This document shows, one piece after another, positions 1 through 64,000 of a DNA stretch of 64,000 bases (position 1 is its first letter; each line of letters opens with the position of its first letter). Source of the stretch: Macrosoma leucophasiata (Eukaryota; Arthropoda; Insecta; Lepidoptera; Hedylidae); assembly GCA_036365455.1 (NCBI GenBank), contig JAWQUS010000004.1, positions 4,471,501 through 4,535,500 of the forward strand, read 5' to 3'. The notes beneath the pieces were generated by a model that searched no databases, was not told where the DNA came from, and was given only the letters and a program-made list of their open reading frames with translations. The position numbers were made by a program, and so were the translations under genes.

Positions 1-350
1 AGCCTAAGTTACTCCTTATTACATCAGCTACCTACCCGTGGAAGTCCCGTCAAAGTCGGATACACTCCAATCTACTTATTTGTATGTAGGTATGTATGTA
101 TGTATGGATGTATGGAAATAAAAGTAGCCTAAGTTACTCCTTGTCACATCAGCTATCTACCAGTGAAAGTCCCGTCAAAATCGGTCCAGCCGTTCCCAAG
201 ATTAGCCCCGCCAAACAGACAGACAGACAGACAGACAAAAATTGTAAAAATGTTGTTTTGGTATATGTACCGTGTATACATACATATGCATTTAGTAAAA
301 AGCTGTTATTTTAATATTACAAACAGACACTCCAATTTTATTTATTTGTA
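1..350 (+). repeat. LINE/Helitron-type dispersed repeat, with partial internal duplication
   Basis: The text 'agtagcctaagttactcctt' to 'cccgtcaaaatcgg' occurs twice here (about 1-65 and 122-185). It recurs in reverse orientation at 43885-44190 and partly at 47195-47250. A (GACA)n stretch follows at 219-237. No coding capacity. Such sequences in Lepidoptera usually are 3' parts of non-LTR or Helitron elements; the class is not settled here. Confidence 0.6.
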
Positions 351-415
351 TAGATTAGAATAGACTACGGTCCATTCTTTTTGGTCCGTTCAGACTACTT
401 CAGACTAAGTACCCA

Positions 416-654
416 CTCAACAATTAATATTGCACATCGAGTCTGTTAAAGAGATGATCGGCTCGTTTCGACTTCGTAGAGCGTTATCTCTGTTGCACAC
501 TGCCTACGTAAGCACTGACAGTCCGGTATTGGTCAAAACTTGATCAAAATGGTCGACAAACGTCAAATAAAGGTGCGAAAGAGATAACGCTCTACAGACC
601 CGAAATAAGCCGAAGTCTCCTTCCTAGGCTCGATGTGCATTGTTTATTGTTGAG
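416..654. mobile_element. MITE family MB, copy 1
   Basis: Inverted termini CTCAACAATTAATATTGCAC and the matching TGTTTATTGTTGAG bound about 240 bp with no ORF. The inner arms (GTAGAGCGTTATCTCT and AGAGATAACGCTCTAC) also pair. Related copies lie at 9640-9876 and 16885-17113. This is a non-autonomous DNA-transposon layout; the superfamily is unknown. Confidence 0.7.
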
Positions 655-759
655 CACTGTACTTTGTTTTGACGTACTTACCGCTTGTATACTTACTATT
701 GCTGCTATTGTATACTTACTCAATTCCTTCTCTCATAAATAACCCAATTTGGTTTAAAC

Positions 760-1010
760 GGTGACGGAGCTCGCAGGCATAGGCACCACAGCATTACCTA
801 ATATAATAGTAGTGTTCAGCACTAAAGTGTTCAGGTCAGGTGGTAATGTACGGCCCTGTAATTTCCAGCACAGAGGCATAACACCTTAGGCTTCAGGAGT
901 GGTAACGCATCTGCATTTTATGTCTTTGTGAGGGTGTCTATAGGCTGCAGTCATCACTTAACATCAATCTGAACTGCATGATTGTTTGCCACTTCCATTA
1001 TACAAAAAAA
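760..1010 (+). mobile_element. S1 repeat, near full length
   Basis: It begins inside the conserved 5' part (GTGACGGAGCTCG) and ends with GCCACTTCCATTA plus an A-rich tail. It matches the S1 family throughout, with small changes. Confidence 0.75.
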
Positions 1011-1995
1011 ACTGGAAATAAGTAAATATAACACATGTTCCTAGATGATTTCGCTCCCTAAGTTACTGACGATAACACACAGACACTCGAGTCTCGTTAA
1101 AATAATGTAGTAGAACGGTATTTATTGCGTTCAGGTGTGTTGCGAACGCATCGCGCTATTTTTGGGTTAGCTCAGTAATAGTGTGGAAAATGGGATTGAA
1201 TTGGCGACCCTCTGTGTCCGTATAGGGAGCATTTACCCTATTTTTAGAGGATGTTCGTACAAAAGAGCAAACAGCAGGGGAGCCTACGAGATTGAGGGTT
1301 TCCTCCAGCTCGTCAGATTAAGAGGGAGATTGCTGGCACCTTGTTGAGTAGGTACCTCTACCAAATCTAAGATTTCTAAATAAGGCCGCACCTTTAGGGT
1401 TACCACCACGAGATCATCTAAAATCCAAATCGTCAGAACTTTGGATTGGTGCTTGGAAGAGGTTCACTTAACATCATTTCTGGGAATCTGATTGACATCT
1501 GAGTATTTCCAAGTAATTTTTCACTTTATTTTTTTTCATGTTACGAACCTTGCAAACAAGTATGCAGTTCACATAGATGTTTAGTTACTTATACACCGTG
1601 ACCTATAAACAGCTTATTAACTCATGCAGTACCTTTCAAATTTTTTTTCCAATGACGTGGCCTAATTTCGTCATTTTGCTGCTTTTATTTTTATTCTAAT
1701 CTGTGAAACGTGACTATATGCCTATTTGCTGTCGTCAGAAAAATTACAACAACATACCTACTAGATTAGCAAATCCCAAATTAGAATTAACTTTGTTTAT
1801 TAAGTACTATGAAATGAATACACACTTCACAATAAGTGTATTATAAAATAAAGTTGCAATATCTACCTATACGCGGTAAACTAAAAAAAAATCAGCTGAA
1901 CTCATCTTCATGTGATTTTCAACTCTGTGTTTCACGAGACTATGTGGAACAAATCAATGACTTGATGTTTTATTGGCCTGATGATACCCGTACCT
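1011..1995. other. Non-coding stretch, nothing recognised
   Basis: AT-rich sequence with frequent stops in all frames. I looked for the missing 5' FGFR exons (signal peptide, start of Ig1) here and saw none. Confidence 0.5.
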
Positions 1996-3235
1996 ATACA
2001 CGTAACTTCACGCCTGTATTCCCGAAGGGATAGGCAGAGGTAAATGCATAAATTCGATCATACATGCAAAGACTCACAAATTCGCCAGCTACCTTCTGTC
2101 CCATGTACCGCCGATGACACTACAGTTGTGGTGGGGTACGAATCCAGTCCTCGAGCTGGCCCAGCGGAAATTCAGGCACTGAGAGAGGACATGCTTGAGC
2201 GTATGAACTTAGCACTAACATCCGTGTTAGAATGGGGTGAAACCAATTTGGTCAAGTTTAACACCCAAAAAACTCAGGCATGCCTTTTCTCCGCATAAAA
2301 GAGCCCTTTTTCCTTCTCCCCAACGCTAAATAATGAGCCTATACCTTTGGCAGACCATCTAGACCTATTAGGTGTAACTTTAACACCCACGCTGAATTTC
2401 GGCATTTATCTTGATAGCAAGGCTAAATTAGCTGGTATGAAGGTTGGGGTCCTGAATAAGGTTAGGAGGTACTTCACACCACGTCAGCTGCTTAGTTTGT
2501 ATCAAGCACAAGTTCGGTCGTGTATAGAGTATTGTTCCCACCTTATGGACGGGTCGGCCAAATACCAGCTCGAAGCCCTTGAGTCGGTTGATCGGCGTGC
2601 TGCGAGAATAAGTGGAGACACAAAGCTAGTAAACACAAAACTGCTCAGTCTTGATAATCGCCGTAAAGTGGCGTGTCTCTCAATTTTCTATAGGATCCAT
2701 TTCGGCGAATGTGCGAACGATCTACACAATCTAATTCCCTCTTCACCTTTTTACAATAGGACAACTAGGAGAACGGCGAATTATCATCCCTACACAGTGA
2801 ACATACCGCAAATTAGAACGAAGCGTTACGGCTCTATATTTATTATACGTACAGCTAAGTTATGGAATACTTTGCCGGTTTCTTTGTTTCCAAAAAACTA
2901 CAACCTGGGCATCTTCAAATCTAGAGTAAATAGGTACTTTCTAGACCAACGTGCTTCATCTTCGGCTACATCTTCACTTTCCATCAGGTGAGTTGGTGGT
3001 CAAACGGTGGTCTATACAAATTAAAAAAAAAAAAAAAAAAAAAAAACAGCTGGCGAGCCTATTGACCTCTTCGGGCATATTACGAAACTCCGAGGGTGGC
3101 ACTGGGAAACTTTCAGAAAATTGAAAAATTTCAATAACAATCACAGATAAGGGAACTTTATCTTTGACAGCCCCTAACCCGGCGATTGAACCTATGATCC
3201 CAGCGTAGTAGTAGTGGCTTGCTACCACTAGAATA
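1996..3235 (-). mobile_element. SC tRNA-derived SINE, split by a LINE insertion
   Basis: The outer pieces 1996-2107 and 3046-3235 together match the SC copy at 19385-19695. Read on the minus strand, the tRNA-derived head is near 3235 and the other end near 1996. The match stops after CCCATGTA and resumes at CAGCTGGCGAGCC, on either side of a truncated LINE with a poly-A tail. Confidence 0.7.
2108..3045 (+). pseudogene. 5'-truncated non-LTR retrotransposon (jockey/CR1-like RT C-terminus)
   Basis: The translated fragment starts at the ADDT of the reverse-transcriptase motif. It continues through LEWGETNLVKFNTQKTQ and LLGVTLTPTLNF, ending in a C-terminus of the FKSRVNRYFL type. A TAA at 2296-2298 interrupts an otherwise continuous frame, which reopens until 2991. 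A poly-A run (about 3023-3045) follows. Everything upstream of the catalytic Asp pair is missing, so this is a dead 5'-truncated insertion. It lies inside an SC SINE. The exact clade is an inference from the C-terminal style. Confidence 0.8.
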
Positions 3236-3307
3236 TAAAGGCAATTTATTTAGCTAGTTTAGCTTTAAATTATAAAAAAACACTCACGATGAAATATTTT
3301 GTTCCAG

Positions 3308-3461
3308 ATGACAGCTACATGGTGATAGAAGCGTCGACCAACGAGCGGCTGCGGCTTGTCTGTGGTCAAAAGCTGAGGAGTCAGGTGCAGACGGTCAGGT
3401 GGTTCATCGACGGTCGACCGCTGGACACCCAGAAGTCCAGGATTGTGCAGCAGAGGCAATG
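3308..3461 (+). CDS. FGFR: FGFR exon: first half of Ig1
   Basis: Acceptor TTCCAG, donor G/GTGAGT. It enters in phase 1 and leaves in phase 2. It encodes the first Ig cysteine (RLRLVCGQ) and the Ig tryptophan ([10 protein letters not shown]). The following exon restores the split TGG codon. Confidence 0.85.
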
Positions 3462-6400
3462 GTGAGTCTTGTTCTAAGGTTTACGCAAAGGTTCGGCAGG
3501 TGATTAGTTACGGTGTGCAAAAGTGACCAGTGATATCATCGGGACGTCAAGACGCCACCAGTGGTGGAGATGTCTTCCGGAAGTGCTGTCAATCAACCGA
3601 ACAATGGCGCCCAAACCATTTCAAAAGAGTCAGCAGCATTCTGCGATAAAACTATCACCACTTCGAATGCCAACCCTCCTTCGGGTCATTTCGGTTTTGA
3701 AATCCAATCTCGACGATTAGCCAACTGGGCAGGAGTTAGATAGTGCACAAGTGTGTGAGCAAATACAGTTGAACTCTCTATATTCTCGCTTTCATAACGT
3801 GGGCAATCCGACGCGACCGGAGAGAGGTCGGAGGATCGACGGCTTTACGTGCTCTCCGAGGCACGAGTACCAGGCTCCGGGCTACTACTTGGAATTTCCT
3901 CAGAGATAAAATCCAATAACAGCTTATTTCCCGACCCGGGGGCCGACCGCGTATCTCTAACACTTTCGTGATGCTTTTGATTACCGCCTTACTTTTGCCT
4001 GGAAGTGTGTTTGTCCGCAGATACTTTAGAGCAAAATGTTTAAACAGGCGGGGACCAAATCCGGGTTCTTGGGCTACAGCATCGCGATTGTGATCACTGG
4101 TCCAACGATGCAGTCATGACTTACAATAAGATAATAACAATATTATCGATATTATTCGATATTCGATTATCGATATAAAGTACGATCATCACTATCCTAT
4201 GACGCGCAGATTTATAATGATGAAACTTCACAATAAGATGCTTACGAACACTATAAATAACATTGTTCAAATCCAACTCAAACACGCTATACAAATATTT
4301 ATCAATTTCTATGCGAACGCTGAAAATAGATGCAATAATTCATATGCAACACGCTATGCGATTCTATTTGAGGCATGCAAAACAAACTGACCATCAAAAC
4401 AACGTATCAATCATCTCTTTATACCTATTTGAACCACGACTGCAAATGAGCTGTGGTACGATATTTTCGTATTAAAAACATTTTGTCGCGATGCAGGTTT
4501 TCAAATGTGAACCTGACCTGGGGTGCGACCACCTATCGACATTGCTATTGTCGTTGTCATTGCTGTCAAATTTTCATGTCGATTTTTGCTTTAACTAAAT
4601 AACAATAATCGAAATAATCTACCATTATCGCTTCTTTATCACCTACGAAAGCAAGAAAAACGATCAGACTATCACTACTGCTTTTAAATGAGCTACATAT
4701 CGAAAAACAACATGAAAATGACAAAGCCAGAAATTATATAGAACTTTGACCCACTTGAAAACAGTTATTTACCAGCACGGCAAATACCTCTTTTTGCTGA
4801 GATTTAATCACTGATTACTTACACACACATTTAATCACTTTTACAACTTGTAGTTTGTGTGTAAACTTAAGACATGTCATGCATGGCACGGCCGCAGTAA
4901 TACACATTTGGTAAAGTACACACAGTAAGGCAAAAGACATGGTCCATACAGACTGGAAGTATAAAATTATTCTGATTTCTGCAAAACTTTACGTTGAGTA
5001 TAAATAAAGTATTTTATATTTAAAGAACAGTTCTTTGATGTAAGTACCTAGGTTTGTTGTTGCTATTTTATTTAAGTACAATCGTTTTTTCGGGTAGATC
5101 GAAAATCTATGACAGTAGTAATGTTGACCGATACCTACATTGTCAACGTTTCAATAGTAAACACAGCGTTTGTAATTATTTAAAAATAATTTTATATTAA
5201 TTACATATACGAAAATAATATGTTTGGATTAAAACTAATTTTGAGGGATTAAAACTTGAGATAGAACGTTTTAAAGTACTTGATTGTTATTTTGAGTAAC
5301 GCAATTGATTGCGATTCTAATTAGGAACAAACATATTCAAGACTTTTTTAACGTAATTATTAACCTCAAGTTATACAGAAAAAAGATTTATTAACTAAGA
5401 TTCTATTTTCATAACATAGTTTTTCTTTAATTTACATTTCGTGTAAATGGTGGGTCACAATCTGTCATTGTCATTTACACTACATGAAAATTTGACAGCA
5501 ATGACAACGGCAATAGCAATGTCGATAGGCGGTCGCACCCCTGATATGATTAAGTCCTTTCCAGGGTGCCGTAGCCTACAAAGAACCCTTATAGTATCGT
5601 CATGTTCATCTGTCTGTACGCAGCTTAATTCATAGAATAATTAAAATTGGAAAGCTGTAATTTGGTATGAATACGATGTAGGTATGCTAAAGTGGTGTAA
5701 TCATTATTTTAAAAAATCTGAAAGTAGTCCTTTACCTATAAATTACAGGAAAACTTATGATATAAAACGTAATGTAGAAAAAAATCATCATCATCATTTT
5801 AGCCGAAAGATGTCCACTGCTGGACCAAAGCCTCCCCATAAAGGGGATATGCCATAATCGCCACGCTTGGCATGCGGATTTGCGATCGCAGTGGCAGTAG
5901 TTTTATCGCAGGATGCTGCTTATTGCCCATCTTGCACTAACTACCGCCCCATTGGAATAGTTTGACGCCATTGTTCCGTTGACTGCCTGCACTAGTGGAA
6001 GAATTATCTTCCAAAAGAAGAAAATTCTTCCGCTAGTGGGGTGAGGTCATCACGTCCCTACGCTAGAAAAGAAGAAAAAAAAAGTTGTACATAACCCTAT
6101 GAACGCGAGTCCGACTCGCACTTAGGTTTTTTATTTTTGTTACTCATCATTTTAACTTTATTTTCCAGGTTAAGAATAAAAGCGTTCCGACCAAAAGACG
6201 CTGGCGTGTATTCCTGTCACACCGACGATGACAAGACGGAGATGATTGTCGCTATTAAACACCGACCAGACGTTGAGAACATTGAGGGTATGTTGCATTC
6301 ACTTGTAAACTTTGTTATGGTGTCCGGTTGTTGTAGAATTTAATTTTCAATCTACCTAGCTGGACCTATGCAAATGTTGCCGAACGATCGATAGTATTTC

Positions 6401-9400
6401 TATCGAACTTTTCGTTCGAATGATGACTCACTATCAACCTCAACCGCTCAACCGTTTCAATACTACTTAGACTTGACTACTAGACAAACTATCACAAATA
6501 TCGATAGTATCGATACATATTAAACACGCCAAAAAAGTAATGCAATAAAATCTTGAAAAAAATTTAATTGGTATGCAATTTTTTCTGACGCATCCCATCG
6601 TGTGTGGTATAGTTGGATAGGTCGTTAAAATATTGTGCGTTCGAGAAGACTATTTTTCTATTAAACGATGCGAATGTGTTAAGTGTCAAGTGTCCCCCCC
6701 CCCTCCATCTGCAAGTTAAACGGTGGTTTGGGTGTGTGAAAAAAAATTGTTAAAAGACCCATATAACGAATTCAAAAGGAAAACTATCACGTCTAAGCAT
6801 ACTCAACAACTTTACGAGTAGTCGATCATGAAAAAAATCGGAACCGTACACACACACACCTAACACGCATTATGCCACTTTTTTTTCTTTGATAAGATTT
6901 GAAATAGTAGCCGTACTTTAAGAATGAAACCATTAAAGTTATAAATTTCTCCGTTTTCTGAATTTTAGGCCTGTATTCATCAGATCTTAGAACCGCAACA
7001 GGGCTTTAAGATTCTTGAAAATTGTGATCCTTATATCATTTCAAATGAAACAAAATGATAGATAAGATTAATAGGCATTAATAATTAATACGGACCTTAA
7101 ACTCTCGCTATTCAATGCTAAGCCAAGCTGTAAAATTAGCTTGTCTTTGAAACAGTCAGCTCATCTCTGCGATATAATATTTAATCGACGTCTTTATTAG
7201 CCGTCCAGATGTGTAAACATAGCGAAGTCGGCACAGGAATTCAGCAAATGTAAATGCGATATCGTTAACTGAAATATTTTCTTTTCAAATAACTCTTTCA
7301 TTAAACACTTAAACCTGATGTTTTCTCTCGAAATTACCAATAGTTACATGTATGTTTGTAAAGTTTTATCGACTAGGTACTTATTGAAATACAACATTAT
7401 TGAGATTTGAGGAAATTATAATTCTACTTCTTCCTGTCGTACAAGAAACTAACTAGAATCATAAAGTCGATGATTACTACAATTTATATTTCGATAGCAA
7501 ATTTTGGCTCATTTTCAATAAAATGTTTGAACTAGTATTTGATATTACGGATGTATTTATATTTGGTTGGGATATATTGATTCCGGGTCAGTTTTTCGGG
7601 GCCAATCAATGAGTTTTTACAAATTTCTTGGACGTTCAAAATATTGCTATAGTTTATCATGCTGTCTTTTTATTGACTTCTCATAATTATTTACTGGTGG
7701 TAGAGTTCCAGTGTAGGAGCTCGAGGAGCTGACCTCTGGTCTTTGTGTCTATAGGCTGCAGTCATCACTTTACATCAATATGAACTGCAGTCTTGTTTGC
7801 CACCATCATAACAAAAAAAAATCTTAACAATTTTTGTTTAATTTGTTGCAGAATATCAATCAGACGTTGATGTGAGATTGCCAGAAGTGCTACCACAACA
7901 AGCAGCATCACTTGTAATTAACGATACAACCGAAGAAAATAACAACGAAACAAGAAGAGTTTCAAAGAATCTAAAAGATAAAGAATACGATTCAAAAGAT
8001 GACGATCCCGATGATAAGGAGAAGGAGCATCCTTATTACGGCCATGTTGATGATACTCAGACTAAATTCGCTCCAAAATTCAAACATCCTGTGAAAATGT
8101 ACTCTATGGATATGAAACCAGCTGGAAGTTCGACCCGGTTGAGGTGCGCTGCTGAAGGTAAATAAACAACTTTATTAATTAAACAATTGATAGATTTTAA
8201 CTATGCTCTGTTTTAGAATTAATTATAAGGCTATATTAATTATTCACTTATCACCAATGGGAACTGTTTGTTATATTAGACTTTAACGTTCTTGAAATAA
8301 GAAAAGCTGTTGATAGTTGATGAAAGTTTTAATAAAGAAAAGAAAACAAGTATAAAATTCACATTGATTAAAAACTGGTTGAAGTATTTAATTAAGGCAA
8401 AATTTATTCATGTTTGCCACTGAAAAATTTAAAAAAGCACTACTGTTTGCCACTATAATGACATAAAATCTGTTGTAAATTCTTATCAAGTCAAGAAAAT
8501 TGAAAAGGTTAAACAAATATCTCATTTTTTCAGGTAACCCTACGCCCAACATAACATGGTTTAAAAACAATGGCACGCCCATTATGAGGTCGTACTTCCA
8601 GCCAACGTACGGCAAATGGTCTATGTCACTTGATGAACTAACTAAAGCAGACAGTGCAAATTACACGTGTTTAGTTTGTAATGAACTTGGCTGTATCAAT
8701 CATACATATGACATTCGTATACAAGGTAAGCCTAGTTATTTGCAAGTAGATTTATCGTAACATTTATTTATTTAGATACGCAACGCTACTAAGGGTGGGG
8801 TTCACCTACATCTTAAGTCGAGAATAAGTCTCAGCTCAAAGGATGGTTTTGTAAGGTCTTACAAAGTTTTGTAAAGTCTAATTTTTCTGAACAGCCCCAA
8901 TATGTATCCAGTAATGATAAAACAGAAGATAGAGCGTGACATCACAGTAAAAGTTACGTGTCCTAGCGTTTTACCACAAAATTGAGTCATCAAGATTTTT
9001 TTAAATTTTTATTAATTCATGCTTTTTGGGGAGAAAATTTGTGTTTTGTCACTGAGTTTATGTTAGTCGAAAATGTTCATGAAATACAAACCTATTATTA
9101 TTACAAAACCTGTTATATCAAATTATATTTACTACCCTCTACCTTTATTAAATTATATAAATCTTTTTATTCCTGTGGTTTGACATTTGAAAATATTTCC
9201 ATCAGAGAGATATCCTTCAAGGCCTTACATAAAAGAGGGTTACCCAGGGAACAAAACCGTCGTCGTCAACGATACCGTACAACTATCTTGTCCACCTGTA
9301 TCTGATCTTGAGCCATATTTGTACTGGCGGAAGTCGAACTACACAGTGAAAGATGAAGTACCACCCGGACCCGATCTAGAGGTGTGGACTGGTGGTGGTA

Positions 9401-12400
9401 GATCTTTGACTGAAATAACAATTCATTTAGAAATGGAATTGGTGAAAATTTTGCAAAGTTGCCAAGAATACTATAAATGTTAAAGTATAACCCCCATATT
9501 CATAAACGTACATTAGTTTTAGCTATAGAATGCTTTGTCTTTGTCAGTTGCATTGTCAAATGTGCAGGATAGAAAAAGACAAAGGAGAGATTAGCAACAC
9601 TTTAGCTAAAATAGGTTTATGAATAAGGGGGATAGTATCCAACAAAAAATCTTGCACATCGACCTTAGAAAGGAGATTTCGGGTTATTTCGGGTCTGTAG
9701 AGCGTTATTTCTTTCGCACCTTACCTTTTTGACGTTTATCGACCATTTTGATCAATTTTTGGCCACTACCAGACTATCACTGCTTACGAAGGCGGTGTGC
9801 GGCAGAGATAACGCTCTACGAATCGAAACTAGCCGATTGTCTCTTTCGTAGACTCGATATGCAAAATTGTTTACTGGTTACTTTACTGAATCTTTTATAA
9901 GAGTAATAAAGAATCGTGAAAATTAATTTTGCAAAATGTTCGAATGTTGTAGGTATAACCGGTATAACCCAAATCATGTCAAAAACAATGTTATAAGATA
10001 ATGTAATAGTGTTTAACTATAGGTGAAGGGTTTCGTCGATATTGGTGATGGATTTGGTGACTAATTTACGAAAATGGCTAATGGTATAAGATGTAATTAT
10101 TCTAACAAATATGTTCTTAGTGTAGACCATAGCCCCGATATTGAATGGGAAAGTGTTAACAATTACAAATTTGTTTATAGAACGTCTATACGCGAAACCA
10201 GTGTTAACACAAGGTGCTGTCAATCAAACGAAACTGGTCGGTGAAACTGCTAAATTTAGCTGTGAATTCCTATCAGATTTACATCCTTATGTATACTGGA
10301 TGTACTTCATGAAAGACGAATACCTATACAATGAGAGTTTCTCTAGTGATACAATAAAAGAACAAGTGATTGATCGCGACGATAATAAAATTATCACGGT
10401 GAGGGTTCATTAACTAACGCATTTCTTTTACTAACTGTGTTTATTAGCTGCTTTGTTGTTTGTGTTGACTAGCTGTTTTGTAAATTTTCGCATGTTTTTT
10501 GTTATACATATATTATTATCAATGGATGTTATTTTTCATTGAACTCTTTTGCATGTTGGGGCTGGTTAATAAATTATAATATGCTTACGCACATTATTAA
10601 AATGAAATATATAAAACATAAAACTGCCTCAGTAGTCTACTGGCAGTAGGCCACTACCGCTACGTTTGGGCCATGGGTTCGATTTCCAGGCACTACCATA
10701 GATAAAGATCTGAAATACTTTATCTCTGGTTCTATCGGGATTTCCGTTTTCTGGCAGTTTCCCAGTACCTCGAAGTTTGGTAATGTACCCGGAGATGTCA
10801 ACAGGCTCGCTACCTGTTGGGGCCAAAATATAATCGGCGCATCTTGAGTGTTTGCATGTACGCTTGAATGCATGCATTTACCTCTGCAGTACCCCTTCCT
10901 GGACTACGTTGTGCATTTACGTTAATCTAAAATGGATCCCTGTAAAACTTTAACCATTTAAGCATGTAGAATACGACTCGAATGATCTTGTCTATGAAAT
11001 ATGACTCAAACTAATTCAAAATCATATTAATTCAAAGTGCGGTGTGTCTATTAATATCAATTCACTTTTGGACTAAGCTAATCCACTTACTAAATATATT
11101 ACAGAGTGAAAACCCTGAGGACAAACCAGAACAACTAACCATATTCAATGTTACCCAAGAAGATGAAGGGTGGTATGTATGTGTAGCCGTAAACACCCTT
11201 GGAAATACTACAGCGAAAGGATACCTGACAGTTTTAGAATGTACGTTTCTTTAATATCTTTTTTATTTTATGTTAAGTTAGCTGACCCGGTGAACTTTGT
11301 AGCGCCATCGGAGATTTTTCAACATTTGCTATTATTTTTTAAAATTCACATAAACTATGAATTTCTTTCGCAGCACTTCCAGTAACAGAGCCGCTGGACC
11401 ACGGCAAATACACGTTTGTAAATATTATGACAGCAGTCCTAGGCGCATTGTTTTTCGCGGCGGCAATAATAGTGATCATGATATTCAAGAAACTGAAACG
11501 GGAGAAGATAAAGAAGCAGCTGGCTATAGAAACGGCGAGGGCTGTGATTGTGACGCACTGGACCAAGAAGGTGACGGTGGAGAAACCTCAAATGAACGGT
11601 TCACTGAATCCTGGTGCTGATGGGTTGGTGAGTGAACATTTTGACTAAAGAAAAAAAAACAGAAAAAACATTGCAAAAATGTTTTGTCCGTAAAAGATTT
11701 CAAAGACAGAAAAGTAGTGGTAATATGCAAATATAACCATTTACACTAAAAAGGTTAAAAAAAATTTGAAGAAAAGGAAAATATATGACTGTAGAATAGA
11801 AATTAAAAAGTTCAGTTAAGATTTTGCAACTAATCATGATCGTGTCCTGTCGACGATGAAATTTTGTTTTCATAGATCTTTGTTATACCAATTATCTGTC
11901 AGCTCTCACTTAAAAAAGTACTTTTTTATGTAATGAGGGTGGGTGGCAAACAAGCATGCAATTCATATGGATTTTTGTAATTTTTATAAATTTCTGTAAT
12001 TATTAATTCAACATTGTACACAAGTTTAATCCCCTGTCATAAAATAATCTCTTAAATTAATTTCAGTTGATGCCAGTAGTCAAGATAGAGAAACAGAAGC
12101 TGTCTCAAGTGCAAAGCAACACGTGCGACTCCATGATGATGTCGGAATACGAGCTACCAGTGGATATAGACTGGGAGATCCCGAGAGAATCCCTGTGCTT
12201 AGGGAAGATCCTGGGCGAAGGGGAGTTTGGCAAGGTGGTGAAGGCCGAATGTGTTGGTATTCTGAAGCCTGGAGTGCAGTCTGTGGTTGCTGTCAAAATG
12301 TTGAAGGGTCAGTATTAGGAATTATATGTTTCAACGATAAGATTGATATTAAAGTCTTTTACTTTTTGTTTTCGACTTTGGGACGTGATGATTCCAGGCA

Positions 12401-15400
12401 AGCGGAGGCAAATTCGTTTGCTAGTGTAGTAAGTCAAACGAACAAAAACCGTAAACGAATTCGTGAAGGTCCAAAATATATTCTATTACATTTCGCTTAG
12501 CGACATTTGTGCATATGACAAGATTTGACAGATAACAGTAGCACTACCATGAGTTCGTATCGAAACGCCACTATAGATTACTTCAGTCGATAAAGTGTTA
12601 TCTATCGTCGAATACTTTTCGATTCAAACCGTACCATGACTTAATTTTACTCGCTAGCGTTAGCTCGATTCTATTCTGTGATATTAAGTCGTTGTGTTGG
12701 TAACAAATACGATTGTACTAACTTCACATCTCACGATTCTGCCTCTTTCTAATTATACTGAAAGGACAGAGTAAGATAATAGCAAGCCTAATATTTAAAA
12801 GTTTTGAATAATCCTACAAATTAAAGATGCCATTATGAGTGGTTAAACCTTTGAACAGACATGACGTTTAAAATTATATCGGTTATAATCTGTCATGTCT
12901 GTCTTGTACATAGTCAAGAGTCAAAGTGTCAACAACATATTTGGGTCTTGCTTGCAGTGTTTTTGTAATAATTGTATCTATCGCTGTCTTGTTTTCTTTA
13001 AACTTTATAATGAGAACTAGTGCCACGCAATTCCAACTATTGGTGGATTATATGGAAAGGTATGTAATGTATTTAATTTCAATCATTATCATAAAGAGAA
13101 GCTAGCGTAACTATACGAAAGACGCTGTTTTTTTTTTTGTTAAACCTTTATTTCCAAAGTTTATTTTTATTTTTTTAGAAATTGAGACCTTAGCAAACCG
13201 GCGGAAGGTCCTCAAGGAAGGGCCCTAAATAATCAGCGCTGGGCGGAGCTAACAAGTATATCAAAAACCAATGGAAGACTTGGTGGAGCTACGAGCAAGG
13301 ATAGCAGAAGCAGTAGAATACGTGAATAATGGAAGATTCGCCCGTCTGATAACCCGATCTTTTCTAAAAAGATGTCGGGCGTGTATTGCTGCTGAAGGAA
13401 GGCATTTTGAACATTTGCTGTAATTTAAATAAAATCAAATTATTTTACTTAAAAGTTTTTTATTTCATTGAACTATCCTAAGCTTTGTTTTTTGTTTTGA
13501 GCAAAACCAGTTCCGTTACTCTGTCTCGTTCACACTTCCAAAATTACTCTCTCCGTCTCTTTCATACTAGAAATGTAAAGTTACCGTATCGAGGGAAAGC
13601 TTAGGTACATTAAATAATTTTAAAGTAAGTTATAAAAAATGGCTGAAAACCGGTTCCGTTCACAAAAAAAATAATTGACAATAATCTAAGAAATAATGTA
13701 GCAAGTGTTAAATCATTTTGGAATCCTCATTAAATGCGCCAACTTTTAAAGCTACTTGTCCAACCAGTGTAGTACAATTTTTTCCAGTAGACTCAGTTGA
13801 AATTGATCAAAAAATTCAATTTCACTTTTGATATGGGAATAATGTGTCATTTTCTTTTAAAATTAGAGCAGTTGGGTTAAAATATTAGACTACAAGGTAC
13901 AGAAGCATTAGTCAGGGTTACAAAACAATAAAAAAAATATTAAAAAGTGGAAATTTGTAAAAACGGGAAGTAAAAATGCATTACAAGGTGTACATTTTCT
14001 GTATTTTTTTCCAAATGGTAATAATTTTTAAAATACATGACATAGATTTTTTTTTGTATTTTTCTGATAACTGTTATAACCTGACCTATCACCCAGTACC
14101 GGCTTGACGTCGCATTCTGGGACACGCTGTATGTGCTCTTCTTCTCTAGGAGGGGTAAAAAATTTAAAGTGGCTGCAATCAATGCAACCTATTACCCCTG
14201 GAACACCATATTTACTGTAGAAACTAAAATTTAATAAAAAACACTTGTGAACTTAATATGCAAGTATAATATTAAATGATAATTTATTTCTTATAATAAA
14301 ATTGTAACCCAATAAATTACTACCTTTGCTTAATGCTGTCCCTTTCTTGTCTTGTTGTTGGGAACTTTATAAACCTTTTCAAAATATTGGGGTGGTTCAG
14401 TGCCATTGTCACTTCATGAATATAATTACTGATGGCTTCCTGCGGAAAATGGTGTGCCTTGCCAGTAATACTTCCGTGTGCATAAAATACTAATGCACAT
14501 AAAACCTGTAAAGTTGTGGACTGCTTATTTTTGAGTGATTGATATAAGACAACTTGAATTAGTTAAGATTTAAATAAATTTTACCTTAGATTCTAATGAG
14601 ACTCTTTGTGTAGATTTCAAATCCGTGTAATAACGTAATAAGTCGCACAAATCCTCAAAAGCATCCTTATTAAGCCGATATTCTTTGATGAAATTATTTT
14701 CACTTAAATGTTCAAGTGGGTTTCCAAGAACACTCCTCATATTGGCTCGAAACTGTCGTTGTTCCCGTCGTTCGTCTTCATATGCCGCTGCATCTAACAT
14801 ATTCCATGCTAAATATGTTCTTCCCGACATTATTTTCACAAGTAATGCAAGTAATACTCGAAATTAAATTATTTAAAACTCAGTAAAACTGTTTTCATGC
14901 ACAATTTTGCTAGTGAATGAATTTACTACTATCGACACGGTATTTCTCGATAGCATCTGTCAAATTTAAGACTCATGGTACCGAATTTCTATGGCATTGA
15001 TCTAAATGACAATCGCTAGCGATTTGATTTCGATACGTTTGATAACTCGTATGAACTCATACTACGGATTTTAGTTCTACGAGTGATCACCAGAGGCGCT
15101 GTAAAATTTTTCATAGATATTTTTTACGTAGTCGCTAGCGAGTAAAACCTTTGTAAACTCATGGTAGTGCTACTGGAATTGGTGTCGAATACTGTCGAAG
15201 CGACACCAATCTGTGGCGACAAGTGTACACGATCATTTTGATAATATTGTTTTGTTATTTAGATTTCTGTGGTAGTTAGGTACACTTAAAGCCTCAGGTC
15301 TATAACTCAAATACTAATAAAAACTAATTTCGCTTTCAGAGGGCCACACGGACGCGGAAATGATGGCATTAGTGTCCGAAATGGAGATGATGAAGATGAT

Positions 15401-18400
15401 AGGCAAGCACGTGAACATAATCAACCTGTTGGGGTGCTGCACACAAGATGGACCGCTATACGTGATCGTGGAGTACGCACCCAACGGGAACTTGAGAGAG
15501 TTCTTGAGGAACCATCGGCCAGGGAACAGGTACTTACGACGTCATATTAGAAAATGTTTTGGCGTAGAGATGTGACGTTCTTTATATAATATGAATATAT
15601 AATATAATATGTACGGCCCTGTAATTTCCGGCACAGAGGCATAACACCTTAGGCCTCAGGAGTGGTAACGCATTTGCATTTTGACCTTGGTCTTTGTGTG
15701 GGTGTCTATAGGCTGCAGTCATCACATAACATCAATGTGAACTGCATGCTTGTTTGCCACTTCAATTACATAAAAAAAATATATATATATAAAATAGTGG
15801 TTGATGATAGTGATATAAATAGAAGATAGTGTTGGGAACTCAATTCCCGGGTCGTGGGGGTGAATAAAGGTGTATATTATCTCTGGTGCAATGGGGATTT
15901 CTGCATTTTCTGGAAGTGCTACCCTCGAAGGTTGGTTATGTGTCCGGAAATGTCAACAGGCTCGCCACTTGTTACATTGGACAAAATGAAACCGGCGAAA
16001 CGTGGGTCGGTGTTCTGTTCACAAATGCTTGAATGCATCTATTCGTGTCTGCCTTTTGGAAAGTAGGCGTGAACGTAGGTTTTTTTATTTAGATTTGTAG
16101 GTAATAATTTTTTATTATCATTTCAGATACGAGCCGTCACCAGAAGATATGAAAGAGAAGAAAACTTTAACGCAGAAGGATCTGGTTTCCTTCTCCTATC
16201 AAGTTGCTAGAGGAATGGAATACTTGGCATCTAGAAGAGTAAGTAAAACATACACCTACAACATATGAATTTTTGCTTGGAAGCCTTTATAGATCAACGT
16301 GTGTGAACGTCTTTTAGTTCCGAGAGTATAACAACAAGTGTCGCATAAATTAATAGTCTCCTTTATTCGAACAATGGCGGTCAAACATTGCCAATACACG
16401 GCAGTAAATACAATAACGCGGTATGGGCAGCGTTCCGCTATAAAATTGCCGTCACTGCGATTGTCAGTCCGCAGGCTAAGCATGTCTTACTGGTGGTAGA
16501 GCTCCAGTGATGAAGCTCGCGGGCGTAGGCACCGCATTACCTAATATACTTGCCGCTAAATGGTAGTGTTCAGCACTATCGTGTTCCGATCAGGTGGTCA
16601 TGTACGGCCCAGTAATTTCCGACACAGAGGCATAACACCTTAGGTCCGTGGTAACGCATCTGCATTTTGACTTTTGGTCTTTGTGTAGGTGTATATAGGC
16701 TGCAGTCATCACTTAACATCAATGTGAACTGCAAGCTTGTTTGGCACTTTCATTACATAAAAAATAAAAATGTTATAAGTGGAATATGCCATCATTGCCG
16801 GTGCCAAGCGGGTTGACGGTGATTTTTATCGCGGGACGCCGTTGCCTAACCCCCGTTGCTGCATCTACTACCGCTGTACAGTATCCAACAGTAAATATTG
16901 CACACCGACCTCAGGGGAGAGACTTCGTATAATTTCGGCTCTGTAGAGCGTTATCTCTTTCGCACACAACCTACCTGACGTTTGTCGACCATTTTGAGCA
17001 AGTTTTGACCAATACCGGACTATCAGTGCTTACGTAAGCAGTGTGCTGCAGAGACGACGTCGAAACTAGGCGATTGTCTCTTTCGTAAGCCCTATGTGCA
17101 ATATTTATTGTTAGGTACTGTAGGTACGTACTATTCGAACGGTTTGACCGCCATTATTCTGTCGACTGACCGCTCCAGTGCATAGAGTAATACGGGCCAC
17201 CGGTCGCGGCGGACCGGAGAGGAGTAGTCATATGCAGGCTTTCTCCTCTGTCACTTTGACAGCAAGTGGTCCTACGCCTGTCGCCCAGATGTTTAAATGT
17301 GTGCGTCAAATTGTTTATGTATTTTGTTAAAGAGTTTCGTAGAAATATACGATTTTTGTAGCCTGTGTGTGTATCACACGTAGTTCCCCCCGCAAAACTT
17401 TTTTACTGGTGGTAGAGTTCCAGTGACGGAGCTCGCGGGCGTAGGCACCACCGCATTACCTAATATACTTGCCGCTAAATGGTAGTGTTCAGCACTATCG
17501 TGTTCCGGTCAGGTGGTAATGTACGGCCCTGTAATTTCAGGCACAGAGGCATATCACCTAATGCCTCAGGAGTGGCAGCGCATCTGCATTTTGACCTCTG
17601 GTCATTGTGTGGGTGTCTATAGGCTGCAGTCATCACTTAACATCAATGTGAACTGCATGCTTGTTTGCCACTTTTATTACATAAAAAAAAAAAATGACGA
17701 GACTGTTTTGCATCGGTAATTGGCTATGGCTACTCCCCTCCGGTCCGCCGTGGCGGCCGGTGGCCCGCGTTGCTCTATGCTCCAGTGTAATAATGCACCT
17801 CCACTCGTGAGCGGTGGGCTCGTCACGCCATAAGCCTGCTCAAAAAGGCTAATTTCGAATCAGAATCAGAAACTCATTTATTCATTTAGGGTGACAGGCA
17901 CCTCATATGACACGTCAAAAACAAACAAAATAAATTAAAGTGAATAACAATTGATATACATGTCAAACAAGATAAAAAAATATATGTAATAACATCATTG
18001 TGTAAAGTCAAGAATATCACTAAGATAAAACTAAATATAATATGCTAATGTAAAAAGTATATCAGTAGAATCAGTAGAATGTCTCATTTCCCTTTACAAA
18101 CTGATAACAAAGAGTAAAAAGAAAAGAAAAAGAGTCATTCTTTGTCATTCACCAGCAGAGTTCCAAAGACCAATATGATCAGAGAAAAATGACAGAGAAT
18201 GAATGTTATCATTCCAGTGTATCCATCGTGACCTGGCCGCGAGGAACGTGCTGGTGTCGGATGACTGCGTGCTCAAAATCGCGGACTTCGGCCTCGCGAA
18301 GGACGTGCACAGCAACGACTACTACCGCAAGAAGACGGAGGGTCGCCTCCCGGTGCGGTGGATGGCGCCCGAGTCCCTGTACCATAAGGTCTTCACTACG

Positions 18401-20835
18401 CAGACTGATGTGTGAGTATTCTTTCGTATTTTTAGGGTCAACGGCAAAAACGAGAACCTTTATAGGATTACTAGTGCATCTGTCTGTGACACAGAAGATC
18501 TTCTCCAAAAGTTCTGGGCCGATTGAATTGAGATGGGCGTCGCCAGTGGGTGGCAGGAGAGGGCAGCTGCCCTTCTTTACAGATAAAAAAATGGCGTATA
18601 ATACAGCAAAAACTGATATGTGCCATAAGTACAGGTAGGTACCAAAATGCTTCCCCTAGAGCCAGCCTGGCCCTCCCACTGTGGCTGGCGATGCCCTTGA
18701 ATATGTATACCGAATATATTCATATTTGGCTCACTAATTATAGTGAGCTAATTAATTAACTAATTATTAGGTATCTATAATGGTGGCCGAGTTACAATAT
18801 AGGAATTTCAATCAATTTTTTGCCGCTTTTTTAAAACTTGATATATCGTAGGTTCTTACAATCGATGTAACTTTTTTATCCATATTTTTTAAAACGGTAC
18901 ATTTCAAATAAATGTTGTGTTGTGATTAGTAGTAAATGTTCTTAATTCTAATTTGTTTTGTTGTGTCTGAGTATTATGGATGCGCTTTTGAATGAAAGCC
19001 TTCATTCCCTGCCTTTCATTTCTATTCTGGGCCATTTTCATTAAAAAACTGAACAATCTATGTTACAATTGTTTTTATATTATTTCGCATTAACACATGC
19101 TTGTGAAATATATTTTTATTTTAAAGAAAAATGGAAAGAAAAATTTGATTTCAGGCGAGACTCGAACAGTAGTAACTCAGTAGCGCCATCTATTACCAAC
19201 CATGCTAGTTAGGCAACTGGCGCTACTGCTACCATAAAGCAAGGAAATAAATGTGAAGGAAAGATTTGACAAATCGGGCAGGACTTCAGTAGCTCAATTG
19301 GAAGAGCGGTTGGACTAGATTCCCAGTAGGCCGCGAGTTCGAGTCTCGCCTGAAGCCAAATTTTTCTTTCCATTTTTCTTTAAACGTAACTTCACGCCTG
19401 TAATCCCCGAAGGGGTAGGCAGAGGTAAATGCATGCATTCAAGCATACATGCAAACACCCACGATTCGCCGGTTACGTTTTTGGCCCATGTAACAGGTGG
19501 CGAGGCTGTTGACATCTCCGGGCACATTACCAAACTTTGAGGTACTGGGAAATTTCCAGAAAATGGAAAAATCCCAATAGAACCAGAGATAAAGGCTTTT
19601 TCACCATTATCTCTGATAACCCCCTACCCGGGAATCGAACCCAGGACCTCAGCGTAGTAGTAGTGGCCTGCTACCACTAGGCTACCGAGGCAGTTAAAAT
19701 AAAAAAAATCTATGTTACAGCACCATAAATATTCTTTGTAATTGCAAATGTAAGTAGCCAACAGATTGATGATGAGAGCGATCCAACTAATTCCATATTT
19801 TTGCCATAAAAGAGATGAGGACTTTAAATCTTAGAAAAAACTAGAAGTGGGTTCGTTTCTATTCCTAAAAATTCTTGGCTGATGTTCTTTCCAGTTTGTA
19901 CCTGAAAAATAATGCCTATACTTGCTCTCAGATGGTCCTTCGGTGTGCTACTATGGGAGATAATGACACTCGGCGGCACCCCCTACCCCACTGTCCCCGG
20001 GCAATACATGTACCAACACCTCAGTGCTGGTCATCGAATGGAGAAACCGCCTTGCTGTAGTCTTGAGATGTAAGTATATGAGTCATTTTTATGGATCTTT
20101 TGGGCTTTGTGATTTCAAGTTCGGAGTGGGCTTCCCCGCTATTACGCCATTATTCACTTCCACCCCTGAGTGTCTTACAGAAATTAAGATAACAGCCTTT
20201 TATCTAAATTTTTGCAAATGCCATACTTCTAGCGGCCTACTCTAACCGCCAATGAAGGCAAGCCAGAGGTGAGACCTCATGATCTCTCCGGCCGAACCTC
20301 TGTGTGGCGCACGAGGCGGAGCCCCGTTCTCTCGGAGGGACTCGAGATAATGGTAGAGTCTTTAGTCACCAACAGCTCGCCACAAGCTGCTCTGCCCCTG
20401 TAATAATATGTCCCATGCTTTTTTTGTCATGAAGTGGCAATTATGGCAATCAAGCATACAGTTCACACTGATGGAAAGTGAATAAACAATGTAGCGCATA
20501 AACGTGAACATTAAATCAGAGACCTCAATTTATTGCATAATATCATGCCATCTCCGCAGGTGATAGTGTGAGAAACTTTCCCAATACAAAACTTAAAGAC
20601 GAGGTCCTCATACACGTTTTTCATTTCCAGCTACATGCTAATGCGAGAGTGCTGGTCCTTCTCCCCCGGCGACCGACCGTCTTTCACGGAGCTGGTAGAA
20701 GACCTGGACAAGATCCTCACGGTCACAGCCAACCAGGAGTACCTGGACCTGGGTCTACCGCAACTAGACACACCACCTTCGAGCTACGACGGCTCGGGTG
20801 ATGAGAGCGATAGCGAATTTCCTTTCATAAAGTGA
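3308..20835 (+). CDS. FGFR: Fibroblast growth factor receptor (breathless/heartless class), 5' end outside window
   Basis: Thirteen exons (one of two alternatives for Ig3a) join without a frame break: 3308-3461, 6169-6287, 7852-8157, 8534-8725, 9206-9441 or 10181-10398, 11105-11240, 11374-11627, 12067-12307, 15340-15529, 16127-16238, 18218-18411, 19932-20069, 20631-20835. With the second alternative they encode 818 residues. In order: Ig1, acid box, Ig2, Ig3, one membrane helix, and a tyrosine kinase with GEGEFGKV, the VAVK lysine, [11 protein letters not shown] and paired activation-loop tyrosines. FGFRs are plasma-membrane receptors that signal to Ras-MAPK; in insects they guide tracheal and mesodermal cells. 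The first base of the first visible codon comes from an upstream exon, so the signal peptide is not in the window. I cannot separate btl from htl orthology by eye. Confidence 0.95.
3515..3700. repeat. Remnant of the LINE-tail repeat seen at 5786-6065
   Basis: Segments such as CAATCAACCGAACAATGGCG and GCGATAAAACTATCACCACT resemble the repeat at 24300-24480 and 37200-37340. Diverged and non-coding, in an FGFR intron. Further downstream, about 3830-3870, a short GACGGCTTTACGTGCTCTCC stretch resembles the body of the 5S-SINE. Confidence 0.45.
4520..5541. mobile_element. MQ inverted-repeat element, carrying an insertion
   Basis: The left end GGGGTGCGACCACCTATCG and right end CGATAGGCGGTCGCACCCC are near-perfect inverted repeats. 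The arms extend about 60 bp, up to GCTGTCAAATTTTCATG. A 240-bp copy of the same family is at 35948-36190, so the extra length here is inserted material (4720-5481). Confidence 0.75.
4720..5481. mobile_element. Unknown 762-bp insertion inside MQ
   Basis: Flanked by a 10-bp direct repeat ACATGAAAAT (4710-4719 and 5482-5491), which is single in an intact MQ arm. AT-rich, no ORF worth calling, no clear terminal inverted repeats. Type unknown. Confidence 0.5.
5786..6065 (-). repeat. SINE-like repeat sharing a LINE 3' end
   Basis: It starts with (CAT)n, then TTTTAGCCGAAAGATGTCC, the reverse complement of the QQWTSFG-stop-(GAT)n end of the LINE tails at 25540 and 61920. The rest (TGCCATAATCGCCACGCTTG) is repeated at 24330-24500, 34141-34330 and 37195-37345. 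A SINE borrowing a LINE tail is the likely explanation. Confidence 0.55.
6169..6287 (+). CDS. FGFR: FGFR exon: second half of Ig1
   Basis: Acceptor TTTTCCAG, donor GGTATGT. It encodes [18 protein letters not shown], the DAGxYxC signature that closes an Ig fold. It leaves in phase 1, as the next exon requires. Confidence 0.9.
6288..7689. other. FGFR intron, no feature recognised
   Basis: AT-rich intron with short palindromic AT stretches (TATCGATAGTATCGATA near 6498) and a C run at 6693-6702. No coding exon or known repeat is recognisable by eye. Confidence 0.5.
7690..7821 (+). mobile_element. S1 repeat, internally deleted
   Basis: It has the S1 5' end (TTACTGGTGGTAGAGTTCC) joined directly to the S1 3' part (GGCTGCAGTCATCACTTTAC) and the poly-A. 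The A-rich end is only 30 bp from the splice acceptor of the acid-box exon. Confidence 0.75.
7852..8157 (+). CDS. FGFR: FGFR exon: inter-Ig linker with acid box, start of Ig2
   Basis: Acceptor TTGTTGCAG, donor G/GTAAAT; phase 1 in, phase 1 out. It encodes a hydrophilic linker with N-glycosylation sequons, then the acid box [12 protein letters not shown] basic stretch at the start of Ig2 follows ([12 protein letters not shown]), then the first Ig2 cysteine (TRLRCAAEG). An acid box before Ig2 and a basic heparin-binding patch are FGFR hallmarks, and they separate this gene from other Ig-type receptor kinases. Confidence 0.92.
8158..8533. other. FGFR intron, nothing recognised
   Basis: AT-rich; ends with TTTTTTCAG before the Ig2 exon. 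Confidence 0.5.
8534..8725 (+). CDS. FGFR: FGFR exon: Ig2
   Basis: It encodes [14 protein letters not shown] (Ig tryptophan), [19 protein letters not shown] (closing cysteine) and the link into Ig3. Donor AAG/GTAAG. It ends with a single G, so any following exon must supply two bases; both candidate Ig3 exons do. Confidence 0.93.
8726..9205. other. FGFR intron with a short repeat
   Basis: About 8845-8930 (TAATTTTTCTGAACAGCCCC) resembles 28290-28355 in the spacer of the fold-back pair, so it is a dispersed repeat fragment. Otherwise plain intron. Confidence 0.4.
9206..9441 (+). CDS. FGFR: FGFR alternative exon A: first half of Ig3
   Basis: Acceptor TTTCCATCAG. It begins [19 protein letters not shown], close to the canonical FGFR Ig3 start, followed by VQLSCPP and LYWRKSNYT. 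The likely donor is TTG/GTGAAA after 9441, phase 0, giving 78 full codons. An earlier phase-0 GT after GATCTAGAG is possible but weaker. If the donor is ignored the frame stops at 9481-9483. It ends in phase 0 while exon B enters in phase 1, so A and B cannot be joined in frame. Confidence 0.8.
9491..9632. mobile_element. Short MITE between the alternative Ig3 exons
   Basis: Termini CCCCCATATTCATAAACGT and TAGGTTTATGAATAAGGGGG are inverted repeats about 20 bp long. 142 bp, no ORF. Confidence 0.7.
9640..9876. mobile_element. MITE family MB, copy 2
   Basis: Same layout as 416-654: CTTGCACATCGACCTTAG ... GTAGAGCGTTATTTC ... AGATAACGCTCTACG ... CTCGATATGCAAAATTG. Confidence 0.7.
10181..10398 (+). 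CDS. FGFR: FGFR alternative exon B: first half of Ig3
   Basis: Acceptor TTGTTTATAG, donor ACG/GTGAGG, a strong site. It begins [17 protein letters not shown], then [19 protein letters not shown]. So it has the same ER..P start, single cysteine and tryptophan as exon A, in a clearly different sequence. Phase 1 in, phase 0 out; 72 full codons. It joins in frame to the exon at 11105. Confidence 0.88.
10399..10621. other. FGFR intron, nothing recognised
   Basis: AT-rich intron start, directly before an SC SINE. Confidence 0.4.
10622..10915 (+). mobile_element. SC tRNA-derived SINE, near full length
   Basis: It begins CTGCCTCAGTAGTCTACTGG (A-box like) and GGGTTCGATTTCC (B-box like). It ends near GCATGCATTTACCTCTGCAG, like the SC copy at 19385-19695 in the opposite orientation. 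The pol III boxes are read from the sequence; activity is unknown. Confidence 0.75.
11105..11240 (+). CDS. FGFR: FGFR exon: second half of Ig3
   Basis: Acceptor ATTACAG, donor T/GTACGT; phase 0 in, phase 1 out. It encodes [19 protein letters not shown] and ends LTVLE, exactly the shape of vertebrate IIIb/IIIc exons. Only one such exon is visible, so the variation in this gene is in the other half of Ig3. Confidence 0.92.
11374..11627 (+). CDS. FGFR: FGFR exon: transmembrane and juxtamembrane
   Basis: Acceptor CTTTCGCAG, donor TTG/GTGAGT. A hydrophobic helix (about 11414-11486, [14 protein letters not shown]) is followed by a basic stop-transfer stretch [11 protein letters not shown] and the juxtamembrane segment. 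Phase 1 in, phase 0 out. Confidence 0.93.
11628..12066. other. FGFR intron
   Basis: AT-rich. A fragment GTGGCAAACAAGCATGCAAT at about 11943-11963 is the end of an S1 in minus orientation. Ends TTTCAG. Confidence 0.45.
12067..12307 (+). CDS. FGFR: FGFR exon: kinase N-lobe, glycine loop and catalytic lysine
   Basis: It encodes [19 protein letters not shown], with the nucleotide loop GEGEFGKV. The ATP-binding lysine of VAVKML is codon 12295-12297. Phase 0 in, phase 1 out (donor GGTCAGT). Confidence 0.95.
13010..13422 (+). pseudogene. Harbinger Myb/SANT-like DNA-binding protein, broken
   Basis: The first exon gives [17 protein letters not shown] and a donor at 13060. After the acceptor TTTTTTTAG at about 13178 the text reads [17 protein letters not shown] then RWAELTSIS, the usual start of such proteins. 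A TGA lies between the two parts in the joined frame. The rest drifts into DSRSSRIRE and a stop. Assigned by motif resemblance and by its partner transposase. Confidence 0.65.
14130..14839 (-). pseudogene. Harbinger (HARBI1-like) transposase, truncated
   Basis: Three exons read on the minus strand: 14839-14585 (ending RVSLESK), 14505-14324 ([20 protein letters not shown] ... FIKFPTTRQ) and 14214 to about 14130 ([17 protein letters not shown]). GCID-[GC]-[ST]H carries the first Asp of the DDE triad. The following conserved region (NRKGYHS and the other two acidic residues) is missing. The sequence changes character at an ACAGCGTGTCCCAGAATG boundary near 14127, which looks like the end of another repeat. 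Confidence 0.8.
15340..15529 (+). CDS. FGFR: FGFR exon: kinase helix C to hinge
   Basis: Acceptor CGCTTTCAG, donor CAG/GTACTT. It encodes [20 protein letters not shown] (helix C glutamate), [19 protein letters not shown] (hinge) and [11 protein letters not shown]. Phase 1 in, phase 2 out. Confidence 0.95.
15609..15779 (+). mobile_element. S1 repeat, 5'-truncated
   Basis: It starts at ATGTACGGCCCTGTAATTTC and runs to GCCACTTCAATTACATAAAA. Confidence 0.8.
15826..16078 (+). mobile_element. SC SINE, 5'-truncated
   Basis: It contains ATTATCTCTGGTGCAATGGG, GTCCGGAAATGTCAACAGGC and GCGTGAACGTA, in the same order as the SC copy at 10622-10915. Confidence 0.65.
16127..16238 (+). CDS. FGFR: FGFR exon: kinase insert and helix E
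   Basis: Acceptor TTTCAG, donor AGA/GTAAGT. It encodes a short kinase insert ([14 protein letters not shown]) and [18 protein letters not shown], leading directly into the catalytic-loop exon. Phase 2 in, phase 0 out. Confidence 0.94.
16487..16770 (+). mobile_element. S1 repeat, full length
   Basis: TTACTGGTGGTAGAGCTCC at the start, ATTACATAAAAAATAAAAA at the end. Confidence 0.85.
16785..16880. repeat. Fragment of the 5786-type repeat
   Basis: ATGCCATCATTGCCGGTGCC ... TTTTTATCGCGGGACGCCG resembles 5840-5930 and 34141-34230. Confidence 0.5.
16885..17113. mobile_element. MITE family MB, copy 3
   Basis: CCAACAGTAAATATTGCACA at the left and GTGCAATATTTATTGTTAGG at the right, inverted. The internal GTAGAGCGTTATCTCT matches copies 1 and 2. 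Confidence 0.75.
17181..17779. mobile_element. H8 hAT-type MITE, interrupted by S1
   Basis: The termini CATAGAGTAATACGGGCC and CGCGTTGCTCTATG are inverted, and the arms continue into the ACCGGAG / CTCCGGT region. Flanking 8-bp direct repeats CTCCAGTG (17173-17180 and 17780-17787) are exact. The S1 at 17399-17694 splits the internal CGCAAAAAATGAC site. The 8-bp duplication is the hAT signature. Confidence 0.85.
17399..17694 (+). mobile_element. S1 repeat, full length, nested in H8
   Basis: From TTTTACTGGTGGTAGAGTTC to a run of 12 A. H8 sequence continues on both sides. Confidence 0.9.
17862..18187 (-). repeat. 3' end of a non-LTR retrotransposon
   Basis: The reverse complement ends AATGAGTTTCTGATTCTGAT after a long 3' UTR. 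The same 320 bp occur in the opposite orientation at 38560-38875. The repeat reaches within about 30 bp of the FGFR acceptor at 18217. Confidence 0.65.
18218..18411 (+). CDS. FGFR: FGFR exon: catalytic and activation loops
   Basis: Acceptor CATTCCAG, donor GT/GTGAGT. It encodes [12 protein letters not shown] (catalytic Asp codon 18230-18232), [10 protein letters not shown] (DFG Asp 18284-18286), paired tyrosines 18320-18325 and [11 protein letters not shown]. All residues needed for an active tyrosine kinase are present. Phase 0 in, phase 2 out. Locally GC-rich compared with the intron. Confidence 0.96.
18540..18712. repeat. Dispersed repeat E, copy 1
   Basis: GAGGGCAGCTGCCCTTCTTT ... ACTGATATGTGCC matches 37570-37650. 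Non-coding in both places. Confidence 0.5.
18713..19078. other. FGFR intron, nothing recognised
   Basis: AT-rich, no exon-like frame. Confidence 0.4.
19079..19384 (+). mobile_element. T unit, copy 1
   Basis: It starts with TTTCGCATTAACACATGC. It contains AAAGAAAAATGGAAAGAAAA and, at the far end, its inverted repeat TTTTCTTTCCATTTTTCTTT. Just inside the second arm is a complete tRNA-like sequence; the first arm carries only its T-arm part. Other copies: 44451, 53126 and 60340. Confidence 0.7.
19283..19358 (+). other. tRNA-like sequence inside T
   Basis: Acceptor-type stem (A)CTTCAG/CTGAAG(C), TA at 8-9, D arm GCTC-AATTGGAA-GAGC, a perfect T arm GCGAG-TTCGAGT-CTCGC, then a T run (pol III terminator like). 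The anticodon arm is irregular: either a 9-nt loop, or a 7-nt loop with a mismatched stem. Probably a tRNA-derived head, not a working tRNA gene. Confidence 0.6.
19385..19695 (-). mobile_element. SC tRNA-derived SINE, full length
   Basis: Read on the minus strand it begins CTGCCTCGGTAGCCTAGTGG (A box) and GGGTTCGATTCCCGGG (B box). It ends after the body at GGGGATTACAGGCGTGAAG. Best copy of the family in the window. Confidence 0.8.
19932..20069 (+). CDS. FGFR: FGFR exon: kinase C-lobe, helices F-G
   Basis: Acceptor GCTCTCAG, donor GAGAT/GTAAGT. It encodes [20 protein letters not shown] and [16 protein letters not shown], the usual kinase subdomain IX-X. Phase 2 in, phase 2 out. Confidence 0.95.
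20070..20630. other. Last FGFR intron, mixed repeat fragments
   Basis: 20421-20480 holds a diverged S1 end (CAATCAAGCATACAGTTCAC, minus orientation). 20225-20400 is more GC-rich and repeat-like, but I cannot name it. Confidence 0.4.
20631..20835 (+). CDS. FGFR: FGFR last exon: kinase end and C-tail
   Basis: Acceptor TTTCCAG. It encodes [18 protein letters not shown] (subdomain XI arginine), the end of the kinase, and a short acidic tail ([10 protein letters not shown]) ending at TGA 20833-20835. A YLDL motif lies in the tail. Confidence 0.95.
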
Positions 20836-22935
20836 GATATGTTTGACAATACAAAAATTATTGGTGGTTTTTATAAAAATGGATTGAGACTAAATATTGG
20901 GTGCTTCTGTTCCTATATAATTGAAATTTCTCTAGATTTGGCCAGCAGATATGGTTTCTTTTTCCGAAAGCTTATGCTGTAAGCAATGTCCAAAGATTTT
21001 CGTATGAAGGGATTTTACATTTTTATTTTGAGTTTGTGTAATTTCACCGCATAATACTCGTATTTGTTAGTTTTAGTAATAATTATCAATTTTTTCCCAC
21101 CTTTAGTAAGCTTTGTAAATAATTTGGTTGAAGAATGTGCACGTGAATTGTTATTACTAATTCTTCAATCAATTTCGAAGTATATGAAAATATAATAAGT
21201 AACTACCTATTATTCAGTTTATTCGTATTATCGGCATGGATCTTCAGTGCTGATATTCTAGCGCAGAAGTGAATTGTTGGGGCTCTTTGGTCTTTTGATA
21301 GGGTGGAGAAATCGGATCGACACAATGATTGGCCCATCGCGCGACGCGTCATTATCGCCAGTCGTGATTCGTTCTTTGGTCTCGCTATACCCATCTATCG
21401 ACCAATTGGTGAGTGTGCGCAAGATTCGTGCCGATGCCTGAACTAATTGTTTTTTGGGAGTGTAGGTACTCTCAGGGAACTGATCGTTGACCACACGGGT
21501 ACCTTGTATGTAACGATATTAAAAGATAATATTTTATTGATTTTGGATAAGCAGATAGTTTCCAGATTGTACATGAACGAAAATACCCTTTCGAAAAAAA
21601 TAATAGACGTGAAGTTTGTTTTATAGCAGAAAAAGTTAGTAAGTAGGTTTTTTCGTTAATTTTATAATGCAATATTATTTTTAAATTTATGAAGAAGAAA
21701 TATTTTAATGACAATATTACTAGGCGAATATTATTATGTAACATTGTGGCATTTAATATATTTGTTTTAATTTTTTTGCGATTGACATTATACCTATTTA
21801 TTTTATTTTAGTAAAATCGCATCATGAAGTATTGCATAATATAAGTATTGTTGTAAATAGTTAGTTTTGCTTAGTTGAAGCTCGTTGTACATAATGTACT
21901 AGTACCAAAGTTTTTGTATTTGTACTAAGTAGATATAAAAGTATTATTTTTGTTTTGATATCTATATGATATTTTATTAAAGTCTATGCTTTATGTATGG
22001 GAGATGATCCATGACAATAATGTAAATGAGTGACTTACGTATAAGAAATTTGTGCCTTATAAAATAACTGTGGTTCATTGATAACATAAGTAATTATATT
22101 ACAATTAAGTATTGTAAATATCTCATGTAATACAGTCAAAATATTTAACCTCGATTTAACTATGTGTTGAAAGTTATTAATCTTAATAATTCACGCATAT
22201 TTTATTATCAAAAATGGTAAAACAAAAGTTACATATTTAATAAATAGTTGGCAGTCGCTTCAGTAACGGTGAAAGCCACGTGAAAACGATATTTTTACTA
22301 ATCGGTAATTTAAAGATCATTAAAAAGTAACTGTGATTAAATTCCACATTTTTAATTTTTTTTTACATTTTTAAAAATTTAAATTAGTTTATTTCATAGA
22401 CTAAAATAACATCTAGTAGCACAAAAAAAATTGTGGGTAAATGCAAACATTTCTGAATATTTAAATCTAATGTGCCTACATAACAAATGGCTGCTTTATC
22501 TAAATATTTATAAAAAGTATAAAGTAAGTAAATAGACTTATTGCGTTTCCTAACAAAAATTAACTAAATCGATACGTTTTTTATTAGAAAAAAAAAATAG
22601 ATTGATTCTATTTTTTCAAATATTCAGCAAATATTTTACTAATTATAACTGTTATGAGTTATTTACAGTGTATTTAATGCATTTCAGCGTCAAATGCTTA
22701 TATTTGTACTTAATTAATTAAGTATTTAGATTTAAATGTATGTTATTATGAACTATTTGTCCCGATTTTTTTTGTAAATATTTTTGTTCACTATTAATAG
22801 AAACAACGTGTTACGTATGGAAGAAATTGTTTATAAGTATATTTAATTAAGTAGATAGGTACGTAAAAATGAATAATTATTACTATAGTTATAATGCAGT
22901 AAAAGGTTAAAATAAATAATAGCAAAATAATTTGG
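20836..22935 (+). other. FGFR 3' UTR and downstream sequence (extent uncertain)
   Basis: AT-rich, without recognisable repeats, unlike the introns. AATAAA signals occur at 22239-22244 and 22911-22916, the second followed by a GT-rich stretch. The real cleavage site cannot be fixed by reading. Confidence 0.4.
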
Positions 22936-24050
22936 AATTTTCGCGTTTTTGTCGGATTTTATTGCTATTGGAGTGTTGTATGTGAACAGTCAATGACTGA
23001 AGAGTCACTTTTCACACATATTCAAGCGACCTGTATTATTAACTTCAATATTATATTTCATTAAAAACACTTACCTTAAATCCTCTATTGGAAATAAGAG
23101 TTTTTGTGCCAAAAACCTTACTATCCGTATTATTATAAAAAAATATTCCAAAAAATAATAATAATTTTGGGATCCCTTTTAAAGAATCAGTACAAAACGC
23201 TTACCTATTGAAATGAAACGTGTTTTCGAATTTATCTTTTATCTTGCGTATAATAAACTAAAATGGTTGTTTAAAATGGAACCCGACATTTCGGTCGCTT
23301 TTCAACTTCTGTCGGCGTCTCAGGCAGATTAAGGTGACATTTATTTGTCTGACAGCAGTTTGAAAACTTATTATGCGCAGCTACCTCCATCAATTTCGCG
23401 AATGTCTTGCGTAGCGTTCAGGATTAACACAAAAGGAACCTCCTAATTGTATCTTGAGGTCTTACAGACTGTTGCGGTTGGGCTTTAATTCTACTGAGCC
23501 AACCATCTTCTGTATTGAAATATGGATGTTTTTGACATAAATAGCCTCGCGAACCATTCTTGAAATTGGTCTGTGTTGTGTAGTGAGTATTCGAGTTTTG
23601 TCAAACCGAATATAATGAGTTGGTTTGTCCGCTATGTGATCACAGACTGCAGACCTCCCTGTTCTACGGTTTTTGACATCAACAATATGTTCTTTAATTT
23701 TGGTGTAAACCGCTCTCTATTAAAGTACAATATAGGTACCTACTTTATTTCAATGAGTGTAAGTAGCTCGCGAAAACCTAAGAAAACGCTTACCTAGTAA
23801 GAATTTCAATGAACGTTGTTCTGAAACCTAAAAAAATATAATAAAATTGTATTAATAAAATTCTTTTATTGTTTGTATATTTGAGATTGATCTGCGTTTA
23901 ATGTTGTATTTGTATGTAGTAATGTGGAGTATAAAGTGCAAAATAATTCTACTCTATGTGTTTTATTTTCATTGTCCTTTTTACATAAGAAGTTAATATG
24001 TTTGCAGTTATTGCAAAAAATATATAAGACCTATTAATATGATGATACTC
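22936..24050. other. Intergenic, nothing firm
   Basis: AT-rich. 23280-23700 has some repeat-like composition (CCCGACATTTCGGTCGCTTT), but no coding frame stands out. Confidence 0.4.
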
Positions 24051-24054
24051 ATCT

Positions 24055-24240
24055 ATAATATAAAAATAAGTCGGGTTATCCTTACTGACGCTATAAATCC
24101 AGAACGCGCGAACCGATTTCCATGGTTTTGCATTCGTTGGAAAGGTCTCGGGCTCCGAAGCGAGCGGGCGAGAAAATTTAGGAAAAAATATTTATAAAAC
24201 GACATCCACGCGGGCGTAGCCGCGGGCAACAGCTAGTTTT
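24055..24240 (+). repeat. Lepidopteran repeat ending in CGCGGGCAACAGCTAGT
   Basis: Compare 54195-54436, which has the same ending. Probably a truncated non-LTR or Helitron end; the class is not settled. Confidence 0.5.
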
Positions 24241-24299
24241 TATGAAGAATGTTATTTATCAAGGGTACTTAATTCACCATTTCTTAATGCACACATTTT

Positions 24300-24500
24300 G
24301 GCGTCGGGATGTGACGACCCCATCGCCCGCTAACGGAAGAATTATCTTCTACTGGAAGGGAATTCTTCCTCTAGTGCAGTCAGTCTACCGAACAATGGCG
24401 GTCAAACCATGGCGGTAGGAGTATCCGGGATGGGCTGCAGCGTCCAGTGATAAAATTGCCGCCACTGCGATCGCCAACCCGCATGCCAAGCGTGGCGATT
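24300..24500 (-). repeat. Copy of the 5786-type repeat
   Basis: GACCCCATCGCCCGCTAACGG ... CATGCCAAGCGTGGCGATTA is the reverse of 5840-6050. Confidence 0.55.
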
Positions 24501-24631
24501 ATGGCAAATCACCCCAAATGCTTCACAACAAAACACAACGGCCCCTAGTCCCCGGTAGCTCCGCTATTCCTGACCATGGTGGTACCAGTCATGGTAACGG
24601 CGGGGCAGGGGGTGCTTAGAATCACCGGGAG

Positions 24632-25562
24632 ATGCCAGGGTACCACACCCGACGACAACTGGCCCTGGCAACATACAACGTACGGACGCTGCGGACTGAC
24701 GAGAAAGTCATGGAACTGGAGGAAGAATTGAGCGGGTTACGATGGCACATTATAGGGTTATCTGAAGTCCGAAGACAGAGGGAGGACTCGAAAACCCTCA
24801 AGTCTGGTAACCTGCTCTATTTCCGGGAGGGCGAACAACTGTCCCAGGGTGGTGTCGGGTTCATCGTCCACAAGTCCCTCGTGAACAACGTTGTCAAGAT
24901 CGAGAGTGTGTCGTCGAGAGTGGCGTACCTTTTACTCAGAATTACCAAACGGTATTCGCTGAAGGTCATACAGGTCTACGCCCCGACCTCTGCACACTCC
25001 GATGATGAGGTAGAAACTATGTATGAGGACATTTCCAAAGCCATACATAGTTCTAAAACCCACTACAACGTTGTCATGGGGGATTTCAACGCGAAATTGG
25101 GCGTTCGAGGTGATCATGAGCTGAAAGTGGGACGATTTGGATATGGGCGACGAAACACCAGGGGCCAGACTCTGGATGGTTGCAAAGGTCCGGGAAGACC
25201 AAGACTGACGTGCCATGACCAAATAGATCGAGTTCTGTCTGATGGTGCGGCGGTCTTAGGAATCGGCGTGCATGTATGAAGAGAATGATGAAGGTAGATG
25301 AGGCACGAGAGGTGTGTCAGGACCGGGATATCTGGCGCTCTACACTCTCTGCCTACCCCGTTAGGGACCTGGCGTGAAGATACATACATACTCGGTTCTC
25401 GAGTGGAGACCACGTATCGGCAAGCGCAGCGTAGGACGTCCACCTGTAGGATGAACCGACTACCTAATCAAGGTACCCTCTGGATGCACGTCGCTTCCGA
25501 TCGGTCGGCATGGAGGTCATTGGAGGAGGCCTATGTTCAGCAGTCGACGTCCTATGGCTGAT
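24632..25562 (+). pseudogene. Chimeric, internally deleted non-LTR element (APE endonuclease)
   Basis: 24632-25178 encodes an intact-looking apurinic-type endonuclease domain: LATYNVRTLRT, GLSEVRRQ, VIQVYAPTSAH and VVMGDFNAKLG are its active-site blocks. At about 25179 it runs into a piece of a different element's tail (GPGRPRLTCHDQIDRVL to about 25395). That is followed by the C-terminal tail of the LINE family seen at 61781-61945 (WMHVASDRSAWRSLEEAYVQ) and (GAT)n. The reverse transcriptase is absent. Starting at 24632 is a choice of the first Met. Confidence 0.75.
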
Positions 25563-25892
25563 ATGATGATGATGACTATAATAAGTATTATTACGAAATG
25601 TAACGAAACGTCAAAATACTAGCAAATTTAATAGCAATTTCTCAAACATCTCCATTTTTGCCACAATCTTTGCTATACGAAATGACCAGGCGCCAAGTTA
25701 AAAATGAATGATGAATAAATAGATAATATAATTAGATTTATAAATAATAAGTGGCGAATAAGCTTGCAGTAAACGATAGTGCTAAGCGATAACTGCATCT
25801 TATAGATATAGGTACACACAAAAATCAAAATTTTTAAATGCAGATTTGTTACCGCTTCCAAGTTAATTAACGACGATTACACAAACCACACT
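25563..25892. other. Intergenic, nothing recognised
   Basis: AT-rich. Confidence 0.4.
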
Positions 25893-26036
25893 GAGGGTGA
25901 TCACAGACCGCACTACGACTTTACTTTGAGCAAATGACGGTTAGAACTACCTATCAAAACTCATATCTACTTTACTGATAGTTCTAAGCAGTATGTCTGC
26001 TTTGCTAAAAGTAAAGTCGTAGTGCGGTCTATAAAT
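25893..26036. mobile_element. MP palindromic MITE, copy 1
   Basis: The arms GACCGCACTACGACTTTACT and AGTAAAGTCGTAGTGCGGTC pair almost perfectly around a short centre. Other copies are at 36335-36829 and 50317-50380. Confidence 0.75.
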
Positions 26037-26044
26037 ATCACAAT

Positions 26045-26397
26045 AAGGGTCAGAGCTCACTAGAGCCACCCGGCACCCGACCACCTCGAGCGGTCTGCGC
26101 TCATTACATCAACTCCGATCCGTATCGCCAGAGAATATGTAATAATATCTAGGTATCGCCTCGACCGCAAGCCGTCAACGCGCGGGCGGCGCACGGTTTA
26201 CGCGCGGACGCCGAGTGGACCACTAGCTTGTCTCACGTTGACTTTGCATTGCCAACTCGCTGTTCCCAAGTGGACCGCGCGCGGTCCGTGAGTGGTTCAC
26301 AAGTAGCATCGGGTCGATCACCCGTCGACAACGAGTGGCCGCCGTAAAACGAGGCGGTGTAGGTCGGGTGCGGAGTGGCTGTAGTGAGCTATGACCC
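26045..26397. mobile_element. GC-rich fold-back element
   Basis: AGGGTCAGAGCTCACTA and TAGTGAGCTATGACCCT are inverted ends, extending inward through GGCACCCGACC / GGTCGGGTGC. The interior is much more GC-rich than its surroundings. No ORF. Single copy here. Confidence 0.65.
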
Positions 26398-26590
26398 TGC
26401 TTCCTTAATAGTTCTTATATCCATAGTGACCACGTTTCTGTTCGAAATGTCATCAGTGGCCGTGATGGCGCCACTGTCGGAGCTTGGTGATGTGCTCAAA
26501 GATATCAAGACTCTCTACACATTCAAAACGTAGCTGACGAATCAACCACGCGATTCGTCGCGCTTGCATACTTTGCACGCTGTTTGTAAG

Positions 26591-26874
26591 ATGGCAAACA
26601 AGCATGCAGTCACAGTTCACATTGATGTTAAGTAATGACTGCAGCCTATAGACACCCACGCAAGGATCAGTCAGAGGTCAAAATGCAGATGCGTTGCCAG
26701 CCCCGAGACCTCAGTTATTATGTCTCTGTGATAGTTATTACCGAGCCATACCGGAATCGAACCGAACACGGTAGTGCTGAACACTACCATTTAGCGGCAG
26801 ATAGATTAGGTAATGAGGTGGTGCCTACTACTGCCTACGCCCTCGAGCTCCGACACTGGAACTCTACCACCAAT
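26591..26874 (-). mobile_element. S1 repeat, near full length
   Basis: GGCAAACAAGCATGCAGT at the left, CTGGAACTCTACCACCA at the right. Confidence 0.8.
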
Positions 26875-26991
26875 ATATTTGCATTTGCCTCTACCAACCC
26901 TCTCGGGGAATGTTACGTTTTAATTTGGACACAGACTAGGGTATGTCGTCGAAGATTTTGGACAAAAATCTAAACGAATATAGGGAGGGTA

Positions 26992-27283
26992 CATAGAGCA
27001 ACACCGGAGGGGAGTAGCCATATGCAGGCTTTCCCCTCTGTCAAAGTACAAGCCCAAATGGGCCTATACCTGTCGCATAGATGTTTAAATGTGTGCATGA
27101 AATTGTTTCTGTATTTTGTTAAAGTCAAGGTGTGAGTTTCGTAGTAATAGACGATTTTTGTAGTGTGCGTGTGTGTCGCACGCAATTCCCCCGCAAAAAA
27201 TGACAGACTGTTTTGCATCGGTAATACACGCCATGGCTACTCCCCTCCGGTCGGCCGCAGCCGGTGGGCCGCGTTGCTCTATG
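26992..27283. mobile_element. H8 hAT-type MITE, intact ends
   Basis: CATAGAG ... CTCTATG, with an exact 8-bp duplication GGAGGGTA (26984-26991 and 27284-27291). A short stretch of the left arm is deleted. Confidence 0.85.
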
Positions 27284-27291
27284 GGAGGGTA

Positions 27292-27716
27292 TGATAAAAT
27301 ACAACAGGAACACGTCCATAGTATGTTTATTCGAAAAATTTGTCAATTTCATATGGCATAGCCTTACACAGTATACGTATTACAAAATATTAATACAAAA
27401 AATTTCTAGCAAACGTTACACGTAGCTTAAGTCGATATTATCGTAACATGTAAGCAAATTACAACTTTAATTGAAACAATCATAACGCAAAGAATATATG
27501 GAATGAGAAAATCGATTTATAGTAGGTATCTTCCACATGTGTACACGAATATGCTGGCTGTGTTCAGAAAAAAATATATCTTACAAAACTTTCTCATCAT
27601 GTCAGCACAAATTTATAAACGGCCATTTTGTCTTCATTTTAGCATTTCAGACAGAACAGGCTACTGTCATCTGCTATAGTAAAATACACCCTGAGATTAG
27701 ATGTGACAGTTAGATA
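27292..27716. other. Intergenic, nothing recognised
   Basis: AT-rich. Confidence 0.4.
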
Positions 27717-28872
27717 AAGGAGATGTTGCAAAAATGTATGGACCTCCGGCCATGTATTGTACACAATATCATTAATAGGCGAAATCAATATAAAAACGTT
27801 TTTTACTGCATATTTTCACTTATTTAGCTTTATTTGCAGTTACAAAATATTATTTGCAGTTAAGAATTGCAACTCAAACCAACATGGCGAATATGGGCAA
27901 ATATGGCGAGCGATGTCATTTTGACATTTTCTTTTTTTTAAATTGTTTTTTGATTATATAGTACTAGGAGCAAAAAGTAATATTTTCTAAGTACTATCGA
28001 AATCGATTTCATGTGTTAATACTAAGAACTTAAACTAATCGATTTCCTATTTAAAGCAGCGTCGGCTGTATCGCCGCCATGTTGAATATGGTTAAAAATG
28101 ATAAAATCGTTTGAATTAAATGTGGTAGTAACTCTAAAATATATTCTTGAATAATTTAGTTGTATTTTTTTCGGATTTTTCTTTAATTTACCCATTTTTT
28201 GAGGATGTGTACGAACTAGGGCCGAGCTCGCAACATCTCCTTTCTTTATTTACTCACGTGTTTATCATTTCACTTACTTTTGGTCGTTTTTTTGTAAGAT
28301 CTTACAAAATCTTAATTTTTCTGAACAGCTCCAACATACGAATCAATAAGGAAGATCTTTTACAATACGATTATGTATTTAATGTTTAATTGAAAAGTAT
28401 AGGAGATGTTGCGAGCTCGGCTCTGGTTCGTACACGTCCTCAAAAAATGGGTAAATTAAAGAAGAATCCGGAAAAAATACAATTAATTTATCCAAGAATA
28501 TATTTTGGAGTTACAACCACATTTAATTCAAACGATTTTATCATTTTCAACTATGTTCAACATGGCGGCGATACAGCCGACACTTGGGATCAATCGATTT
28601 GATAGTATTTAGAAAATATCACTTTTTTTCTTCAAGTACTATGTAATAAAAAACAATTTAAAAAATGAAAATGTCAAAAAGACATCGCCCGCCATATTCT
28701 CCATTTTGTTTTTGAGTTGCAATTCTAACTGCAAATAATGTTTTGTAACTGCAAACAAAGCTAAATAAGGGATAATATGCAGTAAAAATCGTTTTTATAT
28801 TGATTTTTCCTGTTTAATGATATTGTGTACAATACATGGCCGGAGGTCCATACATTTTTACAACATCTCCTT
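27717..28872. mobile_element. Large fold-back: two inverted copies of a 0.5-kb element
   Basis: Copy 1 (27717-28242) and copy 2 (28400-28872) are reverse complements over nearly their full length, with a spacer of about 157 bp. Each copy also has its own short inverted ends GGAGATGTTGC / GCAACATCTCC. The outside flanks share TTAGAT. No coding capacity. Confidence 0.8.
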
Positions 28873-31286
28873 TAGATGTCTCTCAATAACTTAGACAGCT
28901 CGCGTTACTATTTTAAAAAGTATTCGATGATTGGTCATTACGAGAAATGGATTAGAACCGCATTTGAAAACGAAATTTTCTTTCCATATTTTCTTGATTC
29001 TCTAAATCGTTCGTCTGCGTGAATGCACAAACACATAAGAATTACATTTTAAATACAATAAAAATGCTGTTTATACAAAAACTATTTGTTTCAAGTGCGC
29101 TTTCCGTGTAGTTTATTACGTAGGTATCTTATTATTATTTTCCTCTGACTATGAAACTGTTAACAACTGATTAATTTACACGAGTGTTTTGTCGCTTTCA
29201 CTCTTACGTAATTTAACATTTGATGAAAAAGACAAAACATTTAATCAATTGCTAATCACGTCAGATGAAATACGTAATTATCATTAAAACAACAAAAAAT
29301 GTACATAAAAATATAATCGATCACGTAAAATACCAAAAGTAAAATAAAATTCTTCATTATAATTAATCACAGTAACTTATGCTAGATTCATACATAATAC
29401 TTTGTCAATTTCTCTAATATTTGGTCTAGTTTACGATAAAGTATTGGCTAAGGCGATCGAATACTGAGTTTCTTTTACATAAGTATAAAAATATGATTTG
29501 ATCGCACAAACATTGACTCAGATATAAATTATCTGAGGAAGACTCTTTAGGTTTTTTCGTTTATCAGGTAATCGAATAATTAAAGTATGGAACTTGAACG
29601 CTTAGATAAAGGTGAATCTACATCGATTCGCACACTGTCCCGCGCTGTAGCGTTACGCGAGACGTAGGGTGCGCGGGACGGAGGGTGCGTCGTGCGCGGA
29701 TTGTACACCCGCATGTGAGTGTGTGATCTGTGCACTGCGCGTTAATGCGTTTTCTAAGTATTACGCATAAATAAATACAAAGAGAGATACTTTCAAACAA
29801 CTAAGTTCACACGCATGTGTTATTGAGAAAAAATAAATATAACAATTAAGAACACGCACTCCCGCATTATGCTGATGATGTGGGGCCTTGTGCGAATCAC
29901 CTAAGAAATCGTGTTATCGATTTAGTCACCTAACATTCACCTTTGCTATCCTATGATTGGGTACGAAATACAAGGTTCCATGGAAGAGTACTTCTCTTAC
30001 AGACTTGTTCATGTCCAAAAATGTGTCCGTACGGAACCTAATAACATATACAGTTTCAGTTTCATTTCCTATCTCGCTATTCTAGAATCCAATCTTCAAT
30101 AAATATGCAAACAAATAACGACTCCTGTGTAAAACTGAAATATTGGAATTAGGTCCTCGGTGAAGCTCTTCAACACAACTGCGCTGATTATCACGCTTTA
30201 TCAAAATAAACAATGCGCGTTTTGAAAAACATTTCTAAATGTGGATATTTTGATCCTAAATCACGTCAGAACTCCATTAAACTCTAAAATGCTTATCAAT
30301 CGTTCAAATATTTACAACGTTCCGCATTTAGTAGGCCTTTAGTAGTCTAGAGTTATTGCCAATTTTTATCATTTCACTAACGAGGGCAGCATCACAGACA
30401 TGAAACAGAGTCCAGTCGTCTCTATCTATTCCACACTAACAATAACACTTGGCAGTCTTTGTCATGGTACCTTTGTTCATATCACAATGTCCAATAAAGT
30501 GACAACATATCAAAACGTAACTTCACGCGTAATCCCCGAAGGGGTAGGCGGAGGTAAATGCATGCATTCAATCATACATGCAAACACCCACGACTCGTCG
30601 GTTACGGTTTAGCCATACAACATATCAGTAGTTTGAAATTCATTTCAACAAAGCTGCGACTCATCTTTGATTATTTTTATCAAGCAACCGTTTTATCTAT
30701 TGGATATATCATTTATTTTTAAAAGTCTCCCAATTGCCACGTTTATCCCGATCAATTCATTTATAACATTCACATGGCAGTATTTCTAAAGCAAGAATCT
30801 TGGGAATTTGATCCTAAATTTAAGCCATTTTAGAACAATCCGGTGTGATCTAGATTTAGGATTCGTTCTATATTCCAGTTGTTGGAAACAACTCCTTTTA
30901 GCATAAACCACTTTTATTACAACTTCATTTTAAGATTAACATCAATTTGTTTTGAATGACCCAAAATATTTGAATTCCACTTGCGAGATATGCACATATT
31001 AGAGCAACATTTAAGTAGGTTAAAATGATAGTTCAAAACTGTGGAACATGTGTCTAAAATAATCTTTGTACGTTTCATTTAGTTGTGTTTAGTAGAATCA
31101 AAGTCTTTTTTTTTTCAATGTTATTGGCCATTCGCGATAGACAAAACGAGTCGAGAAACCAAGCTTTGAATACTTCCTTCCAGATATACAATGATCATCT
31201 GACAATAAGTCTGATAAATATAAAAGCGGAGCAAAACCCCGTCAGTCTGAATAACACACATCAGGCGATATTCAGCCACATTTTTA
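28873..31286. other. Downstream of CHAC2: possible 3' UTR and intergenic
   Basis: Mostly unique AT-rich sequence with a GC-rich patch at about 29630-29710. A short SC SINE end (minus) sits at 30514-30612. The CHAC2 3' UTR runs leftwards from 31286; its end is not evident. Confidence 0.4.
30514..30612 (-). mobile_element. SC SINE end fragment
   Basis: AACGTAACTTCACGCGTAAT ... CATACATGCAAACACCCACG, as at 19385-19465. Confidence 0.7.
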
Positions 31287-31805
31287 TCACATATTAACAC
31301 AGCGTAATTTCTTATCAGGTATTCTCGAAGCGTATTGGAAGCTAGGAACGGCTGCCTTCGCTTCAGGCTTAGATTCATCACGTTCTACAGCACTGCCCAT
31401 CATACTTCGCAAACAAATCTTCATGTCAGCAGCGAATATCTTCACGAGCCTTTCCAAAGAGAACAAATGATCGTCTAAAGCTTCAGGGATTTCTTCCCTC
31501 ATAAAATCTGCAAGCCTCAAAAGGTATTCGACGTTGGAACCGGATGAACCGCGGCAGTCTAGAATCTGTTTAGCTATGTCAGGCAAAGGTGCTGAACCCA
31601 ACCAATGTTTGTTTTCTGGGACAGCTATGTAGAGAAGTGCATCCTTTTTATCGCGGCTGCTGGAAGGTAGGAAAATGGATGGACGGGGATGAAAATTAAC
31701 TACGTGCGTTCGGTAGCCTCCTAATTGGCATTCCCTAGTGGAAAGGTATGGTAGCGCGGCTTTGTCTTCGGCTGCTATCAGGAAAGCTTTGCCCCATGTG
31801 ATTCC
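31287..31805 (-). CDS. CHAC2: CHAC2 exon 3 (catalytic Glu and C-terminus)
   Basis: Acceptor TTTGTTTCAG. It begins [11 protein letters not shown], directly continuing the Gly-x-x-Trp-Gly of the family, and ends at TGA 31289-31287. 172 codons. Confidence 0.95.
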   Translation of the reverse strand, partial: GITWGKAFLIAAEDKAALPYLSTRECQLGGYRTHVVNFHPRPSIFLPSSSRDKKDALLYIAVPENKHWLGSAPLPDIAKQILDCRGSSGSNVEYLLRLADFMREEIPEALDDHLFSLERLVKIFAADMKICLRSMMGSAVERDESKPEAKAAVPSFQYASRIPDKKLRCVNM

Positions 31806-34800
31806 CTGAAACAAACGAGAATAGGGTTAGTTATTTCTTGACGATATAGTTACCACATTTTTTTATGACGTTTACTGTTCCGTATGTTTTTTTATAATAA
31901 AAGACGCTGAAGAGCAGTAAATTGCAGTAAATATACTTTTTTATGTAGTCAAGGTGACAAACAAGCATGCAGTTCACATTGATGTTGAGTCATTACTGCA
32001 GCCTATAGACATCTACACAAAAACCAGAGGTAAAAAATGTCACTGCTGAAACTTCAGTTGTTATGGGGCCATTCAAACATACATATTAAATAGGGTTTAT
32101 TTAAGACTTGGACGGAAAAACTAAACTCTGTAATAACTGTGGATTTTTGTAATCATTTCCCTTTCAACTACATATTAAATTATAAGACAGGAGATGAAAT
32201 CCTATTTACGAGTAGATATTATTCAAACGTGACAATAATCATATTTTTTCAGAAATGTTGTACATATCCAAATGGAACAAAGTTATAACTACAATTAAAA
32301 AAAGAACAATACTTATAAAGAGACAGGATAAGTTGGTGAACAAGATGTGTATTACAAAACTAAATCTCAGAAACACTTTTAAATTAATATGCCTTAATAC
32401 CTGATTTTAAATAATTAATATTATAATTACAGGTGAGCATGGTGTTATCGGTTGCGAAAGCCTGCAATGGTCTATATTAGGAAAGTTAGAATGGTGATGA
32501 AAGCGTTGGTTTGGACATTAACAATTCCAAATTCAACCATGAAATGGTCAGTTTGCAAAATGTCACGTCGAATTGCAAATTAACTAACCGCATTTAGTTT
32601 CGTATAGACTACTGATTACCTTATTTTTGAAATCCGGTATTTGATATAAGTGAAAACGGAATTTATGTGACAATAATAGTAAACAGTGCATGTTAATAGT
32701 ATTTTTTTCTTCGTGAAAATTAAGTTTAATGTAATGAAAGTGGCAAACAAGCATGCAGTTCACATTAATGTTAAGTGATGACTGCAGCCTATAGACACAC
32801 ATACAAAGACCCAGGTCAAAGTGCAGATGCGTTGCCATTCCTGAGGCCTAAGGTGTTACGTCTCTGTGCCGGAAATTACAGGTCTAAATACCACCTGACC
32901 GGAACACGATAGTGCTGAACATTACCATTTAGCGACACTACAAGAAAATAAGTTTCGGTGGAACATTCCTTGTGGTAACACCGTTACTAGTGTAACCACG
33001 AGGAAATGTATAAGAACAATATCATCTACATAATAACGACAAGTACTCCGTGGTGCAGCCACTGTTGACAACGTAAGAAAGGAAATAAGTTGTTTCTATT
33101 TGGCCCCACGCATTGTACAGTTCTTTTTGTCATGCCTTTGTCTAAAATTATTTGTGGTTTCAAAAAATGGCAATCTTTGGGCGGCTTTTGATCAGTAGTG
33201 GATGTCTTTCGTCTGGAACGGTGAATAAAAAAAGATGACGTTCTAATCCGGAACACAATTATACGGTGACAAATGGAATATAGCGACAATTTTCACGATT
33301 AGATATGTCACGAAAAATAAAAAGACCAATGCCAGTCATGGTACTTTTGTCGTCTAACTATAATAGAAAATATTACATATTCTCTGGTCTTACGTCTGGA
33401 GATATCTTGCTATCTCCAAAGTGACAATATAATTACATAATGGATATTTTATAATATTATCTTAACTAATGCCATGCACTCCTGACCTATTCCGAAGAAA
33501 TGTCTTGGGAGTAAATATTATGATAGAAATTTATCAACCATGCGTAAATCGCGTGATATTGTCGGTATCGTAACATGAGCTTTCCCATATAAATACACCT
33601 AATGAAGGATTTAGATTTTATTGCGGGAAGACCATAACCCAAAATGTTTGGGAGGAGCTGAAAATAATTCACAGTTGTCCTCTATAGTAGTTGAAGTCAG
33701 CTGAAAGACGTCCACAGCTGTACAAGTCTTCCCAACGATGACCACAATAACGTTGAAAGAAAGAAAACGCTTTATTGGTCGAGTCGAAAGACCCGCAAGC
33801 CACATAATAAACATACAACAATAACATAAACGCAACAAAACACAGAAAAGTTTTAAAAAATGATATAAAATTAAAGTCAGTGACTCACGGTTGCACCAAA
33901 TAGGTTCCGGTTTAGCACAAGTCAGGTAGGAGTCTGAAACTGGTTTTGAACCGGAAGCTACTTGGTGATACACGGATATCGGATCTACGAGTAATTATTA
34001 CACCTACTCACTAAATCAGAACGATTAACATAACTATCGTAAAACACTAGTTTGTTATGTTTTGCTTACTTAATGTTTGAGTTTAAATATTCAATCAACA
34101 AAATAATAAATAGAATTGTAAACAAATATAATTAATAGTGAAAGTACCTGCTGCCACACTCGGCAAGCGAATCGGTGGTAGTCTTATCGCGGGACGCTGC
34201 TGTCCATCCCGTTACCGCATTTACTAGCGCCCTATTCGAATTGTTCCCCATTGTTCGGATTACTAAATGCACTAGCGAAAGAATTCTCCTCCACTAGTGG
34301 GGGATGGGGTCGTCACATCCCGACGGCTTACTTCGAGAGTAATAGTCTGTACTGATGGGACGCCGGCGCAACGTCGAGCGGTTATATGAGATATTATGGA
34401 AGACGGCGTACCGACCTCTCACGCCGGGCCTGATGGAATGGGTCGGTGTCACGTCTTCCATAGTATGAACACACCGCGGACACTCCGCTAAAATTCCATA
34501 CAAACGCTTAATTTGGTCTCTATTACGCAGACATCAATCAGTGACGTGTATTTTAACATTTGCACGTGCACCTGTTTGCGTAGGACTAAGAAAATACCAA
34601 CCGTCGCCCATAAGAGGGGAGGAGGTTGGGTGATGCGGGGAAATCGGGCGGGACGTCGAAGTGTACATTCTGTACGTAGTATTTTTACATATTCTCTGGT
34701 ATGAAGTACATTACTATCGGCGCTACGTCCCGTCACGCCACGCTCGCTGTATGGCCCGACCTTTAGATGTGGATGTGATGTACGGGATAATGATTGTTGA

Positions 34801-37800
34801 TGTTACAATTCATTGTTCAATTACATATTTTTAAGGTCCCCATTGTTTCAATTACAATAGGATATAATATACAAACAGTATAAAAAGTGCCTTGTTTGTT
34901 GTATAACGATACTGAGTTACCGTACAAGACGCCCTTTTATGTCGTTCATATCAACAAGAGGATACAAGATTAACTTATTATCTAATAGCCGGTATTTATG
35001 TAATGAAACACCTCACCCACATGACTTTACTTTTTTTTTAATGTAATGGAAGTGACAAACAACTTGTAATATACTTGTCGCTAAATGGTAGTGTTGAGCA
35101 CTATCGTGTTCCGGTCAGGTGGTAATGTACGGCCCTGTAATTTTCGGCACAGAGGCATAACACCTTAGGCCTCAGGAGTGGTAACGCATCTGCATTTTGA
35201 CCTCGGTCTTTGTGTGGGTGTCTATAGGCTGCAGTCATCACTTAACATCAATGTGAACTGCATGCTTGTTTGCCACTTCCATAAGATAAAAAAAAGTATG
35301 TAGTGCATGCCATATCCACCTTATGGGGAGGCTTTGGTTTTGTCAAGCAGTGGACAGATTTTGCCTGATATGATGCTGATGATATACCTACTACAAGCTC
35401 GTGAAACAAATATTATTTAAGTAAACGAATTTTAAGTAAAATACTTAATTAATTATCGTTTAAATAAATATTTTACTGATTTCGCATTTCCTTTGCGTTT
35501 TGTGACCCTGGCCGAGTTTTGTGCAATGCATCACAAATATATTTTATGTAGGTTTAACCAGACCGCGAATGCACGATAAAACACTCAGAGTAGCTGTCTT
35601 CATCATTCGTATCCTTCATTTCATATTTTAGTAAGAACAAAAGAAACAGAACTCTTCATGTATGAAGAGAATGATGAAGGTAGACGAGGCACGAGAGGTT
35701 TGTCAGAACCGGGATGTCTGGCGCTCTACACTCTCTGCCTACCCCGTTAGGGACCTGGCGTGAAGATACATACATATATACATACAAAAGAAACAAACTC
35801 TACTTTGTGTTTCAAAGTAAAGAGACAATTATTTTAATGTTGTACCTACAGATAGAGGAGTTCCAATATCGGAGTTCTATGACATGGGCATTGCCGTATC
35901 ACCTATCTGCCGCCAAATCGTAGTGTTTAGCACCATCGGGTTCTGGCCAGGGGTGCGACCGCCTATCGACATTGCATCGTCATTGTCATTGCTGTCAAAT
36001 TTTAAAGTCGATTTTTTCTTTAACTAAATAACAATAATCGAAATAATCTACCACTATCGCTTGTTTATCACCTTCGAAAACGAGAATATCAATCAGATTA
36101 TCAATACTACTTTTAAAGGAGCTACAAATCGACTTTAAAATTTGACAGCAATGACAATGACGACAGCAATGTCGATAGGCGGTCGCACTACGGGTGGTAA
36201 TGCGGCCCTGTAATTTGGCAACGCATCTACATAGAAATCTTTGGATTTTATGTAGATGGCTATGGGCTATAGTATCACTTGTCATCAATGTGTACTGTTC
36301 TTGTTTTCCACTTCATAACAACAAATAAATAAATAAAAACTAAGATACAGACTTACGGACAGCGGAGTCTTACGGTGAGATTCACAGATCGCACTACGAC
36401 TTTACTTTGAGCAAAGTATGCTTAGAACTGTTAGAAATGTATGGGTTTTGACAGTTCAAAGCGTACTTTGCTCGAAAGTAAAGTCGTAGTGCGATCTGTG
36501 AATCTCATTGTAAGACTCCGCTGTCCGTAAGTCTGTATCTTAGTTTTTTATTTTATCTCACCCTAATGGTGAGATTCACAGACCGCACTACGACTTTACT
36601 TTGAGAAAAGTACGAGTATGCTTAGAACTGTCAGTCCAGTATAGGATTTGACAGTTCGAAGCGTACTTTACTTGAAAGTAAAGTCGTAGTGAATCTCGCG
36701 CTTAGGGTGAGATTCACATACCGCACCACAACTTTACATTGAGCAAAGTATGCTTAGAACTGTCAATAAAGTATGAGTTTTGACAGTTCTACGCATACTT
36801 TGCTAGTCGTAATGCAGTCTGTGAATCTTTTACACTTAGTTATATGAATAGGTCGCGTTTATACCATTTACGTACGAAACCCTCAAAAGAGAAATAGCCA
36901 TTATTGGTTCAGCGTACGATATATTAAATACTGATTCAATTAATTTTAGTAACTTGGCACCATTTCAATCACGTGCCCAACCATGCGACGCGACAACTGC
37001 GGCAAGTGACGATGATTTGCGAACTGTTACTCAAATCGGCGGAAGCAATTGATTACAGAGTTGCAATTTGTAGACACTTGGATGAGAATCCGTTTGACCT
37101 TCTACGATCCCACAGTTGGGAAAGTTCATCACTCCAGCCAAAATACGTCCACGGCTGGACAAAGCCCTCCCAAAGACGGCCACAACAGTGTTGTGCGCCA
37201 TTAGGGGAGATATGCCATAATCGCCACGCTTGGCGGCATGCGGATTGGCGATCGTAGTGGTGGTAGTTTTAACGCAGGACGCTGCTGCCCATCTCGCGTT
37301 ATTGTATTTACTATCGCCTCATTGGAATGGTTTGACCGCCATAGAGTTACACCTACTTATTAGGACTCGAAATCATTATTTCAGCCGAAAAACATGTACA
37401 GATCGACAAAAGTCTTTCCAAAGATGCTCACAAGTGTTGAGCCGTCATTAGGGGAGAATATGCCATAATCGCAGTGTGATATTAGTACTAGTATATTAGT
37501 ATGATGGCGTATAACCGAGCTGAATCGCACATACGAAGTTCTCGCAAGAGTTGCTCTATGGGCATGGCCAGAGTGGCACGGGAGGGCAGCTGCCCCTCTC
37601 TAGAGATAAAAAATAGCTCATTTTACAAAAAAGACTGATATGTACGCCCCACATCGTCGGCCGGCGACGCCTTTGTATACAGGTTCAGTCAATGTACCCT
37701 ATCACCTCCTTCACGCACAAAATGTTTACAAACACATTGTTATCAAACATACTCAAGCCAAAGATTGGAGTTAAGGGAATAACAGCTCAATGACCCAAGT

Positions 37801-40800
37801 ACAGAAATAACATTGAAAACAAAGGAAAGGTTAGTAAGAAAGAAAATTCAATTTTAAACATTTGGACAAATAAATATTGTCTGGCGCGTTAATTTGCATT
37901 TATATGGATTTGCAGTATTAACAATTGGGTATTTATTGAGGGTAATAACTTCAGCGTAAAATCTTTCAAACAAAAACAATAAACATGACTTGTAAGTCTG
38001 TAATTCTCTGTCGGAATAGGATATTATACTATATTCATACATGCAAACATGCCTAATCAATTGCTTTCTTTTTTCTTATTCCGATCATAAGGTGATCCTC
38101 AGTGCACCTTCAAACAGCTCAAAAAGATGGTAAGCTTTAATAAATTACGCTGCAGTTGGCAAGATATCGGTACACGAACAATTAGAAATCAACTGTCGTA
38201 TTTTTCTCGCGAGCTGACGGGTTAAATATCTTCATGAATATACTGTATACCTACTGATACTGTAGTCCAGTAGTCTATAAATATCTCCTTGAAAACTAAA
38301 GATTTCAATGTAGATGCGTTAACATAACTTAGGTCCAAGCTGTTATGCCTTTAATTCGTGGAAATTTCGAGGACATACAATCCAATGTAAGATATCACTC
38401 TTTAGTTGCTGTAAACAAGCAATTTTTAGCTCTAATCAGAGGTGAGGGAAACTGCCTCATGTTACCCATTGGCGGCGCCCATTCATGTTGCCCGAGCAGG
38501 ACAATTTAGCCGAGACTTCGGACGAAAACAAATACCAATGAATGAGTTTTTTTGGGCAGGTTATTCTCTGATCATATTGGCCTTTTGGAACTCTGCCGGT
38601 GAATGACAAAGAATGACTCTTTTTCTTTTCTTTTTACTCTTTGTTATCAGTTTGTAAAGGGGAAATGAGACATTCTACTGATATACTTTTTACATTAGTA
38701 TATTATATTTAGTTTTATCTTAGTGATATTCTTGACTATGCATATATTTTTTATCTTGTTTGACATGTTTAACAATTGTTATTCACTGTAATTTGTTTTG
38801 TTTGTTTTTGACGTGTCATAACATAAGAGGTGCCTGTCGCCCTAAATGAATAAATGAGTTTCTGATTCTGATAGAACTATCACCGACGTGGTTTTGCCAA
38901 GAGTACACTACAAATAACCCCGCAGTTGTAACCCAAATTGGACTCAACAATCATAATTTCCTTATGTCGCAATAACCACTTAATCACCAACATATAAATA
39001 TACAATACATTGAAATATATCAAAACGATGCGCATTTAACCGTCACGTGTGCAACAGAACACGTGTTCTGATTCACAAATCAGACTCGTGTAAGATTGCA
39101 CGCGTAGACATTTCTGGGTTTGATTGTGCATTTATCTACTAATGTTAACTAGCGAACTGCCCTGACTTCGGACGATTACTAAACGAACACACATTAACGC
39201 AACGCATATTAGAATTAGAAAGGAGTATGATACTGTTCCGTGCATTTTTGGGCCAGAAACGCCCAGTGTTCACACTGTACAAATTATGTTATTTTCAAAT
39301 GGCTATAAAATAAATAATTTGAAATTAGGGATTTTTTTTAATTGCCAGTAATGGAAGTATATATATTTAAGTAAAGGTTGGGTTAGATGACTAATTGTTA
39401 ACTATACCCGTATAAAAATTATCCGTCTCCTTTATTAATTAAATTTAAAATTCCTAACACTATTTTAATTTCAGGCGTGTTCTGTAACTCAGTGGTCATC
39501 AATTTTAAAAACAATTTGCAGTAAATTGCTGTTTCTCTAAAATGATCGTAACAATAACGTTACGTCAAAACAGCAATGTACTACAAAAAAAAATAAGTTG
39601 CTGTATATATTGACGGTGCCATAATTTCAACATACTGGTGGTAGAGCTCCAGTGACGGAGCTCGCGGGCGTAGGCACCACCGCATTATCTAATTTACTTG
39701 TCGCTAAATGGTAGTGTTCAGAAGTATCGTGTTCCGGTCAGGTGGTATTGTACGGCGCTGTAATTTCCGGCACAGAGGCATAACACCTTAGGCCTCAGGA
39801 GTGATAACGCATCTGCATTTTGACCTTGGTCTTCGTGTGGGTGTCTATAAGCTGCAGTCATCACTTAACATCAATGTGAACTGCTTGTTTACAACTTCCA
39901 TTAATACATTAAAAAAAAACTTAGGCTTTATGATTGCGTGTCCGGGTTTTCTTAGGCTTTTTACAGTTCACACATGAGCGAGCGCCGAGCGCGAATGAAT
40001 TCTTCTGTTGTAGCCAGCGTTTTAAACCAAATGTCCGGCCAAACTGTCCGGCTATTAGATTTGGCGACGTGGCAACCCTAGTCGCGGACCTACTTTCGTA
40101 ATTTAAATTAGGCTTAATCGTCGATGTCACACGAGTGCACCTTTATATTTGCGAAGTTTTATAAACACTATTGACCAAATAAGATTTATTATTAGCATAC
40201 ATAATCATACAATACGATAACACACTTAGTTATGCAAACAATGTCTAGCCTCGTGTGATTTATAACAATGTTTGAAGTGTGACAAATGGACATAACACTA
40301 TAAACGTTATCATTTATTTACATTGAATTAGTTCGATTTAAGATTTCATGTATTGTTATTTATTGTTTACATCTCATTGTTTATTATAAGGGCAGTCCGG
40401 GCAGTCCAAGAGGGGATTTTTGTATTTACTCGAACGCGTTAGATGAGAATATGCATCTTGCACCTTAATGAGTATCTCTACCCAATCTTGTCTATGTAGA
40501 GTCACGCCCTTGGAGCAGATGTTAAATTTTTTTTTATATGTCTGAAGGTTGACAGACAAGCAAACAGGCCACCTGATGGAAAGTGGTCAACGTCGCCTAT
40601 GAACATTTGCAACACCAGGGGTGTTTGTTGCCAACCCTGGAGGACTCTTTTGACGCCATTTTTGAAGAACCCCATATTGTAGCACCTAGGGAACACCTCA
40701 GAGGGAAGTTCGTCAAATTTTGACACAAAACAGCCAACTTCGCTTCTGAATCGTCAGAATTTTTGATGGGAGCTTCTATCGCTTATATTTAACACCCTCT

Positions 40801-43800
40801 CAGAGTATCTAAAATGCTTGAGTTATAATCGAGCACACACTTTTCCACCTCCATTTTTGTTGAAAAAGTCACGGCATCTACTTCGCAGGTTAAGGATCCG
40901 TCAGATATTCTCAAAGGATGTTTAATGTACCCAAACGGAGCTCCCAACCAAAAGTCTGATAATTTGGAAGAAAGGTGCGTAAGTGGCGATTAAAATAATT
41001 AACAGTTGCCCTAAGGACGCGGACGATAGACAGCTCAGATTTGGTACAGATACAGGGTGCAAGGTGAATTAGACAGCTCAGATTTGGAACAGATACTCAA
41101 TAGGGTGCGAGGGCAAGGGGTAACTAAGTGTTTAGAAATGTGCTCGAAAAAAGTTCGACTTTCATTCATACAATTAAAAAAAAGAAATGGTGAGTCGTTG
41201 GTGTATTAGGTTTGCATTACCTTATTATCTACTACCTCACGGTGCTTTCCTTAAGTTTTATGAAATACATATTTTCATGCGCTAACGCTAAAGTACAGTT
41301 ATTTTTATTATTAATTTTTATAGGCTGCAGTCATCACTTAACATCAGTGTGAACTGCACGCTTGTTTGCCACTTTTATTACATAAAAAAAAAACTGAATT
41401 ATGGATGGACTGGGGTAATTTAATAATAATAATAATAATAATGGCAACCCATTATACGTCCCACTGCTGGGCACGAGTCTCTCCCCTTTTTGGGGGGAGG
41501 CCTGGAGCTTACTCCACCACGCTGCTCCAATGCGGATTGGTGGAGGTGGGTGCCAACCCGCTGTCGGATGTTTTCAAACCGCCCATTAGGCCTCCGACAA
41601 GGTTTAACGACTGCTATCCATCGATAGCAACCGGGACCGACGGCTTAACGTGCCCTCCGAAGCACGGAAACGCGCATTTAATTTGCCACTAGCGGTCACC
41701 CATCACACTACCCGACCGCGCCCGTAGTGCTTAACCAAGTAGATCGCTTACGATCTACACCAGCCGCTGGGCCATGCGCGCTTCCGCTGGGCCATGCGCG
41801 CTTCATTCAATTTAATAATAAATTAACCTAATTTATTTAATGAGAACAACAAATAAAACACTTTGATACGTAGATACAAATAACTTTGGTAGATACCAAC
41901 AAGGTTTTTATGCGGAATTTAAAAAAAATAGTTCCCCATTTTTATAATGTAAGTTATAAAGTAAGTAAAAGTCTTTAATTCTTAAAAAAATCTTCCTCGC
42001 AGACAGTGTATAAAAAATTATTAGCTTTTGTTCGACTTCGAAGATACAAGTTTTTCTTATACTCGGAAGTCCAGACCGTCTTGGAAGTTAATTATCCAGT
42101 GATAACAAAAAAATGTCTCCACCTCTATTCCTACAATGTTGAACGCTTTTCAACGAACTCAGTATAATTTGTGAGTTCCTGAAAACGATTACCTTTTAGT
42201 AGGTATGTAGTTTTTTTTTATATACAAGCATGCAGTTCACATTGATGTTAAGTGATTTGAGTGATTAAGTGACTGACTGCAGCCTATAGGCATCTACTCA
42301 AAAACCAGAGGTCAAAATGCAGATACGTTACCACTCCTGAGGCCTAAAGTGTTATGCCTCTGTGCCGGAAATTACCACCCGACCGGAACACGATAGTGCT
42401 GAACACTACCATTTAGCGGCAAGTTTATTAGGTAATGCGGTGATGTCTACGCCCGCGAGCTTTATCACTGGAGCTGTACCACCATCCAACCGGAACCATT
42501 CGGCGGCACAGACTAGGTAATGCCTAGGTGGTGCTGCTTAGATGGTATCTACGCGCTCTAGCTCATACACTGGAACTCTACCAGTAATGCATACTTGTTT
42601 GCCTTTTTTACTGGTGGTAGAGCTCCAGTGACGGAGCTCGCGGGCGTAGGCACCACCGCATTACCTAATATACTTGCCGCTAAATGGTAGTGTTGAGCAC
42701 TATCGTTGTCCGGTCGGGTGGTAATGTACGGCCCTGTAATTTCCGGCACAGAGGCATAAGACCTTAGGCCTCAGGAGTGGTAACGCATCTGCATTTTGAC
42801 CTTGGTCTTTGTGTGGGTGTCTATAGGCTGCAGTCATCACTTAACATCAATGTGAACTGCATGCTTGTTTACCACTGTCTTTACATAAAAAAAAAAAGAA
42901 ACCATCATAACATAAAATACTTCCTTCAATGCAAATGAAAGTCCAACCATTTCGGCCAATCTAATTATCTCCTCGTGTTTCGTAATATCTAATTAGCGAT
43001 AGATTAATACATTTCGGCATTTCCTTAATCATTCACTACTGTGCCCCAGTTTTTAATCAGCCATTTCTACGTCAACGAGGTCGGCCTGATTAAAACCACT
43101 ATTTCGACCATCGGCGGTTTATTTGTTCTTAATTTGAATTAATTATAGCTCATTACGTGTTTTATGATGAATTGGCAGCTGTCGTCAGTTAATCGGTAGT
43201 GGATTTTTATTGTATGTCAAATTCATAGAGAAACACGGGCCACCGGCCGCGGCGAACCGGAGGGGAGTAGCCATGTGGCCTATGGCCTACCAAGTGGGCC
43301 TATGCACGCACACATTTCAACATCTAGGCGACAGCGCCTAGATGTTGAAATGTGTGCGTGAAATCGTTTATGTATTTTGTTAAAGTCACGGTGTGAGTTT
43401 CGTAGTAATAGACGATTTTTGTAGAGTGTGTGTGTGTCACAAGCATTTCCCCCCGCAAAAAATGACTGACTGTTTTGCATCGGTATTAGACGCTATGGCT
43501 AGTAAGGCTACTCCCCTCCGGTCCGTAGCGGCTGCCGGTGGCCCGTGTTGCTCTATGGTCAAATTGCTTGTCAATTCGCATTGATGGAAATTTACTGCTG
43601 CATAGGCTGCAGTTTTCATTAGTTACATTTGTGTATAAAGACTTATTAGAGGCTCAATATAGAATAGGGTATTTGACTAATATTTTTTATTGTAACTTCA
43701 CGCCTTTTATCCTTGAATGGGTAGGCAGAGGTAAATGAATGCGTACATGCAAACACCTTTGATTTGCCGGTTACGTTTTGGCCCATGTATAGGTGGCGAG

Positions 43801-46800
43801 CCTGTTGACATCTCCGGGCACGTTACCAAACTCTGAGGTACTGGGAAACTTCTACAATGTGGAAAAATCCCAATTGACATCTATACAAATAAATAAAATT
43901 GGAGTGTCTATTTGTAATATTAAAAATAACAGTTTTTTACTAAATGCATATATATGTATGTATACACGGAACATATACCAAAACATTTTTTTTTACCATT
44001 TGTGTGTCCATCTGTCCGTCTGTCCGTCAGTCCGTCTGTTTGTCTGTCCGTCTGTCTGTCTGTCTGTCTGTCGTTCTGTCGTTCTGTCTGTCTATTTGGC
44101 GGGGCTAATCTTGGGAACAGCTAGACCGATTTTGACACGACTTTCACTGGCAGATAGCTGATGTAATAAGGAGTAACTTAGGCTACTTTTATACTAGCTG
44201 CGCCCACGACTTCGTCCGGGTAGATACTGAACAATCATAAATTCTCACGCGGACGACGTCGCGGGCACAGCTGGTATAAGATAAAATACTTATAAATCCC
44301 ACTTAAATTGAAGTGACGCGAAACGTACATATTTGTCCGTTAGTCGGTATTGCGTTTTGTAATTAGGTGCCCTATTATAATTGTAAATACCTTGCAATCC
44401 CAAAAACTGAAAGCAAATTAAACACGATAACTTTGTCACAATGATTGTTTTATATTATTTCGCATTAACACATGCTTGTGAAATATATTTTTATTTTTAA
44501 AGAAAAATGGAAAGAAAAATTTGACTTCAGGCGAGGCTCGAACTCGCGACCTACTGGGAATCTAGTCCAGTCTCTTCCAATTGAGCTACTGAAGCCCTGC
44601 CCGATTTGTCAAATCTTTCCTTCACATCTATTGCATTTCTTTATGGTAGCAGCAGCGCCATCTATTACCAACTATGCTAGTTAGGCAACCGATATAATAG
44701 ACTTTTCAGTTTATTGAATATCGTAAAGAAGTCGCTTTTACCCTTAATAATTGTTTTATATTATTTCGCATTAACACATGCTTGTGAAAATGACACCCAG
44801 AAATAGGGCTGCCACCCCCTTTTTACTGGTGGTAGAATTCCAGTGTAGGGACTCGAGGGCGTAGGCAGCACCGCATTACCCAATCCATCTGCCGCCAAAT
44901 GGTAGTGTTCAGCACTAGTGTGTTCCGGTAATGTATGGCTCCGTAATAAAAAGTATTGTACGTTATTTTGGACAATTAACACTTTACGAGACGGATAAAG
45001 TATGTACGCGAATATACTTTATTACTTTACTAGCTGACCCGGCAAACTTTGTTCCGCCTTAATGGCAATAAATAAGCGGAGAAAATACAAAAAAAATTAA
45101 ATACCTACATTAATCATTCATAATTATTTCTGTATTTTAGTACATAGGTTGCTCTTCATTTAAGTACCTTGTGATACACGACATTTTTTGTTTTATTATC
45201 AGGCGCAAAAACAAACAACGCAGATGGTCTTCCGACCCGTGAACATGTCACGTATAATTGACCATGGGAAAAACATGAATGTTCTAGATTTAAACCACAA
45301 ACTTTTAAGGATTGGCCTTGTGATTTGTTGATGGTCATGGCAAATGCAAGACGTATCGGAAATTGAAGTCTTTTAAATTCAAACGGCATATCGGTTGGGA
45401 TCATATGCTGTCGAACGGGATAAAAAGTATCCTATGTCCTTCTCCTGGCTTTAAACTACCTTCCTGCCAATTTTCAGCTAAATCGGTTCAGCCGTTCTTG
45501 AGTTATAAGTGGAGTAACTAACACGACTTTCTTTTATATATATAGATTTCTAGGTTGTACCTTCAAAGTCACGGAACTCGTTCAATTCCTATGGAAATGA
45601 AGGAAATTCGCACGTATCTTGATATTGGTGTGACCCTTAAAGACATCATCATCATCATCATATTAGCCACAAGCAGTCCACTGCTGGATCAAAACCTCAC
45701 CACAAAAGGGGGTCAATAAATCAATGGACTTAAAATGCGCGAGTAAATGTTGGCAACCCTACCGACAAACCACATTGCGGTTTCTTTTGTAAAGATGATC
45801 GTGACCGGCATTTTATTCAGGTCATCCGATTATATTTTTCTTTATCTAAAGATAGAATTTTGAAGCGCGCATGGCCCCGCGGCTCGACATCGGAAGCGAT
45901 CTACTCGGTTAAGCGATACGGGTGCGGTCGGGCGTGAGATGTGTGACCGCTAGTGGCAAATTAAAATGCGTGTTTCCGTGATTGGGAGGGCACGTTAAGC
46001 CGTCGGTCCCGGTTGCTATCGATAGATAGCAGTCGTTAAACCTTGTCGGAGGCCTTATGGGCGGATTGAAAACATCCGACAGCGGGTTGGCCACTAACCC
46101 TTATCTCCACCAACCCGCATGAAGGGGAGAGACTCGTGCCCAGCAGTGGGACGTATCAAGGGTCGCCATTATTATTAAAGATAGAATTTTAAGAGTTATA
46201 TGAAACATCGCTGCGGATTGGAGCCAAACGATTGCCAGGGGAGAGAATGAGTCAAAACGGTAGACATTTTGTGTGGTGATGATGATTATTAATATTTTTT
46301 AAAACATTTACCTAATTTGATATGAGGGTACATATATATCTATTGTTATTCACTATTTTTTTTTTCCTAATGTAAGCGCCCTAACGCACTAGCGGTTAGC
46401 CGCGGGAGCGGGTTACAGTTTGATAGGTATGCAACCGCCTGTGATTGAGTGGCAGTTTAAGTGCGTACAATAACAGGCGGTTGGATATTAATTAACCTAA
46501 CCGCTAGTACGTTCGGGCGCTAATTTAACACGTCATACCTGTGCATTTTTTTTTAATTTGATTTAGAAATTGGAATATGTACCAATGCATAGCTGGATAC
46601 GATACATTTCTGAAGATTTTCAAAAGATTCGTACCTATTTGTCTTTAATACGTTTGAGAACTCTTGAATAAAACGAAAAAAATGTTCTCAAATCACGTAA
46701 TAAGATCATGATTTTGATGCTTATTAATATGTTTCAATTAGACCTTTCTAACTGTCAAAATAGTAAAGCTATCGAAGTGAGTGGATGATTTATTAAAACA

Positions 46801-49800
46801 CCAGTATGTAGTGTTTTCATTTAACAAAAAATTTAGTCTCTAAGTAGGTACCTATGTAACTTACCTCTTTATCTTCTATCAAGGTGGCTACGCGTCCTGG
46901 CTGGAACAATAAATAAAATTTTACTTCAGTAAGTAATTAACATTCATAAATATTCTCATTAAGTACCTATTCTGAATAAACTTTTTACTAGTAGTAGAGT
47001 TCCAGTGTAGGAGCTCGTGGACGTAATTACCTAATCTATCTGCCGCCAATTGGTAGTGTTCAGCGCTATCGTGTTCCGGTTAAATGGTAATGTATGGCCC
47101 CGTAATAACTATCACAGAGACATAACTTAAGTCTGAGGGGTGGCAACGCATCTGCATTTTCACTGAATGCACTAGGAAAAGAGTTAACTTCTACCGATTT
47201 TGACGGGACTTTCACTGGCAGATAGCGTAATAAGGAGTAACTTAGGCTACTTTTATACTAGCTGCGCCCACGAATTCGTCCGGGTAGATACTGAACAATC
47301 ATAAATTATCTCGCGAACGAAGTCGCGGGCACAGGTAGTATATATGTATCTTCCCGCCAGGTCCCTAACGGGACAGGCAGAGAGTGTAGAGCGCCAAATA
47401 TCCTGGTCCTGACATACCTCTCGTGCCTCATTTACCTTCATCATTCTCTTCATAGGTACATGCACGCCGATTCCTAAGACTTTTGACCCCACCATCAGAC
47501 AGAACTCGACCTACCTATTTGGTCAGTCTTGGTTTTCCTGGGCCTCTGCAACCATCCACATTCGCATTGTATATCTGTTTACTCATTCGCACAGTTAGTG
47601 TTAAATAAAATTCTCAATATTGACTAACACTTCTACCTAACCAATAAAGAGGCCCTTCCAAATTCCTCAAGAATCGTTAATCGTACACACGAGCCAATGA
47701 CGAAACGAACCGACCTAAATATACAAAGCTAGGGAACTTACGTAATAGGACGTAAATAACATTAATACACAAGATATGGCAGGTACGACTTCCGTGTTCA
47801 ACATTTGGTTTGTTTTGATCTTCGGCTTGTCAGAAGCAACTTGCGAATCGAAGGTGAGTTTCACCACCGAATACCAGGGGCCAAGTGCCAGTCGGCAGAG
47901 AATATGTAATAATACTACGTATAGAACGGACACTTCGACGTCCCGGCCGATTTCCCGCCTCACCCAACTCTTATGGGCCCCGTCTTTTTACTGGTGGTGG
48001 AGCTCCAGTGACGGAGCTCGCGGGCGTAGGCACCACCGCATTACCTAATATACTTGTCGCTAAATGGTAGTGTTCAGCACTATCGTGTTCCGGTCAGGTG
48101 GTAATGTACGGCCCTGTAATTTCCGGCACAGAAGCATAGCACCTTAGGCCTCAGGAGTGGTAACGCATCTGCATTTCGACCTTGGTCTTTGTGTGGGTGT
48201 CTATAGGCTGCAGTCATCACTTAACATCAATGTGAACTGCACGCTTGTTTGCACTTCCATTAAATAAAAAAAAGGGCGACGTTTGGTGTTCTCTAGGTGC
48301 TACGCACACAGGTGCACGTGTAAATACGCGTCACTGATTGATGGCTGTGTAATAGAGACCAAATTAAGCGTTTGTATGGAATTTTGGCGGAGTGTCCGCG
48401 ATGTGCAGTCAGACTCGCGTACACAGGGTTCCGTATAATTAATTGATTTCTCTTTTTTTAATAGACTCATGTAGGCACGTCTCGAGACGGTACTAGTAGC
48501 GCCGAAGAAGTAGTCTTCGGCGCTCAGAACATCGCGATCATAGTGACAACCGGAAACGACCAGTCGGGTCGTACTAGGGTCGGGGCTGGGGTCGGGCTCA
48601 GGCGAAAAGCGGCGGCACATTTGACGAGAGCAATACGGGCCACCGGTCGCGGAGGACCGAAGGGGAGTAGCCATATGCAGGCTTTCCCCTCTATCAAAGT
48701 TCAAGCATAAGTGAGCCTACGCCTGTCACCTAGATGTTTAAATGTGTGCGTGAAATTGTTTATTTATGTATTTTGTTAAAGTCAAGGTGTGAGTTTAGTA
48801 GTAATAGACGATTTTTGTGGTGTGTGTGTCATACGTATTTCACCCCGCAAAAAATAACACTGTTTTGCATCGGTAATAAACGCTATGGCTACTCCTCTCC
48901 GGTCGGCCGGTGGCCCGTGTTGCTCTATTTATTGAGGTGATCATTAATTGCGGAGCTGGACAACGTGGTCTCATCGTCACTTTTTTTTTTTTTTTTTTTT
49001 TGTTTTAAAAGTGGCAAACAAGCATACAGTTCACATTGATGTTAAGTGATGACTGCAGCCTATAGACACCCACACAATGACCAGAGGTAAAAATGCAGAT
49101 GCGTTACCACTCCTAAGGCCTAAGGTGTTATGCCTCTGTGCCGGAAATTACAGGGCCGTACATTACCACCTGACCGGAACACGATAGTGCTGAACACTAC
49201 CATTTAGCGGCAAGTATATTAGGTAATGCGGTGGTGTCTACGCCCGCGAGCTCCGTCACTGGAGCTCTACCACCAGTAGTTTCTTTTAGGAAATTGATTT
49301 CCCATGTTATCGTAATTACTATTACCATACATAGATTTCTTAGTTTTCGTGTATTCTATACAGCTAAAGAAGTTATTTCTGGACTTTTTTTAAATTTGTG
49401 CCCACGCATAAACTATGGCTAATAATTATTATGCACACTCGCCCACGATAGTTCACGAACTGTCGTAGGTATTCCTCTGATGAGGAAAATACAGACTGAC
49501 GCACAGGATTATCTCATAATATCTATTTGCGTGTGTCGTTCTGCATCTTTAGGTCTTCCAAGGCTTTGATTTAGGCCGTGTTGCATCAATTTACCTACTT
49601 TAGCAATTACAAAAATGTAACAGTACCGATTATTGTTAAATGACGTCATAACTTTATTAATGTTCACTGTAACCGTCCATGATGCGCTGGTTAAAGTTTT
49701 TTAAAGTCAATTATCTGCCAGATGTTGTTATTTATTCCAATTTCTACCCTGTTGGTAAATCAGGGTAGAAATAAACTGTCATTGATTTTCTTATCTTTTA

Positions 49801-52063
49801 TACCAGACATGATGCTGGCAGAAGTGGCCTCTTGGCGATTGTCAAAATTCAGAATTTTTTTTTTTTTTATGGAGTGTAATTGGCAAACTAGCATGCATTC
49901 ACATTGATGTTCAGTGATGACTGCAGCCTATAGACACCCACACGGAGACCAAGGTCAAAATGCAGATGCGTTACCACTCCTGAGCTTTAAGGTGGATGCA
50001 TCTGTGCCGGAAATTACAGGGCCGTACATTACCACCAGACCGGAACACGATAGTGCTGAACACTACCATTTAGCGGCAAGTAGGTATATTAGGTAATGCG
50101 GTGGTGCCTACGCCCGCGAGCTCCGTCACTGGAGCTCTACCACCAGTAAAAATAGATAGATAGATAGATAAGCCTTTATCCTCTCCAGTAAAAATACTAA
50201 ACTATAACTAGGTATGCCAAAAATTGCCAAAAACAAAAATATTCTCGTGCAATGAAAGTTTGACTCCAAGTCAAAGTACAGACAACAGACTACTATGCGT
50301 ACACACCACTCTACTAATGGTGAGATTCACAGACTGCACTACGACTTTACTTTGAGCAAAAATGCTTAGAAATGGTCAGATACATAATACATACATTACA
50401 TCACAATACTAATTAATATTCAAACAGGTGGTGAACAGAGTTGGTATTGTAAAGGTGACATGTAAATCTTTTTAGCAAAGATTATATTATATATCCCTTA
50501 TTTATACTGATTTTTCAACAACAAAAAACATTGTTTATACTTGTATATTATAATATTTATTGCTGCTATGTAGTCATAATAATGAGGTCAATTAAACAAA
50601 TTTATGATAAAGTTGAATGTTAAACAAATACTACCTACCTTGAACCTGTTGCTGTAAAACTTACATGTCAGAGCTCGGAGGAGTTTAAAATAGGATGTAG
50701 GACAAATAAATCACTTAAAATGAATATTTAATAGTAGGGGCATAACTAAGGTGACCATTTTTATCTTCACTCAAAACGGGACATTCTCAAAATTAACCTT
50801 CAAGGAACCAGGGAGGAAGAGGCTTACTAACAAACGCCCAGCTATAATGCCCTTCTCCAAATATTATTTTAAGGATCTCAGGTATCACTATCAATTGCTT
50901 TTGAGATTTTTTTTTGCTATGGTATTGCAAACAAGCTTGCAGTTCACATTGATGACTACACCGACACAATGACCAGAGGTCAAAATGCAGATGCGTTGCC
51001 ACTCCTGAGGCCTAAGTTGTTATGCCTTTGTGCCGGAAATTACAGGGCCGTACATTACCACCTGACCGGAACACGATAGTGCTGGACACTACCATTAAGC
51101 GGCAAGTATATTAGGTAATGCGGTGGTGCCTACGCCCGCGAGCTTCGTCACTAGGGCTCTGCGACCAGTAGATAATATAAATCAAAAAATATTTAAGTTC
51201 TGGATTGACACTTACTGTCGCTTACAGGAGAATAAATCCAGGCGCGTACTTAAGTTTTCTACACATTTTTCCCCAAGAATCCCAAGGTAATCTTTGGGAC
51301 ACAGAATTTTCTTCAATATACAGATATTATTGATTAAATTCAAAATAGGGAAAGAGTAAATTATTGACGGGATTTACTTATATGAGTGTAACAGTTTAAT
51401 TTTACATACATATATAGGTATATGCTAACTGACCAACATTAGATACAGTCAGAGAATTTGCCATTTATCGAAATTAATGAAGTATTTTTTTATTACAACT
51501 ATGCAAGTGGGTGAGCATCCAGTTCCCTGAGAGTACTATAACTTTTTTTTTTATCGGATCTAGAGCTATTTCTATTCTAGAGCTAAAGATTTATTTATGC
51601 AGTTGGACCTTAAGAACTGTTCGGTATTTTTTAATAAAAGTTATGTTGGTTATGCAAACTTTTAGGCTTTTTTCTTAATAAGTAAGTAAACCAATTTGAC
51701 AATTTCTTTAGACGATTAGGTACCTCATTAATAATAAAAAATGCATTCTATAATACACATCAATTTGATTATACACATATTCTACACGTGGTTGACCTTT
51801 ACAATGTATATTGTGACTAATATTACCTTGGAATCAGTGCCGCGATGCGTCGTGTTCCCCTGCCAGAATCTTCTTGAGAAACCCTTGACGTATCCAGTCA
51901 CAGATTGCTGGTACTCAAACCCTGGATTCCAGCACAAGGATCCGTAACCGAAAATCCAAAGCGGTTCTTTATGTGTCACCACCTCTATACCGTCTTTGTT
52001 TTGAACGTTACCCGATCTTGCACCTGCACTCTCCATTTCTCTATTGTCTTTCTTGTTTTCCAT
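31287..52063 (-). CDS. CHAC2: CHAC2-like glutathione-specific gamma-glutamylcyclotransferase
   Basis: Exons 52063-51827, 46900-46865 and 31805-31287 join in phase 0 to a 263-residue protein. Residues 36-43 WIFGYGSL form the gamma-glutamyl pocket of the GGCT fold. RRFWQG (64-69), PGRVATL (80-86) and [10 protein letters not shown] (113-122, with the predicted catalytic Glu116) follow in family order, then LADFMREE and [10 protein letters not shown]. The family cleaves cytosolic glutathione to 5-oxoproline and Cys-Gly. About 30 residues before the domain and a tail after it make it longer than the compact vertebrate CHAC2. No signal peptide. ATG 52063 is chosen because it opens the only long frame. 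The 15-kb and 5-kb introns are packed with transposons. Confidence 0.93.
31936..32072 (-). mobile_element. S1 repeat, truncated
   Basis: ACAAACAAGCATGCAGTTCA onward; diverges after about 130 bp. In CHAC2 intron 2. Confidence 0.7.
32073..32727. other. CHAC2 intron 2, nothing recognised
   Basis: AT-rich. Confidence 0.4.
32728..32938 (-). mobile_element. S1 repeat, missing its 5' end
   Basis: AATGTAATGAAAGTGGCAAA to CACGATAGTGCTGAACATTA. Confidence 0.8.
32939..34140. other. CHAC2 intron 2, little recognised
   Basis: About 33680-33735 (CTGAAAGACGTCCACAGCTG) is a LINE-tail fragment. The rest is unassigned. Confidence 0.4.
34141..34330. repeat. Copy of the 5786-type repeat
   Basis: TTATCGCGGGACGCTGCTGT ... 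CCACTAGTGGGGGATGGGG matches 5900-6050. Confidence 0.55.
34475..34745 (+). repeat. Dispersed element F, copy 1
   Basis: ATTTGGTCTCTATTACGCAG ... CAGGTGCACGTG-like text, GTCGCCCATAAGAGG and TATTCTCTGG recur inverted at 47865-48420. No ORF; class unknown. Confidence 0.6.
35066..35295 (+). mobile_element. S1 repeat, 5'-truncated
   Basis: TAATATACTTGTCGCTAAAT to CCACTTCCATAAGATAAAAA. A 32-bp piece of an inverted S1 end precedes it (35033-35064). Confidence 0.8.
35658..35780 (+). repeat. LINE 3' tail ([14 protein letters not shown] type)
   Basis: ATGTATGAAGAGAATGATGA to GGCGTGAAGATACATACATA, as in 25270-25395 and 59560-59690. Confidence 0.65.
35948..36190. mobile_element. MQ inverted-repeat element, compact copy
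   Basis: GGGGTGCGACCGCCTATCGA and TCGATAGGCGGTCGCA ends; arms about 65 bp. It serves as the uninterrupted comparison for 4520-5541. Confidence 0.75.
36195..36326 (+). mobile_element. S1 repeat, decayed
   Basis: GGTAATGCGGCCCTGTAATT, then GCAACGCATCTACAT and TCATCAATGTG with large deletions. Confidence 0.5.
36335..36549. mobile_element. MP palindrome, copy 2, with extended arms
   Basis: The outer arms CTAAGATACAGACTTACGGA and TCCGTAAGTCTGTATCTTAG continue into the MP arms, giving arms near 95 bp with very few mismatches and a centre of about 20 bp. Confidence 0.85.
36559..36697. mobile_element. MP palindrome, copy 3
   Basis: GGTGAGATTCACAGACCGCA ... GTAAAGTCGTAGTGAATCTC. Confidence 0.8.
36704..36829. 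mobile_element. MP palindrome, copy 4
   Basis: GGTGAGATTCACATACCGCA ... GTCGTAATGCAGTCTGTGAA; seven bases from copy 3. Confidence 0.8.
36830..37129. other. CHAC2 intron 2, unassigned
   Basis: One open frame exists (36973 onward) but it runs into repeat sequence and matches nothing I know. Confidence 0.35.
37130..37485. repeat. LINE-tail / 5786-type repeat, two partial copies
   Basis: CCAAAATACGTCCACGGCTG ... ATATGCCATAATCGCCACGC, then again TTTCAGCCGAAAAACATGTA ... ATATGCCATAATCGC. Confidence 0.55.
37560..37700. repeat. Dispersed repeat E, copy 2
   Basis: GAGGGCAGCTGCCCCTCTCT ... ACTGATATGTACGCCC, compare 18555-18635. Confidence 0.5.
37701..38559. other. CHAC2 intron 2, nothing recognised
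   Basis: AT-rich. Confidence 0.4.
38560..38875 (+). repeat. 3' end of a non-LTR retrotransposon
   Basis: Inverted copy of 17862-18187, ending CTAAATGAATAAATGAGTTT then CTGATTCTGAT. Confidence 0.65.
38876..39632. other. CHAC2 intron 2, nothing recognised
   Basis: AT-rich. Confidence 0.4.
39633..39919 (+). mobile_element. S1 repeat, full length
   Basis: TACTGGTGGTAGAGCTCCAG to a 9-A tail. Confidence 0.88.
39920..40526. other. CHAC2 intron 2, nothing recognised
   Basis: No exon or repeat seen. Confidence 0.4.
40527..40735 (-). repeat. Poly-T led dispersed element
   Basis: It begins with a T run, then AGACAAGCAAACAGGCCACC, TGGAAAGTGGTCAACG and CATTTGCAACACCAGGGGTG. A layout of this kind is common in Lepidoptera; here it is a single copy. 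Confidence 0.5.
40736..41318. other. CHAC2 intron 2, nothing firm
   Basis: A short internal duplication around GACAGCTCAGATTTGG (41030 and 41070). Otherwise unassigned. Confidence 0.4.
41319..41393 (+). mobile_element. S1 repeat, 3' end only
   Basis: TATAGGCTGCAGTCATCACT to ATTACATAAAAAAAAAA. Confidence 0.8.
41428..41803 (-). mobile_element. 5S-rRNA-derived SINE (SINE3 type), copy 1
   Basis: The minus strand reads GCGCGCATGGCCCAGCGGCT, then GGTTAAGCACTACGGGCGCG and GTGTGATGGGTGACCGCTAG. These correspond to the 5S rRNA internal promoter (TTAAGCA...CGGGCGCGGT and GATGGG.GACCGCT). The body and an (ATT)n tail follow. The head is duplicated at 41766-41803 (CGCTGGGCCATGCGCGCTT twice). Confidence 0.75.
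42211..42590 (-). mobile_element. S1 repeat plus a second S1 5' fragment
   Basis: 42211-42484 is a near full-length S1 starting with poly-T. 42490-42590 repeats the CACTGGAACTCTACCAGTAA end in diverged form. Confidence 0.75.
42604..42897 (+). mobile_element. S1 repeat, full length
   Basis: TTTTTTACTGGTGGTAGAGC to a 13-A tail. Arranged tail to tail with the inverted S1 just before it. Confidence 0.9.
42898..43215. other. CHAC2 intron 2, nothing recognised
   Basis: No exon or repeat seen. Confidence 0.4.
43224..43557. mobile_element. H8 hAT-type MITE, intact ends
   Basis: CATAGAG ... CTCTATG, with an exact 8-bp duplication GTCAAATT (43216-43223 and 43558-43565). The left interior is rearranged into a perfect hairpin (43305-43360). 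Confidence 0.88.
43305..43360. repeat. Perfect 26-bp hairpin inside H8
   Basis: Arms 43305-43330 and 43335-43360 are exact reverse complements, separated by ACAG. Other H8 copies carry only the right arm. Confidence 0.9.
43690..43880 (-). mobile_element. SC SINE, partial
   Basis: GTAACTTCACGCCTTTTATC ... ACATCTCCGGGCACGTTACC, then AATGTGGAAAAATCCCAAT. Confidence 0.7.
43885..44285 (-). repeat. LINE/Helitron-type repeat with (GTCT)n
   Basis: Inverse of 1-350, including a (GTCT)n microsatellite at about 44010-44090, and continuing into CTAGCTGCGCCCACGACTTC. Part recurs at 47195-47335. Confidence 0.6.
44451..44790 (-). mobile_element. T unit, copy 2
   Basis: TGTTTTATATTATTTCGCAT occurs at both ends (44449 and 44752), marking a period of about 300 bp. 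Between them lies AAAGAAAAATGGAAAG, a minus-strand tRNA-like sequence (44522-44595) and GCAGCAGCGCCATCTATTAC. Confidence 0.7.
44522..44595 (-). other. tRNA-like sequence inside T
   Basis: GCTTCAG...CTGAAGT stem, D-arm GCTCAATTGGAAGA (four bases lost after it) and an altered T arm (GCGAG paired with CCTCGC). Confidence 0.55.
44819..44950 (+). mobile_element. S1 repeat, 5' half only
   Basis: TTTTTACTGGTGGTAGAATTC to GTGTTCCGGTAATGTATGGC. Confidence 0.7.
45030..45545 (-). mobile_element. Helitron fragment
   Basis: A segment between TAGCTGACCCGGCAAACTTT and GACTTTCTTTTATATATATAG that contains a piece of a PIF1-like helicase in reverse orientation. Confidence 0.55.
45156..45404 (-). pseudogene. 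C-terminal piece of a Helitron/PIF1-like helicase
   Basis: The frame reads [19 protein letters not shown], the helicase motif with TINKSQGQ, then [18 protein letters not shown]. Only about 80 residues remain of a protein that is normally above 1000. No helitron ends were confirmed. In CHAC2 intron 2. Confidence 0.75.
45866..46180 (+). mobile_element. 5S-rRNA-derived SINE, copy 2
   Basis: GAAGCGCGCATGGCCCCGCG head, then GGTTAAGCGATACGGGTGCG and GATGTGTGACCGCTAGTGGC, ending ATTATTATTAAAG. Diverged about equally along its length from copy 1. Confidence 0.75.
46181..46372. other. CHAC2 intron 2, nothing recognised
   Basis: Short. Confidence 0.35.
46373..46523. mobile_element. 150-bp fold-back MITE
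   Basis: AGCGCCCTAACGCACTAGCG and CTAGTACGTTCGGGCGCT ends, with inner pair CAACCGCCTGT / ACAGGCGGTTG. Confidence 0.7.
46865..46900 (-). CDS. CHAC2: CHAC2 exon 2 (36-nt microexon)
   Basis: Acceptor TTCCAG, donor GAG/GTAAGT. Twelve codons [12 protein letters not shown], the conserved strand that follows HRG in every ChaC protein. Phase 0 on both sides. Confidence 0.93.
46981..47162 (+). mobile_element. S1 repeat, 5' part
   Basis: CTTTTTACTAGTAGTAGAGT to GCATCTGCATTTTCAC. Confidence 0.7.
47163..47336 (-). repeat. LINE/Helitron-type repeat
   Basis: CGATTTTGACGGGACTTTCA ... CTAGCTGCGCCCACG, as at 44115-44280. Confidence 0.6.
47337..47560 (-). repeat. LINE 3' tail ([14 protein letters not shown] type), minus
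   Basis: Minus frame [19 protein letters not shown] and [12 protein letters not shown]; same tail as 25179-25395. Confidence 0.7.
47561..47775. other. CHAC2 intron 1, nothing recognised
   Basis: Includes CAAATATACAAAGC upstream of the next feature, but no clear promoter. Confidence 0.35.
47776..47853 (+). CDS. Orphan signal-peptide-like exon
   Basis: ATG GCA... encodes [20 protein letters not shown] then ATCESK, with a hydrophobic core, a small residue before Cys, and a consensus donor AAG/GTGAGT. It looks like the first coding exon of a secreted or membrane protein on the + strand, within CHAC2 intron 1. I found no second exon, so it may be chance or an abandoned exon. Confidence 0.3.
47865..48420 (-). 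repeat. Dispersed element F, copy 2, interrupted by S1
   Basis: CAGAGAATATGTAATAATAC ... CTCTTATGGGC, then after the S1, GGGCGACGTTTGGTG ... CAAATTAAGCGTTTGTATGG; inverse of 34475-34745. Confidence 0.65.
47984..48273 (+). mobile_element. S1 repeat, full length, nested in F
   Basis: CTTTTTACTGGTGGTGGAGC to AATAAAAAAAA. GGGC flanks both sides, as a target duplication would. Confidence 0.88.
48625..48929. mobile_element. H8 hAT-type MITE, degraded ends
   Basis: CGAGAGCAATACGGGCC ... GGTGGCCCGTGTTGCTCTAT. The first bases of the left end are mutated and no exact 8-bp duplication is visible. Confidence 0.75.
48981..49278 (-). mobile_element. S1 repeat, full length
   Basis: A T run of about 21, then GTTTTAAAAGTGGCAAACA to GGAGCTCTACCACCAGTA. 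Confidence 0.9.
49279..49854. other. CHAC2 intron 1, nothing recognised
   Basis: AT-rich. Confidence 0.4.
49855..50152 (-). mobile_element. S1 repeat, full length
   Basis: Poly-T then ATGGAGTGTAATTGGC, to GGAGCTCTACCACCAGTAAA. A short (GATA)n follows. Confidence 0.9.
50317..50380. mobile_element. MP, one arm only
   Basis: GGTGAGATTCACAGACTGCA ... TTGAGCAAAAATGCTTAGAA; the second arm is missing. Confidence 0.6.
50381..50905. other. CHAC2 intron 1, nothing recognised
   Basis: AT-rich. Confidence 0.4.
50906..51170 (-). mobile_element. S1 repeat, near full length
   Basis: TTTTTTTTTGCTATGGTATT to CTGCGACCAGTA; a small deletion after the GATG of the 3' part. Confidence 0.85.
51171..51826. other. 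CHAC2 intron 1, nothing recognised
   Basis: AT-rich up to the donor of exon 1. Confidence 0.4.
51827..52063 (-). CDS. CHAC2: CHAC2 exon 1 (start, GYGSL pocket)
   Basis: 79 codons from ATG 52063 to donor AAG/GTAATA. It holds [16 protein letters not shown] and [13 protein letters not shown]. The 30-residue charged leader ([20 protein letters not shown]...) is not part of the fold. Confidence 0.95.
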
Positions 52064-53125
52064 CCTTTAGGCGCGCTACTTTCTCCGAAAAAATCACCTT
52101 GCTAACACTGGATTTTCATAAATAAAACATTTAAAGCTTAAAAGAACGCAACGCTACAATTATTACCCCGCACTTAAAAATTCACTAATTACTCTACTTG
52201 TGTCTCATTGTGGGTATTTGGCATTTGGAATATACGTATTCATTAAGAAAATTCGAAATCTAACATCGTGCCCTACAACACAAACCAATAACCAACCGTA
52301 CAATTCCAAACTGAATTGACGTTTGCGTTTCGGATTTCCGCTGATTTCTTCATGACATGAATGAAAGGCGGTCGTTTAAATCGATACGTTTCGTTCTACA
52401 CATCAAACAACAATAAGCTACGAGCACTAAGTACTCTTTATTAAAACTACTCATTGTTATCCCCAAATATAATAACGCAGAAACAAAATTATTAGTTTAT
52501 TTTAAGAATACATATAACAAGTTTGATTAATTTATAGTTTTAATGATATAATTCTTATATTTCTGCTTAGTGTTTTGCACAAAACGAAACGTATTGGAGA
52601 CGAGCGCCAATGACCTTTTTTTACAGAACCGGTAGGCGAGTGTGATTGGTTGAGCATGAGCTGATGCAATTTTTGAATAATTTTACATTATGCTGCAGCA
52701 CCTTTCGAGCTTTTTTTGAGGTTCCATAGTATTACGTACCTACTTTATTTACGCTAATAGAAAGCAATCTTTGTTTAATATTTGTTTTTTGGGATAAAGA
52801 GATGAGATTTTGATATCACAATAAAATATTTACACATTAATACGTTAAGTACTGACTTACCTGCCTCATTAAAGTAAAACACTTGTAAAAATGTTGAAAA
52901 TGTGTAGATTTAAGTATTTACTTACATATAATCAGAATAATCAAAAGATACGACCACATAATATAACCCATAAATTGCATAAAATTACATTGAAATTTTC
53001 GCAAGTTCAAGCATACGTGATTATAGGTGCATACCTATACTGAGAACATAATACTTACCTACCTACTAATATACTTACCTCTGTAAGGACACACTAATCC
53101 CCTTGAATAGGTACGTAGGTAGGGT
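52064..53125. other. CHAC2 5' flank and probable promoter region
   Basis: AT-rich and without repeats for about 1 kb. I see no confident TATA box or initiator. Confidence 0.4.
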
Positions 53126-53400
53126 TACCATCCAGTCCAGCCGCTCTTCCAATTGAGCTACTGAAGCCCTGCCCGACTTGTCAAATCTTTCCTTCACATC
53201 TATTGCATTGCTTTATGGTAGCAGCAGCGCCATCTATTACCAACTATGCTAGTTAGGTAACCGATATAATAGACTTTTCAGCTTATTGAATATCGTTAAG
53301 AAGTCGCTTTAACCCTTAATAATTGTTTTATATTACTTCGCATTAACACATGCTTGTGAAATATATTTTATTTTTAAAGAAAAATGGAAAGAAAAAATTG
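53126..53400 (-). mobile_element. T unit, copy 3, circularly permuted
   Basis: It starts inside the tRNA-like part (CAGCCGCTCTTCCAATTGAG), runs through GCAGCAGCGCCATCTATTAC and TTCGCATTAACACATGC, and ends AAAGAAAAATGGAAAGAAAA. That is the same circle of sequence as copy 2, opened at another point. Confidence 0.7.
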
Positions 53401-53545
53401 ACCGGACTTCTAGACCTTTGTCCGGCCCTACTCTTTGACCGGATTTTTTATTTAGGTGGAATAATACTTACATATTAATGTAGTAACATAGGTAGTTCTT
53501 TATTAACTTCCCACTCATCCAAAAACAAAATATCATCTTCTAATA

Positions 53546-53852
53546 TTTTTTTTTTTTTTTTTTTTCATGTAATAAAACTGGCAAACAAGCATGCAGTTCA
53601 CATTCATGTTAAGTGAAGACTGCAGCCTATAGACACCCACACAATGACCAGAGGTCAAAATGCAGATGAGCTGCCTGCTCCTGAGGCATTAGGTGTTATG
53701 CCTCTGTGCCGGAAATTACAGGGCCGTACATTACCACCTGACCGGAACACGATAGTGCTGAACACTACCATTTAGCGGCAAGTATATTAGGTAATGCGGT
53801 GGTGCCTACGCCCGCGAGCTCCGTCACTGGAGCTCTACCACCAGTAAAAAAA
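53546..53852 (-). mobile_element. S1 repeat, full length
   Basis: A T run of about 20, then CATGTAATAAAACTGGC, to GAGCTCTACCACCAGTAAAA. Confidence 0.9.
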
Positions 53853-53888
53853 ATTCAGTCTTTTTTGACCTGTCAGGCTGTTTTCGGC

Positions 53889-53992
53889 GTGTCGTGGGCG
53901 GTGTGGGCCACTGCCAACAACCTCGCGGAGCAAGAGCCTCGTGTCGTGGGCGGTGTGGGCCTCTGCCAACAACCTCGCAGAGCAAGAGCCTC
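53889..53992 (+). repeat. 52-bp GC-rich tandem duplication
   Basis: Unit GTGTCGTGGGCGGTGTGGGC ... GAGCAAGAGCCTC occurs twice (53889 and 53941) with two differences. Confidence 0.85.
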
Positions 53993-54194
53993 GTGCCTTG
54001 GACAGGTAAATCCATGACGAAGTACCTACCAGACATATGGGACTGTATCTTCTGCATTAGTGCTGTATTGCTATAGTTGATATGATATTTAAAAATCACA
54101 AAAACATTCAGTCAATGTTAGGAATCACGCTAATCACACTAATTCACACTAATCACGCTTCACACTATCACACTTCACACGAATAAATAGTTAT

Positions 54195-54436
54195 ATAATT
54201 ATATAAATGTGAAAGTTTCTTTGTTTGGATGTTTGTCCGTCAATCAAGCCAAAACTACCGAACGGATTTTAATAAAATTTGTTATACAGATAGGATATTA
54301 GCTGACTTAGATTATAGCATACTTTTTATCCCGAAAAAATGTTCCTGTGGGTTGCCATGGGATGATTTGATGAGTTTCCACAGGTTACGCGAAAAGCGAC
54401 CTTCACGCGGACGGAGCCGCGGGCAACAGCTAGTAA
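54195..54436 (+). repeat. Lepidopteran repeat ending in CGCGGGCAACAGCTAGT
   Basis: AAATGTGAAAGTTTCTTTGT ... ACCGAACGGATTTTAATAAA ... GGACGGAGCCGCGGGCAACA. Likely the end of a non-LTR or Helitron element. Confidence 0.6.
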
Positions 54437-54901
54437 AAAATAAAACTTCGGCTATATTTCATCACTTACAATGGTCCATATAATTCATAAAGAATAAATC
54501 ACAATGTAATTAGTTTATGCTTATATTATTTTACACAATTTAACATACATGGAGTATCAACAGTTAATATTTTCGTTACCTACATTATATACCAGTGTTA
54601 CATTGAAAATACATAGAATTGAATTAATTAAATAGAGAATACTGACTTGACATGGTAATTGCAAAAGTAATTGTATAATTTATTAATAATGGTCTTTATT
54701 AAATTGTGGTTAACTGAATTAAAAGAGGTATTACGAAAATATTATTAAATATGGAATGACGATAGCAAAATGGCTGGTTTGGGCTTGGCATCAGAAAAAA
54801 TAATTAAGTGACAATATTAATGGCAAGGGCTTAATGTTTTTAAAGTTTTAAAGGTCATTTTATTTTAATGTTATAGCGGCAATAACATTAATTAGTTATC
54901 G
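54437..54901. other. Intergenic, nothing recognised
   Basis: AT-rich. Confidence 0.4.
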
Positions 54902-54909
54902 CCTACGAA

Positions 54910-55128
54910 CGTAGAACAACACGGGCCACCGGCCGCGGCGCGGGCGGACCGGAGAGGTGTAGCCATAGGCAGGCTTTCCCCTCTGTCAAAGTACAAGCAC
55001 AAGTGTGATTATGCCTGTCGCCTAGAGGTTTTAATGTGTGCATTAAATTGTTTTGTTTTGCATCGGTAATAAACGCTATGGCTACTCCCCTCCGGTTCGC
55101 TGCGGCCGGTGGCCCGTGTTGGTCTATG
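54910..55128. mobile_element. H8 hAT-type MITE, internally deleted
   Basis: CGTAGAACAACACGGGCC ... GGCCCGTGTTGGTCTATG, with an 8-bp duplication having one difference: CCTACGAA (54902-54909) and CCTACGGA (55129-55136). Confidence 0.8.
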
Positions 55129-55136
55129 CCTACGGA

Positions 55137-58100
55137 TAAGCAAAATAATATTGACTGGTTGATCACGTGATCAAACCAGTGGACACCTTAAATGCTCCAG
55201 TGCTCATAGTACAAAAATGACGTCAGATATGACGTCATATACTATTATATGACACCTGTGGCAGTATACTGTCAGTCTATATTGGAACGAAATTCTCCCC
55301 AGTAAAGCATTGTCGCAGTAGTCTCAATATAAATCGGAACAGCCACTAAGTCAAATCATTGGATAGATATTCGGCATAGTTTCTATCATATTAAAATGTT
55401 CTTGGAAATGTATCGCAGTGTCGCGGATAGTGTGATTCAATTCTCTTTTGTGATAGAACTGACTTTGATATCTAATTTTAATAATTTTAAAATTAATTAA
55501 TAATAGATACAACTGTACAACCCTATCTCATTGCTCATATTGTTTAGGGTTGCCAGTTGAGCGGGGAACTTCCCATGAAATAGATTGTTTGAGATGTTTA
55601 GAATTTTTAAACCATGGAAAAACTATACCACGATTTGTCATTTTTAAACTTGAAAACTTTAAATGTGTCTTTAATTAGGTACTACTTTCTGAGAGTTTAT
55701 TTATAACTCGGTGTTAATTGATTTGACCGAAATACAGGCTCAATCGGTGGATTTAATAAAATTAATATTGTATTAAATTATTTATGATGTTTTGTGCAAT
55801 AAATATGCAAACTTTGCATTTTTCTTTCAAAGTTGCCATAAAATAATTTAGGATTTTCCTTTTTAGTACTCTGTTTTTTTTAACAATAGGTACCGATATA
55901 ATATTCAAATATTTGCCGAACTTATGGATTTCATTAAAACGTGCCTTTAGTTTATTTTAGTGCGATTATAATTTAAAATATTTCTATGATACAGACAAAA
56001 ATAATTCTATTTCTTATCTTTTTTCATTCACCATAAAAGTAAATACCAATTTCACTTTTAACATTTATATATTGCTATACATGCCCCCAATGCCATATGT
56101 TTTTTTTGTAATTGTACCTTTTTAGTGGGTGTTTCCTATTTAGAAAATATTAAATATTTATTATTTAAAATACAGACCACACATCTGTATTGGCACCGAT
56201 ATTACTATTTTGTGATTTCACAGGTAACATACAACACATAAATTATTATTATTGAGATTACAATGTACTTACTTAATTAAAATATATATTACTAATATTT
56301 ACAAAATTTCCATTTAATTATCCTTAATTTTGTGATATTTGGCTTGAATTTATTTATTCCATTAGGAAATAAATTATTTTTATAACGCTATATGGAGTGC
56401 TACGCTATTATTTAGAAATATGATAATAATATTATATCATGTTAAAATAATTAAAACATTTTGTTTTAAATATCTATTCCAAATACAAGTCCCATATTAT
56501 ACAGATTCATTTTTTTAAACTTAATGTTAATTTTATCTATAAAAATCAAGATTACCGTAAGATTTACCGGTTTACATAAAGATTACCGTATGTTTTATCG
56601 GTATATTCGGTATGTTTTATCGGTTTTATTTATTTTTGTAAAAATTATTGGTGTACAATAAAGAATATTCTATTCTATTCTATTCTATATTCAAAACGGC
56701 GAATAGATGTCAAATTATAAAATATGTAACTAATGTAAAAAAATGGAGTTTTGGCGGGAACCTTGAAAGAGGCGTATGGTGCTCTTATTTTATTTCATTT
56801 TCTTGGTGTATTTTTAAGTTATATTGAATAATATTGGTGGCATTTTGTTTGATATAGGTTTATTACAGTGCCCGTGTATAGTGAAATAGAATAACAGTGC
56901 GAAAACACGACCTTTCAGGTTGCCTCCAAAACTTCATTGTAAATGTTCTGGTATAGTAGCCATCGCTTTACTCGAATAGCTTGATTGTAACTCACTTGAC
57001 TGACATATTATACTTGATAACTTATATACTTGATACTTACATATTATACTTGATGACTATATTATACTAACTATTACGCTGCTTAAATAAATATGAAATA
57101 TCGTTTTACTTGACACTGGCAATATGCGTAATAGCGATGCCATGATAACAAATAGGTATAACAAAAAAAAAAGAATGTAAAAAAATGTACAGAAAAATCT
57201 ACCATAATTTCATTTCGAGATACGAATACTTTGGATATTATAAGATCGAAACGTAACAATTAGAGCAATTCAAGTAGTTATAAAATGGATCAACAGCTTA
57301 TATTTGCTTTATATGTATATCTATAACATGTTACATTACATTTCGGATCTAATTTGGAGCAACAGTGATAAATGTAATATAATAACATATATATGTAATG
57401 TAATATAATATTCAATTTTATCAACAACGCATACAGTTTTTTTTTTTCAAAAATATATTCAATGGTCAGTGCTATTTACTTATACATCTTTAAATATATT
57501 TTTTCTTACTAAAATACCTATATATTATCTCGACGCACTCCACATAGACTTATAATTTGTTAATAAAGCTACAATAAAATTGTGATGGTCATTATCAACT
57601 AGGTATTTATTTACAGTCAGACTTTTTACAATTAAAAAAAACTTCTTACAACGTCAACAAACATTTAAAATTAGAACGCTTAAATATTATGTACCTATGT
57701 CACATAAATTATCGAAGATACTCACAATAAGTTTGCAATAATAATTATTATTGTATACATGTGTTATGTATAGACAAAGCTGGATATAGAATGTTATTTT
57801 TATAGACTAATTTATATAAATTTGAAACGTAAAGAACAAACTGGCTTTAAATTACATTCGAAAACACAAGCTACAATAGACACTACAACTCTGTCTGTTT
57901 TTATTGAAATTTTGGAAACCATCTAACAGCGACATCTATTGACAAATAAATAATCTATAAAAGCCGATAAAAATATATCGACATAAATCTGACATTTTGT
58001 TTTTAACATTTATTTCGCTAAAAAAGCTTAAGTAAAACCATATTCCTATATGTACTAGAGTACTAGAGTGGACGATAGTATGATAGCATGGTTCCATTTT

Positions 58101-59084
58101 TTTTGCATAGAATTACCTGCACTTAATTTCCCATACTAACATGACAGCTGACGTGAAAACGTCATTCAAAATATCTGTCAAATCAATTTAAAAACGGAAC
58201 CGGCTGTTTGTTTCCGTTGTCTACTCTTTATTTATATTGACCTCATTGTGGAGAACTGATAGATTAATATCTTGCTACAAAGGTTTAGGTAAGTAGTTTC
58301 AAATTAATTTTAAGCACTTACTAGATTGCCAATTAACTTAATTATACCAATCGTAAAATAATTAAGTTTGGAATTCATATTTAGCTTCTTTACTTTTTCT
58401 TAATTTTTTCTTACTATGAATAAATAACATTCTCATTATTAAGTCTATACATTCACAAAATATATAACATATCTAGATATAATACTATGTATAATCCTGA
58501 ACACAGGGCAGGTACGGTTATTATGTGTTTAATATTGAATATTACATACTTTTATTTATTTTATATGACTAGTGATATGTACCTAATGATAACTTTACAA
58601 AGGGCTTGGTAAAACGTTTTGCAACTAATATATATAATGAGATTGCTCCTTTAATAATATCTTCAATAGAAATATTGTGATGAATTGTCATTATAATTTA
58701 ATTTATACAATGCACCATAAGAGGGATTTTAAGATTTTGTATAAGCTATGCCTAACCTAACAAACTAAATATTTTGCAATACAAGCAGTCAGGTTTTTTG
58801 GTAGGTCCCATTAACGGGTATTAGAGTTAAGATAAAACTTGAATTATGGAGGTAGGTAAAAATGTCTAACCTAATAATTATATATTGACGAAAAATCTTA
58901 TTTTATATCCAATACCAACAACATTTTCAATCACGTTTATATAATATTCGTCAAATACAGTACCAAATTTGGTCACACCCTCTTTAACAGTAATATCAAG
59001 GAGCCGCGATAAGGCTGTGCACACAATGAAGTGTCTAACTTAAGTCGAGCCCAATGTGGGCACGGCTTAAGTGGAATGTTTGGA
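55137..59084. other. Intergenic and RhoGAP 3' UTR
   Basis: Very AT-rich and poor in recognisable repeats. 56640-56690 is the (TTCTA)n-tailed 3' end of a LINE (GTGTACAATAAAGAATATTC). The RhoGAP 3' UTR extends left from 59084 by an unknown length. No coding exon seen. Confidence 0.4.
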
Positions 59085-59199
59085 TCATACATTCGACTCG
59101 GGTCCTTCTGTGTTGTGCTTGAACGAAGCCCGAATTCTCGCCAAGTATAGAGCGCAGATGTGACCGTAGCACTTGTTGTACCATTCGGGTGTTCTGCCC
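59085..59199 (-). CDS. cv-c: RhoGAP last exon (START C-terminal helix)
   Basis: Acceptor TAATTTCAG. RTPEWYNKCYGHICALYLAR and IRASFKHNTEGPESNV, then TGA. An overlapping longer frame with a signal-peptide-like Met is a different frame and is not used. Confidence 0.92.
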
Positions 59200-62089
59200 C
59201 TGAAATTATAAAGAAAATTGATAAACACAAAGCAAATAGAAAAATTGAGACGTTCGGTCTGTAAATTTTCCTAAGTACATGAGTCATATGTACCCGGTTG
59301 AGTCGCTCGCTACTAGCATTAAATACTTAAGTAAATTAGGTAATTTTTATAAGTGGGAAACATATTGTTTCGCACCTTCTGCGTGGGTGGTGCAATCTCG
59401 AAATAATTTGTACATTAAGAGTGCACCGAAGGTTTCTTTTATAAGTCGAAGACCTGGACTGAAATTGGAACTGGATTGGATTACCTGACCTACTTATGCT
59501 ACCATGACCAAATAGGTCGAGTTCTGTCTGATGTTGCGGTCAAAAGTCTTAGGAATCGGCGTGCATGTATGAAGAGAATGATGAAGGTAGATTAGGCACG
59601 AGAGCTATGTCAGGACCGGGATATCTAGCGCTCTACACTTTCTGCCTACCCCGTTAGGGACCTAGCGTGAAGATACATACATACTATTCCTATTTTATTT
59701 TAACTACTATTTTTATTTTATTTTAATTTCACTATTTTTCTAGTTTTATTTTAACAAGTATTCTTATTTTACTATGGTCTAGCGGCACTTGTTTCGCCCA
59801 CCTCCACCACACACCAAAATACCCTAGCGAAACCGGTAATTCCGCTCCCCACGTCGGTAGCGAATAACGCGCAAGTCTGAACAGGGCTTATGAGAGATCT
59901 TTTTCGCTGGTTTATTAGCAGTCTAGACGTGGGAAGGAGAAATCAGATCTAGATCAGTCTACTTACATAGTATCTACACGAGCGAGGTGCACCAGTCTAC
60001 TGCGTCCTTTCCCAGCAGGCTGTGCGAGGTATCTCGAAGCTAAGACCACACCACGGGCGCCCTCAGTGAGGTCTCCTTCCGCAGGGCCAGAGGCAGCAGA
60101 GGCGTGCGCTACTGAGGTCTCTGCCACGGCGCACCACCCACCACCGCCGCCGCCCCCGCCACCTTGTTGCCAGGACCTGGAGTTGGAAATGTTCTTGTAT
60201 GTTATTAAATGTATCGTCACTTTAGTCCTAACAGCGCGGTAGTTACTTTTTGACCATAATACTCGTACGTTACATTTATCATTCGATAGGGCATCACAAG
60301 CCACATTATTTTGAAGGCAAATTAATGATGGTAAATAATAATCTATTTTATTTTTAAAGAAAAATGGAAAGAAAAATTTGACTTCAGGCGAGACTCGAAC
60401 TCGCGACCTACTGGGAATCTAGTCCAGCTATTCAATAAACTGAAAAGTCTATTATATCGGTTGCCTAACTAGCATAGTTGGTAATAGATGGCGCTGCTGC
60501 TACCATAAAGCAATGCAATAGATGTGAAGGAAAGATTTGACAAATCGGGCAGGGCTTCAGTAGCTCAATTGGAAGAGCGGCTGGACTAGATTCCCAGTAG
60601 GTCGCGAGTTCGAGTCTCGCCTGAAGTCAAATTTTTCTTTCCATTTTTCTTTAAAAATAAAATATATTTCACAAGCATGTGTTAATGCGAAATAATATAA
60701 AACAAAAATAATAATCTAATTCACAAGTTTAAAAACTTCTCTCCGTGCTCATTGTCACCGTTCAATGAACCTACAGGTCAAATTTTAGCTTTCAAAACCA
60801 GATTTACACTATGGGGTCCTTCAAAACTGACATCAAAAATTTCATTCATCTCATCATTTTCAATCATTTTTCTGGTAGCAGAGCTCCAGTGACGGAGCTT
60901 TTTCCATTAAATCAGTAGTTGTGGCTGTATGTTATCCGTTACTCAGTTATTTAATCACGCACTCAGTAATTGAATATTTTAAAATATTATATTGATGATT
61001 ATGAAAATAAAATAAATGATAGTTGTTAACTTAACTTTCCTTCTTTTCTAAATTATTGTAGATAAGCAGCAGTAATCAATCACTTAGCATTACAGTAACC
61101 AGCAAAAAAATTGCACACCGAACCTACGAAAGAGACAATACCATACAATGAAGACTATTTTGCTGGTCCTTGGCATTGATTGCAATAATATAAAATACTA
61201 ACCGTAAAACACAATAATCCCTAGGCGGTAGGTTGATACTGGAAGCCGTGACGTATTGGAATATTTCCGCGCTCGTTCCCAACTTCTCAGCTACCCTCCA
61301 TTTCACTAACGAGTCGTCCCATATGTGCCGCTCGCGGAGTATCCTGCAAAAAGATGATGCAAAATTGTATTTAATGTATATTAGAACTAGCGGCCCGCCT
61401 CGGCTTCGCGCGGTGCAATGTTGCCTACCCTCTCCTATTCGTCTTAGCGTGATGATTATACATAGATATACCCTAAAGTCTTCCTCGATATCTTTTATAG
61501 TTTAGGCAGAGTACGCAAAATAAGTAACTTTTCTGTTTGATTTTTTACACCTTGTGTCTGAAAAACCCAAATATCTTACGGAACCCTATTTTTTCTAAAA
61601 TAAAATATAGCCTATGTTACCCGTGGATAATGTGGCTTTCGAATAGTGAAAGAATTTTTAAAATCGGTCTAGTAGTTATTGAGCCTATTCATTACAAACA
61701 AACAAACAAACAAAAAAATATTACCTCTTTATAATATTACGTTTAGAAGTTTAGATTGATACCATCACTGATCCTACTGCACTTTTTTATGAAACGAAGC
61801 GTAGGCAGGCCTCCCACAAGATGGACCGACGACCTGGTGAAGGTTGCGAGCAATCGCTGGATGAGGGCGGCCCAGGACCGTTTGTTGTGGCATTCTTTGG
61901 GGGAGGCTTTTGTTCAGCAGTGGACGTCTTTTGGCTGAAATGATGATTTACCTCTGCATGACCTCCTGCGGCGGCGCCTCGACGTCGGTGGTGGCGCGCC
62001 ACAGCCGCAGCGGGTGGCCGTCGCCCACCTTCTTGCAGCACAGCTCCACGTGTGTCGCCGCCCCCGACACCGACATCCAGCCCCGACTC
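59085..62089 (-). CDS. cv-c: DLC/crossveinless-c RhoGAP, C-terminal START domain (5' part outside window)
   Basis: Exons 62089-61952, 61343-61203, 60176-59967 and 59199-59085 each enter in phase 2 and join in frame to the last 200 residues, ending at TGA 59087-59085. The order of blocks is that of the DLC1/STARD8/STARD13 START domain: GWMSVSG, CCKKVGDGHPLRLW, VEAPPQEVMQRILRERHIWD, EIFQYVTASSINLPPRDYCV, SRYLAQPAGKGRSRLVHLAR and RTPEWYNKCYGHICAL. In these proteins SAM and RhoGAP domains precede START; they should lie to the right of the window. The family turns off Rho at adhesions; fly cv-c acts in epithelial morphogenesis. The symbol is by family resemblance, not by tested orthology. Confidence 0.9.
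59494..59690 (+). repeat. LINE 3' tail ([14 protein letters not shown] type)
   Basis: ACCATGACCAAATAGGTCGA ... GCGTGAAGATACATACATA, as at 25210-25390. Confidence 0.7.
59967..60176 (-). CDS. cv-c: RhoGAP exon with polyglycine insert
   Basis: Acceptor CCAACTCCAG, donor AT/GTAAGT. SWQQ, then eight consecutive glycines, then WCAVAETSVAHASAAS and SRYLAQPAGKGRSRL. The glycines stand where DLC proteins have a short LPKG loop. Confidence 0.92.
60340..60710. mobile_element. T unit, copy 4, with inverted arms
   Basis: The left arm AAAGAAAAATGGAAAG plus T-arm text (60355-60427) is the inverse of 60580-60655. Between them lie GATGGCGCTGCTGC and a full tRNA-like sequence. It ends GCATGTGTTAATGCGAAAT. 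In a RhoGAP intron. Confidence 0.75.
60554..60629 (+). other. tRNA-like sequence inside T
   Basis: GCTTCAG/CTGAAGT stem, TA, GCTC-AATTGGAA-GAGC, irregular anticodon arm, GCGAG-TTCGAGT-CTCGC, then CA and a T run. Same anomaly as at 19283. Confidence 0.6.
60711..61202. other. RhoGAP intron, little recognised
   Basis: 60871-60900 is a scrap of S1 (GCAGAGCTCCAGTGACGGAG). 61100-61140 is one MB-like end. Confidence 0.4.
61203..61343 (-). CDS. cv-c: RhoGAP exon: START core
   Basis: Acceptor TTTTTGCAG, donor CG/GTTAGT (non-optimal but GT). ILRERHIWDDSLVKWRVAEK and EIFQYVTASSINLPPRDYCV. Confidence 0.93.
61384..61735 (+). repeat. RTE/BovB-like LINE 3' region
   Basis: ACTAGCGGCCCGCCTCGGCT ... TCTTACGGAACCCTATTTT ... 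(CAAA)n. A very common non-coding end in Lepidoptera. Confidence 0.6.
61781..61945 (+). pseudogene. LINE C-terminal tail (GRPPTRWTDDL type)
   Basis: RSVGRPPTRWTDDLVKVASN, then [14 protein letters not shown], stop and (GAT)n. Only the last 50 codons of the element. It sits against the donor of the RhoGAP exon at 61952. Confidence 0.8.
61952..62089 (-). CDS. cv-c: RhoGAP exon: START N-terminal part
   Basis: Acceptor TGTGTAG, donor AG/GTAAAT. SRGWMSVSGAATHVELCCKK, GDGHPLRLWRATTDVEAPP and QEVMQR. GC-rich compared with its flanks. Phase 2 in and out. Confidence 0.93.
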
Positions 62090-62373
62090 CTACACATCGC
62101 GTACGAAAATCACTACGGAGAACTTTTGGCCTCTGCTGATCAGTTGATCTTACCTAAACAATCTTGACTACCTATACGTTTTAGAAGCAGGCGGAAGACT
62201 ATGTAAAGATGTACAGTTTCCACCCCACAATCTTCAATGACAAATATGAAAGGCTTGAATGATTTAAGCCAATAATTTATTGATAATTTGTATTGCTATT
62301 GATGAGCATACTATGAACCAAATGTATGGTGCGTGTACTATTCACTATGGTCGTATCTGACGACAGTCTAGGA

Positions 62374-62557
62374 CAGAGGTTCCCAAACTATTTTTCTTGT
62401 AGACCCCTTTCAATTTTTTTCTGGTTTCGATGGACCCCCTTGCTAACATTTATATCACTTTCCCATATATCCCATTTTTATTTACGCATATACGTAGACC
62501 CCATAGAGTCTCCCATGGACCCCAGGGGGTCTATATGGACCACTTTGGGAATCTCTG
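62374..62557. mobile_element. Small hAT-like MITE
   Basis: Inverted ends CAGAGGTTCCCAAACTA and CCACTTTGGGAATCTCTG, the usual hAT consensus. The flanking 8-mers GTCTAGGA and ATCTAACC share only TCTA, so the duplication is not clear. It lies inside the first copy of the tandem duplication. Confidence 0.7.
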
Positions 62558-62835
62558 ATCTAACCTATACAATCTTGAAGTACCTATATTATGTTTTAGA
62601 AGCAGGCAATTCGAGACAATAGTTATATCCGATGACGTTCTAGAACATCTAATACTATCGCTTGTTGACTATTGATTTACAATTGGCAACTACGGTAGGG
62701 AAGCTATAGTTAATCCGCCGACATCTTCCTAAAACTATTTATTTTTTTTATTAAAGATCGACAGATAGCCAAATTGGCCATCTAATGGAGAGGATATTTA
62801 CGACATGAGAGTTGGCAACGCGCCAGAGTTAAACC

Positions 62836-62927
62836 CCTCCACGTCGGTGGTGGAGAGTCACAGACGTCGGTGGTGAAGAGTCTCCAAGTGCGTCGCTGCT
62901 CTCGATACAGACATTCGGCCCCGACTT
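62836..62927 (-). pseudogene. Duplicated, decayed START exon
   Basis: The minus strand keeps TGTATAG (acceptor) and a frame SRGRMSVSRAATHLET, then a deletion and a stop. It is a dead copy of exon 62089-61952. Confidence 0.8.
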
Positions 62928-63454
62928 CTATACATTGCGTATGCTAATTACTACGGAGAACTTTTGATCTCTGCTGATCAGTCGATCTAACCTAAACAAT
63001 CTTGAACTATTACGTTTTAGAAGCAGGCGGGAGACTTTGTAAAGAGGTGCAGTTTTCACCGCACAATCTTCAATGACAGATATGAAAGGCTTGAATGATG
63101 TAAGCCAATAATTTATTGATTATTTGTATTGCTCATTGATGAGCATACTATGACATGAACAAAATGTATGGTGCGTGCACTATACACTACGGTTGTATCT
63201 GACGACAGTCTAGGACATCTTAAACTATAGCTTCTTGACTATTGGTTTACAGTTAATTATATAATAAAGTTACTACGGTAAACTATAAGTTGTACCCGCC
63301 GACATCTTTCTTAAACTAATAGATTTTTTATGTCAAACGAACGACAGATTCTGATAGCTAGATTGGCCATCTAATGGGAAGGGCATTTATATAGGTAAGA
63401 GTTGGCGACGCGCCAGAGCTGAGCTACTCGAAGGGGAGCGGGCGCTCATCTTAA

Positions 63455-63541
63455 GCGCCTAGAAGTAGTATCTAAAGCGCCTAGAAGTAGTATCTAAAGC
63501 GCCTAGAAGTAGTATCTAAAGCGCTTAGAAGTAGTATCTAA
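63455..63541 (+). repeat. 22-bp tandem repeat, four units
   Basis: GCGCCTAGAAGTAGTATCTA plus AA, four times (63455, 63477, 63499 and 63521), the last with one change. Confidence 0.92.
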
Positions 63542-64000
63542 ACTATCAAAGATATTAAAAAGTATATATAACTATTCGAATTAATGCCGATTGAGACAGA
63601 TAAAAAATTTAATAATATGTGTGTATAACTAAAAAACTGAGTGCTGAATTTCCCTAGCAAAACTACACAAATTACCATTCCGACATGTTTTAAACAATTT
63701 TGTAAATTGTTACACTTTTTAACATCAGTTTCTATAAATCTAATGATTCTTTCACACATTCTCTTCAAAACCATGCTTTAGTAAAATTAGAAGAAATAAA
63801 AAAACTTACACGCACTAAATTTTAATTCTATATTTAACCAGCTAATTTATTCTCTATTTGAAATGAAGATTTATCATTATTTTTAGTTTTAATTTTATTA
63901 AATGAAAATAAAGAAACAAAAGAAAAAAGGTTCACTTATACAAAACACCTAAGTGGCCACGAAACAGCTAAGTATGATAATGATGTGAGTTTGACAACTC
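63542..64000. other. RhoGAP intron or flank, nothing recognised
   Basis: AT-rich. The next upstream RhoGAP exon is not in the window. Confidence 0.4.

Follow-up and report, generated by a model that had tools for sequence, protein, structure and literature searches.

A tandem pair of alternative Ig3 first-half exons in a lepidopteran FGF receptor gene that probably predates the insect orders in which it occurs

The stretch of DNA analyzed here (64 kb; hereafter the window) contains the gene of a lepidopteran FGF receptor (FGFR). In the reading that we consider very probable, this gene carries two exons in tandem, A and B, a pair that likely arose before the insect orders sharing it. Each transcript is predicted to include exactly one of them, which would give two receptors that likely differ in their FGF ligands.

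The gene combines an Ig-like ectodomain, an acidic stretch, a transmembrane segment and an FGFR-type kinase, and tblastn matches with FGFRs of Papilio and other species run from Ig1 to the last codon. With P0018 as query, the last exon was 100% identical and the remaining kinase exons 84–99%, the lowest of these values occurring where the tblastn match overruns exon edges. All exons lie on the forward (+) strand. The first part of Ig1 was placed at 3308..3461 by tblastn with lepidopteran FGFRs and by the exon listing, in which it runs from 3289 (acceptor TTCCAG at 3302–3307); no signal-peptide exon was found within the 64-kb window. Exon listing and tblastn together gave the second part of Ig1 (6169..6287), the acidic linker with the start of Ig2 (7852..8157), the remainder of Ig2, which exits in phase 1 and feeds A or B (8534..8725), exon C, the common second half of Ig3 in single copy (11105..11240), the transmembrane and juxtamembrane exon (11374..11627) and kinase parts 1 (12067..12307) and 2 (15340..15529). 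Kinase parts 3 (16127..16238), 4 (18218..18411, with HRDLAARN and the activation loop) and 5 (19932..20069) and the last coding exon including the stop (20631..20835) were located by tblastn. In the whole 64-kb window, tblastn revealed neither a third first-half exon of Ig3 nor a second copy of Ig2 such as is present in P0008, P0010, P0014, P0025 and P0048. A MITE-like inverted repeat was also seen in the intron between A and B, approximately 105 bases beyond the exon A donor.

A duplicated exon covering the first half of Ig3, with its two copies entered at 9206 and 10181, had been proposed from the sequence, and both start sites were confirmed: ...TTCCATCAG precedes exon A and ...TTTATAG precedes exon B. 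Exon A (IIIa, type A; 9206..9381, ...DLEPYLYW...GPDLE) is defined by reading frames, donor score, relatives, profiles and tblastn, and exon B (IIIa, type B; 10181..10398, ...SDLHPYVYW...NKIIT) by the same lines of evidence. As predicted, both open with E-R, the leftover G of exon 8534–8725 completing the first codon, both carry one Ig cysteine and one Ig tryptophan (for A, within the exon ending at 9381), and both enter in phase 1 and leave in phase 0. With tblastn against the whole 64-kb window, A and B align over 51 residues at 41% identity (E ~1e-8), and their likeness is therefore far beyond chance. Thus, two homologous first-half exons with equal phases are followed by one common downstream half.

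The end of exon A at 9441 given in the original prediction is, however, very likely wrong. Scored with an approximate donor matrix, the site at 9441 (TTG/GTGAAA) reaches 2.9 bits, which 19% of the GTs in the window match, and was rejected, whereas GAG/GTGTGG at 9381/9382, in the same phase, reaches 8.7 bits, a value attained by 0.8% of window GTs and well in line with the remaining twelve donors of the gene, which score 5.0–11.0 bits (exon B, 10.0 bits). The A forms of relatives join exon C at ...IE/SED or ...IE/SEN, and the corresponding junction here is DLE/SEN. Based on the donor score and the E/S junction shared by relatives, we conclude that exon A spans 9206–9381 (176 nt; exon B, 218 nt), so that the swapped block comprises 59 (A) or 73 (B) residues. 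A joined to C (with A in its longer version) and B joined to C both exceed the Pfam Ig cut-offs.

The frame argument for exclusivity survives this shortening. Exon C begins with SEN in phase 0; joining A to B shifts the frame, as had been claimed, and A+B+C terminates nine codons into B, at the ninth, while omission of both exons results in E followed by a stop. Only the single inclusion of A or B keeps the reading frame. Frameshift followed by nonsense-mediated decay would presumably suffice to enforce exclusivity, and this species is predicted to make both A and B transcripts. Base pairing between introns, of the docking-selector kind that could also enforce exclusivity, was assessed for three intron pairs. 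The duplex energy of introns A-B and B-C (−253.1) is below that of all 40 shuffles (mean −236.1, sd 8.4), which repeats may explain; the other two intron pairs are ordinary (17/40 and 38/40 shuffles equally low).

Relatives were searched for a second first half of Ig3, and A and B forms were both present. In 12 of 17 comparisons, A/B pairs of one species or source were 99.5–100% identical outside the block. Such isoform pairs, differing only in the block and sharing one second half, support the predicted use of one alternative per transcript. They come from ten named species (Papilio polytes, Pectinophora, Xylocopa violacea, X. sonorina, Apis mellifera, Tenebrio, Melanaphis, Rhopalosiphum, Trachymyrmex and Brenthis), and there are two further pairs, many of the isoform records of relatives being automatic annotations. 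One of these two further pairs, P0035 (B) and P0071 (A), looks like Bombyx by sequence, since P0071 matches the named B. mori FGFR at 99.3% identity; the contigs (4,620 b for the longest of P0035, 3,117 b for P0071) are short for a receptor of ~856 aa, which would point to spliced RNA. Thirteen protein records contain both A and B segments. Two of these are from beetles with duplicated Ig2-Ig3 modules, and several look like gene models joined through intron sequence; in the records of Tribolium madens and Zophobas, A and B each stand in their own Ig2-Ig3 module.

The swapped block spans the linker between D2 and D3 together with the initial half of D3, and so belongs to the unit that binds FGF in FGFR complexes. 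Structure models of both Papilio forms match best the FGFR D2-D3 chains of FGF complexes, with high rmsd to these chains and poor overall model quality (mean pLDDT 56.0 and 56.5); pLDDT is mostly 79–86 in the exon A part and 62–73 beyond the tryptophan, and 71–86 and 39–59, respectively, in the exon B part. The linker proline, which we take to be the position mutated in human Apert syndrome, is retained in A and replaced in most B segments. In human FGFR2, a change at the linker residue causes Apert syndrome and alters ligand binding. A (Heartless-like) may read ligands of the FGF8/Pyramus/Thisbe type and B those of the Branchless type, an assignment drawn from one review passage and two named fly ‘homolog 1’ proteins. 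According to that passage (in PMC11885702), the one Tribolium receptor takes up FGF8 or Branchless depending on its isoform. The two fly proteins lean weakly to type A (+8.6 bits, below the 9-bit cut used for type assignment, and +9.5 bits), and the proline that other A segments have in the linker is missing from both. No dipteran Breathless was recognized among the matches listed in the protein searches (for one search, the best 120 of 248); P0234 was considered as a candidate and set aside, being closest to the fly ‘homolog 1’ kinases.

It is rather unlikely that the swap is real but tunes something else than FGF choice, for instance heparan sulphate, receptor dimerization or a binding of juvenile hormone as claimed for FGFR1 of Helicoverpa. 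A passage of PMC11908783 reports JH III binding to this receptor, mapped to ectodomain residues 101–301, and in P0065, an A-form record from Helicoverpa, the block begins at residue 289, although construct numbering may differ. On the other hand, the isoforms in Tribolium reportedly differ in the FGFs they receive, and the block falls in the very D2-D3 region in which the Papilio models match FGF complexes.

The original prediction implied that this insect gene had reached the switch by itself, with B as a diverged newcomer; neither part is supported, as A and B types are each present in at least seven orders and are split by one branch. Profiles built from Lepidoptera only assigned 162 of 169 non-lepidopteran segments (A 87, B 75); the 9-bit threshold that divided A, B and unassigned segments was chosen after the scores were known. 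Window exon A scored 105 bits on the A profile and window exon B 107 bits on the B profile, and in profiles and trees each groups with the respective exon of other insects. Of 301 segments extracted from proteins, 238 were kept after dropping those with ≤8 bits on both profiles, giving 240 with the two window exons. These counts include ‘lgn’ and ‘jgi’ proteins and near-identical copies; they exclude the vertebrate adhesion proteins P0097–P0120 among the matches listed and leave out the Anabrus segment (P0123, residue 433), which missed the extraction pattern, and P0004, P0073, P0074 and P0096 contributed no segment.

A tree of 28 rows, hand-picked as clear cases, separates A and B by one branch with 99/99 support. 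Since A and B lie on either side of this branch, the exon was likely duplicated before Odonata, Ephemeroptera and Neoptera diverged. We therefore regard separate duplications in each order as very unlikely, although the trees have just 41 alignable columns and support in a 52-row tree is only 57/73, the split nevertheless appearing in 88% of its 200 bootstrap trees. With the 28 rows, placing A and B of one order in one clade was rejected for Hymenoptera (p 0.019), Hemiptera (p 0.004) and Diptera (p 0.025), but not for Coleoptera (p 0.067) and Lepidoptera (p 0.09). The description of A as canonical and B as diverged would fit the better score of A against FGFR1 (chain 1cvs_C: A 44.9 bits vs. 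B 30.0 bits), but a sea spider's single segment is nearer to the B profile than to the A profile.

Two further readings concern the exons themselves. If A were read through its donor, with B alone forming the membrane receptor, a stop in the intron would yield a truncated receptor that is secreted and traps FGF. Splicing is known to produce soluble FGFRs in vertebrates, and the frame is indeed open from 9381 past 9441, with a stop 13 codons later; the good donor at 9381 and the A-form receptors of relatives, which continue into exon C, transmembrane segment and kinase, make this highly improbable. That either exon has died in this lineage, leaving the gene with only one receptor, is hardly credible, for despite the shorter exon A (59 residues vs. 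68 in Papilio) and the inverted repeat beyond its donor, both exons are without stop or frameshift, have good donors and match their lepidopteran types strongly.

The pair of alternative exons preferred here is not an invention of this gene, such an insect exon IIIa being already in print. In section 12 and the Fig. 7 legend of PMC5703972, where Sharma et al. (2015) are cited, a mutually exclusive FGFR exon IIIa is described as insect-specific, with honey bee and flour beetle among the Fig. 7 species. It concerns the same gene and the same Ig3 half, and Apis and Tenebrio isoforms and Tribolium proteins have the same A/B types. The window member differs in being lepidopteran, those parts of PMC5703972 naming no Lepidoptera, mosquitoes, Hemiptera, Odonata or Ephemeroptera and giving no residue-level comparison, and in its arrangement from the separate modules of Tribolium madens and Zophobas. 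The likeness drawn earlier to IIIb/IIIc of vertebrate FGFR1-3, either-or exons inside Ig3 thought to set ligand choice, holds as function but not as homology: the chordate pair is reported as a separate duplication (same source), and it swaps the second half of Ig3, whereas here the first half is swapped and lepidopteran queries match only a single second half, exon C, in the window. Arthropod Dscam1 likewise encodes half an Ig domain by alternative exons in tandem, but by dozens of them rather than two, and no docking or selector RNA is known here. Drosophila Heartless and Breathless are also two receptors for two ligand groups, with the fly ‘homolog 1’ proteins leaning to A, but they are two genes, not two exons, and are reported as intronless (PMC5703972, Fig. 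7 legend). Tentatively, one exon duplication before winged insects arose could have split a single FGFR by splicing into Heartless-type (A) and Breathless-type (B) forms, with the Apert linker proline as switch residue, and flies could later have fixed both as two intronless genes; we find this conceivable but doubtful.

New here are the A/B pair in Lepidoptera, mosquitoes, aphids, dragonflies and mayflies and the linker proline contrast between A and B; no report of the pair in Lepidoptera was recognized among the best-matching open-licence PMC texts. Lepidopteran FGFR work has treated the receptor as a single molecule, as in the part of PMC3320908 that mentions a single FGFR sequence for Bombyx and another for Spodoptera frugiperda. 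Since the named Bombyx record P0072 is of type A, whereas P0038 and P0039 from Spodoptera are of type B, results from Bombyx and Spodoptera may concern different receptors. The gene offers a natural experiment, with one swapped block of 59 or 73 residues that includes the linker residue and is kept in most examined insect orders. How insects with a single FGFR separate mesoderm and tracheal signals thereby becomes testable beyond beetles, and the choice of A or B would likely alter which growth-factor signal the receptor hears.

The FGFR gene lies on the + strand of the window, from the Ig1 exon at 3308 to the stop codon at 20835. All exons past the signal peptide were located by tblastn with Papilio and other lepidopteran FGFRs, and these receptors did not reveal a signal-peptide exon within the window. 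The Ig2 exon (8534–8725) is followed by exon A (starting at 9206) and exon B (10181–10398), both coding for the first half of Ig3, and then by exon C, the shared second half (11105–11240). Scanning the entire window aligned A with B at 41% identity across 51 residues and returned no third copy. The window holds one Ig2 module; a second is present in protein records P0008, P0010, P0014, P0025 and P0048 of other Lepidoptera. Two ORFs 5′ of the Ig1 exon (2044–2991, +) presumably resemble a non-LTR reverse transcriptase, and ORFs within a kinase intron (14028–14863, −) a Harbinger-type transposase; ORFs at 31287–31826 and 51782–52066 (−), perhaps one neighbouring gene, are taken to resemble a ChaC-type gamma-glutamylcyclotransferase.

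The original prediction ended exon A at 9441, which we revise to 9381. Scored with an approximate donor matrix, TTG/GTGAAA at 9441 reaches just 2.9 bits, as do 19% of the GTs in the window, whereas GAG/GTGTGG at 9381, in the same phase, reaches 8.7 bits, attained by 0.8%; the twelve remaining donors of the gene score 5.0–11.0 bits. The 9381 donor also matches the junction of relatives, whose A forms join exon C at ...IE/SED or ...IE/SEN, like DLE/SEN in the window. Exon A is then 176 nt long, and the predicted incompatibility of A and B persists: A+B+C shifts the frame, the ninth codon of B becoming a stop; omission of both exons leads to an immediate stop codon. Reading frame alone would suffice for exclusivity, as a receptor would result only from single inclusion, and products of double inclusion or skipping would go to nonsense-mediated decay. 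Pairing of introns A–B (9382–10180) and B–C (10399–11104) was stronger than in 40 of 40 shuffles, which could be due to repeats or to a splicing structure. Shortly past 9441, the A–B intron contains a MITE-like inverted repeat (9488–9634; 29-nt arms, 83% complementary).

Both forms are found in relatives. The matches listed in a first protein search (120 of 121) have X1/X2 pairs among their names. Records were compared in 17 cases, with the swapped block delimited by mismatch density, slightly broader than the exon. Twelve of the 17 are A/B pairs, each from a single species or source; outside the block the partners share 100% of residues in Papilio polytes, Pectinophora, Xylocopa violacea, X. 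sonorina, Apis mellifera, Melanaphis, Rhopalosiphum, Trachymyrmex and Brenthis, 99.7% in Tenebrio, 99.5% for P0035/P0071 and 99.8% for P0049/P0044. Contigs no longer than 4,620 bases underlie the last two pairs and point to assembled transcripts. P0072, the type A FGFR of Bombyx mori, is 99.3% identical to P0071 and, outside the block, 99.5% identical to P0035. Not of this type are the comparisons that involve a Papilio machaon record in which A runs on into B, two species (one of Sabethes, one of Malaya), or two Anopheles records, of which one is fused. In Spodoptera frugiperda, P0038 and P0039 are type B, and P0024 has A ahead of B in one record.

Profiles built from Lepidoptera (12 A and 13 B segments, approx. 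41 columns) divided 169 non-lepidopteran segments into 87 A, 75 B and 7 unassigned, at a score difference of at least 9 bits chosen after the scores were known. Besides Lepidoptera, both types are present in Hymenoptera, Coleoptera, Hemiptera, Diptera (mosquitoes), Odonata and Ephemeroptera. In Phasmatodea type A is clear and type B weak (−9.3); on these profiles, Orthoptera and Blattodea yielded only type A, with one Anabrus segment left unscored, and Trichoptera only type B. Two beetle segments, P0137_482 (Onthophagus) and P0238_382 (Brassicogethes), score nearly equally on both profiles. A segment from a sea spider comes out as B (−16.5) and so gives no indication of which type is older. 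A precedes B, as in the window, in the run-through records of Hetaerina (P0211), Ephemera (P0131) and Diaphorina (P0081); the order is reversed in Timema (P0075). Single chains with A and B (P0005, P0006, P0007, P0015, P0021, P0081, P0131, P0164, P0166, P0211 and others) are perhaps annotation errors arising from an either-or pair. In Zophobas (P0001) and Tribolium madens (P0012), A and B each sit within their own Ig2–Ig3 module, as if the whole module had been duplicated.

A single branch separates A from B (support 99/99) in a tree built from 28 rows picked by hand as clear cases. Forcing A and B of one order together gave p values of 0.019 for Hymenoptera, 0.004 for Hemiptera, 0.025 for Diptera, 0.067 for Coleoptera and 0.09 for Lepidoptera. 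A tree of 52 rows, also hand-picked, recovered the split weakly (57/73; 88% of 200 bootstraps) and placed both fly rows outside the drawn 26-row A group.

The two types differ in the linker. Phmmer aligned ERYPSRP of A to ERSPHRP of FGFR1, equating the A proline with the FGFR linker proline, and B has tyrosine there. We take this position to be FGFR2 Pro253. Structure 1iil, by its title, is Apert FGFR2 with Pro253 changed to Arg. Among unique segments, the proline occurs in 90 of 92 A and 5 of 78 B; the five B cases come from the sea spider and from four ant-type sequences. The two A segments lacking it are fly sequences of the ‘homolog 1’ type, a name that PMC3863949 also equates with Heartless. 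These exceptions speak against the linker residue alone acting as a Heartless/Breathless switch. Since the swapped block comprises the D2–D3 (Ig2–Ig3) linker together with the opening half of D3, a shift in ligand preference is the likely outcome. A review passage in PMC11885702 describes the single Tribolium FGFR gene as yielding separate isoforms to receive either FGF8, for the mesoderm, or Branchless, for tubule tip cells. On the Lepidoptera profiles, two named fly ‘homolog 1’ proteins lean to A (+8.6 and +9.5 bits), as do other fly proteins, hypothetical ones among them (up to +17.3 bits); from this lean we infer that A may be the FGF8 form.

Either-or IIIa exons are already in print as a kind: section 12 of PMC5703972 calls the IgIII region a hotspot of alternative splicing, and the legend of its Fig. 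7 describes them. No report of the pair in Lepidoptera was recognised among the best matches of literature searches in open-licence PMC texts. The present analysis contributes the exact exon limits of a lepidopteran member, the occurrence of the same pair in mosquitoes, aphids, dragonflies and mayflies, and the difference between A and B at the linker residue.
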